A stretch of 64,000 nt of DNA from Anthopleura xanthogrammica (taxonomy: Eukaryota; Cnidaria; Anthozoa; Actiniaria; Actiniidae). The translations under genes were made by a program, and so were the position numbers. A model generated the notes under the pieces. It saw only the letters and a list, made by a program, of their open reading frames with translations, was not told where the DNA came from and did not search any database. Every line of letters starts with the position of its first letter. The first letter of the stretch is position 1. The stretch covers positions 25,242,906 through 25,306,905 of the forward strand of contig OZ025206.1 of the NCBI GenBank assembly GCA_964019055.1, in the 5' to 3' direction. This document shows, piece after piece, positions 1 to 64,000 of this stretch.

Positions 1-123
1 TGATGATGATGATGATGATGATGATATGAGGATGATAATGATGATGATGATGATGATATGAGGATGATGATAATAATGATGAAGATGATGGTGGTGGTGG
101 TGGTGGTGGTGATGATGATGATA
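1..123. repeat. (GAT/ATG)n and GGT microsatellite
   Basis: Imperfect trinucleotide repeat (GAT, then a short GGT run) filling the visible start of the intron left of the kinase exon. The ATG-rich open frame in it is an artefact. Confidence 0.95.
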
Positions 124-140
124 CACTATAATCTGAATAC

Positions 141-270
141 CTTTGATATCTCGATGAATAACTTTATTCTCGTGAAGATATTCCAGTCCTTTCAACAGCT
201 GCCAGGTGAATTTCCTCACACGTTCTTCGTCAAATCGTTGCACTTTAACCAATTCTTGGGCAATTGAACC
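141..270 (-). other. Exon 7: MAP3K-like catalytic loop
   Basis: Encodes GS at the end of the MEYMPGGS hinge region, the alpha-D/alpha-E helices and the catalytic loop LHENKVIHRDIK. The first base of the following Gly codon is before the donor at 139-140. HRDIKG is typical of STE kinases. The intron beyond it is mostly a GAT/ATG microsatellite, and the next exon is outside the window. Confidence 0.9.
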
Positions 271-3200
271 CTAAAGAACATTAGGAAATATTAGTACCCC
301 AGTCACTACCTTGACAGGTTTGCCCTTCACTCATGGTCACTCTGGCCAAACGTTTTCAAAACCCCTGGTATATTATGATTATCACTGTTAACCAAAGTAT
401 GATGTCTCATTTGCTAACTAGCATTTCGACAGCTGGCAATCAAAATCCTTTTTTTACAAACATGGCGCAGATTTCTTTTACTTTTGAGCCTTTAAATTAA
501 TTGTAAATCTTCTTATCCTCCATGGCAAACTTTGGTCATAAATATGAGGCATGTTTTTCTAAACCAATAATCATTCTCAGTATTTTGACTGATGGCCATT
601 AAAATGCTAGTTTGCAAATGAGACTTCAAGCTTCACATGTCACACTTCAACCATAATCATATGGTTATAACTAGGCTATAATTGGTGAGAATTACCATGA
701 TCTTAAAAAAAATCATAGTATGGCATAGACCAGTGACTAAAAGAAAGGAACTTACTCAACCTAATACTTTTGAGAGTTTTGCATGCAACAGATATGACAT
801 AGTAAAGTTCATATGGTTTTCACACATTAATTTCACTCAACCCAGGTGTGGATCCATGGCCAGGGGAGGGGTGCATTGGCTGTGCACCCCCTCTGGGACG
901 AATTTTTTTGCTCCTATCTTTAAGATAATCAATACAAAATAATACCTATTTCTTGTAATCTAAGGGATGCACCCCACCCTCGGCCGAATACCTGTTATTA
1001 CGGATGCATGTAAATGAGATGCAAATGAGACAACAAGCATTGCATTGTTCCAATAGCTTCACTTGTATGATTCTTAAAACAAAAGAATATCTCATTTGCA
1101 TGCATCCATAATAACATCTATTTCTGCCTCAGTCTGCTTTGCAACTTGGAAGAAATCCAACACAATGTTCGATTATTTTTTTGCTTCAGCATTTTCACCG
1201 GCAGCTGCCCCTACAATGCTGCATCCCTCCCTGAACAAAATCCTGGATCTGCCCCTGAAACCTAGTTATGTATTCACTTACCCCAGGCATATACTCCATG
1301 AATAGGTCCAGTGAATGAAGGTAGATTTCTGTTTTAAAGTATTTGATGATATAAGGATTGTCAAGAACTTGTAGTAACTTGATTTCTTTTTTGAGTGCTT
1401 CTACTCTCTGAAAAGAATTTATGAGTCACAACTGTCAGTGAATAGACCATTTTCGAGATGCAGGCATGAAAAAGAGGCATTTTCAGGCAAGATCGCGTGC
1501 ACTATTGAAGCTGCCCAAAGAGAGATCATGTCTGCGTCTGCGATATTTTTGAAAGCGCTCGCGCATCTCGAAAATGGTCTATTAGGCCATTACAGTGAAC
1601 CTGAGAAACCAGAGGTCAGTGCACTACTTGCTGTGCCACTTTTGATTCCCCAAACTAAACTTAAACTAAGAATCAAGTGGCTCTTTTTGTTTCTGTATCA
1701 CTATTTCTGCATGTCAACAGTTTTCAATAATTATTATGCACACTGAAAAGATTTCAGTGGATGAAGAGCCTCTCTAAGAAAAACCACTGCTAAATCCCAT
1801 TTACATTTTTTTGGATTTGGATTTGGATATTAATGGATCGTCCCAAGTGTTATTGGAAAACAAAGAAACTATTCTCAAGAGAATGGCATGTGATCTGTAA
1901 TGATGATGATGATGATGATTTTGCGAAAGTAGTCTGTGACATCATTTACTCAACACTAAACATTGCTCCATACATTTCTTTGTAAATAACTTCCTGATTT
2001 ATTTTATTCTTATGAAGCTCAAAGGTCGGCTGATGGACTTAACTTACATTACTTGTGATTAGAATATTTGATTTTTCCGTCTCTTTTCTTCAATACTGAG
2101 GATGAAACTAGTGGATATTTTGATCACAAAATCCAGAGAAATGTATGGGGTGATTTTTCATGTAAAAGAAAGTATCTTTTATTATAGTTTCATATATATT
2201 GGCCAGATTCAACTTTTCCTTCTGATTCTCCATAATTCTAATTACTAATTATCTTGTACCTCCTGAGTTGTCTTGTCGTTCTCTCCCAGATCAACTCTCT
2301 TGACTGCAAAATATTCTCTATTCTCTTTTTCCATTACAAGGTAAACCTGGATGTTGGAATAAACAAGACTGTTAGAAACAATTATTCACCAATTTATGAC
2401 TTTCATCTCATTTTTACAAATTTGACTAGTAAGGTTGATCAAACTTAAGGGAGGGGCTTAAGGTTCTTGGGGGGAGGGGGTTCTCTGATGTTCCCCCATC
2501 CCCACCCCACCCCTGCTGCTAACTCCATGCAAATTCCTATCCATTTTCTCATCCTTCCCAACTTGCAAAGAATAAACATGTCAAACATAGGAATCAAAAT
2601 AGTTCAAATCAAATTAAAGTGGCTTTCCAGCTGTATGAAAAACTAAGCATGGAAAGGATTGCTGTTGTTATTTGAGCGTCCCTCACCTCAGTTTTATAAG
2701 TTACATATTGCACAGAATTCGAGAAGATGGGAAGATTATGGCAAATATTTACAATAACTTTAATTTTTTAAACATCTTAGGCATTACAACTTTTTCTCTT
2801 TAAATTCTTTGCTGAAACATGTTTTTGTATCGGGAAGAGACTAGGAGCTAGGAAACATTGAAGTGCACTGTGATTGGTCAGTTTATGCATACACCAGACA
2901 CCTGGCATCAACAACATGCTCAGTATTACACAGTTTTTCAATAATATTTACCACAGTAGAGGGCAAATAAGTGATAGAAGTAACCATAATTTCCTCTTCT
3001 TTCCAAACTCTTTTTCTTTCTGGTTATAACCCCCTTCCCTAGGTTATAAGCCCATCAGAATCTCTTAGAAATGAGAACATGTTAAAGCTTAGGGTTTAGA
3101 ACCAGGATTTTATAGCATTATTCATCTACTTTATAGAAATATATGAATCAGCCAAACCTGAGCAAATCCTCCCCTTCCAAGGAGATCAGTGGTTACATAT

Positions 3201-6200
3201 TTATCTTCATCCATGACGCTGCCTGGTTTGACTTGTTTCTTGAGGTCATCTTGATCTGTTACCTGAATAGGCCTTGCCTCCAAGCTGCCATCTATTGCAA
3301 GCTCATTTTGTCTGTTTTGCTGCCCATGCGGTGGTTCTGGTTCTGTTGGTTGTTGAGGGTGTCTTGCATCAGCCATATCTGGTAGATTTTTCCCCAAATC
3401 CTGCATATTTGGGAACTGTCTTTGTCCATGCCTATCTGTGTTCTCAGTTCCAGGCCGAGTGGTGCTACCACCAACTTTATCTGGTAATGAAGTACATGGT
3501 AGTTGTTCAAAGCTGTATCTACTAATTAATGGGATCAGAAGAGAGGAGGGTAGTTAAGGGCAACATGACCAGGGGTGGACCCAGGAGAATGGTTGTTGGG
3601 GTTGCAACCCCCCTATGAAAATTTCCATCAGCTGGCTGACATTGAGAGAATGATGGCTAACTAGAATTAGGCATCATTTTTGCTATCATTGCCATCATAT
3701 ATACAACCCCCTGTTTTAAAAAAAAAAACCTGGATCCACCCCTACAGATGGGTTCAACATTTCTTGCAAACAAGCCAACAAGGGTCTATGAAATTTGCAC
3801 AGTGGACTCACATGTGGGCCCTGCATAGCAAAGGGCCACCCCACATTAGCATGTTAGACGGCGCATGCTGTCCTGAAGGCCACATCAGATATCAAACCAA
3901 CAAACAAAAAGTATCACAACAATCCACAATGTTTATCGAAGTAACAATATTTGTTGAAGAAACAATATTTGTATTATGATCATCCGGGTGGATGTAGTCC
4001 TGAGAAGTCAATCCACAATGATAAACTTATAGGCCTTACATATCAATGGAGTACAATACTTAGCACAATGAAAGCACACCTGCAGGCCTAGGCCTCAAAT
4101 TTAACTTTGCCTTTAACAAATTAAAAACAGTATCTGTTGTTATTCTAATGCTATTCTTACCTTCAACAATCTCTGCAAGATCTCTTCTCCCACATTGATT
4201 CAGTGCCCTTACCAGGACGAGTACTGTAGGTGTCTGGCTAGTTTCAGACCATTTCTTCAGCATTTCATATCCTTTGTCTTCCGTTTTTTTGTAAGTGTCA
4301 TCAATGTTACTTATAATGTGATTTGGGATCTTCAGGTGCAGGCCTAAAAACTTCCAATTTGTGCTAACTTTTTCAGCAATTGACAAGATAATATCTATAG
4401 AGACTCTTTGCTGAAATGGCTCCAACTGATTATTTGTTCTGGTTGCAGCTTCTTCTAAAAATTGAGCATTGTGAACAACTAAGAATGTAATTTAAGTTAC
4501 CCCAGTCAAGCTTTCGGCAAAGGCAAAAGTTTGAAAGGACATATATAATATACCCCATCCCTATACAACAGCAGGCACTCCCCCCCCCCCTCCATAAAAC
4601 TGTATCCCTCAATTAAATTTATACCAAATGTGAGTAGAGTTTGCTAAGTCTCTCCCTTAATTCAAGGGTTTTTCTCCAGGTTCTCAGGTTTTCCTCCCTT
4701 TGCAAAACTTGAAACACTATATGTTATTTCCAATTCAATCTGTGAGTTAGCCGTGCCCTGACTTAGAACAGCCCAGAGGTTGTTTCAGGGTTTGATCTGT
4801 GAGTTCAAAGACATGCCCTGACTTAGATCAGCCCAGAGGTTGTTTCAGGGTAACGATCTGTGAGTTCGAAGACATGCCCTGACTTAGATCAGCCTAGAGG
4901 TTGTTTTAGCATTTGATCATTCTGTGAGTTAGCCAAGTCCTGACTTTGATCAGCCCAGAGGGTTTTCACTTGTGTTGACAAAGGCTTCCTAGATACATGT
5001 ATTGACTGGCACCCACAACACAATACTTTGAGCAGTAACATAGGTCTCATGATTGAGAAATTCTAGTGCATGCCATGGTTGGCCACATTTTCAGTCAAAT
5101 AAGTAATTTGAACATTTTCAATGTTTTTTAATGATTAATTTCAAAATGATACTTACGAGTACGTGGTCGTTCTTCATACAGTGGTCTTTCTAAAAGATAA
5201 AAAATGCAATCCACATTGTTGGTTTAATAATTAGAATCAGTGAAAAACAAAGTACGCAATTTGCTAGGGTTACTTAGCAAAGAATTACAACAAGGAGGAA
5301 GGGGTTCTTATTCAGGGTATTACTGTGCGATGTGCCTAACCATGGCCACCCAATTAATTTTTAAACTTGCTCAATTATTTCAACTTGGCATGTTTTTGGT
5401 CCTTTCTGTCACAAATATAAATAAAATCTTTGCTGACACGACTTTGACCTCACATAAATTGTACAAATCCTCGTTGTAGTTGTAAAAATACTCGTAAAAA
5501 CCGGGTGGCCACGGTTAGGCGTGTTGCACAGTAAATCAAAAAGTTGGAATACTTTACAATTGAATAATCTAGGATTTATACTTTATGCATCTGACAGCTC
5601 TCCCTTCCCCCAAACCACACCTCTTAAGATAAGACTGGGTTATTTATATCCAGGGGGAGGGGGTTTGTCAGCTCCTCTGTCCATGAACAACAGTAAAAAC
5701 AGGGCTCGAAATAATTAACAGCTGGTCAACGGACAATGTCCGGCCAGAATTGGAACTTGTCTGGTCAAATATTTGCCATGCTTTGCATCCAGAAATGGGG
5801 TATGACTAAGCTTTAAACTGGTCATCATGAATGCCGACTGACTGCTGTTATTTCAAGCCCTGAAAAAGCAAACTGCCCAAAACAAAAAAGGGAGAATCAG
5901 CCAATCAGAGGCGAGATGGTGAGTAAAATGTATAATAATATGATATATTAAAACCTATATCCCGTATATATGTCTGTTTGTCCTACAAGTGCAGTTAACC
6001 AGCTCAACAGAGACTTTCACTGGCATCATGCGAAATAACTTGCTGAATAATTCACAAAATACGAGTTTGGTTAATTGTACAATTCTATGAGAGTTACAAC
6101 AAATGAATAATAAATTGCTAACATAGGCAGATCTGGAAATATGTTTAACATATTAAGCTTAGCACAAACCGAAATGTCAAAATACCAAACAAATAAATAG

Positions 6201-6481
6201 CCAATTTTTCACTTTTAAGATTAAAGTTTACCTGGTATATCAAGAAGTTTATTTCGTAAGTCATTCCTGCCGATATTGACGAGGATAACTGCCAGAAAGT
6301 CTCGGTTACTCTCGCTTAGTTTGCCCATCTTTTCCAGTTCCAAGAACAGTTCGTGAGGTCGAGTTATAAACTCTGCTCTTCCGGCTGGAATAAAGCCACT
6401 GCAAGCATATTTAAGACGCTCTAGATCGTCTGTTCTTAGTTGTTGGGCAATATCGAGGAGTAATACACGGAATGCGTTCAT
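141..6481 (-). CDS. DED + death domain + MAP3K-like kinase, 3' part off the left edge
   Basis: Seven exons join in frame: 6232-6481, 5157-5189, 4161-4454, 3158-3480, 2260-2346, 1282-1407, 141-270 (1243 nt, 414 codons plus one base). All have GT donors and AG acceptors and matching phases. Residues 1-84 are a death-effector domain ending in the RxDL motif (RNDL). About 105-192 are a death domain with the conserved core Trp and a helix-5 leucine/tryptophan pattern. A Gln/Pro-rich linker follows. The kinase starts near 287: glycine loop GRGGFAQV at 294-301, AVK lysine K316, alpha-C glutamate near E337, hinge MEYMPGGS, catalytic HRDIKG at 410-415. MEYMPGGS plus HRDIKG points to STE11/MAP3K. I chose the Met at 6479-6481 because DED homology starts there. 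DED followed by DD is the FADD layout. A catalytic kinase behind it suggests a death-receptor-type adaptor that signals directly to a MAPK cascade (inference). The activation loop, C-lobe and stop lie outside the window. Retention of the intron after the DD exon would give a FADD-like short protein. Confidence 0.88.
1443..1583. mobile_element. Foldback MITE, TA-flanked
   Basis: Ends are perfect inverted copies (TAGACCATTTTCGAGATGC and its complement) around about 100 bp of unrelated sequence. No transposase frame is present. It sits in the intron 35 bp from the kinase exon ending at 1407. Confidence 0.75.
3572..3746. mobile_element. Foldback element with GGGTGGA(C/T)CCAGG ends
   Basis: Inverted ends (AGGGGTGGACCCAGG at left, CCTGGATCCACCCCT at right) enclose about 140 bp. 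Related CAGGGGC(G/A)GATCCAGG sequence recurs at about 41270 and 56707. It lies in an intron of the DED-DD-kinase gene, between the death-domain exon and the exon that begins the kinase. Confidence 0.6.
4161..4454 (-). other. Exon 3: death domain
   Basis: The exon encodes a complete six-helix death domain. Visible are NWKFLGLHL (helix 2 Trp), an IxxID turn, LKKWSE (helix 4/5) and LVRALNQCGRRDLAEIVE (helices 5-6), in the spacing of the FADD death domain. Both splice sites are canonical and phase 1. Confidence 0.88.
4738..4975. repeat. 57-bp satellite, about 4 units
   Basis: Units run ...CTGTGAGTTAGCCGTGCCCTGA-CTTAG-TCAGCCCAGAGGTTGTTTCAGGG... with period near 57-60. It lies in an intron of the DED-DD-kinase gene. 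Same family, same orientation as 20340-20815 and reverse of 7321-7897. Each unit holds CCCTGA and TCAGGG as a possible small stem. Confidence 0.9.
6232..6481 (-). other. Exon 1: death-effector domain
   Basis: This exon encodes about 83 residues beginning MNAFRVLLLD and ending just after the GRNDL segment. The start resembles FADD helix 1 (M-x-x-FRVLL), followed by DDLERLKYAC for helix 2 and the RxDL motif near the end. It spans one whole DED. The donor after CCAG gives phase 1, which the 33-bp exon 5157-5189 accepts. Confidence 0.88.
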
Positions 6482-6648
6482 TTTGGCAAGGGAATAAAGT
6501 GGAATTCGAGTTGAATTGAAGGTAAAAAGAGTTTTCAGTTCCAAGATTCTTGTCCTGTTGAGGGTATTCCCTCTTATAACACTCCACCAGTGGACTATGG
6601 GAATGACGTCATTACACAGGTAACCCAGCACACGAAACTTCCAACTTT

Positions 6649-7288
<640 letters not shown>

Positions 7289-7320
7289 CTATCTTTATCT
7301 AAAAAACATTCAGATTTTAT

Positions 7321-7897
7321 CACAGATTGAACCCTGAAACAATCTCTAGGCTCATCTAATTCAGGGCACGGCTAACTCACAGATTGAACCCTGAAACAAC
7401 CTCTAGGCTCATCTAAGTCAGGGCACGGCTAACTCACAGATTGAACCCTGAAACAACATCTGGGCTGATCTAAGTCAGGGCACGGCTAACTCACAGATTG
7501 AACCCTGAAACAACCTCTGGGCTGATCTAAGTCAGGGCACGGCTAACTCACAGATTGAACCCTGAAACAACCTCTAGGCTCATCTAAGTCAGGGCATGGC
7601 TAACTCACAGATCAAACCCTGAAACAACCTCTGGGCTGATCTAAGTCAGGGCACGGCTAACTCACAGATTGAACCCTGAAACAACCTCTAGGCTCATCTA
7701 AGTCAGGGCACGGCTAACTCACAGATCAAACCCTGAAACAACCTCTGGGCTTATCTAAGTCAGGGCACGGCTAACTCACAGATTGAACCCTGAAACAACC
7801 TCTGGGCTGATCTAAGTCAGGGCACGGCTAACTCACAGATTGAACCCTGAAACAACCTCTAGGCTCATCTAAGTCAGGGCATGGCTAACTCACAGAT
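7321..7897. repeat. 57-bp satellite, about 10 units
   Basis: Ten head-to-tail units beginning CACAGATTGAACCCTGAAAC, very alike, with variant positions (CTAGGCTCATC versus CTGGGCTGATC; TTGAA versus TCAAA) that alternate between units. This suggests higher-order amplification. It directly follows the CTTT tract. Confidence 0.97.
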
Positions 7898-8397
7898 CGA
7901 ATTGGAATTTACTGATGTAGCTTGTAAGGCTTTACAGAGAGAGGAAAACCACGGTGAAAACCCAAACTCTACTCACATGTGATGCAAAGTTTGGGAATTG
8001 AACTGGAGACCCCAGCAATAATTATATGAGCTCCATAACGCACATAGATTTTATTCAGTGATTTTCAAAGCGAATGGTATGATAAATCTATAATCTTTTT
8101 GAACAAGTAACTGTGTAATTAATGGCTCGATCCAGTCCAGCACATATTTCATGGAATCTTTGATTCTATATATTTGATAACGCAGCTCCAAGTGAAATGT
8201 CACATGATTCGAAGCAGCACTCCTACCCCTCCCTCTCCCCCCAATTTTTCATCCCAACCCCCAAGCTATATATATATTATATACACTTTAGTGATCCCCC
8301 GCCCCATTATCCCACCACATCTAACTATCGCAGCCGCCCATTTCAGTCCCACTTCATCTGGCTTCATAAATTAGTTCAATCTAGTTAAAAAATGGTC

Positions 8398-8515
8398 TAG
8401 ACCCTTTGTACATGTCAAAGCAGCTCAATCTGAAGGACAAAACAAAAGAATTTCAATCTTCTGAGAAGTTCGTCCTCTAAATTGAGCTGCATTCCGAAGT
8501 GCTGCAAAGAGTCTA
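8398..8515. mobile_element. AGACCC foldback MITE, copy 1
   Basis: Inverted ends TAGACCCTTT / AAAGAGTCTA with inner AGCAGCTCAAT and ATTGAGCTGC arms. No coding capacity. Same family as copies at 9971, 21546, 23029 and 30425. Confidence 0.75.
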
Positions 8516-8606
8516 TATGAACCTAAAAGTGCACTAAGGGGTCAAACGATAGCATATTCACACATCAAGCGTGGACTCTATAATAGCCAGAGAAATATAA
8601 AATATA

Positions 8607-8732
8607 TAAGGCCCAGTTCTAACGTCGTACTTAACATGGGTCGAACGCATTGAAAACAATGAATAATAAGACAGTCTTCTTTGATGTTATTAGGTTCATC
8701 TCATGAGAAGATCGACGTTTGAATTGGGCCTA
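8607..8732. mobile_element. GGCCCAGTT foldback MITE
   Basis: Ends TAAGGCCCAGTTCTAACGTCG and CGACGTTTGAATTGGGCCTA are inverted copies. Related to the better-preserved element at 17701-17826. Confidence 0.7.
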
Positions 8733-8785
8733 AAACACCTACAACGTCCTTTGAACGTCTGATGGCCTTCCCATAAAGCTACGGA

Positions 8786-8945
8786 AACACGGTGCAACAT
8801 TGCGCGCTATGTTGCAGGCAATCGATGTTGCGAGCCATGTCACACGACGCAGTTTGTTGCACGCAATTGTTGCTGAAGTAGAAAACGATCCTACTTCAGC
8901 AACATTGCCTGAAATATCGTGCGTAGTGTTGCACCGTGTGTCTGC
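8786..8945. mobile_element. GTTGCA-rich foldback MITE
   Basis: Ends ACACGGTGCAACATTGCGCG and its inverted counterpart TGTTGCACCGTGTGT, with an inner hairpin around GAAAACGATCCTACTTCAGC. Relatives at 11645-11740 and 25018-25172. Confidence 0.7.
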
Positions 8946-9265
8946 ACCTTAACTGTCAGCGGGTTTTGTTTTGTTTTGCTCATATAAGGTCCAATGAGCA
9001 AATGCTTTGATGAACGTCCCCGCGCGACAACTATGTGCCAAGGGTAATCATAAGTTATTTATAAATCAATTGCCACATAAATTAAATAAAAGTTAAACTG
9101 AACTGTATTCTACTAATCTATCTATAGATCGGGAAAAACTGAAAAAGTGCTCGGACTTAACTGACGCATTTGTCACGTGCAGTCTGGGACCATGTGATTG
9201 GCCGGTTTAAATTTTACACACATTTTTTTATATTTGATATTTTCATTTGGATTGAAAAACTTTTC

Positions 9266-12200
9266 TTAATTTTCTTCTTCTTCTTCTTCGTCTATTTCGT
9301 AGATTGTCTGTGGTATGGTTTTCTTGATTTCCATAATCTGGTCCTTCAATGGCGAAAGCGCTTGGAGATTATTTAAAAACGACCAAGGTAAATCTTCAAA
9401 GTATGAGAACGTAAATGCCCTGGAGAGCCTCTGGCTTAGACTAAGATACAAGCCTTCACGTATGACACCAGAAATAAATAACTGTCTTTGTAATCTTTTT
9501 TGTCTTAATAGAGCTATCGCTTCTTCACGCATTCGTCTTTGTTCCTCTTGAATTTTTCGTTGTTCTTCCATTATTCTTTTTTCTGCTTCTACTCGTTTTC
9601 TAAGTTCTTCTTCTTCTTGTCTCATCTTTTCTTGTAAGGCAATTCTTTCTGATTCTTCCATGGCAAGTAGTCGTTCTTCTTCTGCTCTTCGTGCGGCTTC
9701 TGCTAGCTCTGCTTCCATTTTTTCTTGCTCTTTTCTTATTTCTTCCTCTAACTTTCTTTGTGCTATAACTTCTTGTTTCTTGCGTTCAAATTCCTCGCGC
9801 ATTCTTTTATCTCTATCGAGTTTTGTGCGTTCTTCTCGCTCCTTCCTCAGCTCCTCTTCCTCATTTCTTCTCTTTTCTGCTTCTTTCTCTTCACGTTTTT
9901 TCCTGAGAAAAAAGTAAAGCATTAATATTCTGTGATATAATGTTCATTAGACAACCAATTATACTATAAAATAAACCCCTTTCAGCACGTCGAAATGTAG
10001 CTAAATTTGGAGGACAAAACAATAGGTTGTTGTGCTCTAAATTGAGCTGCTTTGACGTCATTTGAAAGGGGTCTATTAGCAATAGAAAGGTTGTGGAGCA
10101 GCACGAACATTCAAGCCCTTTTGTTATATTGTACTGATTTCAAACCATGTCGTGAAAAACTATAACCGAAGCAAAAATGAACCGAAACTAAAATTAGAAC
10201 TTGTATTCTTAAGGCACACACGAAAATAAAGAATCTAGTGCCCAGAGTAAAAGAAGGGGAAAAATGACTTACTTCATTTCTAATTCTCTTTTTTGCATTT
10301 CCTCTTCCGCTTCCTGTCTAACCCTCTCTAATCGTGCTTCCTCTTCTATCTGCTTCCGTTTAGCCTCTTCTTTTTCCCGCCTTTTTCGTTCAACTTCCTG
10401 TCTTCGTCTTTCAGCCGCTGCTGCCCTTTCTTCTGCTCTTTTTGCCGCACGAGCTTCCTTTTCTCTCTTCCTTGAGAGCTCAGCTTCATGTTGTTCTTGT
10501 TCCTTCCTCGCTTTTTCTTCGTCGACTTCAGGAACTGGCTTAGGTTCAGGCGGCTTTGGAACAAGTCTAGGTTGCTCAAAAACGGCGTTCGTGTAGTTGC
10601 TTTGAACACTATGAACACTAGGTGACTTGGCAACACTCGAATCTGACCTCTTCGACGAAGTTGCTCTTGACTCATAGTCTGATGTAGGTGAAGCAATAGA
10701 GAAGTCTTCCAAACGTTTACTCGTTTCTGAGGAAGCTCTTATGCTAGTTTCAGGTGATTTGTCAGCCATAAGCTCGACTCCATCTGTTACTTCGTCTCCA
10801 ACGGACTTCAGATCGGGAGATTTGTCTTTGGGCTTTTCTTCTTGTTTTTCTTCATCGTTCAAACTTTCCTCCTTGCTTTCTTTCGGCGCAGTTGCGCAGT
10901 TTTTGTTGTCTTCGCTCCTTTCTTGGCTGTTTTTTTACTGTCCTGTTTTTTTACTGTCCTTTTTACCTCCTGGTTTCTTAGATACTTTTCCTTTTCCTTT
11001 GGCTTCTGCAGATTGTTTATTTTCCAACCCTGCTGGAGCTTTCTCCTCGGCGGGTCTTTTGACCTGGAATGGTGGTGACTTCACCTTTTTTTTCTCATCC
11101 TTAGTAAGCGCGTCAGGTTTGACTTTAACAGTCTTTTTGCCACTGTCAGATCTAACATTGTCGCTTAAGTCAGTCACAACAGCTTGGAGAGCGGCACGGA
11201 ACTGTTCATCATCAGATTCATCTCCTTGTGCTGTCAGTGCTCGGTCCATAGTGTAATCAAATTCCTCATTTGATATCAGATTGAACATCTCCATCTGCAG
11301 ATCCGAGTTGGACATTCTTTCTGTTAGGACGGACGGTGCGTGCGCAGAAGATCCACCAGCCCTGAGTGACCTTGTTTCTTCGTCTTTCACTGGAACAAAC
11401 GAATTAATGGCATCTAAGTATGGATATGTATAAAGGCAGAAGACCATAACGATGGACTTCTGATAAAAGTTAGGTCATAAAGACAATGGAAATTACGAAA
11501 ACGAAGTGAAAAGAAAAGGAAAAAAATAGAAATAAACAAGAAAGAAAAAGAACAAGGTTGTTTCAATGGCTTATTCGAATTGGTAACCAGCAGATCCTAC
11601 GAATGGAAAATTTATTTAACCCCTCCTCAACCCCTTAATTTTGAGGCACAGACACACGGTGCAACATTGCGCGCAATATTTCAAGCAATGTTGCTAAGTA
11701 GGATCGTTTTCTACTTCAGCAACTTGCGTGCAACAAATTCTTTTTTTGACTTGTATCCATATCATTGTTCCGTGCCTTGTATGAAAACATTCAAAATTCC
11801 GTGCCGTGTCCACGCTGCGCCGTAGCCGTGCAGTGTGCCATGACTTTTCGCAGTCATACGAAATCTGCTCTATTCAAATCAGTGACATTTATCCACTTAC
11901 AAGACTCATGATAGGACTCACGTCCAACAGATATACCGCTGCTATGTTTGCTTGCAGGCTTCGAGGAGTGAGGCATACTGATTGGTGGAAGGTTCTTTAG
12001 GGACTCAATGCCAGGGAGTTCACCTAAAGGAGGCAAAAAGTATTCGTATCACCAAAAATAAGAAAGGAAATTATAAACAACAGACATGACAAGGGTTCGA
12101 TCGGCGAAATCTTAAAAACACAATGTGGCCTTCTTTGGGCGAAGATTAGGATTTGCAACCACCCCACCACCCCTCCCCAAATGAAATAGTTTATCTATGA

Positions 12201-15200
12201 TTTTGTTGGTAGACATAAAACACAAAATTTCAGCTACAAAATCCTATGCAACGCTTTTTCTATGTTAACTTTTTTCCAATCTTTGACTTTAAAGATTGCT
12301 CTTAAAGTTGTTTTAGGAAGTTTTGCCCTGTATGTTGAAATTCAAAATGAGTATGTTAATTCTGCTGGGGAGCGGTTTTTGCCCGCGCTCACGCTCGTGG
12401 GCTCAGATCGAACGTTCCAAAGTAGGCAGCCACCTTAAATTCTGGTAATCGAACCACATTCTATTAAAATAGGACTCCCTGTGGAGGCCTTTAACGACTT
12501 GGCCCATACTTGTTAAATGTTCATAACCCTCAAAATTTATCGATATCCTAAAATGCATAGCATTGACATACCTCCTGATATCATGAGAGCCTGTCTTAGA
12601 GCAGCAAGCGACGGTCCAGCTGAATAGCTGGCTTTCCTTTTCCGTCCACCATCAGCTTGAAGGCCTGCACCATTCTTGGTGGGTTGGATATTCTTCCTGT
12701 TATAAGCTGAGCTTGTACGCACATCTGTAAGTAAGTGAACGCAAAATAATTTCAACAACACAAGTGTGAGAGAGTGAATAAGGTAGCGCAACGTCTTTTT
12801 TTCCATTTGAGCGTTTTTCCATTTTTCTGCTGCTACTTGAATCCATTCTGGAGTTGGAATTTTATTTTTGAAGTTTATTTTTGCGGATCGGAGAAACATG
12901 GAAGAAAAACTCTCGAAGCACAGGAGAGAACCATCAAGTACTTTTATTCATCATATGATCTAGATGAAGGGTTCATTCTTCGAATCTATTTTAAAATGTC
13001 TGAACACTAGTGTATAATCCATAATTCTCACCGCTGCAGCTGTTTTCCCAGTGGAATTACAAACTTATCCCACAAACAACTAATATCATTCAAATATTTT
13101 TTTCCGTCATTTTGATTGGCCGAGAGCACTACAAATAACTGCCTACAAATAACGGTCTGCTCATGCGCATTACGGTACAAAGCCATTTTGCTGCAAATAA
13201 CGGACTGCTCATGCGCATTACGGTACAAAGCCATTTTGCTGCAAATAACGGACTGCTCATGCGCAGTAACGTTGCATTTGACAATGGCTCGCTTCCCTGA
13301 AAAAATGAACTGACTTCTTTGTTATTGTTTGACTCGTGCGCACTGTCCCTCAAAGATTAGAAAAAATAATTTGAATGATAATTTGAACTCGGTTATCGTA
13401 AAATATCGAGGCAAATAATTGCTTGCTCGCCACTAACAAATCACGATATTTTGCTCAACCTCGTCCAATTATTGCTTATTATCTGTTTAAAAAGTCCTAA
13501 AAGGATTACGAGGCGATCTTATTTTATTTTCACAGAACAGTAAACAATTGAAACAACTTATAATCAATTTCCGCGTAGCTCGTGTGACATAGCAACGGTA
13601 ACTAAGGGGAGTCGTAACCATGACTAATAATGCTGACTGATGCAAGAATTGAGGCGCGTTATATGCCTATTATTCGTGACCAAAACTAACCTTTCCCAGG
13701 GGGGTCCAACAGGGTAGATAATCTGTCGGCCCACATCGCTAGAGCAGCACGTGCGTCTTCCATAAACACCGCGCCAGACTGGGGTCGACTCAGAATCCGT
13801 GACGCAACGGCACGAGCCTCGTCATGAAGTTGCTCGAAGGTGATTGGTGGAGGCGGTTCAGGTGACGGCCCTTGATCTTCTATAATTGACAGAGAGCTGG
13901 TACTTCTGGAATGAACTGATCCTGGTATAGGAAACATAATACAATTGAGAATTGTCGAGGTAATGACATTCAAGGAATTTTAAAATTGATGACTTGAACA
14001 CAACATAAGTAAGCGCGGAAAGGTAAAAGCTAAAGGTAATATATTTTACTTCGATAACATCATGGGGAGTGTTTGCCCAATTCTCCCGAGCCAGGGGCTT
14101 ATGTATAAAGTGCTTGAAGTTGCGCCCTTTACCCCCTCAAACTATCAGTGCTCCTTATTACGGGTATTTAAAGCTAAAGCTACACAGAACAGAGAGAAGT
14201 CGAAACAGACGTGGAGATCCTGAGGATCGAACCGTTGATCTCCAGCTCCAATTGCGCGCACTAACCAACTGAGCTACGCCTGCTCCTAAGTCTGTCACAG
14301 TAGTGCATGGACCCCCTCACATTAGGGTAAAACATTCAGTCAACCTTAAAGCGCTATCTTCGCTTGCGCATATTGTTATACTTATACTTGCGTCACATGT
14401 GTAAACCAGGTCTATTATGCATAATGAGGTGCGGTATATGGTGCGAGAACCATTCCAAATCAACCGGAAAAAGTCTCTTCAGCTAATCAAAAAAGTAAAA
14501 CGTTACGCCAAAAATTAAGGGTTCTATTGCTTTGCGAGTAAATCCACTGCATGATTTTCATTCAATCTTACCAGCTTCAGCTTTGCTTCCTTTTGACTCT
14601 TCTTCCTGTTCAATATTCTCGTTCAATTTTCCCTTGTCTTGTCCAGCTTCTCCATCTGTTTGTGGCATGGAAAGACTCCCGTCAGATGGTTGACTCAACT
14701 CCTCCTTTATTGACCGTCCCTCGCCTTCAACATCTGCCCTCTCTTTATTTTGAACTTGTCCTTCCTCTCCACCTTGTTCTTGGTTTTCAGGTAACTTGCT
14801 ATCTTCTTGTTCACTCCCAATTTGCACATCGTTTAGATCGACGCTATCCTCTGATCTCTTGTCAACGTCTTCAAGTGGTTTCATGTCAACGTCTTCATTG
14901 TCTTCATCAATAGAACCATGAAGACTTCTCACTAATTCCATCACTTTCTTGTCTTCTTCGTCTTGGCTGTCTTCTGTAGAAATTCATTTACATAGTTAAG
15001 ATTAATACACAAACTTACTAGTACAAACTGTAAAACAAGTACGGTACACGCCGCGCCCGATGGGCGAAGTTACTGAGCTCACCCGATCAAACTGCGAGGA
15101 CAGATTCTCCATCACGATATAACGTACATTGTAGGAGTGTGAATTTGTACTCAAATATCTCCAAAATTAAAAGTCAAATTGCATTGAATGAGCATATGGT

Positions 15201-18200
15201 CTGCACCTGGGAGAAACCGTACATGCAGTTCCCACTCATGAAGACGGCATATCGTATCGTTTACCGTGCTGTAAGTCAGTACCGTACGTCTCTCACTCGT
15301 ACTGTACCCATACCGCTCTGCGGCATGTTGTATCGCGTACGTAAGTAAGTATGTACGTATGTAAGTCAGAACCGTACGTTTCCTACTCTTATAATGGAGG
15401 GGGGATGAGGTTAAAGCAATTGTCATCTAACGGGACACAATTTGGATAGTAAGGGTTAGTTACCCTGTACCCAACACCCCTGGAAGACTCCTGCAACCCC
15501 CCTCCCCCCAAAGAAAACAACAACAGAATAACTCTACATACCTGACTCCACATTAACATCAATCACTTGAGCAAGCGCGTCTCCCCATTGGCTACTTTCA
15601 TCCGACAGATTCACTTCTACGTTACTCAGATCAGCCACATCACGTGACTGCTCCTGATCACTAACCACAGAAACTCGTTCACTACCACGTGCTTCTGAAC
15701 CTGCCTCACTTTCATGTCGAATCTTGGATTCTGATTGGTTCTTTAACCCGCTTTCGCCATTCGTTACGTTAGTATCTTGAGTATACAGTTCTTCTGGTGT
15801 AGTTGGACGGGCTCCAGCAGACTGTATGGGTGGAAGCCGAGACATAGAAGTCAGCGAGGAAGATTTCAAGCTCCCTTTGCTAGATTTTTTCTTATTCGCA
15901 TTGACAGCAGAAATATTCGACTCCTTTTCAGCTGTATAAGTGTCCTCTTTGTTAAAACTCGAAGGCCAGTTTTGTAGATCAGAATCCATAGTTTCCAACG
16001 TCCTTTTCACGAGCATTTGTGAGAGCAGTTCTTCTTTTTGTTTGGAATCAAGACGAGCGTACCTACGGTCTTGTTTGGGTCTAATCGGTTCGACCTCTGA
16101 TAGTCTCTCATTCAAGGATTCAGCAGGACTGATCGCTCTAGACGAAGGGGCATATTCTTCGCTGTTTATTGATATCAAAGATGCTGCTCCAGTCGACATT
16201 CCATTATTATAAAAGTTAAATGTGCTACCGAGCATAGAACTAGATGGTGATATAGGCGGTAAAGACATAGTACTATAGGGTTGAGGTTTGTTAGGGAATA
16301 GTTCACACACGGAGCCATCTTTGTGGAGAGACGGAAGGAATGGGTTGTAGGTCTGGAGAGCAGGGTCTTTGAAGGATCCAGAAGATACTAGTTTATTCCA
16401 GGACTCTTCTTGCATGGAGCGTCCAAGGGTTGCGATGTAACGTTTAGGGGAGTACCCAGGACGAACATGGTTGTCGTAGGAACTGTTTATTCTCTTTTGA
16501 AGTAATGCTAAAAATAATGGATCTCCCTGGAACAAGATAAATGGGATGGTTAATATAATAGTAGACTAGTATGGCACTAAAGTTATCTTGCCTGACAAAT
16601 GGCAGGTATTTTGTGCATGGCAAGTGAGTTCATCGATCCTCTTGACAACATGTGGCACCGTTCATTCATTCATTCATCCACTTATCTATTCACTAGATCT
16701 TTCATTTATTTGTGCATTTCATTCACATTTTCATTTCACACTCACTCACTCACCCATCCATCCATTAATTCATCCATCCATCCATCCATCCATCCATCCA
16801 TCCCTCCCTACATCCATACATCCATTCGTCTAACCATCCCTCCATCCCACCCTCCCTCCCTCCCTCCCTACATCCCTACATCCATCCGTCCATTCTTCTA
16901 ACCATCCCTCCATCTATCCATCCTTCCATCTATTCATTCATTCATTCATGATGCATTGTACTATCCAAGTGCCAACATTGCATTATATATGCATACTTTT
17001 ACAGCAAATCATACAAATTAGAAAATATATGACAAGCCCTAATACTGATATTAGTATAGGTTTCATTAAGCATGCATGTAGGTTGCAGTAGGATGCATCT
17101 TAACTTACCCCATTTCTCTTATAGTTGAGTATAAAATCCCTCAAGTCTGTCAGTGTTTTGAGTTTAACAGAAGACTGCCTTTTGATTTTTCTTCTTCTCT
17201 TTTTAGCTTTAGGTGACCCAGGAAGAAAGTAGTCCTCGGCATAAAGCAGTAATGCACCTTTCCTGGTTGTATATGTCTTAGGCATAGAGTGAGAACCAGG
17301 TTCTTTTGTTTTTACTTTTGGCAGTTGGAATTGTTTGGTATCAAATGTTTTTTTGTAGTTTAGTTTGGAGTGCTCCATTGTTTGATATGCATTAGCAATG
17401 GGAGGTAACCGTAGATCGTCAAGGGAGAATATGTCCTACAAAAATAACAAATAGTGTTAATAATATTAGAATATTATTGAAATATGATAATGCAGGGACC
17501 GTGAAGCATAGTTTTGAGTGGGGCAGCAGGTTCTCGTGGGTCTGGGGGATGCCCACACCCCCCTTGAAAATTTTAAAATTGAGGCTCTCAGATCGAAATA
17601 CAATTTCCACTGTTGTGAGGTCCAATTGCAACTTATTTATTGCATTAAACTTGTGTCAAAGGATTAGGCAACTCATAGCAAAAAATAACAATTCAATAGG
17701 TTAGGCCCAGTTTAGACGTCGAATTTCACATGTGCCGAATCTAATGCAAATGAGCAAAACCTATAATTTGACTTCATTTGCATTACATTCGGCACATGTG
17801 AAATTCGACGTCTAAACCGGGCCTTAGATTGATGATGAATTTCATTGCCAGCTAATACTTATTCAAATAATTAGAATTTTGAATTAATGATTATACCTTA
17901 ACCTACAGTTGAAAAAAAACTACTTCAATAAAAACCTGACAATGAATGTATTGTAAACATCCTTCCAGTGCTCATATATATATATATCCTGTTTTGCAAA
18001 CAAAAGTGGAACCCAAGCAAGCGGATGGAGTCATGCTGTTGTTTACTGATCAGCAGGGATAAAAATCAGAAATTCTTTGGACTCAATCAGCATGTGGATA
18101 TGCAGGTGTATGAGAGTGGAAAAAAATATTTTGTAGCTAAAAATAATATGTCAATAGAATATTATATGCTGGGCTGAAAGATGTACGAATTATGAAAAAG

Positions 18201-19454
18201 ATTTTGGATTATGAAGAATAATTTTTGATATGATTTTTTTTGTTTCTTGGCTTATGGTTTTTAAGAGAGGATTAATGAAAAAAATTAATGTAGAATATTA
18301 AAATGCCTATTTTTTTTCTGTTGAAGCTTGAAAATAAAATTGCTATAGTAATTTTAATGCATGTTCAAAGAATGTCATGTCACAATTTTACCAAACTGTA
18401 CGAGAAAAAATAATTTATATAGTTTCATTTTCGTGTTATGATATGGGACTTCAATAGAAGAAAGCTTTTCTTGGAAAATATTACCTTCAAAAACCTTATG
18501 TATCAAAAAATCGTATTCATTAATATTAAGGTTAATAGTTAGGGCTTTACTTGGTTACAATAGTCTAAAAATCAATTTAAATTGAATGAATTTTACTTCA
18601 GAAAAATAGAAGGAATGTCGACACATCATATCATCTTGATAGGCATTGCATTCTTATGACGTTTGTAAAACACGTCATTTTAAAAATTGCTCAATTCATG
18701 TACCAAATGAGATATTTAGAAAAACCATAGTCGTAAAAGTCCTTGATTCAAGTATTTTTAGAATTGAATCCCTAAAGATCATTACAGATTTTTAAATAAT
18801 TTAGCGCGGTGTAAAATTAGAGAGACGAGAGAGCGTGTAATTCAACACACAGATGACAATAACCCAACACAGTGTTTATTACAAATGAAACTTTCATATA
18901 CTGGATACTTTTATTTTCATATTCTAAAGAGTTTTGGTAGGATTTAACGGATATGGGCCTAATGGAGTTAAAAAGGTTAAGATTTTGAGCGAGTTTGTTT
19001 TGGTTTGGATGAAAATACTTCGTTGCTACGTGGCTTGGCGTTAGTTGTCAAGGTCGCCATGAGGTCATTCAGCGAAGGAAAGTACTGGACAGTTCTGTAA
19101 TACTACCAATATCCAAGCTTAAAATGATAAATTATAAAAGATTTCTTCTTAGAATTCATTTGTAAAAGCTAAAATTTGGAATATTGAGGAAACAGAAGCC
19201 TTGAAATTCGACCTCATTAGGATTGTATGGAAGTAGACAATAGACGATTGGGGAAGTCAAGCGTACGGTCATTCCATAAACAAACGAGTGTCCTTCAGTG
19301 TAAGCAGATCAGATATATAGCAGCAAAATAAATGCTTATCAAACACCCAAATACTCACATTATCTTTTTCTACGGGTTCTCCTTTAGCTATGCCGTCCCA
19401 AGTGCCATAGCCACGGCTGAGCACCGAGAGCATCTTATCGTCTGGACTGTTCAT
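9266..19454 (-). CDS. KIAA2012: KIAA2012-like coiled-coil protein
   Basis: Nine exons join in phase: 19359-19454, 17109-17435, 15542-16526, 14572-14973, 13691-13921, 12572-12724, 11901-12023, 10273-11389, 9266-9902 (4071 nt; 1356 codons plus stop). Matches to vertebrate KIAA2012, recognised from memory, run in order: LSVLSRGYG near the N-terminus, [17 protein letters not shown] (84-100), a [12 protein letters not shown] segment, [14 protein letters not shown] (163-176), a Glu/Arg/Lys coiled coil (about 1000-1290), and a C-terminal [12 protein letters not shown] (about 1305) before a poly-Glu tail. The human protein is about 1180 aa and uncharacterised, so no function is given. There is no signal peptide or membrane segment. 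The middle is Ser/Glu-rich and looks disordered. Codon 924 (10935-10937) is an in-frame TAA inside a 16-bp tandem duplication. Either this allele is broken, the assembly is wrong, or a tiny intron removes it. The start is the first Met; the second, seven residues on (MLSVLSRG), fits the human start better. Confidence 0.82.
9971..10076. mobile_element. AGACCC foldback MITE, copy 2
   Basis: Ends ATAAACCCCTTTCAGCACGTC and GAAAGGGGTCTATT are inverted. The inner motif GGAGGACAAAACAATAGGTT is shared with other copies. It is in the last intron of the KIAA2012-like gene. Confidence 0.72.
10273..11389 (-). other. KIAA2012: KIAA2012 exon 8 with internal TAA in a 16-bp duplication
   Basis: Both halves read in the same frame but are separated by a single TAA at 10935-10937. 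The sequence CTGTTTTTTTACTGTC occurs twice without a gap (10927-10942 and 10943-10958). Removing one 16-bp copy would remove this stop but shift the frame, and the new frame stops about 20 codons later. A 45-bp GT-AG segment (10922-10966) would restore the frame if spliced, but that is shorter than usual metazoan introns. Confidence 0.7.
13137..13275. repeat. 53-bp tandem repeat, about 2.5 units
   Basis: CAAATAACGG-CTGCTCATGCGCA-TACGGTACAAAGCCATTTTG repeats with period about 53 in an intron of the KIAA2012-like gene. Confidence 0.85.
14165..14290 (-). mobile_element. tRNA-derived SINE
   Basis: On the minus strand a pol III A box (TAGCTCAGTTGG) is followed about 40 bp later by a B box (GGTTCGATCCT), after which the sequence departs from a tRNA and ends in AGCTTTAGCTTTAAA repeats. 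The acceptor stem does not pair, so it is not a functional tRNA gene. It sits between exons 4 and 5 of the KIAA2012-like gene. Confidence 0.65.
16656..16950. repeat. (CATT/CATC/CCTC)n microsatellite
   Basis: Imperfect tetranucleotide repeat in the intron between exons 2 and 3 of the KIAA2012-like gene. It accounts for the His/Pro/Ser open frames there. Confidence 0.95.
17701..17826. mobile_element. GGCCCAGTTTAGACG foldback MITE
   Basis: Arms of about 35 bp are nearly perfect inverted copies (GGCCCAGTTTAGACGTCGAA with TTCGACGTCTAAACCGGGCC), flanked by TTA on both sides. It lies in the first intron of the KIAA2012-like gene. Confidence 0.85.
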
Positions 19455-20339
19455 TTCTGAAGTCTGTATAAATACCTAAAGCAAACCATTCAGATGTAGG
19501 AAAACCATTGCAGTGCACGTCCGCTACCCGAAATGGATCTCGAAAGCCAACAAAGTGCTTGGAAAGCCATTCTACTGCATGAACTATACCATCAGTACAG
19601 CGTCCACTTGAAACTTGGTGGTTACCATGCAAGGATATTATAATCAACTGGATTAACTTATTAACATATTTTTTTGACATCAAAGTGTCAAAGACGTCTT
19701 ACCGAGTAATCAAGGACTCGACCAATCACAGGCTAGTATTTTTTTCTTCTATTTACACAGTACAAAAGGAATATTTGACAAAAAGGATTATCAGCTTTAT
19801 CGCGTGGTAAAAGCAATATTAGTACTTGAATATGATCTATGAAAACAGTGTATTAGATCAGATCCAACCTGATCCTTGCAACGATTATGAAGATCATCTC
19901 TCAGTTTGTCCTGAGTCAAGAAACTGGCTGGGAAACCCATTGAAAAGGGGTGTTTGGTTTCGAATGGATTGGGGGGGGGGGGGGGGGGGGGGGGTGTTTA
20001 AAAAAAATCATATCAATTTCTAGATTTTTCTCTTTTTACGTACATCAGAACCGTAATTTGGAGGTGTTTTAAAACGGGATCAAGGTCAGTCGTGTTTACC
20101 GAGAAACCTTTTTCGGTTTTTATCATAGTTTTTCTGTTCATCGTAGAAGGTCCAAGGGTACATGAACAGGGTCCTCTCGTGATTGGTGATCTACTTATTT
20201 TGATTCGTGAAAATTCGCACTTACACCCTAAATCATTGTATCAAGGTTATTTTATAATCGTATTTCTTGATTCATGAATCTATGAAAATTTTTTTCCGTG
20301 ATTCGTGATCGCAAAGCCTTATCTGCCAAAGCCCAGACA

Positions 20340-20815
20340 TTGTTTGAGGGTTTAGTCTGTAAGTTAGCTGTGCCCTGACTTAGATCAGCCTAGAGGTTGT
20401 TTCAGGGTTCAATCTGCGAGTTCGCCATGTCTTGACTTAGATCAGCCCAGAGGCTGTTTCAGGGTTCAATCTGTGAGTTAGCCAGGCCCTGACTTAGATC
20501 AGCCCAGAGGTTGTTTCAGGGTTCAATCTGTGAGTTCGCCATGCCCTGACTTAGATCAGCCCAGAGGCTGTTTCAGGGTTCAATCTGTGAGTTAGCCAGG
20601 CCCTGACTTAGATCAACCCAGAGGTTGTTTCAGGGTTCGATCTGTGAGTTAGCCGTGCCCTGACTTAGATTAGCCCAGAGGCTGTTTCAGGGTTCGATCT
20701 GTGAGTTAGCCGTGCCCTGACTTAGATTAGCCCAGAGGTTGTTTCAGGGTTCGATCTGTGAGTTAGCAATACCCTGACTTTGATCAGCCCAGAAGTTGTT
20801 TCAGGGTGTTGATAA
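20340..20815. repeat. 57-bp satellite, about 8 units
   Basis: Head-to-tail units of TCTGTGAGTTAGCCGTGCCC-TGACTTAGATCAGCCCAGAG-GTTGTTTCAGGGTTCGA, opposite in orientation to the 7321 array and the same as the 4738 array. Confidence 0.97.
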
Positions 20816-21545
20816 CATTTGATGGGTTTTATCTTTCGGGACATTTACTTTCATTCCTGACGAGGAAAGTTATAACAATCAAGGGAATTGACAAAAGATT
20901 ATCTTACGAAAAAAGTCTGTAAATGTTTTAAAGATTTTCTGGTTTTATTGTATTGTGTTGATATTATTTCGATATTTACAAGACGAAGATAATGGCGATA
21001 ATACTTTAGCAAATAAATAAGAAAATAAATTAGAGATACTGAACTGAATCAAACCAAACACAATAACTTAGGATTGCATGCTAAATCTAGAACAGTTTTC
21101 GTATGACAGGCAAAATTTACAACACGGACCGCGCCTTGCCATGACCGTGTCAGTGCCGTGCCGTGTATGAAAATATTCGACATTCGGTGCCTTGTCTGCG
21201 CCGCACCGTAACCGTGCCGTGTGCCATGACTTTTCACACTCATACGAAATCTGCTCTTGAACTAACACCTTCACACGATTTTAACCTTATTTCTGAGGAC
21301 ATGCGACATACATTGAGCAAGCGTGAGTCATCTTCAACCATCGCCAAAAGGCAAAGTTGAAGAATTGTCTTCATTCATATTTCTACGGCCGCCGATACAT
21401 GATGCAATCGTTTCGCGCCAGTAACGCAATATTAATGTTTTTCAGTTTTGTTGTTGATAATGATGCTGCTGCCAGAACGAATGGAAATATGACGGACTAC
21501 AACAACAAGAACAAAAATCAAAAATTGCATTGCCAGCGCGGAAAA

Positions 21546-21685
21546 TAGACCCCTTGCACGTGTCGTCAAAGCAGCTCAGTTTGGAGAACAAAACAAAAGA
21601 ATTTCAATCTTCTGAGAACTCAGTGGAACCTATTGTTTTGTCCTCCAAATTGAGCTGGATTGCGACGTGCTGCAAGGGGTCTATA
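21546..21685. mobile_element. AGACCC foldback MITE, copy 3
   Basis: Best-preserved copy: TAGACCCCTTGCACG and TGCAAGGGGTCTA ends, paired inner AGCAGCTCAGTTTGGAG arms, and TA at both ends. Confidence 0.8.
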
Positions 21686-22345
21686 ATAGCAGTATAACAT
21701 AACAACAGCAGCCGCAACACCGTCTAAACAAAAAGCGCAACGAAAGTTACACGCTTCGACAAGCGGACGAAAATTGAAGCGCATATGAGCAATTTTGAAA
21801 GAGCCTCGCTTGCTTTCACCGCCAATTGAAAAATATATTTTGTAAATTCGATGGACGGAAGTGAGAGGTGTTGGGTGTACGGTAGTCTTGAAATTATAAA
21901 CATTTATAGTAAGACTTGTGCCTGACCCCTCCCCATTCTTAAATCAATATAACATTTCTCTTTTTAAATTATTATAAATTCAAAAATAGAGTAATTTAAA
22001 GATAATCATGGATACCCCCCTCCCCTCCCCCCTCTCCCCATAAATTCTACAGACCCATTTTCCTGACATAATAAGCTATGTAACGTTTGAGTCTGTGTGG
22101 CGTGCAACCACACTTTTCCCGCTCTTTTTGTTCTTCCGGTAGACGCGTGTACCATTTGTCGGAAGTCAAAGTTTCCCGCTCTTTTTGGTTGGTAGACGCG
22201 CGAAATTCAAACCGGATGGATTGGTTTGAATGGTAAGCATCCCAGAGTGATTTTATTTGACTCGTGAAATAAAATAAAGGTGTATTTTTAGTGAGTAACA
22301 GTCACAGTAAGGAAAACAATTGAATTACCGTTTACTAATTAACAA

Positions 22346-22640
22346 TTAGTCCTCGAGTCCGAATGGTCTACGAGTCAATAGCCCATGAGGCCGAAGGCCG
22401 AATGGGCTATTGACTCGTAGGCCATGAGGGCGAGAGGTCTAATTGTTTTAGTAAAAACCTACTAATCGGTCCAATAAAAGGATGCAAAAAGTTTTGGATT
22501 TTGCTTTAAATATATATTTTTTGGTTTTCAAAACCGGCGCTTTTCGCTACTAGAGGTCTATCACTAATAGACCCCTAGTAGCTCAGCCAATCACAGGGCT
22601 CGATTGGTGATAGACCATTAGTAGGTTTTTTCTAATACGT
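22346..22640. mobile_element. Nested foldback sequence
   Basis: Contains an inverted repeat (TCTACGAGTCAATAGCCCAT / ATGGGCTATTGACTCGTAG) followed by a second pair (AAAAACCTACTAAT / ATTAGTAGGTTTTT) enclosing 160 bp. Non-coding; probably two overlapping MITE-type units. Confidence 0.6.
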
Positions 22641-23028
22641 ATTATACTTACTTTTTTTTTCATAAGCCAAGTAAAATCACTTTATTGTAGCGTTAAAATA
22701 ACCCTCGGTTTAACTACCTTTTTGTACTATTCATGCATTTTGTCTAACAAGGGTCTGGTGTTTTTTTTTTCATATATATATATATATATACACATGCAAG
22801 ATAAAAAATAATTTAAGAAATACTAAGTATCATTCATTTTTTTTTCCAATATTACAATTCAAGCTTAGATCAAAATAGTTCTAATTAAAACACATTTTTG
22901 TCTTCAGTTTTTCCATTTTCAAAGTCCTTAAAATGATTTACCCCTTACTACGTCTTGTTATCACTCCTGCCATTTGTCGCAAAAAAATGCGGTAGGGACA
23001 CCCTACCTTCATCAGTCTACACGGAGCC

Positions 23029-23159
23029 TATAGACCCCTCGCAACACGACGAACTACAGCTCAATTTGGAGGACAAAACAATAGGTTCTCAGGAGATTGA
23101 AATTCTTTTGTTTTGCCCTCGAAGTTGAGCTGCTTTGACGTCACGTTGAAGGGATCTAA
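23029..23159. mobile_element. AGACCC foldback MITE, copy 4
   Basis: Ends TATAGACCCCTCGCA and TTGAAGGGATCTA with the family's inner GGAGGACAAAACAATAGGTT motif. Confidence 0.75.
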
Positions 23160-23796
23160 AACGACCGAGATTATTTTCACGACACGTGGCGTCACATGGT
23201 CTGCGATGACGACATGAATGACCATCAGAGTAAAATGCCAGTATGTGTTACATGATGCACTATTTTGCCGAAAGCGCGTATTGCCATGTTACTATGGTAA
23301 CACATTATACATATTCGTTCCTATACCGGGGTTTGCCCATAGGGTTTCAGCCAAGTATTAAAACTATAAAACAAGTAAAAACCTTGAAGATCCAAGTATA
23401 TTTAGACGTCCTATTGTAGCCGGACTGTCCCATGAAATACATCACAGTACTTGACTTATTAACGGGCTTGATAACCACTCGCTGGCATGGTTGCCATGGT
23501 ACCCATACCTCGGACAGGTGATGGGGATACGTCACACTCACATGGGGTGAGGTATCATATACATTTACTCTGTTAAAAGAGATGAAAATACAACAGTGTG
23601 TTGGAATCTTATTGCGGGATTTAAAGCCAGTGGTCATGGGGCAGTTTCATAAATTGAACTGGGGGGTGGGGGGAGGGGAACAACCACAAGTAATTCACCC
23701 CCCTCCCCCTCCCCCTCCCCCTCCCCCTCCCCCTCCCCCAGAAGCAAAACGAGATTGAGGAATCTAAGATCCCCTTAAAAAACATACCTTTGCTAG

Positions 23797-26700
23797 TCAG
23801 CTGGGCTCTTTTTCGTATTCAATACCACTAACAGTGAAAATTGAGTCCTCTGGAAAAGAGAAGACTACATGTAGTAAATACTAGTTATACAATGTGATAA
23901 AAAGGGAAATTTTACACGGTAAAAAATAAGAAAGATCACTTACTGACGTCAGTAAGTGATCTTTCTTATTTTTTTACGGTGTAAAATTTACCTTCTTATC
24001 ACAACTGTTTCATTAGAAACACCGACGCAGCCCACACTAGCTTACCGCTAGTTATCATCTCTTTAGTTATTAAACAATGGTCTTGTGTGGCAACATTTAA
24101 TGGAATATCCAACGAGGCTAGAACGACACCGCTGCAGAACGCAATGCGCATGCGCTAAAAATTATTTGTTTTGTGAACAAACCTTGCTACCATGGCGCGA
24201 AATTCAAAAAGCCGAAGCGAATAAAGCAAAGCCGAGCGAGAAATTTTCAGAGTAGCTACAGTGTCATATATAAAATAACATACTTTTTGCACCACATAGT
24301 TTTACGTTTGCACCAAAGGTGAAAATGAAGTTTAAAGTGGGTCGCGTGCAGCCGTCGAGTACTGCTATCGCTATTTTCTTGATGTTGTTTTTACGAGTGG
24401 TAGTGGTAGTAGATGGTTCAAACAAAACTAGTATATGCATGAGGGCTGAAAAAACAAGAACAGGAAGGGCTTGCCAAGGGAGACTTTACTCTGTGAATTC
24501 GGAGATATTGAAACTCGCGCATGCGCAGACGTTCTGCAGCGGTGTCGGCTAGAACGCATTGCAAAAATCGTGCGCTTTTCAAATGATGGAAATATGTTGG
24601 AACGGGCGTCTTCAAACATACCGTATTTACTCGATTAACCGCCGAGGCGCTCTTACAATTTATAGTATTTCGGTTGCGGCGCTTATTCGGGGAAGCGCTT
24701 ATTTTAGGGCGACGCTCTTTGATATTTTGCTCTCGTATGCGACACTTAATCGGGGGCGGCGCTTAAACGAGCAAATACGGTATTACCATGGTTGGAGGAC
24801 TGACATCTAACGTTACTTCCAAAATCATGATCTCAAATCGCACGATTTTTCCAGTGACAGCGAATGAGAAAGCCCTTACCGTCGGGAATGGTATAAACTT
24901 CTTTAGGAAAGTCACTAAAATATGAATTGTGAACTGCGTTTTTAGCTGTTATCCGAAGTTTTGGATCCAACTGAAATAAATGATAAAGAATCAAGTTGAA
25001 AATGATTAGATTAAAAGACACACGGTGCAACATTGCGCGCAATATTGCCGGCAATTTTCCTGAAGTAAGATCGTTTTCTACTTCAGCAACATTGTATGCA
25101 ACAAGTTGCGTCGTTTGACACGGCTCACAACATCGATTACCTGCAACATTGCGCGCAATACACGATATGATCATGCCGTAACACTGATATAGCTTTTCTT
25201 TCTAGTTCAGGTATGACATGCATATACACAGTACGATATGTTGTAACATCTAAATGGCTTTCCATTCTTTTCGTGCGATCCATCCAATCATAACGCGTAG
25301 ATACAATTATGATAAAGCATAATTCATCTACCCCTTACTTGTATCATGAGTGACGCAAACTTCTCAGCACCGTCTATTCCAATTAACCTGAATGACAAAA
25401 ACGAAACTGTCATATGAAGAGTCGAAAACGAATTCAATAAATTTGGTTTCATGAGTTATTTACCTTGGCACGACGTACCCAAGCCGTTGGGGCGGATATT
25501 CAAGAAAAGTATCTGAGGAAAAAACCCAACATAAATATTGTATAAAACTGCATAGAGGATAAAGATGCGTTAATACGAGCAACAAAATCGTGCAACTTTG
25601 TTGCGTTGTTGCGTTGCAAGTTGCAGAGCGAATATCGCTCGTATTACCACCCCGCGCGTAACAAAATGTCTTTGTTGCAGCGAGTAGAAAGAGCATCTTC
25701 TTCTGCAACAAAGTCGCGCGACAAAGTTTTCTTGTTGCACGGGGTGGTAATACGAGCCATATTCACTGTAATTTGCAACACAACAATGTTGCGCGACAAG
25801 TTGCACGATTTTGTTACTCGTATAACTGCACTTTAAGTCAACTGGGAGCCAGCAATTTATGCATGGAATTGTGGGGCTTGATGGCTCTACTATCTTACAT
25901 CACTTATATTACCCACATAATTCCATGCTCTGGAACCAGAGAACCCAGAAAATAAACCTTGAATCAAGGGAGAGACCTTACCATCTCCGTGTGGGGCTCG
26001 ATGGATCTGCTATCTTACGTCACTCATATTAGCCACATAATTCCATGCTCTGGAACCAGAGAACCCAGAAAATAAACCTTGAATCAAGGGAGATACCTAA
26101 CCAACACCATGTGGGGCTCGATGGATCTGCTATCTTACATCACTCATATTAGCCACATAATCTCATGCTCTGGAACCAGAGAACCCAGAAAATAAACCTT
26201 GAATCAAGGGAGATACCTAACCAACACCATGTGGGGATTGATGGCTCTACTATCTTACATCACTCATTTAGCCACACAATCTCATGCTCTGGAACCATAG
26301 AACCCAGTAAATAAACCTTGAATCAAGGGAGATACCTAACCAACACCATGTGGGGCTTGATGGCTCTACTATCTTACATCACTCATTTAGCCACACAATC
26401 TCATGCTCTGGAACCATAGAACCCAGTAAATAAACCTTGAATCAAGGGAGAGACCCAACCAACTCCGTTCACATATGATGGCAACATCGAACCTGAGATC
26501 CAATAGGTGAGAAGCGAGTGCATAGTGCCCTCCTTGATTATCAAATAGCATGTCACTTCACTTACCAATATTATATTCTGAATGTTTGCTGACGCCAGGC
26601 CAAGTTTCGTTTGTCGGTGTACCAAGAACCTTGAAGCAAAGAACAGACAAGTCAATAAGATGCAGGATGGCGTAACTTCAACTCCTATATCAATACTGGG

Positions 26701-29700
26701 AATCGCCTCCTTGTTTTACGAGGGAAGCACTTAACAACCAGTGGCTAACAAACCTGTGGTACTCATTCCATGATCAAATTGTTACCGGCTTAGAAGTTGA
26801 TTTTTGCGGAGAGAAGAAAACAGGAGAACCCAGAGAAAAACCCTCGAAGCACAGGAGAGAACCAACAAACAACTCTATTCACATACGACACCGAGCCCTT
26901 CGGGACTCGAACCCACGACGCACGAGCGAATTCACCGATAACCTGCGCTACTTTCCGTGCAATCAAAGGATAGGGTAGAATAACATTACTATTGTAAGAG
27001 AAATATGTTAGACAGGCCTGTTATACCTGCCATATCTTGTTCAGCTGATCGATGTGGTCTTTAAGTCCAGGGAAAAGAGCCACGCCTGTTATCATTTCAA
27101 CGAAGATGCATCCCGCTGCCCTAGAAGGAAACACCAAGAAAAAGATAAAACTAGTCATTCAACAAGAATTGTACAAAATCTGCGCATTAATGTTATTACT
27201 CCAAATCTTCAAAACACATCAACTCACAAAAAACTTTGTCATATTTCCCCCGCTTTTTTTCATTTTTTTCCCCAGTAGACGCGTGTACTATTTACCGGAA
27301 GTCGACATTTCCCGCCAAAAGTTTCATAAGTCCGAGTTACACGTTACGCGTACGATACATCGGCCCGATTTTTGATAAGCTTCGTTCGGGAAGAGGAAAA
27401 GAAAGAAATCGGTCCGATTTGGAAAAATCTATTGCACGGACCAATTTTTAGAAAGGAACTCAGTGCAAATGAATTGGAGTGATAAAACAACCGAGGAGAA
27501 CTCAAATCGGGCCGACAAATCGTAGCGTGTAGCTCGAACTTTACAATCTATAGCAAGCAAATTTAATACCGGACAGAATTTCAAATATTTGAAAGAAAAC
27601 TGAATATATTCACCATATATCCAAAGATGTCGTGTAATCTTTCGACCCTAGCAGAACATCAGGAGGACGATACCTGGATAAAGAAATCATCGTAAGATAA
27701 AAAAATTATATAAAGATAAAATGTCCAGTGAACAAGGAATCCATTCTGATAGGATGGTATTTGGATGGATGGCTTGGACTGGAAGCCATTTCAGCTATAG
27801 ACAATCCGCGACTTATGTAACCTTTACATTAGCAGTCGATCTTATTCAGTCTTTTCATAAGGTTCCAAGAGAGAGGAAAATAACTTGAGAAGACTCTGTA
27901 ACGTTTGGAGGATTTATTTGTCGCACATACTCTATGCATATATTCCTAATATCTATAAGTCCCATCAGAAATAAAATAAATAAATAGAATTTAGCAGTGA
28001 CATTTCCACAGAGTGGCTCTTCATCCAGAAGTTGTTGTTTTTTGTTTTTGTTTTTTGCGCAGAAAGGAAAGCCGGAGAAAAATCCTCGAAGCACAGGAGA
28101 GAACCAGCAAGCAACTCTACACACATACGACACCGAGCCAGGCGGGACTCGGACCCGGGTCGCATTGGTGCATGAAAGGCGAGCGTCATCAGCGATTAAC
28201 GAGTTCTATTTCTCCATGCCCCCCCCCCCAAAAAAGTAAATTTTTACCATAGAGTGACGACTTCGTTTGAGTACGTCCGACTTGGTACTGACTTGGCTCG
28301 TGCCAAACCTGTCACGAAACAACCAATGGGTTAGTAGGCGAGTTAGTGAGAAATACGAGCAACAAAATCATACAACTTGTCACTCTACATTGTTGCGTTA
28401 CAAGTTGCAGAGTGAATGTTGGCTCTACTTCTGCAACTGTCAAAGTCGAGCAACAAAATTTTGTTGTTGCATGGGGTGGTAATACGAGCAGCATTCACAC
28501 AAGCAAGTTGCACGATTTTGTTGCTCGTATTTCTGCACCTTAATTAGTGAGTGGGTTAGTAAATAAATGAAAGCATCGTGACTAAATTTACAGTTTTATG
28601 GAAGTCTAGAGTCAATTGTCTGATAAAACACATTAACCTTAAGCCTTAATCGTTTCCTATCCCTTATTCATATGTCGTTTTATCTGAATGTACAATCTAA
28701 AACAACTAACACTTCCTGTTAATCCAAGTCAAGTGCGTTAACTTCAATCTACTTGACTCGGTCATTTTTAGCTAAACAGATCCAAATATGTCTCATAATA
28801 GACCCTTTTCAAATATGGCGTCTATGACGTCAAACGAGGAGAATGAGAATGTCCCGGATGTCGAAATGCAATGATTTCTACTAGCAGCATTCGGGACTGG
28901 AATGCCCCGGATTTCAAAACACATGCAATCATTATCACTCATGACATCCGGGACATTCCCGAACTCCTCGTTTGACGTCATAGACGCCATAATCGAAAAG
29001 GGTCTATTGAAGAGGAACTCACCGAAGTCTGCTAATTTGAGTTCTCCTTTTTCGCTTATTAGTAGATTTTGTGGTTTGATATCTCTGTTGAGAGAAAAAA
29101 CGCGAGTATCAGTATTAGCTCCATAAACCATGGAAATGAAAACGCTTGTTTTGGCGAGCGAATATGTGCGCACGTTGGGAAAATAACGAAGAAGCTGCGA
29201 CCACTTGCCGAGGCTTTCCCGAAGAAAACAAATTGATTTGCTCTCTTTTGCTCTTAACAAGTTCTTAGCATGCCAAATTTCCTTAGTAACAAAGACAACT
29301 TCTAAATATTGAAATCTTTTAAATATTTCGAAGCGCTTCTGCCATTTTTTTCCCGCCTGTTTTCCGGACATGCGCAGGAACTGTTATCGTGTATCTGTTA
29401 CCTGTGGAGAATTTTTCGCTGGTGAATGTACGCCAAGCCTCGTAAGAGTTGAAAGATAAATACCTAGAGGATCAAATAAATACAACATAAATAAATTTAT
29501 AAGCTATTCGATTGGATTTTCTTTGCGGGGAATATAACAAGGATAATAATTGAGTCTGTATTCTTACCAGACGATCGAGTAAGATAAATACAATAATAAC
29601 ATGAAATTCTGTGGGGGAAAAATACTTATACACGATGATTATACAGTGTGGATTTCCGTGCTTCCTAGATTGAAATAACTTCTGGTAAACAGGATTTTCC

Positions 29701-32700
29701 GGCTTCCTTCGACCAAACTTACCACGTCCTAGATTGAGTTTCTTACCACGTTCAAGATTGAGTTTTTTCATTTCCTTTAACAACATTTATTCATTGTCTA
29801 CGATCGAAGGAAGCCAAGAAGCCAGACAAAGAAACACAGAAAATGAAAACTGCCTTAATAGACGACTTCCATCAGAGTGGGAGACATTTTGACTCCAGTA
29901 CACACAAACACAACGGAAATTAATAAAAACTGGGAATCACTAAAATTTCAAACAAAGTTTTTAATTGCGTGTGAGTCATTTGTACATGTTTGACTTGTGT
30001 CTTTGAGCTGATTCTATCAAGCATTGTACTTGAATTCGTATTAATTGACCATTAATTAATTAGGTATCATAGGTGGTGTAGGACTTGGATCACATTCCGC
30101 GAGTACAGTTGTTGTTGGGTCTCTCTCTTGATTCAAGGGTTTTTCACGATAATTTCATTTAGAACTGTGAGTTAGCCGTGCCCTGAGGTTGTTTCAGGGT
30201 TCGATCTACCTTTAATATTACAGGAAATTTTCGCGACACTTTTATTTCGCGATTTCAAAAAATCATGTCCTGATTTTGATCAGCTCAAAGGTTGTTTGAC
30301 TGCTCGATATGAAGGTTTTTAAAAGGGATTAACACCAAATCAAAGACAATACAGACGCTGTGCCCTACAGAGTCATTTTGATTGGAGGAGCAGTGACCAT
30401 GCCATTCGTCCTGACGTTAACAGTTACAGACCCCTTGCACATCACGTCAAAGCAGCTCAATTTGGAGAACAAAACAAAAGAATTTCAATCTCCTGAGAAT
30501 TCATTTGGAACCTATTGTTTTGTCCTCCAAATTTAGCTGCTTTCCGAAGTGCTAGAAAAACTAGGGCATTTAGGAAAACTGCTTTTTAGGAAGAGGTAAG
30601 GATAATACTGACCTTAGCATTGTTCGGGCAAACTCCTCTTGGGTATCTTTCCAGGTAGCTATTCAAATCTGTGTCCTGAAAAATCAATTTTAATGTAAAC
30701 TAAACATACAAAGTTACATCATCATTTTGGCGGGAAAAACGACGCGTCCGTGCTTCGAGACTCAATACGCATGCGCAAGGCTTTTGTTTTTGTTTAATAC
30801 TCACTATGAATTCAAAGACGAACATCAGTGTATCTCTTGTGTGGATAATGTCATGTAGTCTAACAATGTTGGCCTGTTTTAACTGTTTGAGTAAAGAAGC
30901 TGAAAAACAAGCAAAAATACAAGCATATTTAATAACGAAAAACACTGAGATAAAGGAATAACTCAACCAGAAAATAAATAGACCCTTTTGCTTTGGGCAT
31001 AATGTTATCCCATTTCAAAACTTTTTCTTTGAGTTGCATCCATAATATAATACGGACAAAAAATAATAGCCAATCTGCATGAGCTCGAAATTCTAGCACA
31101 AAGCATGATGGGAAAGTGAGTCTTTACACTATTTTGGCTTCTAAAAATTAATCTGATAATTTTTTCTTCGACATTTTCTATGGCAATAGAAGTATTTCAA
31201 TAGACAAAAATAACAGAGTATTTTTTTCTGATAGTTCCTTTGATTTCCCAGTGTTCCATTTTTACAGGACTCGCTTTCTCAGAGTGCTTTGTGAGCTTTG
31301 ATGCACATTGCCTATCTTTAGAGATTGATAAATAGTCTGAAAGGGGTCCAATGTCATGATACATTTGCGCATTAGATTAGGAATTCGCACAATAAAAGTA
31401 ATGAACACTATTAATATTATTATGCAACTTTATCGGCCTTGGGTGCTGCCAAAGTGCAACGCCTCTCGAAACTAAGGTCTCCAACAGAATACAAAAGAGG
31501 GGATTGTAAAAATACAAGAAAATATAGAGACAAACAGGCCGACTGAGTGATTGAATAATGAAAGATAGCGTGGTTTTCTTATGTGATATCGGTTATCAAA
31601 GACAAACAAGGCTATACACACAATATAAGATATATTCAGAACCGCACGGTCCCAATATAATTCTGCTATTCCTGAAATAACCTGAAACTATTCAAAAATT
31701 TCGAAGATAATCCTTAACATCAAGTATCTATATATGAAGTACCCTCATCGCCGGCTCAAGTATATTGGAGTACCCGAAACTTAAGGTGGCTCGATAGACG
31801 CTATTGTAGGTCTTGAAATAATGGTTAATGGCATTTTAATGCGTATACACTGATACCCGATTTTCCAGTCAGATGAAAGACCATGAGCCAAGAATGGATT
31901 TTTTAATAAACTGATCACCTGTGATGTTACTATAGCAACGCTACGCCAAAATCACCGAGGAAGGGGAGAGGGATGAGGAAATTCTTAGAGCTGATTTCTC
32001 ACGAGTGGAGATAAAGTTCGCAATTTTTTTGTAGCTGTAAAACATTTTCCTGTAACCGTACCCGAGACAATTTGGTCAAAAATGTTACGAAAACAACGGA
32101 AAGCCGTTTCAGTGTTATGGCATACTGTACTGTACGTGCGAGTACTCATGCCAAAAATGAAAGACATACCGTATCTATTCGTTTAAGCGCCACCCTCGGT
32201 TAAGCGCCGCATATGAGAGCAAAAAAAATCAAAGAGCGTCGCCTTAAATAAGCGCTGTCCCGGAATAAGCGCTGCAACCGAAACACTACAAATATAAAGA
32301 ACGCCGCGGCGGTTTATCGAGTAAATACGGTACTTGACTTCACCGTTGTTTATTCTATGTTATCAAGAAAATGAGTGTGTTGGCAGCTAACGGTTATGGC
32401 GCAAGGCTTATGCTTTGGTCGAATGAATGTAAATATTACAAATGGAAACTGATCATGAGCCTCCTTAATGTCACGGTATGCTGAGAAAATGGAAGGCCAT
32501 TCCAGTGTTACGACAAGTTGTACCGTGTACGTGCTGTAAGTCAGTAATGTACATGTTCCCCGTTCATACGAAAGCCTCTTAATTAGAACGGCCTGTCACT
32601 GTTTTATATGAGTGGGAAACGATACAGCAAATACGTAGCCGTACCATACAGGTAAGTAAAGTTACCGTAGCCGTATAACTATGTGTGGTGATTGGATGAA

Positions 32701-35700
32701 AAAGGTGAAGCCATTTTAATGTTACGGCATGTCGTACCGCGTACGTGCTGTAAGTCAGTACTGTATGTTTTCCACTCATACGATAACCATTCTTATGGGA
32801 AGCCATTTGAATGTTACGGCATGTTGTACCGTGTACGTGCTGTAAGTCAGTACCGTATGTTTCCCACTCATGCATACGATAACCATTCTTATGGGTAGCC
32901 ATTTCAATGTTACTGCATGTCGTACCGTGTACGTGCTGTAAGTCGGTACCGTACGTTTCCCACTCATGCATACGAAATACGCTCTATATACTAACGATAT
33001 TAACTGTGAGATATATCACCTTCTCTGATTGCAGTAAAGGGCGCTCCTTCTTCTTCTTGAAGTCGAATCTCCTTCAAAGCCACGACTTTTCGATTTGCAC
33101 TACAAACAATAAATCAAGGTATTGAAAAATGAAGAACGACTAACAGACCAACGCACACAACAATCGGTCCGGTAATACGATAATTTAATCATACAGCATT
33201 CCTAGAAAATGTCCTTCATGAAAATCAAACCCAATGATATAGTTGTGATCATTCACTCCACTGCAAAACATATCCAATCTAAGAAACTATGTTTTTAAAG
33301 AGTACTACAAGGATTACGAGGCAATTTTCTTTATTTTCACAGGACAGTAAACAATTGAAACAAATTATAATCAAATTTCCGCAATCAGAGTTATAAATTT
33401 TGAGACATTTTAGCTAATTTGTTGAGCTTGTGGGACATGATAGCAACAGTAACTAAGGGGAGGAGAACCATAAATAAAGCATTACTCACGTGCAGATCCC
33501 CTTGAACACCGTTGCATAGGAACCTTCACCGAGTGGCTCCAGCTTCTGGTATGACTCGAGACGTCCATAGCCGGAAGGAGACAGAGGCTGCATAAAAATA
33601 TATGAATCATTAGTTGGAGAGGTTCAAGTTGTATTTTGGTAAAAAAAAGAATGATGAAAGACGCGCAGATGTGGAGAAAAACATTGTTTTTTAATGTTGT
33701 TTTTGTCTGTTTTTTGTTGTTTGTTTTATGGCATATTTTTGCTTGCTGGCTTGTTTGTTTGTTTGTTTGTCTGTCTGACTGTCTGACTGTCTGACTGTCT
33801 GACTGTCTGACTGTCTGTCTGTCTGTTTGCCGTTTGTGTTTTCAAGATGGCGGCATATACATATAATACTGAAATTCATGATCGGAAAAATAAAAGCATC
33901 AAATCTTTTCTTTTTTCCTGTTTATATTTTTTTCTGCTCCCTGCACAATGAACTTCCGCCTCGAGAGAACTTATGCACGAACATTCAAACCAATCATTCC
34001 TGAGACCAGTAACAACGGCAATTATCATATCGCAAAATGAAAGAAATTTCCATGCAGATCAGTAGACGGACGTGCTACAAAAGACGAATTGAGATCTATA
34101 CCCACGTCATTCCTCTGCATCATCTCCTCACCTGTCAACGAGATTTTTCAAACGCTTAATTTCGCTAACACAAGCATCACACGAAGTAATTTCCTAAATC
34201 CATTAGAGGAGACCAAAAATGAAAAAAAAAAAATGAAGACAAGTGGAATGAAGTTGAGACCTCCAGTTACTTTCTTTCCGGGCATGCAGTATTTGCTGCC
34301 TGTATTCACAGTCTTTCCTTTCATTTCATCGTGCTTTTGTTTTTTTTCTATATTTTCAGCGGCGTTATCATACTGTTTCAATTTTCCAGCTCCTTTCCTC
34401 TCGCCCGTGGTTTCTCTACTTCAATCCATTCACAGACTCACATATTCGATGAGAAACCAATGCAAATGAATTTCAAAACCAATGCGAATTAGATTTGCAC
34501 ATTCTAAAAAAACGTTCTGTAAGAGCTCTGTCAAAACTACAATTTAACAAATAATTTCTTCTGCAAACTGCGTGAAAACTATTTTTTTCGTTTTTTAGTG
34601 GGTAGAGCTAATAGAACTAACTGGAAAAATATATTCCCCGATATTGATTTTTGGAGATGACTACTCTAGATTAAAAACAGTTGTGTGTCAGGCAAAATAG
34701 AGTGCATCATGTTGAGGTAGCAAGCTAACAGCTTGATTGTCAAATACTTCTGTGCCAATAGATATAATAATTACACAAAAATATACGAATGTCTTCTAGC
34801 CTAGGGAAACTTATTGAAGGTATTTTTAGCATAGAAAATGCATTTTTTTTTCGAATTAAATTATTCAGCACTTGTGGCGGATTTTGTGAACTTTCAGTGA
34901 AAACAAGAAAAATAGAAACACCGTGACATTGTTAGTTGAGAGGATGAGATTTCGTTTGATGATTAAAGCTTGGAAATCCTTGCCACAATATCGATTGGAC
35001 TAGGTTTTAGAAGAGGTAGCTCTTGAGATTGAAATGGGTAGAATGTAGGCCATTGTTTTTTGAATTTTATGGTAAGAATTGAAGTACTTTTTATGCAATT
35101 CTTAAATCGGCTAATCTTTAAATATGAACATTCTAAAATCATTTTCACTGCTGTCGAAAGTCCTATAGATCCTGTAAGAGAAAATAAAACGTTTTGCATT
35201 TGAGAGACTTGTCTTAGGCTTAAGACCAAAAGACAATGACAACTAATGCAAATTTGGAGAGTCGTTTCGATATTACAGTGTAAAAATCAGAAGCACTATC
35301 TCCTCAAAACCATTTAAGCCAATATACCAAAAGAGAAAACACGAATGCATTAAAAGAGAATGAAAAATAATGCATCTATAGGTAGCCTAGAGAGAGAAAA
35401 CTGAAAATAAAATGCTGTTACTGACCTCTAAAAAACGCTTGAAGAGAAACATTATGTTTAGCACTTTGAACCACGTTGGTGAAGCGGCAGATGTTTAGCA
35501 AACACGCGAGCACTGAGCGGCATGAAATTCTTGACGCTCACAGCCTGATAACGAACTTCTACTCTTACTAAAGCTATCAACCGAGATTTAACCACACTGT
35601 ATTCATATTTAAAGATGTTGAACGATGAGAATACTCCATTAGAACTTCCGGACACTACGAGACGACAAGTCTTAGTAGCATGTTTGATCTAAGCCGAGAA

Positions 35701-38700
35701 TGAATGACTTTGTGACAGACGTAAAAATTAACAAAACAGGAGTCAAGATTTATTGACAAGAATAATCCTTGGGAACCCAAACTAATGATTCGATATCATC
35801 CTTCATTAATTTTAGAAGAAAGCTTCATAACTAATGTTGATATTGTGGGAATTTACGTTTCGTTTTTTTCTTGACAACACTTAAAAGTTTTCGTTCTGCT
35901 TAAAGTAATCAGCTTTGTTTGGAGATAAATCTAATAAAATGATTTCGACCTACGTAAGTTTTATGCACGAAAAAATCCTGTTCAAAGGCTTATGATACAA
36001 TAATTTAAGGATGTGAATGACTAATAGCACAAAAACATCTTTTTTTTTCAATAATTCTAAAAATTTTGATAGAATATTCGGGTTCATTTTCTTCGTTTAT
36101 TTAGATCAATCTTCTTGGAAAACTAGTAAATATTGCAGCAGACTTAAAATTATCTCTTTCGGCATTGACCATTTTTTTCAATATTTGTAAGGAAAAATAA
36201 AAACAAATAAAAATGTCAAACATTTAATAAAAACAAAAATTAAAAATTAAAAAAAAAATTAATAAAATAAAAGATTTCCAAACTCGGAGATTTCAAAAAA
36301 CAAAAACTTTCACCATGAATATTTCCAAAAATAAAATGTTCAAAATTTAACTAAGCGGCTAAGACCATTTCTAAAAATAAAAAGTTTAGGGACTGTTCGT
36401 TTATTACGTCGCAGGGGGGGGGGGGGGGGGCTGGTGGTTTTCATGGGGGAGGAGGGGTAATTTTTAGGGGATGTGAAATTCTATGGGGTAAATTTTTTTC
36501 TACAACACAATTTTTCTGGGGTAGAGAGACTTTTCAAATTGTTTCTGAGGGAGGGGTTAAAATTTCAATTCGTTTTTCTGGAGGGGGTAAGTTTTTAACT
36601 AGTCGTTTAATAATAAAAAAACAGCCCCCTCCCCGCGACGTATTAAACGAACAGTAGGCAAGAAAATTGCAAAAAAAAGTTACCTCTGCGTGCCCCACTT
36701 TAATTCCATAAATAGATAGCATGACTAATAAATTAATGAAGAAGCTACCACAAGTATTATCAGCATTTAGATTTTTAATCTGCGATAGAAAGTTCTATTT
36801 TCGGAAATAAAGAAAAACCACGAGAGAAGACATGATCACTTAGCCACCCACACCAAGAAAGTCAACAACTAGCCTGTTACATTAAAAGATATAAATTGTT
36901 ATTCAGAATTTTGACTAGAGCCTTCTATGTTTAAAACCGCTGCTACACGTAGTCTTTTTTCATGCAACTTGAGACGCGCGCAAAAAAGTTCAAGTCGCAC
37001 TCGTGCAACATGAACGTAACAGGGGCTTAAGGATGTCTAAGTGGAGCGGTTTTACATATATTGCCGCTGACAGCAGTACTGCAGACAACGAAATAGTACG
37101 AATAGTGGTAATAGAATGAAGCCATTTGCAAACTGCTGATACGTGGCTCATTTTCGTCAATTCTTTTTCGCTATTTCAGTTTTTACTAATTGTTTTGTTA
37201 CATTGTGACATTCTTCTAAAAATCTTTTCAAAAAGTCAACAACTGATCAAACGCATGACAAGGCTTTCCAGTGATTTTTTTTTTTTAAATCAGCTGTTTG
37301 AGTTGATAGAGTTGATACACCACGTCGGTGCAGTTATATCATAAAATGACGATTTTTTTGCAGCGTTGCGCGAAGAATCGTCGTTGCAAATCGTCTCGTA
37401 TAACATCGCCTTTATTGCGTACTGACAACATTGCTGACGACAGAGTTTTTAAAAAACTGTCCCTGATGCAGCATGATGTAGCAAGTTTTCCTACTAGAAT
37501 GACTCAATTTTGGTCAGTGTTCACTGAAAAACCACATTTCATTGGCTGAGAACATCGCGCCATCGTCAGCATAGCCTGCGTCAGCAACGACGACGAAACT
37601 TTCTGTGCACAACGTTGAGGTATAGGCTGCAACGTCTCCAGCATTCGGGACGTAACAGTACATGTTTTTGTTTGTCTGTCTGTCTGTTTGTTTGTTTGTT
37701 TGTTTGTATGTTTGTCTGTCTGTCTGTCTGTCTGTTTGTTTGTTTGCATGTTTGTTTGTTTGTTATTGTATGAGGTTTTTTGTTTTTGTGTCTGTATATT
37801 TGTTTATTTCGTATGTTTGTTTTTCGTTTGTTTGTGTTTTTATTTTTCTAGTTCCGGCCAAGAAACGTTCAAAGACCCTTCGTGAGAATCCAAAAACCAC
37901 AACCAAATAAAGAAACTTGGAACTTCGTCGACGATGTATAGATAGCATATTCAAATATGCGTGAAATGCTTCAAGATATACTTGCAACATAAACATTTAA
38001 TGTTTCAGTGTAATACGTAAGTCATTCATTATCAAGATTTGAAGATTTCATTTTTAAATTATTTCCTGACAAGGCGACATTACAATGTAAAGAAAACATC
38101 ACAATGTCGCCTTGAAAAGCTACAGCCCGATTGCTATCGAGAAAACATGTTTCTACTTGAATTAAATTTTTTTCAAAATTGTTTCGAGAGTGAGCCAACA
38201 CGAGAATTCAAAAGATGATACTCTTTATTGCCAAAGAAAGAGTATTATTTGTTTTTCATTTTTCCATCAGCTTAAGTAGTCGTAAAAGCATTTTGAGTGT
38301 AATCTATGGTGAGCCATTATGCAAAATGTGCAGGTCTGCAGGTTGTAGAAAACATTTTTTAGACGTTTATCTTAAAAATAACGATTAAATACATGAAATA
38401 CATCAGACGTTTTCTCTGTAAACGGTGCTAAGGAGTCTTATTTAGCCTTGCATTCAAGAAAAAATTTCAAATCTATTTTAAAAATTATCGAGCCGAGACC
38501 CCCTACACACCAAACGTCTCACGGATATATTTTTATTATTTCAAAGTACTTGAGCATATTATTATTACAGCTACTTACCGGAGTAGATGTACGTTCAAAT
38601 TCTCCAGGTGTTAACTCCTCAGAATGTCTCCTGCTGTCACTCAAGAAGTTACTAATTTTCCTCAGTCTTCCACCAACTGTGTCTGAGACTGTTCGCCTCA

Positions 38701-40260
38701 CGACAGGTTTTTTGGTCGGTGTTTCGATGTCTGATTCGGAGAATACATTAGGCCTTACTGCTGGACTGTTTTGCTGTGACGAGGAAAGAAAAAGCGAAAA
38801 GGAGATAAGAAAAATATTAATAAAAATTCATTTGCAATAAATGGTATTTTGATTTAACAAATTTGTACATTTTTCTTGCACTGCCATTTTTAGGAAAGGA
38901 GCAAATATAGGAGTAGTTCTAGGCATTCTAGTTGCAGCTTATGAAAAGCTCCTTTTTTTTCAATACCTTAAGTACTGATTCTACTTGAAGTAAATAGTTG
39001 AATGGTAAAATATTTCTTGATTTGAGTGATGCGTCTTTAAGTTATGAAGATGTATCACTCAAATCAAGAAATATTTTGCCATTCAACTATTTACTTCAAG
39101 TAGAATCAGTACTAAAGGCATTGCGGATAAAAAGGTTATTTACAAGTTTAGTTTTCATCAGTTATTTTTAAATTAGTAAAACAGAAAAATAATTACCATA
39201 GCTGGAAAGGACATGTTAAAATCAGTAAAACAGTGAAGTTTGATGGAAATCAGTTTAAGAAGAATTCGCGAAGATATGAATTTTCAAAAATCGAAAATTT
39301 GTATGAAAACCTTTGCTGGAGGCAGAACGTGATTTACTCCAGATTCTCAAGTTTTTATCCCCCAATAAAAGTGATTAACTCCTAAATTCCAATTCGATCG
39401 TGGAATGGGGTCCACAGGTTTGTTAGCCACTGGCTATAAAGTTCTACCCTCGTAAAACGGACGATTCATATGCTACATTCCTAGTTTTTGTGATAGAGCC
39501 TAAAGCTAACCTTATTTGATTCTAAGTTTTGAGTATAAAAAATGTATTACATACATTTTATCCATTTTGAAATCACTAGCAAATCCTGCAATCTGATTGG
39601 CTCTCAGCAGTGCGATTTATTCACAAATCGCACCTTTTTGGGTTTTAAATCGCACTGTTTTGACGAGCCAATGAAATTCCAGGAAAGATAGAATTTGACC
39701 AATCAGATCACATAAAACAGAAGCCAATTTAAAGCATGAGAAAGAAACTTGGATGATATGAGGTTGAAGGCCACATGGTACAATACCACATAGATCTACC
39801 AGATATGAAGATACCACATACTGGCAATTGAACTTCCTGTCATGCAATTTTGGTCTGAAATCAAACTTGTGATTAACAAATTGCACTCCCACTATATATG
39901 GTCATGTAATTCTTTAAAAATTAATTTGATTTCAGACCAAATTGCACTCCACTCAGTATAATGACCACTATTAATAAGATAGAATAGAATAGAATAGGAT
40001 AGGATAGGATAGGATAGGATAGGATAGGATAGGATAGGATAGGATAGGATAGGATAGGATAGGATAGGATAGGATAGGATAGGATAGGATAGGATAGGAT
40101 AGGATAGGATAGGATAGGATAGGATAGGATAGGATAGGATAGGATAGGATAGGATAGGATAGGATAGGATAGGATAGGATAGGATAGGATAGGATAGGAT
40201 AGGATAGGATAGGATAGGATAGGATAGGATAGGATAGGATAGGATAGGATAGAATAGAAT

Positions 40261-40303
<43 letters not shown>

Positions 40304-43300
40304 AGGAAGGAAGGAAGGAAGGAAGAAAGAAAGAATGACAAATAGTAGAGTGCTTCTCAAAACTTCTCAAGTGTTCTCCCACAGCACACAGCACAGCAAG
40401 CAAGTTTTTTTTATTTTTTTTCATAAGATTCAAAATACTCACTGTTATTTTGGATAGTAATGATGAAATTGAAAGTGTGTGTGTGCTCTCATAAACCATG
40501 TGCTCCCAACCAATCACAATGCAAGATGTAGTTCTAAAAGTTATTTCATAAAATGATATAACACACAAATAGGATTAATGGTAGTCCAGAAACCTATCAT
40601 TAAACACAAAGAAATACATTTCCTATCACATTGATCACAGCAATTAATTTAAAAGATTAGCACTGCATACAATTATGTGATCCCTTAATAGACTGATAAT
40701 TTCTTCTTCAAAAACAGCTTTTTCTTCTGTTAAGAGAACATTAATCATAATTATAATGGATTTTGCTTCCTTTTATTTTTTTATTAAAATACAAAATTGT
40801 AAAACAAACTGAGGATTTCCAAACCAATTTTTCAGCTCTTTGCTTTAGGGTTGAAAAGTACTGTTTTGCTATTTCAAGGCTGTGAATAATTTTTTGATTG
40901 GCAGTTCATTTGTCTGGCCAGAGGAATATTTGACCTGTCAAACAAAAGTGTTGCTGGTCAAATGTCCAGAGAATGGGAATCATTTACCAGTAAAGTGGTG
41001 ATCTTTACTGGACATTAATTTGTCTGATGACCAGAGCTTATTTACAGCCTTGAATTTTAATCCAAATGTCATTCTCTTGAGTATTAATTGATATTCTTCT
41101 ATTATATTTACAAAATAATTCTTTTTTAATTTATGCTTCCATATGGCTATTGTGCTATAAATATCTTTAAAAACCGTATAAATTCAAAAAGATAACCTCT
41201 TCCAAATACCCAGACACTGCATGACCTCATGCAAGCACCTCAGTTTAAAAAATAAAACCATAGAATCTCAGGGGCAGATCCAGGAATGTGAGAAAGAGGG
41301 GCCATAAAAAGTCAGTATTAGACAAACCACACTGATGCAAAACGAAAGTAGAGGAGGTCTAGTTTGCAAGTCCCAAACTTAAAAATGAAAGCAGCGCCCC
41401 CCCCCCCCCCCCGCGCCTCTCTCTAAATCTGACCCTACTTTTATATATAACAGAACTTAAGCCAGTAACCAGACTGAAAAAATAGTAAGACTATCTAATT
41501 AACCTAGATAAACAGTAATCAACTTGATTATTGGGGGGTAAAACAGCAGTCAAGGTCAACCAAATCTTTTAGCAAAAACATCATTATCAGCTTGCATGGT
41601 TATAAGTATCCAGGAATCATCCTAACCTTGTATTAAACTTATACCTTTGAGGAGGTAAGGTGTCCTTTTCATAAATAATTCACATATTATAAGGTAATAC
41701 AAGAAAGTGGATAATTGCATCTTGTAAATAGAAGTGTTAAGCAAAATATATTCTATCCTTCCAATGTTGCAATCTTCAAAACTAATGTACTACATGTACT
41801 ACTCTTAGCTCTTTTTTGAAGTCTATAAAAGCATTGAATTAAGGTTTAATATGCATATACACTCCACTGGCCGTCATGTTGCAATAGGCTAGGATGGCCA
41901 AAAAATAATGATGTGCTCTCTCTTTTCAAAATTGGAAAAAATATTTTTTCTCAAGCAAGGCCTCCATCTATCATGGCTGCTATCAGATCCTATCATGCAG
42001 CTAGGTTATAGCCAAATTTTTATACAATGCAAAATTAGCCCGTTAGAAATGCTTGTAATCAGAATATCTACACTATCATGCAATAAATGATGTATCTATA
42101 GATATATTATGCTGCAGTCAACTCCTCAATTGCCCCTTTCCCCCACCCTTTCCCATTGCAGCGTCGGCGGAAGCTGAAAATCATTGTGGGGGGGCACTAC
42201 AATTTTTTTTTTTACAAAATACAAAATACAAAATGCCTTTTAAAAATATTTATGATTTATAGTTTATGATTTATCCAAACCACAATTTTGGGAGGGGCCT
42301 GGCCCCCCCAAAAAAATAAGTGAGGGGCCTGGTCCCCCAAAAAAATAAGTGGGGGGGCCAATGCCCCCCTGGCCCCCCGCTTCCGCCGCCACTGCATTGA
42401 GCTCTACTGAGCATATTTATACAGTTAAATGCAATCATTATCATACTAGCCAACCAGCAGGTATTCTTATTGAAACAGACTGGACGATGACAGTTAAAGC
42501 AAAACAGTACTTAATAGCATATTTAAGGTCTTCTCTCATAAGGGTCTCACCAGGGACCAGAAACATTAAAGGATCATAAACGTTAACTTCTTTTTGAAGG
42601 GAGGAAAAAATTATTGTTTTGTGAATAATCAAACATGCGAAATAATAAAAATACGAATAGAAATTTAATTAATTTTGAAAAGAAGTCAGTGATATATTCC
42701 AATAGAAAGAACAAAATTAAAGCTAGAATACAGCTTAAAAGTACATCACAATAACTGATGATTGATGTCTAAAAAAACATGAATAATTTTACCAAAATTT
42801 AAAAAAAATTTGATTTAATCGAACGCAAACATAAGGTCTTGGCAGCATGTTCAAAAAAATTCGATAAGACTATATTGTTGCTTTTTTAAGGGCCACGCTT
42901 AAGATTTTGAATTGGATGTTTTGAAAGAATACAATAATATAGAGGGGTCGAATGATATGATTTTAAGAAGATATATAAGATACAACGAAATCTTAAAAAC
43001 AATAAACAAATAAAGTTATTCATTTATTTGAATAGCTAGCCGACTTGTCGGATGTGTCTGAACGTTTACAATTCTGATCCTTTATATTTTTTTCTGTGTT
43101 TTCTTTTCCTTTTCATTTCATCTCCATTAAATAGCAGTGTTATTGTTATGACTTTATGACTCCAAAACGTCTTACAAGAGATAGCTAAATAGGGAATTGT
43201 CTGGCCCTCCGAAGTATTTTGTTTGTTTTTTTTGTTGTCTAAATTATTCAAATAAGAAACAATGTACACGGACCCTGGTTAGCATATAATATACCTACGT

Positions 43301-44072
43301 CTTGCCTTTGAAATGGCCTTTTGAATCCATTTACAAAGTAATAGAATATTCTGTTCACAAAATCTAAGCTTACCTTCGAATGAGGTTTTTCTGCAAATAC
43401 TTCTTCCTCGTCCTTTGCGAATGCTTTAAGATAATTACATATTGTAAGTGATCGCATAGTTAGATTGTGTCTTTTATTAGTAATTCATGATCGTAAGGGA
43501 CTCGGGAATTCGAAATTTGGCTAAAAATATACCTCAAAGATTGCGACGAAATGAGAAACCTCAATATTCAAAAGTTAATTCGTTTTCAGACCGCACAGCA
43601 ATTGAATTAGATAAATATACGGTGGTGTAGGTATAGACTTAACAGGATTGGAAGCCAAGTCACACTTTCCACATTGGTTCTAAGTGATTCTTTTAATCCT
43701 TAGAAATTATGATAGTGAAAGCGCATACATATGTTTGCTTACATAGTCTCAGCCCTTGCGAAATTCTTCGACGCAGCTTTGTGATTCTGGAATCAGCCTT
43801 CCTCTTGGCTTGTTCTAAAAACACAACGCATCAAAAATGATTAATCTTTCACCCAAACCCTAAGGTTATGGAAAATTGCTTTTCAATACCATCTTGAGTC
43901 GATAGCCATTTTAGACTGAAACTTCAAAAATTCACCACTCAGGATCTGCACAACAGCACTCACCTTCAGGACTCGTTCCACGAGGAGATTCTTTTATCAG
44001 TTCTTCTCCATCATCTTCTTCCTCCGTCCTTCCATTTTCCCCGCCATTTTCTTCTGCAACAGCAGAAGCCAT
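23797..44072 (-). CDS. CDK15: PFTAIRE cyclin-dependent kinase (CDK14/15 family), complete
   Basis: Eighteen exons join in phase: 43964-44072, 43743-43814, 43374-43423, 38579-38773, 33490-33587, 33020-33099, 30805-30899, 30613-30675, 29402-29463, 29023-29084, 28248-28308, 27614-27673, 27027-27120, 26566-26629, 25464-25512, 25339-25387, 24880-24970, 23797-23849 (1407 nt, 468 aa; human CDK14 is 469). An acidic, then Arg/Ser-rich N-terminus (1-145) precedes the kinase: GEGSYATV (162-169), catalytic lysine K184, PFTAIRE at 195-201, HRDIKPQN with D276, DFG at 294-296, WYRPP from 316, and a C-terminal FTVSG tail. All catalytic residues are present. PFTAIRE kinases pair with membrane-anchored cyclin Y and help phosphorylate Wnt co-receptors. 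That is family knowledge, not shown here. The tail and the gene neighbours favour CDK15 over CDK14. Introns carry many MITEs and tandem arrays. Confidence 0.95.
23893..24003. repeat. Near-perfect hairpin centred on TGACGTCA
   Basis: Arms of about 55 bp (from TGTGATAA at left to TTATCACA at right) pair almost fully with essentially no loop. It is in the last intron of the CDK15-like gene, 44 bp from exon 18. Confidence 0.9.
24618..24783. mobile_element. CCGTATTTACTCG foldback element, copy 1
   Basis: Starts ACCGTATTTACTCGATTAAC and ends CGAGCAAATACGGTA, inverted ends around repeated GCGCTTATT motifs. An inverse-oriented relative is at 32165-32334. Confidence 0.7.
25018..25172. mobile_element. 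GTTGCA-rich foldback MITE
   Basis: Shares ACACGGTGCAACATTGCGCG and the TACTTCAGCAACATTG core with the element at 8786. It lies in a CDK15-like intron. Confidence 0.65.
25570..25842. mobile_element. ACGAGCAACAAAATCGTGCAAC foldback element
   Basis: Begins TACGAGCAACAAAATCGTGC and ends with the inverted GCACGATTTTGTTACTCGTA, with internal repeated GTAATACGAGC motifs. A relative lies at 28349-28540. Confidence 0.7.
25867..26465. repeat. 120-bp tandem repeat, five units
   Basis: Five head-to-tail copies start TGTGGGGCTTGATGG at about 25870, 25990, 26110, 26230 and 26349. Each includes CCATGCTCTGGAACCAGAGA, a perfect short inverted repeat. The array is in the CDK15-like intron between exons 14 and 15. 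Confidence 0.95.
26805..26965 (-). mobile_element. SINE-like element with degenerate B box
   Basis: Minus strand carries GGGTTCGAGTCC (B-box-like) upstream of a body whose complement reads CTCGAAGCACAGGAGAGAAC. The same body occurs at 12905, 28085 and, in part, 56222. Confidence 0.55.
28055..28200 (-). mobile_element. SINE-like element, second copy
   Basis: Shares CTCGAAGCACAGGAGAGAAC and ACACATACGACACCGAGCC with the 26805 element and keeps a degenerate B-box region. It is in an intron of the CDK15-like gene. Confidence 0.5.
28349..28540. mobile_element. ACGAGCAACAAAATC foldback element, second copy
   Basis: Ends TACGAGCAACAAAATCATAC and CACGATTTTGTTGCTCGTA are inverted copies. It lies about 40 bp from exon 11 of the CDK15-like gene. 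Confidence 0.7.
28799..29006. mobile_element. AGACCCTTTTC foldback MITE beside a splice donor
   Basis: Inverted arms of about 45 bp (TAGACCCTTTTCAAATATGG... and ...GAAAAGGGTCTA), TA-flanked, and an inner CCCGGATGTCG pair. It lies 16 bp beyond the 3' boundary of CDK15-like exon 10, leaving just the donor intact. Confidence 0.85.
30165..30300. repeat. 57-bp satellite, degenerate remnant
   Basis: One recognisable unit and part of another (GTGAGTTAGCCGTGCCCTGAGG, then TCCTGATTTTGATCAGCTC) in a CDK15-like intron. Confidence 0.65.
30425..30562. mobile_element. AGACCC foldback MITE, copy 5
   Basis: Left end ACAGACCCCTTGCACATCAC, inner arms as in copy 3. The right terminus is degraded. It is 50 bp from CDK15-like exon 8. 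Confidence 0.72.
32165..32334. mobile_element. CCGTATTTACTCG foldback element, copy 2
   Basis: Starts ATACCGTATCTATTCG and ends CGAGTAAATACGGTAC, enclosing repeated AAGCGC motifs. It is inverted relative to the copy at 24618. Confidence 0.7.
32491..32985. repeat. 92-95-bp tandem repeat, about 4 units
   Basis: Units contain TACCGTGTACGTGCTGTAAG, TCAGTACCGTATGTTTCCCA and GATAACCATTCTTATGGG. Starts are at about 32711, 32803 and 32898, plus a diverged unit at 32491. Related sequence is at 15190-15330. It lies next to CDK15-like exon 6. Confidence 0.85.
33755..33832. repeat. (TTTG)n (TCTGACTG)n microsatellite
   Basis: Short TTTG and CTGTCTGA repeats in a CDK15-like intron. Confidence 0.95.
35426..35452 (-). 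other. Possible alternative first exon of CDK15-like gene
   Basis: An ATG starts a nine-codon frame (MFLFKRFLE) ending exactly at a GTCAGT donor in phase 0, which matches the phase of exon 5 (33587), where the kinase domain begins. It would give a short-N-terminus isoform. Support is only the donor, the Met and the phase, so a chance match is quite possible. Confidence 0.25.
36391..36655. mobile_element. ACTGTTCGTTTATTACGTCGC foldback element
   Basis: Ends are inverted copies (left ACTGTTCGTTTATTACGTCG; right CGACGTATTAAACGAACAGT) around a G-rich core. No coding frame. Confidence 0.85.
37667..37860. repeat. (TTTG/TCTG)n microsatellite
   Basis: Mixed TTTG and TCTG repeats that yield Cys/Phe/Val-rich spurious frames. 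It is in the CDK15-like intron between exons 4 and 5. Confidence 0.95.
38966..39118. repeat. Long near-perfect inverted repeat (hairpin)
   Basis: Two arms of about 62 bp (left begins AGTACTGATTCTACTTGAAG; right ends CTTCAAGTAGAATCAGTACT) differ at only a few positions and are separated by a loop of about 25 bp. It lies in the CDK15-like intron 193 bp upstream of exon 4. Confidence 0.92.
39980..40335. repeat. (GGATA)n then (GAAA/GGAA)n microsatellite
   Basis: About 50 copies of the pentanucleotide AGGAT, then GAAA and GGAA repeats. The SYPIL frame on the minus strand is a repeat translation. Confidence 0.98.
42159..42396. mobile_element. GGCGGAAG foldback element
   Basis: Ends GCAGCGTCGGCGGAAG and CTTCCGCCGCCACTGC are inverted. 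The interior is C-rich with GGGGCC(T/A)GG-type repeats. Confidence 0.7.
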
Positions 44073-44355
44073 TTTCCTGTTTATACCGGTCAATACTAGT
44101 AAGCTCTTAAATCGAAATTATAAACAAACTGAATGCTCGCGTGGAGTCGAAAAGGCAGTCAGTCGTGATGTCGATTTAGTTAGCGCAGATCAAGAGCTCG
44201 TTGCAGTTACAACATGTGTCTTTATCCTTTGAATTTAAAATGATCAAAGAAGATATCATCTTGTCAAGATTAATAATGAATCTAGCAACCCTACGACAGA
44301 GTGAAATATCTCCAAACCGATCACCCCGAATGATCAAAACATAGAACCACCATCA
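44073..44355. promoter_or_regulatory. Presumed leader and promoter of CDK15-like gene
   Basis: Unique sequence between the CDK15-like start codon and the start of the duplicated block. No core promoter element stands out; assigned by position only. Confidence 0.35.
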
Positions 44356-45324
44356 TTACTGACCATGTTGATACTCTCTTCTGATTGGTACTCACCAGAG
44401 CCCCCGTAGCAATAAATACACCAGCACAATAATGTCTAGGGGAGGGGAGGGTCTGGGTACAACCATTTACGAGCTTAGAATTCGAGCTATAATAATAAAT
44501 TAAAGTTCAAAATGGTTCAGTTTCTAGCAAAAACATCAAGCATACGAAAGTGCATTTTTATCCCATTATTAACGCAGTATTCCACACCGTGCAAACGCAG
44601 TTCCTGATATTATTGCATTAATTTACCGCACCGGACGAATTGGACAATAAAAAAGAATTAATCGCTGTCTGACTTGCCGTCTACCAATGGCCAAGAGCTG
44701 TCAACCAACAGTTGTCGCTAACGGCGGGTGACGATTGGATTCAAACAGCTTTACTGCTCTGCTTAATTTTCTTAACGCAGTGCTTTTATCGCGCGCACGT
44801 CCAAAACAAGAAACACTATATATAGCTAATATCTCTAGCACTGTCTAGAACTAATAACTATAATGCATTATAACTACTTATACGCTGTCCACTCGATCAT
44901 CCAACTCAAAGAAGGCGTTAAAACAATCATTTCGTCCATTTATTTCAGTTCTTCTTTAACCAATTACGTGTGATAACGTTTTCTCGATTGATTGGTTTCC
45001 ATGTCAACATGAGAGTGATCTCAGTTAAATCAAGGAAATCCCTCCACGTGTAATCTAGCCTTTTCTAAAGGAATCTTAACTCATTGAGAATACCGGTAAT
45101 AAAAGTTGTGGTTCCGATTGAAAAAGGATTAACTGAAACCATAGATTTTACTTTGTACTTGATGCATTACAAATTTTAATTTTAAATACATGACAGTTCC
45201 TGATATCATTTCATTGCCTCCGTGATCAAAGCCGTTTGGTGTAGTCAGTTAAGCCACATTTGAATTGATGTAAAGATATGGAGGCATAACTGAATCACGT
45301 AGTAATTCCAAACGCAGCCGAGAT

Positions 45325-45635
45325 ATTCTCTCCTCTCCTCTCCTCTCCTCTCCTCTCCTCTCCTCTCCTCTCCTCTCCTCTCCTTTCCTCTCCTCTCCTC
45401 TCCTCTCCTCTCCTCTCCTCTCCTCTCCTCTCCTCTCCTCTCCTCTCCTTCCCTTCTCTTCCCTTCTGTTCTCTTCTGTTCTCTTCTGTTCTCTTCTCTT
45501 CTCTTCTGTTCTCTTCTCTTCTGTTCTCTTCTCTTCTGTTCTGTTCTCTTCTGTTCTGTTCTCTTCTGTTCTCTTCTGTTCTCTTCTCTTTGTTCTCTTC
45601 TGTTCTCTTCTGTTCTCTTCTCTTCTCTTTTTGAA
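45325..45635. repeat. (CTCCT)n and (TTCTC/TTCTG)n microsatellite
   Basis: Pentanucleotide array in copy A at the same place as the TTCTG array in copy B (52290-52770). The dominant motif here is TCTCC. Confidence 0.98.
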
Positions 45636-47800
45636 GTCACCAAGCTAAGGAGATGAAATAATATAGCAGATTTCGTATGAGTGCACGCCGCACGTACGGA
45701 CACGGCACCGAATATCAAATGTTTTCATAGACGACATGGCACTGACTGGGTCACAGCGATTAAGGCGCAGTCTGTGCCATAAGTTTTCCATGGTCATATG
45801 AAAACTGCGCTAATGTAACCACAGAGAAGAACATGGGGATTTCACTGAAATGATATTAATTTTGGGGAAGGGTGGGGGCAATCCCTAATCACGACTGCCT
45901 AAATGGTTTCAAAATCCAAAAATTGAATAAGAGAGGAATTTTGGTGAAATTCCGGTCTATTTTGACGATTCCATTTTCAGATTTATTTTATTAATTTTTT
46001 CTTTAATAATATTTATTTTTTTATTTTTAAATCATGGTATATAAAATTTCACTGACTAAAACATGTCAAGAAATCCAAGTCGTCTGCGTCTTACCGCCAT
46101 CTAGAACCGGTAGACAAAACTATACCTGGAAAACCACTCAAAACGATTTATGGTTTATTACTTAAAAAGTGGAATTCGGAAGTTCTAGAAATTATTTCTA
46201 AAGTGATGGCAGTACTTCGCCCGGAGGAAGAGATAATAAAACAATAATGCCCAAAACTCAGGAGTCTACAATCTTCTGTAAAAATAAAGTGCCACTTTTG
46301 GTTATAGTTTACCCTCTTCTCCTGTTCTCCCTTAGCAATGTTGCCCTATTAAATTTTCTGGCCAATCAAGTGGTTGGCTGGTAAAATGCATGCGAGAAAA
46401 AAAATATTTCAAGAATGTTTCTTAACCAATCAGAAACGTTATTCTTATCTTTCCATCATCTTGTGGTTAGAGAGTCATTTCTGATTGGCCAAAGAACAAT
46501 AGAACATTCCTGGAATATTTCTAGGTGTCCACGGTTTTCCATTCGCACTGTAAGTTTTCTTGCCAATGAAGTGGTTGGCTGGTAAAATGCATGCGAGAAA
46601 ATTTTTTTTGTATGGGTGATCGAGAGAAGGAACGCTTCTTCAGAATAGCAGGTGGCAGATTTTATTTAACTGATTCATTTAGAAGAGTGAAGTTACTAGT
46701 TTAGTTCAAGTGAGTCAGTAAATGATGAAAATCACTTCAAGAATTAAAAATACTAGCTGATTTTAAAATGGGGTATGCCATACTAATACTGGATATTTCC
46801 AAAAAACAAAATAAGAAAATAATAAGATAAAATAATTATAAAATAAAAATTAAGTCGACAATTAAAGCACGGAAGCATTTCAAGCCGTCCTAAAAAGCGC
46901 GTGTAATCCAGGTGTCATCTGTTAAAGAGATCCCTTGGCTTGGTTTGACATCAGCTGCAAATACTTCCGCGAATGTGCGCTAAGTCAAGTAATGGCATTA
47001 ACCTTTGCCTGTAACTCGTCTTCTCAACTTCGTGTGCTTTCACATTTAGTAGTCTTTAACTTCTTAGGAAGCGTTCATAATTTATGGGGGATATATTATT
47101 TGGGTGCCCCCCTCCCCCCACTTATGTCAACATAGCATGTTTTCCGCAGTGACGCCCCCCCCCCCCCCCCACCCCCTCGCAAACTACAGACTTTTTGTAC
47201 ACACTGAATATCTTTGGTCAGTAAAAAATATTTCAAAGAACCTCAATTTCCAAATTTTCATGGGGTTGGGGTCATTCCCCTGAACCCTCCCAGATTAGCC
47301 CCCCCCCCCTCCCCCACTCTAAATTATATGCTCCACGGTGCCTGCCCTCTGATTGTTACTAGAGAAAATGGCTGCCCCACTCCCTCCCTGATCCCCCCCC
47401 CCAAACGGTTCCTCATGGTACATCGAGTATAGAATATGATTCAGCCTCAGACGAGATTAACCGATCATTTGACATAATTCACATATGATTATCAGACGAG
47501 GGAATAAAGCAATAAACTTAATAAAATCGCCTTAAAAGATTTCCGGGTAAAAGTGGCAAGGTCATTCCAAATAAAGAAAAGTTATGTATATACTGATTGG
47601 TTTGTGGTTGCCGCTATTGTAAAACACCGTTATTCTGATCCAGTACCGCAGAGAAATGGATTAGCTTCCTTAAAAGGCGAGTTGTCCTGGTTTTATGAAA
47701 GAAGTTGTTCTTGAGTGCGTAATCAGACCTTTTTATCTTTAGATTTCCCCACGTCACACCACATACGCAATTCTGACATAAGCAAATTTATGGGTAATGA

Positions 47801-48024
47801 ATATTGTACAGAAGCCCAGGAGGGTCACCACATGTTTTTGTTTTTGCTTTTAGCTTTTCGGTTTTTGCTTTCGACTTTTCGGTTTTCGGTTTTTGCTTTT
47901 CGGTTTTCGGTTTTTGCTTTTAGATTTTCGGTTTTGGTTTTTGAAAATCGTAAAAACAAAACCGAAAATTCAAAAACAAACTGACAAAAACCTTTGGTGG
48001 CCCTCCTGGGCTTCCGTAGAATTG
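47801..48024. mobile_element. CAGAAGCCCAGGAGGG foldback MITE, copy A only
   Basis: Inverted ends of about 22 bp (ACAGAAGCCCAGGAGGG / CCCTCCTGGGCTTCCGT) enclose TTTTCGG repeats. Copy B lacks it at the matching place near 55815, so it inserted after the duplication. Confidence 0.8.
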
Positions 48025-48831
48025 CCCTACTTTCTTATGATTGCGTAATACGGACTTTTTTATATTTTTTGCCATTTCAGACCAGATACGCAATTTTAAC
48101 ATAAACAATTTCCTGAGGATTGGGGGGGGGGGGGGGGGGAATGTGGAAAGATGTTTTTAGGGGGAGGGGGCTGTGATGGAAATTCATCCAATTGATATGC
48201 GCACATGGTAAATAATGTACGAATGCGCTAAGCAAACTTCGGTACAGGGTTTCTACTTAGTTCTTGTGCATTTTAACGGATAGCGCAGCATCAAAGCACA
48301 GCCAACTACCCATAAAGCCCCACGAGGCGCCCGTATGGCATGGTGACCTATGCACAGGGATCCCAATCGTCAAGATTACTGTCGCTGCTCGATACGCTCG
48401 CAGCAAAAATATTTTGGAAAAGGTCTTGGACATGACATTAGTAATCCCACAAGAGTTTTTAAAATAAATGAACTCCTAATTTTTTTTCCATCCAGTAACA
48501 GTCACGTGATTGCTTCCTGCAAAAGGCATATTCCGCCTTTTGGAGCATAAATATAGAAGAGCCATATGTTCTAAAGGATGTACACGTAAGTATGTGTAGC
48601 GTATGACCCACATTCCATGCATTCCTCAGAACACGCAAGGATACCATTTCACTCCATGACGTTCCCCATATCGTAGACTTGAATCCGAACGAACGTGCTT
48701 GGCCGCATTGCTAATTCTGCTTGCAAGGCGATACAGTCAATTGTTGTCTCTTAGAAGGATTTAGTTGACGTTTGATTTGTCTCTCACAAAACGAAGTTCA
48801 GTGAAGTGTTGAAGACTGATATTTCTTCAGA

Positions 48832-49368
48832 ATGAGTGTACCACGAGAGCTGAGTCTGTTGTTGATGGCTGCCGTCATGCTGGCTTATTTACAGCCTTGT
48901 TCTTGTTTACCGTTGAAGAAGCAGTGTGAACCAGTTACCATACCGTTGTGTACGGGTTTACCGTATAACACTACTATATTCCCTAACATGATAAAGCACA
49001 AAACTCAAGAGGAAGCTGGCTTAGAAGTTCATCAGTTCTACCCTCTCATCAAAGTGGATTGCTCCAGTGATCTAGCTTTCTTTCTATGCTCTGTGTATGC
49101 CCCAGTCTGCACAGTTTTAGAGACTCCCTTGCCGCCTTGCCGATCTTTGTGCGAGAGTGCTCGGAATGGCTGTGAAAAGTTAATGACTAGAATTGGATTT
49201 ACTTGGCCTGAATCACTTGAATGTAAGAAATTCCCTGTATTTGGAGACAAGATCTGTGTAGGAGAAACGGACACCGAGGAACTGAGGCCGACAGAAGAAG
49301 GGAATACGAATAATAGCTATCCTGAAGTAGACAGGAGTACGACTGATGAAACATGGCTGAATAGCTGA
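48832..49368 (+). CDS. Truncated frizzled duplicate: signal peptide plus CRD only
   Basis: A 178-aa open frame, nearly identical to the first 168 residues of the intact frizzled at 59580. It keeps the hydrophobic signal peptide (with two extra residues, SC) and a CRD with all ten cysteines. It then leaves the parent after DRST and ends ten codons later in junction filler (TDETWLNS, stop). It has no membrane segments. About 180 bp of leader upstream of the ATG match the parent, but a further 930 bp of parental upstream DNA are missing. If expressed, the product would be a secreted Wnt-binding CRD, like an sFRP without the netrin-like domain. Differences from the parent are about nine amino-acid changes against about four silent ones, clustered at the end of the CRD, which fits relaxed constraint. 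It may be a pseudogene. Confidence 0.6.
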
Positions 49369-49386
49369 ATTGTCGCTGAATTATCT

Positions 49387-49566
49387 TTTGAATAGCTAGC
49401 CGACTTGTCGGATGTGTCTGAACGTTTACAATTCTGATCCTTCATATTTTTTTCTGTGTTTTCTTTTCCTTTTCATGCGAATGCTTTAAGATAATTACAT
49501 ATTGTAAGTGATCGGGTTAGATAGTGTCGTAAGGGACTCGGGAATTCGAAATTTGACTAAAAATAT
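49387..49566. repeat. Fragment of CDK15-like intron at the duplication junction
   Basis: Matches 43027-43531 in direct orientation, starting TTTGAATAGCTAGCCGACTT, with an internal deletion of about 300 bp (removing nearly all of exon 3) and a smaller one. It directly follows the truncated frizzled, as expected if the duplicated unit began in the CDK15-like intron. Confidence 0.92.
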
Positions 49567-50148
49567 AACGCATAATAACGCATAATAAACTTTAATATCT
49601 AACTCCTCGTGAGGCTTTTCAGAAACTATTTACAATAAGATAGACATAAGAAGAAAGGCGTAATAAGATAACCTAGGTTAAATAAAGAAAACTACATAAT
49701 AAATATGATGTATTAAACTAATTGACAAACACAAGTTGTATGTAAGTATTCCTTCACTGAAGCCTTGAAGGTTTTGAGAGAAGTATTTTCCTTAATACTC
49801 TTATCTAGATTGTTCCATATATTCACAGTTCTATAAGGTATTTGAAGTGAGTCCGGCACGCTTACGTTTAAAACAATCGTGAACATTGGAGCACTTGCGA
49901 AATTTGCTACAAAGATAGCTTGGGGCGAGGTTGTTAAGCATTTATATGCCATTACTGCGTCTCGATAAACCAAAAGTTGTCTGACAGGAAGCCAGTTAAG
50001 CTGGCGGAGCAGCGGAGTTACATGATCGTATTTTCTAGAGTTCGTGTCTATTTTGATAGCGAAATTTTGTATTGACTGTAGCTTATTTATGTTAGAAACA
50101 GACGTATTTGACCATACTGAAGAGCCGATAGAGCAGTTTACTAAAAAC
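49567..50148 (-). mobile_element. 5'-truncated non-LTR retrotransposon (LINE) fragment
   Basis: An open frame on the minus strand (about 50146 down to 49713) encodes the C-terminal end of a LINE reverse-transcriptase protein. Recognisable parts are NINKLQSIQNFA, RKYDHVTPLLRQLNWLPV, VMAYKCL, and near the stop NIWNNLDKSIKENTSLKTFK. The catalytic RT core is absent. The remaining 150 bp are its 3' tail. It fills space where copy B would otherwise hold CDK15-like exons 1-2. Confidence 0.85.
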
Positions 50149-51584
50149 TAGAGACCAGCGTCAAGTTGGCAGCACATTCGACTTTCGCTCTTACCAGCCG
50201 AACAAAGCCCACACTCGAATAAAAATATACCATTTTTGTAGTGGAATCTCCTACCTCTGTATATATTCGGTTTCGAAAACAATCTCGTAGTTTTGTCTGT
50301 ACATACAATGTGACCGGGGACTTAATTTTATGTAAACAATGAAACCGGGCGATACCAAATCTTTAATAACTTTTTTTTCTCCTTCGTGTAATGCTGCCAA
50401 TTTTGGCCGAGACATCAATAATATTGGGAGGTAACCGGGTCAAACTTTTGAGATCAATTGCTTTCATATTCTTCCAGTTCGGGCCAGTACAAACTTTGCC
50501 TCACAGCGATGTAATTTGATGTCTCAGTCGTAGTAAATACCACTGCTATGTTAAACTTCATTGATTTAAAACTTAATAACTCCTCGCGCTTAACAAATAA
50601 AATAAATTAATCTATTCACCTGAAATCAAGAGAGCATAAATAAGAGAGGGAAACTTCAGTTCTTAATACCGCGCGCGCCATGTGAAATTTGACTGCACGC
50701 GGATGCTAAAAATAGCCCAACCGGGAATTCACATGGCGCGCGCGGTATTAAGAAGTTTCCCTCTCTTATTTATGCTCTCTTGCTGAAATGCACAGCTTTG
50801 CCAAATATCGGGTTAAACTTGTGGAGAAAATCGAGATCCCCCTTCGACCTTTTTCTGCCAGCTGCTTTTCTTGCCCACGGCGTTTCCTCCTACTTTCAAA
50901 CTTTAATAACTTTTTGGGATTTCGACTTTTCCTTCAAACTTTGATTCACTTATGTTCTACATACTCGTGAAAGACCGGGTCAACATTTTAAGCGCATATT
51001 TCCCTGCGAAGTTTGGAATCCCGAGCTTCCGAATTTCGTGTAATTTGAGAATCCCGAAACTTGACTTGGCCTTCTATCCGACCCAAACCCACGCCAAAAA
51101 ATCTTAATAACGCATGAGCTCATGTTTCGTAACGTTGCCTTCACTCACAACGAATCTTTTCTCAATTCTGTATATATCATACCATTCATTATACAGTCAT
51201 TAAAAAAATACACATCTCTTAAACAACCCCTCTCCCCCTCCCCAACAACCCTCCCTCCTTCCTTAGCTTGCGTCCGAATTTTTGATTGAATATATTCTTA
51301 CGTTTGGGGTTTGGGGGCATGCCCCCTTCCCCCCCCCCCCCCCCCCCGGAAAAATGAAAATTGAGACCCTCGGAAATGCGTTTTCCAGTGATTTGAGGGC
51401 CATTCGCAACAAATTTATAAAGTTCGTGCCATAACCCTTGAGCTGTTCTTGCTCGATATCTTTTGCGCACAGAAGAGCGTGCGCAATAATTTTTTTTTTG
51501 AGGTTTAAGAGCTTGCTCGATATTTTTGGGGGGATTTACGCAAGCCCCCCCCCCCCCCCCATCAACTATCTAATGGCCCGTCCC
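50149..51584. other. Spacer between LINE fragment and copy B
   Basis: No gene seen. Contains the foldback element at 50623-50787, several TTTAATAACTTTTT-type motifs, and C/G homopolymer runs around 51320-51345 and 51545-51560. Confidence 0.6.
50623..50787. mobile_element. Foldback MITE with GCGCGCGC core arms
   Basis: Arms of about 60 bp (from AAGAGAGCATAAATAAGAGA to its inverted TCTCTTATTTATGCTCTCTT) include TTAATACCGCGCGCGCCATG and its complement. The loop is about 40 bp. No coding capacity. Confidence 0.88.
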
Positions 51585-52287
51585 TTACTGGCCATGTTGA
51601 TTCTTTCTTCTGACTGGTACTTACTAGACCCCCCGTAGCAATAAATACACCAGCACAATAATGTCTAGGGGAGGGGAGGGTCCGGGTACAACCATTTACG
51701 AGCTTAGAATTCGAGCTATAATAATAAATTAAAGTTCAAAATGGTTCGGTTTCTAGCAAAAACATCAAGCATACGAAAGTGCATTTTTATCCCATTATTA
51801 ACGCAGTATTCCGCACCATGCAAACACAGTTCCTGATATTATTGAATTAATTTACCGCACCGGACAAATTGGACAATAAAAAAGAATTAATCGCTGTCTG
51901 ACTTGCCGTCTACCAATGGCCAAGAGCTGTCAACCAACAGTTGTCGCTAACGGCGGGTGACGATTGGATTCAAACAGCTTTACTGCTCTGCTTAATTTCC
52001 TTACGCAGTGCTTTTATCGCGCGCCTTTTCTAAAGGAATCTTAACTCATTGAGAATACCGGCAACCTAGGTTGTGGTTCCGATTGAAAAAGGATTAACTG
52101 AAACCATAGATTTTACTTTGTACTTGGTGCATTACAAATTTTAATTTTAAATGACAGTTCCCGATATTTATTTATTTTTTTGCCTCCGTGATCAACGCCG
52201 TTTGGTGTAGTCAGTTAAGCCACATTTGAATAGATGTAAAGATATGGAGGCCTAACTGAATCACATAGTAATTCCAAACGCAGGAAA

Positions 52288-52770
52288 TAATCTCTCCTCT
52301 CCTCTCCTCTCCTGTTCTGTTCTGTTCTGTTCTGTTCTGTTCTGTTCTGTTCTGTTCTGTTCTGTTCTGTTCTGTTCTGTTCTGTTCTGTTCTGTTCTGT
52401 TCTGTTCTGTTCTGTTCTGTTCTGTTCTGTTCTGTTCTGTTCTGTTCTGTTCTGTTCTGTTCTGTTCTGTTCTGTTCTGTTCTGTTCTGTTCTGTTCTGT
52501 TCTGTTCTGTTCTGTTCTGTTCTGTTCTGTTCTGTTCTGTTCTGTTCTGTTCTGTTCTGTTCTGTTCTGTTCTGTTCTGTTCTGTTCTGTTCTGTTCTGT
52601 TCTGTTCTGTTCTGTTCTGTTCTGTTCTGTTCTGTTCTGTTCTGTTCTGTTCTGTTCTGTTCTGTTCTGTTCTGTTCTGTTCTCTTCTCTTCTCTTCTCT
52701 TCTCTTCTCTTCTCTTCTCTTCTCTTCTCTTCTCTTCTCTTCTCTTCTCTTCTCTTCTCTTCTCTTCTTT
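52288..52770. repeat. (TTCTG)n then (TTCTC)n microsatellite
   Basis: About 74 almost perfect TTCTG units, then TTCTC units. The long NRTEQ/KRREE frames on the minus strand are translations of this repeat. Confidence 0.99.
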
Positions 52771-53230
52771 TTTGTAGGGTTGCACCAACATTCATTTTTG
52801 AACAAAATATACCACCTACTTCATCATTGCTCTTAAAAACGAATGCTACAAAAAAATTGCAAAACTGTAAGATCGATCGAGGCCTCAAATTAAAATGACT
52901 TATTAAACGTATTGAAAATGGTCTGATTCCCTCGTATATAGCCACGGTGATCGCGTCATTTTTCGCCTCTTTCATCAATGCAAAGACACCAGAGGCAAGG
53001 AAGACCGTGACGAAAGGCAAGAGTTGAACACACAAATTCCACAGATAGCCCACAGCTGTTACCAAGCTAGGGAGATGAAATAATAAAGCAGATTTCGTAT
53101 GAGTGTGAAAAGTCAAGGCACGCGGCACGGACACGGCACCGAATATCGAATGTTTTCATAGACGACATGGCACCGACTGGGTCACAGCGATAAAGGCGCG
53201 GTCTGTGCCATAGACCATTAGTTTTCCATG

Positions 53231-53237
53231 GTCATAT

Positions 53238-53271
<34 letters not shown>

Positions 53272-53546
53272 CAGTCATTGTCAAAAAGGTTGTCCTGTGA
53301 AAAAAGACTTAAAGACCCAAAGAAATATCACGTGATGATTTGTTTATTTGTTTTAAACGATATAAATTCTGGTTTCAAACTCTATAATGAGTAACAATGA
53401 AAAGAGAGTAATAATTATTAAATCTACTTATACAATGATTGCTGGTATTGAGCGTTTAGAGCAAGTGTATTAGGTATCACGTGACATTTCTTTTGGTCTA
53501 AATGTCTTTTTGGTGGACAACATTAATGACATTGACTGCATATGAA
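53231..53546. mobile_element. TA-flanked MITE with CAGTCATTGTC ends, copy B only
   Basis: Ends ACAGTCATTGTCAAAAAGGT and its inverted partner (AATGACATTGACTGCA) extend as imperfect arms of about 60 bp, including TCACGTGA. The left flank has grown into a (TA)n tract. Copy A has the empty site near 45790. The TA target suggests a Tc1/mariner-type family (inference). Confidence 0.75.
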
Positions 53547-55179
53547 AACTGCACTAATGTAACCATAGAGAAGAACTGAGGATCTCACTGAAATGTTATT
53601 AATTTTCAACCCGCTTGCTTACCACTAGAAACTTATCAGTACGTGCCGTGTTAAAATACGGAGGGGAGGGGGCAATCCCTAATCACGACTGCCTAAACTG
53701 TGTCAAAATTCAAGAATTTTAATTCCGGTCTATTTTGAAGATTCCATTTTCAATGTTATTTTTTCTTTATTTATATTTATTTATTTTATTTTAAAAACCT
53801 GTCATGAAATCCGAGTCGTCTGCGTTTTACCGCCATCGAGAACCGGTAGACAAAATAACATCTGGAAAACCACTCAAAACGATTTATGGTTTAATACTTA
53901 AAAAGTTGAATTCGGAAGTTCTGGTAATTATTTTTAAAGTGATGGCAGTACTTCGTCCGGAGGAAGAGATAATAAAACAATAATGCCCAAAACTCAGGAG
54001 TCTACAATCTTCTGTAAAAATAAAGTGCCACTTCTAGTTATAGTTTACCCCCTTCTCCTGTTCTCCCTTGGCAATGTTGCTCTATTAAGTTTTCTGGCCA
54101 ATCAAGTGGTTGGCTGGTAAAATGCATGCGAGAGAGAAAAAAAATGACATGGGCGATCGAGAGGGGGAACGCTTCTTCAGAATACTGAGTAGTTGGCAGA
54201 TTTTTTCTTTTGCTTGAGATTGTAGCTGATTTATTTAGAATAGTGAAGTCACTAGTTTAGTCCAAGTGAGTCTGTAAATGATAAAAATCACTACAATAAT
54301 TAAAAATACTAGCTGATGATCAGGTATTATTACTACTTGACAATCATGACATGATGCATGCGTATGTCATACTAATACTGGATATACTGGATATGCACCG
54401 ATTAAAATGAATATTGAGATTGGCGCAATATAAGTTAATAAATATTATCATTATTATTTCCAAAAACAAGATAAGAAAATAATAAGATAAAATAATCATA
54501 AAATAAAAAATTAAGTCGACAATTAAAGTACGGAAGCATTTCAAGCCGGCCTAAAAAGCGCGTGTAATCCAGGTGTCATCTGTTAAAGAGATCCCTTGGC
54601 TTGGTTTGACATCAGCTGCAAATACTTCCGCGAATGTGCGCTAAGTCAATAATGGCATCAATCTTTGCCTGTAACTCGTCTTCTCAACTTCGTGTGCTTT
54701 CGCATTTAGTTTTTAACTTCTTAGGGAGCTTTCTTAATTTATGGGGTGGGCTATGAAGATTTTACATTTATAATTTGGGTGGCCCCCCACTCATGTCAAC
54801 ATAGCATGTTTTCCGCAGTGACCCCCCCCCTCTCCCCCCCCCCCCCCTCTCAAACTACAGACTTTTTGTAGACACTAAATATCTTTGGTCAGTTTTTAGC
54901 CAAACCCTGCATGATTTTTCTCTGTTATGAGTTTAGGTTGCCTAAAGCTTTGACGTGACTTTAATGCAATAAATATGTTGCAATAAGGCCATCAAAATCG
55001 CGGCACTGGAAATCGCATTTCGAAGAACTTCAATTTCCAAATTTTCAGGGGGATGGGGTCATTCCCCTGAACCCTCCCAGATTAGTCCCCCCCCCCCCTC
55101 CTCACTCTAAACTTCCCAACTCCCTCCCTGATCCCCCCAACGGTTCCTTATGGTACATCGAGCATAGGATATGATATAT

Positions 55180-55463
55180 AGCTCTTATTAACCGAGTTCG
55201 AGGTCCGTACAGTAAGTTAATGTGGACCGAGTTTTTTTTCTTCATTGCCTTATGGCCCAAGCGCGTGGCGCGCGGGCCATAAAAAAGTAGGAAAAACGAG
55301 GGTCATAACTTACGGTACGGACCGAGCAAACGAGGTTAATAAGATATTCATTATATGGCAAGGCTAAGAGAGACCTTTTCATTTTTCGGTCCGTACCGTA
55401 AGTTATGGATCGCAAATTAGCCAATCATAGCGCGTGAAATTACCTTGCCATATAATAAGAAGT
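55180..55463. mobile_element. Foldback element with AAGTTA(T/C)GG-CGGTACGGACCG motifs, copy B only
   Basis: Contains inverted ACTTACGGTACGGACCGA / TCGGTCCGTACCGTAAGT and a duplicated TATATGGCAAGG-type segment. Copy A reads straight through near 47440 (ATATGATTCAGCCTCAGACG), so this is an insertion. Confidence 0.75.
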
Positions 55464-56164
55464 GTGATTCAGCCTCAGACGAGATTAACCGATCATTTGA
55501 CATAATTCACATATGATTACCAGACGAGGGAATAAAGCAATAAACTTAATAAAATCGCCTTAAAAGATTTCCGGGTAAAAATTGCAAGGTCATTTCAAAT
55601 GAAAAAAAGTGATGTATATAGTGATTGGTTTGTGGTTACCGCTATTGTAAAATAAGTTATTCTTATTAAGCCGGCCACAGTGCCGCAGGGAAAGGGATCA
55701 TCTTCCTTAAAAAGTCGAGTTGTTCTGCTTTCATTAAATTAGAAGTTTATTTTGAGTGCGTAATAGACCTTCTTATCTTAGATTTCCCCACGTCACACCA
55801 CATCAATTCTAACATAAGCAAATTTATGAGTTATGCGAGTTGTCCTACTTTCTCATGAGTGCGTTATACCGACTTTTTTATCTTTGAAAAAATATATGTT
55901 TTGCCATTTCAGACGAAATACGCAATTTAAACATAAACAGTTTTCGGAGGATGGGGATGTTGAAAGATGTTTTTTTTTTGGGGGGGGGGGGGGGGTCTGT
56001 GATGGGAATTCATCTATTTAATATGCGCACATGGGAAAAACTTCTTCAAGGTTCCTAGTTGGTTCTTGTGCATTTTAACGGATAGCGCAGCATCAAAGCA
56101 GCCAACTACCCATGAAGCCATGAGGCACCTTATGACATGGTGACCTATGATCATCAACTGTAGA

Positions 56165-58365
56165 TACGTATTCAGTGAAATGCGCAACCAGTGGAAAAAT
56201 TAGAATTGGATTTTTTTAAAGCTGATTTTTGCGGAGGGAGGAAAACTGGAAAACCCGGAGAAATCCCCTAAAAAAATTGCATTGATTAAACTGAAAAAGC
56301 GCCATTCTTACCTTGCTCTATCTTTTAGGGGAGCGTTCAAAATAGTTTGGGGAGAGATCGTCCAAGATAATAAATCTCTGTAAAAGTCACTATTGCATGC
56401 ACCTGACCGCTAAATTAACGTTAACCATTTTTAGATATTGATTCTTGCTGTAAATGTTGTAATCGAGCCCGAATTTAAGGACCTAAGTATCAAAAATTGA
56501 TTTGCAATGAAACCCAAGGTGTAAACGAGAATAAAATGTATCCTTTTCATAATTTAGTAACAATGGCATACACGACACGCATTCGGTGTTTTTCAGGGAG
56601 AACCAGTGGGGGGAGGGGTAAAACAGGGGATACGGGTATCTATGGAATCAGGATCCAGGGGGTTCCCGGTTTATTGAGTTTGGATTCAAGCTCCTCAGAG
56701 TATGCAGGGGCGGATCCAGGGAAGGGATGCAGGAGGTGCGCAACCCCCTGGATCGACTTTGTACCCGTAGATAGAAAAGAGATAGATTGATAGTTTATTA
56801 TAAAAATACATACCAGTCAAAGGCTGAATTGCGTATCATTTCTTAAATTACAATAATATATAAAAGATAAATAATATATAGATATATAAATTAGTATATA
56901 GATATAAAAATATATAATATATGTAAAATGATATAATATAATAAGACCTACAATAAAAGTTATTTACAAGAGCTTAAACTTGACTAATTCATATTAACAT
57001 TACAGCATGAAGATATGATAACAGTGTTCTTAGCTCGGTTTGTGAAAAAAAAAACAATTTAGGGTCCCATGCAGGGTGGCATGAGTCTTCTTCCAGTGAG
57101 AAAAAAATGGCACGTGTTCTTGGTGGAGGAAAGGAAAATATGACCCCCTCCCCTCCTAATGGGAAATCCTGCCTACGCCTAAAAGCAAAAAGAAAAATAC
57201 TCCTTGTTTGCAAAGTATACAACAGTTCTCCTGTCATCTCACTGCAGCGCGCTACATGTGATCCACACTAAAACCGGATTCATTATCTTCTCATTTTGGA
57301 GCTGAAACGACAGCACACTGCTCATGAAGCAATTTATCGCCTCTTTTTCAGTTCCTCTTGACCTGCAGGGTATTGATTTATATTCCAACCAGAAATAGAT
57401 CGAGTAAACTAACTTCCACTGAAAGCACACAAACGCTAATGGATATTTTGTTTATAATGTATAATTCGAATAACAGGATCGTTTAAATGATTTGATTTCA
57501 TTTGAAGGCGGTTTCTAATTGTTTTTAGTGGTTGTGATATATTGTTATTATTTTTTCCCTCATTAAAATGAAAGTAACGACCACTAATATTTTATGCGCG
57601 TTTTTTTTTTAATTGGTTAATAAGAAAGCGATGGAAGCATTGCAGGAGGCCTGGATATGCAAACCACAGGAGTCAACATCTGAACAGAATCCCGACTGAT
57701 CGACCCTCAAGCTCAATCAACATGCTTTACTAATTGCAGCTGAAGTGGCATGAGGCTCCCAAATGTGAGGTCCATGCCATATGGTTCAAGCTCTCTCCAT
57801 GTATGTGTTTGTCATCATCGTCAGCTGATCATAACCTGAAATGGACCAGCAATCCTAGAGTAATCTCTACGGAAAGAAGCCTCCTTATCGCATGACAAAT
57901 AAATCTAATTATATTAAGAACATAATTAGGTATAAATAATATATTGTTATGGATTTTTTTTAAACATTGATCTGTGAATCCAAAATGCAATCTGCAAATG
58001 AAAAAAAAGGTTACATCGATCAAGAAGCGAGCGATTGCTCAGTTACCCGCGATCCATCACCAGATCGAATTGGAATTTACAATTTGATTTTTTCGGAAAA
58101 GGACTTGCAACGGTTATGATTTGTGTCTTCTTTTTCGCACATTTTATGGCCGAACATGATAATTGTTCATCAACATTCCATTTTCTTGAAGAAACGTGCG
58201 ATCCGGTTCTTTAAAAGGCCACGGCCTATCCGCGTGTATCCTGAAGACGAGACACGCAAAAAAGGGTGTATACAAACAGAATTCGGGGTTGAAATGATAG
58301 AACGACAATTATCCGGTGTTTATTTGTTAGTAAAACGATCAAATTCACTTTTGGAGCTTAAAATA
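56165..58365. other. 2.2-kb stretch unique to copy B
   Basis: No gene recognised. Holds part of a SINE-like body (56220-56270), a GGGGCGGATCCAGG element end near 56707, and a TATA-rich stretch (56840-56945). It is either an insertion in B or a loss from A. Confidence 0.55.
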
Positions 58366-58461
58366 TAGAAGAGTCATATGTACACGTAAGTATGTGTAGC
58401 GTATGACCCACATTCCATGCATTCCTCAGAACACGCAAGGATACCATTTCAGTGCTCCGAG

Positions 58462-59579
58462 GTCACAAGGTTGTGTAACAGAATTGTAAAAGCACTAAAG
58501 AAATAATAACACAATGAATATTGGTTTTCATTTAGTAGTAGTAGGAGTGTTTTAAAAACATACAGAGCCACAGCTACGCCACACTTACAATGTTTGGTGC
58601 AACAGTTTTGGTTTAGAGTATTTAGGGATCAATAAGCGACTCGTCAGTGTCAGAGCAGTGGCTAGAAATGATAAGAAAGCCAGATAAAATGGACTAAAAC
58701 CGACTTGGACGAGATAATTTAATTTCGATTTCGCACGTGAAGTGTTCCGTTTTGTTTTTGTTCAATCTGTTTTCTTAATGAAACGCCAAGGGAGTTCGTG
58801 CGACTCCATCCGAAGAAACACTGAATGATTTAATTAAAAAATACGCTTAGAAAAGCAGATCCATAATTCCCAAACAGTTATTTCAAATACAAATCAAGAA
58901 TATTCTAGCCCTACTACCTTAGTCTAAACGAATTACAAGTTATGTTAAATTAATTATCAAAATCGAAGGCGAAAAGAGGGGTCTGTTTGTTATGAATTCG
59001 TGAGCGATTGTTTATAAAATCAAATGCCTTTCTTATCAGTCTTAACCGGCGGAAAAACACATTCCAGCCGATAGCAACAAAAGAAGGCTCGCAGTTGGCA
59101 ACCAAGCTCCTTGAATCGACGCCTCGCATGTTGCGGCTTCTCATTACAAAAGAACAGTATGGGGGAATCTGTATAATGAACTTTCCATCTGCTTACAGAC
59201 GAACAATTTTCTTTTTCTTGGGTTTGTGATCATCAATGATTTCGAACTGACCAATGACGGTCTAATGTGATAGCCCGCGGAATGGCCCCTCGCCTTTGTA
59301 CTTCCGGTAAATCTTCACACCTGAATGTTGTTTTCTTCGTAATTAGAGTTCCTTTCATGATATGGACCAATCAGATCACGTCTTGATTTCCTCCATGACG
59401 TTTCCCATATCGTAGACCAATCAACGAACGTGCTCGGCCGCATTGCTAATTTTGCTTGCAAGGCGATACAGTCAAGTGTTGTCTCTGTCATGGCAGCGTA
59501 AGAAGGATTTAGTTGATGTTTGATTTGTCTCTCACAAAACGAAGTTTAGTGAAGTGTTGAAGACTGATATTTCTTTAGG
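58462..59579. promoter_or_regulatory. Upstream region of intact frizzled
   Basis: About 930 bp (58462-59390) have no counterpart in copy A; the last 190 bp before the ATG do. The split marks a likely leader/proximal promoter (shared) and a distal part lost by the truncated copy. No specific factor sites are claimed. Confidence 0.35.
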
Positions 59580-61211
59580 ATGAGTGTACCACGAGAGCTG
59601 AGTCTGTTGTTGATGGCTGCCGTCATGCTGGCTTATTTACAGCCTTGTTTACCGTTGAAGAAGCAGTGTGAACCAGTTACCATACCGTTGTGTACGGGAT
59701 TACCGTATAACACTACTATATTCCCCAACATGATAAAGCACAGAACTCAAGAGGAAGCTGGCTTAGAAGTTCATCAGTTCTACCCTCTCATCAAAGTGGA
59801 TTGCTCCAGTGATCTAGCTTTCTTTCTATGCTCTGTGTATGCCCCAGTCTGCACAGTTTTAGAGACTCCCTTGCCGCCTTGCCGATCTTTGTGCGAGAGT
59901 GCTCGGAATGGCTGTGAAAAGTTAATGACTAGATTTGGATTTACTTGGCCTGAATCACTTGAATGTGAGAAATTCCCTGAATTTGGTGAGAAGATATGTG
60001 TAGGAGAAAATAACACCAAGGAACTGAGGCCGACAGAAGAAGGGAATACGAATAATAGCTATCCTGAAGTAGACAGGAGTACGATGAAATATCGCTGTCC
60101 CGAAGAGCAAAAGATCGGGAATGATCAGTATACCTACAATGGCGAGAAGCGCTGTGCAGCTCTTTGTAAAAATGTCTTCTTTACCGACGAGGAACGCAAG
60201 ATAGCTCAACTCTGGACAGGGATATGGGCGATATTGTGTGCTTTATCGACGTTATTCACTATTTTAACATTTTCGATTGACATGCGACGATTTAGGTACC
60301 CGGAGAGACCGATTATATTCCTTTCTGGTTGCTACTTTATGGTATCCATCGCTTTTATTGCAGGCTTCGTAGCTGGGGACAAAATCGCTTGCAATCAACC
60401 CATAAGATCAGGCTTTCCAAAGACCTTAGTTCAAGGAACCAAACACGAAGGATGCACTGTCATTTTCATGATGCTATATTTCTTTAGCATGGCGTCGTCA
60501 ATTTGGTGGGTTATTCTGACAGTTACGTGGTTTCTGGCGGCTGGTCTCAAATGGGGCCAAGAAGCTATTGAGGCTAACTCGCAGTTCTTTCATCTAGCAG
60601 CTTGGGCAATCCCTGCGGTCAAAACGATTGCTATCCTACTAATGACCAAGGTGGACGGAGACGAATTAAGTGGTGTTTGCTATGTAGGCTTGTCCGATGT
60701 GAACGCTCTTCGTGGCTACGTACTTGCCCCATTGTTTGTCTACTTCATCATCGGAGCAACCTTCCTCATAGCAGGATTTGTCTCTCTCTACAGAGTTCGT
60801 TCTGTTTTGAAAGATGACTACAGCAAGCGTGAAAAAATCGAGAAGCTAATGATTCGAATAGGGGTGTTTTCGATCTTATACACGGTGCCTGCGATTGTAG
60901 TTATTGGCTGTTTATTCTACGAACAATCAAATCGAGCAAGATGGGATAATGCTTGGCTAGAAGGCTGGAAAAGCCAGAAGTTGTGTAAAGAAATCACTAA
61001 AGTCAAAAACAGCGACACTTCTTGCTCTCCTTATCCAATTCCTTTGGAAAAACCAGACTTTACTGTGTTTATGGTCAAATATTTAATGTTTTTGATCGTT
61101 GGGATCACGTCGGGATTTTGGATTTGGTCGAGTAAAACTTTGAACTCATGGAAACGGTTTTACAGGAGACTGAAGTGTATTACAGGCAAAGGTGGAAATT
61201 CTAGCGTCTAA
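59580..61211 (+). CDS. FZD7: Frizzled Wnt receptor, FZD1/2/7 class, intronless
   Basis: Single exon, 543 aa. Signal peptide at about 1-23; cysteine-rich Wnt-binding domain at 30-140 with ten cysteines and the family sequences EVHQFYPL and [11 protein letters not shown]; linker with further cysteines; seven membrane segments at about 211-232, 244-266, 292-321, 337-356, 379-402, 425-447 and 494-516. [15 protein letters not shown] and FHLAAWA match FZD1/2/7 closely. The Dishevelled-binding KTLNSW motif is at 519-524, and the C-terminus SSV is a class I PDZ ligand like the one in vertebrate FZD7. N-glycosylation sequons are seen at N44, N144 and N158. Vertebrate FZD1/2/7 genes are also intronless. 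A single pre-duplication FZD1/2/7 is expected in a cnidarian, so the symbol means the class, not a one-to-one match with FZD7. Confidence 0.97.
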
Positions 61212-62540
61212 GGTATCGTCTTAATCACAGAAGCTAAAGATTGCTTACGAACGATTATCTCAAAGAGCAAATATTCTCACCACAGTGTGTAAGAATTATA
61301 TATTGTTACTATAAGAGAGCCATAACCAGATTGATTAATGAAGCCACTGACAAGGGTCGACATGATTTCTGTCAGTAAGACACCTTTTGAGTGCTATAAG
61401 AGTTCGCAACTTAAGCCAAACTTGAAAACTTACGTCCTTTTTTCTTCAACAAAGATCATTGTTTCTCAGACCAAAGGTTTCCGCTCAAAGGATTCTTGAA
61501 AGAGAAGCGCCAATTTCGGAAGGACCTTGTAAACAATAGTGCTCTGTGTTTCTGTACTCAGCAACAGCATGCATAGAATTCCCTTGTAGAAAATTGTCGG
61601 AAGGTCCGATTTCACGGGAACTTCCAGCGCCTACTCATATTCTTTGCTCTCTAAGATCTTCTTGTGAGCTTATAATTGCATTCACACATAGCTCATTGTT
61701 CGTATGAAGTCTGTTCGTCTAGTGGAATTGTTTTGTTATAGTAAATTGTCGACTTGAATTATTTATAGTAAGGCGTTTTTATAGAGTTAGAGGCAAGAAA
61801 AAACAGTCTAGCTTTACATAAATATTCTTTATTGAGCTTTCCATAGATATTCTTTATTGAGAGACCACTAAAGTTGTTAATCCAGCGCTTCTCTTTTGAC
61901 CTTTGAAAACAATTTTGCTTCCATAAGTGGCTTAATGTTGCGAGCACTTTAAAAACTCAAAGGATTTGACTCCGAAAATCCCTACGTGCAAAATGTGGCT
62001 TGTGGTGGTTTCTTAACACTACTCGATATAATAGCCTACTCTTGACTGAACACAACAACGCTAAGAAACATTTTGACACAAGTCAATTAGTGTAAATACT
62101 CCTAAACCTTCAAGAAAGAAACGAAGCAAAACGCCCATGTTTCCAGCCAGACCTTCGTTATCAGCCCTAGACCACGCTGTGGATAGTATACATTAGAGAT
62201 CTGTCAATGCCAGAATAGAATTACTCTTTGTTACATTTTATTTAGCTTTGTCATTATTTTGTGTGAGAACAAAGTTATCTGTGTTACTTGAACACTTTTA
62301 TCAAAGAAAGAATAGGATTAATGATGGGTAAACACCTTTAGGAGACGTTAAATGAATTATAGTCAATTGATTCATTTTTTTAATTCACTAGCCCATTCCA
62401 TTCTAATAATCTTTTAGTTTTGTATTTCTTATTTTTTACCCTAACCAAAGGATAAAGATGTTTAGTTCACCGTATACAATGTAGTTTCAATTTACAAACT
62501 TATAAATAATAATACTTAGAAATAAATAAATAAATATATT
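61212..62540 (+). other. Candidate 3' UTR of frizzled
   Basis: Extends from the stop to a run of overlapping AATAAA signals (AAATAAATAAATAAATA) near 62520. Placement rests only on the poly(A) signals. Confidence 0.35.
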
Positions 62541-64000
62541 TATAACAACGTGTAGTATGATCAGTGAAACCTACTAAGTATGCTTAATATCAGGTTAGGG
62601 TCAGCCCAAGAATCAACTCGTAAGTATTCTCCCTAGCTGCTTTATAGCTTCCCATCACATTGTTAGCGAGACGAGGGTCAACACCTCATCCATCTTGTCA
62701 GAGCTTTTAGAAAATAGCCTGGATGTGCAATAATACTTTAGCCTTATCTTGCCTTGAACCTTGTGCATTGCTCACTTAGTGTCAGTTGTTGATAAGAAAA
62801 TGTTTTCAACTTTCTGCTTCATTTCTCACTGAATTAAACATCAAGTGCTTTCATCCATGGTCATGATATTGTATTAGTATTGTTTTTGAATTATTTATGC
62901 AATGCAATGACAGATGGTTTGACATCAACTCGATATGTTTTCTTTAAGTTTTAAAATTTAGTAAGGATTTATTGTTGATGCTTCCGAAAAAGATTTAAAG
63001 AACAGATGCTTTGCTGTCTGAATGCTTTTAGATGTTATACCCTTACCACCACTGGCCCAAAAGCACAACAAAGCAACACCAGACAGTTTTATTATCATTT
63101 AGCTTTTTAAACATTTTACAAAATGTCTTTAATTTTTTACATTTTTACAAAACTTTTTAAAGATTTCTCCTTATTTTTTTTGTATAAGATGCAAAGAAAT
63201 TTGAATGCCACTATCTGAGCAAAATTTTAGGTAAGCAGTAGAAATATTAAAGCAAGGTTGATAAAAGGTATGCAACTGTGGAAAAAATACAGCCAGTCTT
63301 GAATTCCTCTTTAGAGGTGTGGATCGGTGTGGATTATTAACATAGAAGTTATTCTCCAGTAATTTTCAACTGTAAGTTAATATGAAAAATCCCAAGTCAT
63401 TAAAACAAAATTAGTACTGAAATAAAGAAGTAAATATAGTCTTGATCCTTTCCAAACAGGTCTATAATAATATTGTGATAGGTCATGCAAGCATGTCCCT
63501 TGTGAAGTTAGTAAGCCATGAGCTTTATTCTTGACAGTTTTGACATGAAATATAATCTAGATTTAATTGGTAATTGGAGTAACAGAATTTATTACCCTCT
63601 TCATTTGGTTGTCATTATAGTAGAGAAGAGGAATGCAATATTGCTACAGATCTAAAACACCTAATTACACATTCTGAAGTCTAAGATTCAAAAGATAACA
63701 TGTAAATAAATTACTTAGAAAACTAGTAAAAAACTTGGGATAATATATTTTTACTTAACTGGTATGTTGCATATCTGTAGAGCCACCAATATTTGTAATC
63801 TTTTCATATAGAGTGCTGGTATCAATTTAATTTTATGGCAGTGAGTGCTACCAAAGAGTATGTTATTTTGAAATCTTGAAATGGTTTGAATTCCAAGTCA
63901 ATTTTGAATACTTCCTTAAGTACAGCAGTTATTTTAGTGAATTCTGTAGTTACAATTCAATAGCTTTCTTATGCCACTCAAATTTTATTGAATTTTTTCA
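61212..64000. other. Frizzled 3' flank, no gene seen
   Basis: AT-rich. The 3' UTR probably ends at or before the overlapping AATAAA cluster at about 62520-62536. A 15-bp motif ATATTCTTTATTGAG occurs twice near 61820-61860. No exon or foldback element stands out beyond that. Confidence 0.5.

Follow-up and report, generated by a model that had tools for sequence, protein, structure and literature searches.

A predicted sea anemone protein joining a FADD-like DED and death domain to a MEKK-like kinase

The left end of a 64,000-nucleotide stretch of Anthopleura xanthogrammica DNA (contig OZ025206.1, positions 25,242,906 to 25,306,905, hereafter the window) raises the question of whether a DED, a death domain (DD) and a protein kinase, encoded one after the other on the minus strand, are parts of one polypeptide, and what such a polypeptide would do. 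FADD attaches to the DDs of receptors and brings in DED caspases, and to our knowledge it has no enzyme domain. RIPK1 has its kinase first and its DD last, without a DED, IRAK has a DD followed by a kinase, and MEKK2/3 bear an N-terminal PB1 domain.

Seven exons with canonical splice sites and matching phases had been described in the initial annotation, and all seven were found when the window DNA was spliced. Running from 6481 to 141 on the minus strand, they join in phase to give 414 codons, with AG before exons 2-7, GT after all seven and exon 1 opening at its own ATG. Exon start phases (0, 1, 1, 1, 0, 0, 0) agree with the lengths of 250, 33, 294, 323, 87, 126 and 130 nt, and the DED lies within exon 1 and the DD within exon 3. 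The exons are listed with their matches to a predicted protein of Actinia tenebrosa (P0001) and to two single-domain database proteins (P0010 and P0011).

Exon 1, 6232..6481, minus strand: start codon (6481-6479) and DED; 87% identity to Actinia P0001 over 83 residues; exon-level match to P0011.
Exon 2, 5157..5189, minus strand: 33-nt linker exon, phase 1-1; aligned here with Actinia residues 84-95, 10/12 identical, tblastn E 0.43.
Exon 3, 4161..4454, minus strand: death domain, symmetric phase 1-1, 294 nt; 76% identity to Actinia over 99 residues and 87% to P0010.
Exon 4, 3158..3480, minus strand: linker and start of the kinase N-lobe (glycine loop from 3178); blocks GQRQFPNM and ARPIQVTD conserved in Actinia.
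Exon 5, 2260..2346, minus strand: kinase N-lobe with the AVK lysine (FAVKRV codons 2310-2293).
Exon 6, 1282..1407, minus strand: kinase alpha-C region (KEI) and hinge (MEYMPG).
Exon 7, 141..270, minus strand: kinase as far as HRDIK (156-142), the frame running past the window edge; 73% identity to Actinia over 44 residues.

Chance assembly of these exons was ruled out by the domain E-values and by tblastn of the Actinia protein, both given below.

Several repeats and short motifs were recorded around the gene. A 157-copy CTTT array lies about 160 bp upstream of the start codon and adjoins a 57-bp minisatellite (6645-7286, 7320-7901), and an array of period 61 in intron 2 (4738-4968) has a unit similar to that minisatellite. 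The ATF/CRE-like octamer TGACGTCA is found at 6604-6611, about 125 bp upstream of the start codon. It occurs six times in the window (there and in five other places) against 0.69 expected in shuffles, so it is not peculiar to the DED gene, and the idea of feedback regulation through it was dropped. The kappa-B-like sites upstream of the start are among 115 window matches (with at most 1 mismatch), against 90 expected. Further upstream on the same strand (9266-16565), long charged coiled-coil and low-complexity frames were seen; the three that were scanned (9266-9943, 12537-12947 and 15534-16565, minus strand) had no Pfam match to E 0.01.

In the translated product, the DED (PF01335, residues 4-81, E 2.8e-21), the death domain (residues 119-194, E 1.8e-12) and Pkinase (residues 287-414, E 3.6e-29) each exceeded the Pfam gathering cut-off. 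The Pkinase match is limited to profile positions 1-125 of 263, the gene extending past the left edge of the window. The kinase motifs comprise the glycine loop (294-301), FAVKRV (313-318) with the AVK lysine, the KEI region (335-341) and HRDIK (410-414); the gene leaves the window just after HRDIK, and the DFG motif and C-lobe are absent from the window. The earlier description of a DED, a DD and a kinase therefore stands as to domain order, glycine loop, AVK lysine and HRD, whereas the kinase itself is incomplete in the window and is known in full from the Actinia relative only. The DD also gave a weak Pfam match, below cut-off, to the bacterial death-like domain bDLD3 (E 0.082).

P0001, 544 aa long, is predicted from a 345-kb contig and annotated by NCBI only as 'MAP3K3-like'. 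It aligns across all 414 window residues (68% identity in BLASTP at 100% query coverage, 72% in a MAFFT alignment) and then carries on to a complete kinase, so that DED, DD and kinase are all present. When P0001 was searched against the window by tblastn, six exons were recovered in order, each at E 3.1e-5 or better; the match to exon 2 was weaker than an off-gene match at 29460-29401 (E 0.013), and the other off-gene match had E 0.91. By region, identity to Actinia was 72/83 (87%) in the DED, 21/28 (75%) in the first linker, 65/83 (78%) in the DD, 42/74 aligned residues (57%, gapped) in the second linker and 85/129 (66%) in the kinase half. The DED-DD-kinase order is thus, as far as the sequences go, not peculiar to the window, and is kept in the predicted protein of a sea anemone. 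Outside the window, the three-domain linkage is carried by this single predicted protein.

Other database searches returned fewer domains. In the homologue search, 7365 candidates were reduced to 9 at E 0.001, one of them with DED and Death; P0001 residues 1-200 as the query retrieved P0001 itself only, out of 1435 candidates, and a search with a DED-DD profile left, out of 4420 candidates, three pieces of one domain each. NCBIfam gave 19 matches on P0001, none at the cut-off. Both P0011 (DED) and P0010 (DD) match a single domain and continue into sequence that resembles the window's intron or 5' sequence, as if one exon had been translated straight from genomic DNA; this suggests that DED and DD exons are present in related genomes, and is no proof of linkage to a kinase. 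A separate DED, P0012, is 62% identical to that of the window and has caspase-8 and PEA-15 as its best solved matches, ahead of FADD; it may be a separate or paralogous FADD, or else only distantly related. Cnidarian proteins may be scarce in the database, and the missing full-length relatives are therefore weak evidence.

The initial annotation had named two adjacent genes, recognisable by a separate start for the kinase, as the finding that would overturn the fusion. The strongest evidence for one gene is the alignment of P0001 over all 414 residues. A FADD gene and a MAP3K gene misjoined both in the window and in the Actinia gene prediction could produce the same alignment, the Actinia protein being itself a prediction, and we consider this very unlikely. 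Two unfused genes could also have stayed neighbours, and a kinase gene of its own might begin with a non-coding exon. Translation past the end of the DD exon would gain 33 residues before a stop, giving a product the size of FADD. Immediately around the exon 3/4 junction, moreover, a few residues are poorly conserved and gapped against Actinia. The surrounding sequence argues the other way: followed upstream from exon 4, the frame reaches a stop at 3556 without passing an ATG (ATGs inside exon 4 are at 3406, 3376 and 3214), and intron 3, 680 nt long, contains neither AATAAA nor ATTAAA. The phase is kept from exon 3 to exon 4, and of the two blocks kept in Actinia on the kinase side of the junction, GQRQFPNM and ARPIQVTD, the first has its GQRQFPN ahead of the first possible Met. 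Two genes are thus disfavoured by the missing start, the missing poly-A hexamers and the conserved linker, with the junction residues as the exception, and a single DED-DD-kinase gene is the likely reading.

One gene might nevertheless give two products, namely a short DED-DD isoform, through intron 3 retention or an alternative ending, and the long kinase form, with exons 2 and 3 perhaps skipped to yield a DED-kinase. The layout would permit it, exons 2 and 3 being multiples of three with phase 1 borders and intron 3 staying open for 33 codons beyond exon 3. We regard it as unlikely; neither of the two poly-A hexamers searched is present in that intron.

The DED-DD part was compared with solved structures using residues 1-197. 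FADD came first (E 2.4e-10), in one alignment passing through both domains (query 3-193 to FADD 3-179, collinear), and ahead of caspase-8, PEA-15 and RIPK1 among 41 distinct sequences to E 0.1. This collinear best match over both domains agrees with the FADD-like adaptor first proposed. DED residues D19, R72, D74 and L75 align ungapped to E19, R72, D74 and L75 of FADD, positions which we take to be the DED charge triad/RxDL motif. The DD exon alone gave 27.2 bits for RIPK1, 26.3 for PIDD and 25.7 for FADD, which is no real difference. The protein shares with FADD an N-terminal DED followed by a DD; unlike FADD it adds a linker and an in-frame kinase, found also in Actinia, and so is more than a DED-DD protein; the FADD chains with both domains among the solved matches are 191-216 residues in length. 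Like RIPK1, it combines a DD with a Ser/Thr kinase, but both the window protein and P0001 have the DD before the kinase, and the best match of the kinase is MEKK2.

For the kinase of P0001, the best 60 of 595 matches to 1e-20 were headed by MEKK2 (169.8 bits), with STK25 at 143.8, ASK1 at 136.6 and PAK1 at 126.3 bits; the window kinase, represented by its N-half only, gave 79.6 bits for MEKK2 against 73.7 for STK25, a small lead of 6 bits. An AF2 model of P0001 (mean pLDDT 68, pTM 0.50) has six helices in each death-fold region and a kinase fold, with weak confidence in the DD (pLDDT 53-69 in P0001; mean 47 for the DD exon alone). In a Foldseek search with the Actinia model, MEKK2 was first at 36% identity among the 50 matches listed, all of them kinases, so the search carries no information on the DED or DD. 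The MEKK-group assignment made earlier is in keeping with these results, MEKK2 being the best match by sequence and by fold in a best-match ranking made without a tree. By the same ranking, the kinase would fall in the STE group, nearest to MEKK2 among solved kinases, a set that may lack other MEKKs.

Two known kinase families come close in other respects. MEKK2 (of MEKK2/MEKK3, MAP3K2/3) has the closest solved kinase domain, and NCBI calls the Actinia protein MAP3K3-like; the difference is that no PB1 was found among Pfam matches to E 1 in the window protein or in P0001, which have a DED and a DD instead. IRAK/Pelle share a DD N-terminal to the kinase, whereas the window protein has an extra DED, and no IRAK was among the best 60 of 595 kinase matches.

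MAP3Ks commonly activate when they are brought together. We think it probable that a single anthozoan gene encodes a FADD-type adaptor (DED and DD) with a C-terminal MEKK2/3-like, STE11-type kinase, and that the protein would couple DD receptors to MAPK signalling by proximity. We infer recruitment, proximity activation, a MAP2K substrate and a role in death or immunity, as follows. The DD would be drawn to clustered DD-bearing receptors or adaptors, and the DED would join, seed or cap DED assemblies with caspase-8-like proteins. Crowding would gather the kinase domains, which could then be activated by trans-phosphorylation, and the activated kinase would phosphorylate a MAP2K. One polypeptide would thereby do the job that FADD and a RIPK1/TAK1-type kinase do in other animals. 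The link that the initial annotation put forward, from a death receptor or caspase-8-like DED filament to JNK/p38, would be of this kind.

In vertebrates, separate proteins (TRADD, RIPK1 and FADD) serve the step from receptor to kinase, according to part of the text of PMC8195603. In flies, TAK1 acts downstream of IMD in a pathway that also uses FADD, and fly STING signals through FADD without need of TAK1 (both from passages of PMC13144350); a FADD-type protein therefore need not act through a MAP3K.

The kinase could instead be a scaffold or negative regulator, the protein then acting on the DED pathway as a decoy in the manner of c-FLIP. Identity to Actinia is lower in the kinase half (66%) than in the DED (87%) and the DD (78%), and the Actinia activation segment reads DFGIS and ASVFWTSPE where MEKK2 has DFGAS and GTPYWMSPE. 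The catalytic motifs, however, are intact (glycine loop, AVK and HRDIK in the window, HRDIKGRN and DFG in Actinia), and we consider a decoy distinctly unlikely. An active kinase remains the preferred reading. As a more tentative extension, which we rate as possible but somewhat doubtful, the gene would be an anthozoan one-protein relay from receptor DD to DED assembly to MAP3K that replaces a missing RIPK1/TRADD or IRAK branch, one molecule choosing between caspase-8 death and MAPK signalling.

The initial annotation knew of no described protein with this domain order. This fits the literature searched: no description of a DED-DD-kinase was found by full-text search, six literal names of the architecture returned 0 papers, and the portions available of PMC2575513, PMC6019070, PMC2246300 and PMC7586219, like those of the papers cited elsewhere in this text, do not describe it. 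The architecture is, however, already in public databases, where it went unremarked. The combination joins known kinds, a FADD-like adaptor and a MEKK-like kinase, and is present there as an unremarked prediction.

The rest of the window holds the following frames.

59568-61211, plus strand: 547-codon open frame carrying Fz and Frizzled domains.
48820-49368, plus strand, about 11 kb from the Frizzled frame: partial copy with Fz only, 93% identity across some 700 bp, which ends shortly after the domain; either a decoy-like Fz protein or a pseudogene.
28793-29383, minus strand: frame with a piece of kinase catalytic loop (Pkinase E 2.8e-6, below the Pfam cut-off), presumably CDK14/PCTAIRE-like.
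24833-25201, minus strand: frame perhaps resembling the end of a CDK14/PCTAIRE-like kinase, with no Pfam match to E 0.01.

Among cnidarians, fusions of this general kind have precedents. DED fusions to TRADD-N are described in part of PMC8195603, and the actiniarian 'novel gene 3' is, like the present gene, a cnidarian kinase fused to a DD, but it has TIR and Roc/COR, and no DED is listed for it in the section of PMC5094078 consulted. The DED-TRADD-N fusions and the actiniarian kinase-DD-TIR gene indicate that such fusions occur in the phylum. In excerpts of a review (PMC10492769), the origin of RIPKs is placed in the chordate ancestor and the RIPK-like proteins of other invertebrates are doubted, and the closest cnidarian IRAK-like kinases are reported to be without a DD in part of PMC6321704. 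With RIPKs dating from the chordate ancestor and cnidarian IRAK-like kinases lacking a DD, a DED-DD-kinase protein could fill the role of a DD kinase. Caspase-8 and FADD of Acropora interact, according to a passage of PMC4715348, and corals have DD-bearing TNFRs whose DD partners 'should be determined', in the words of a passage of PMC4979521. The protein described here, FADD-like and equipped with a MAP3K-like kinase, is a concrete candidate for such a partner, and may act as a switch that leads from death receptors to stress signalling in a single step.
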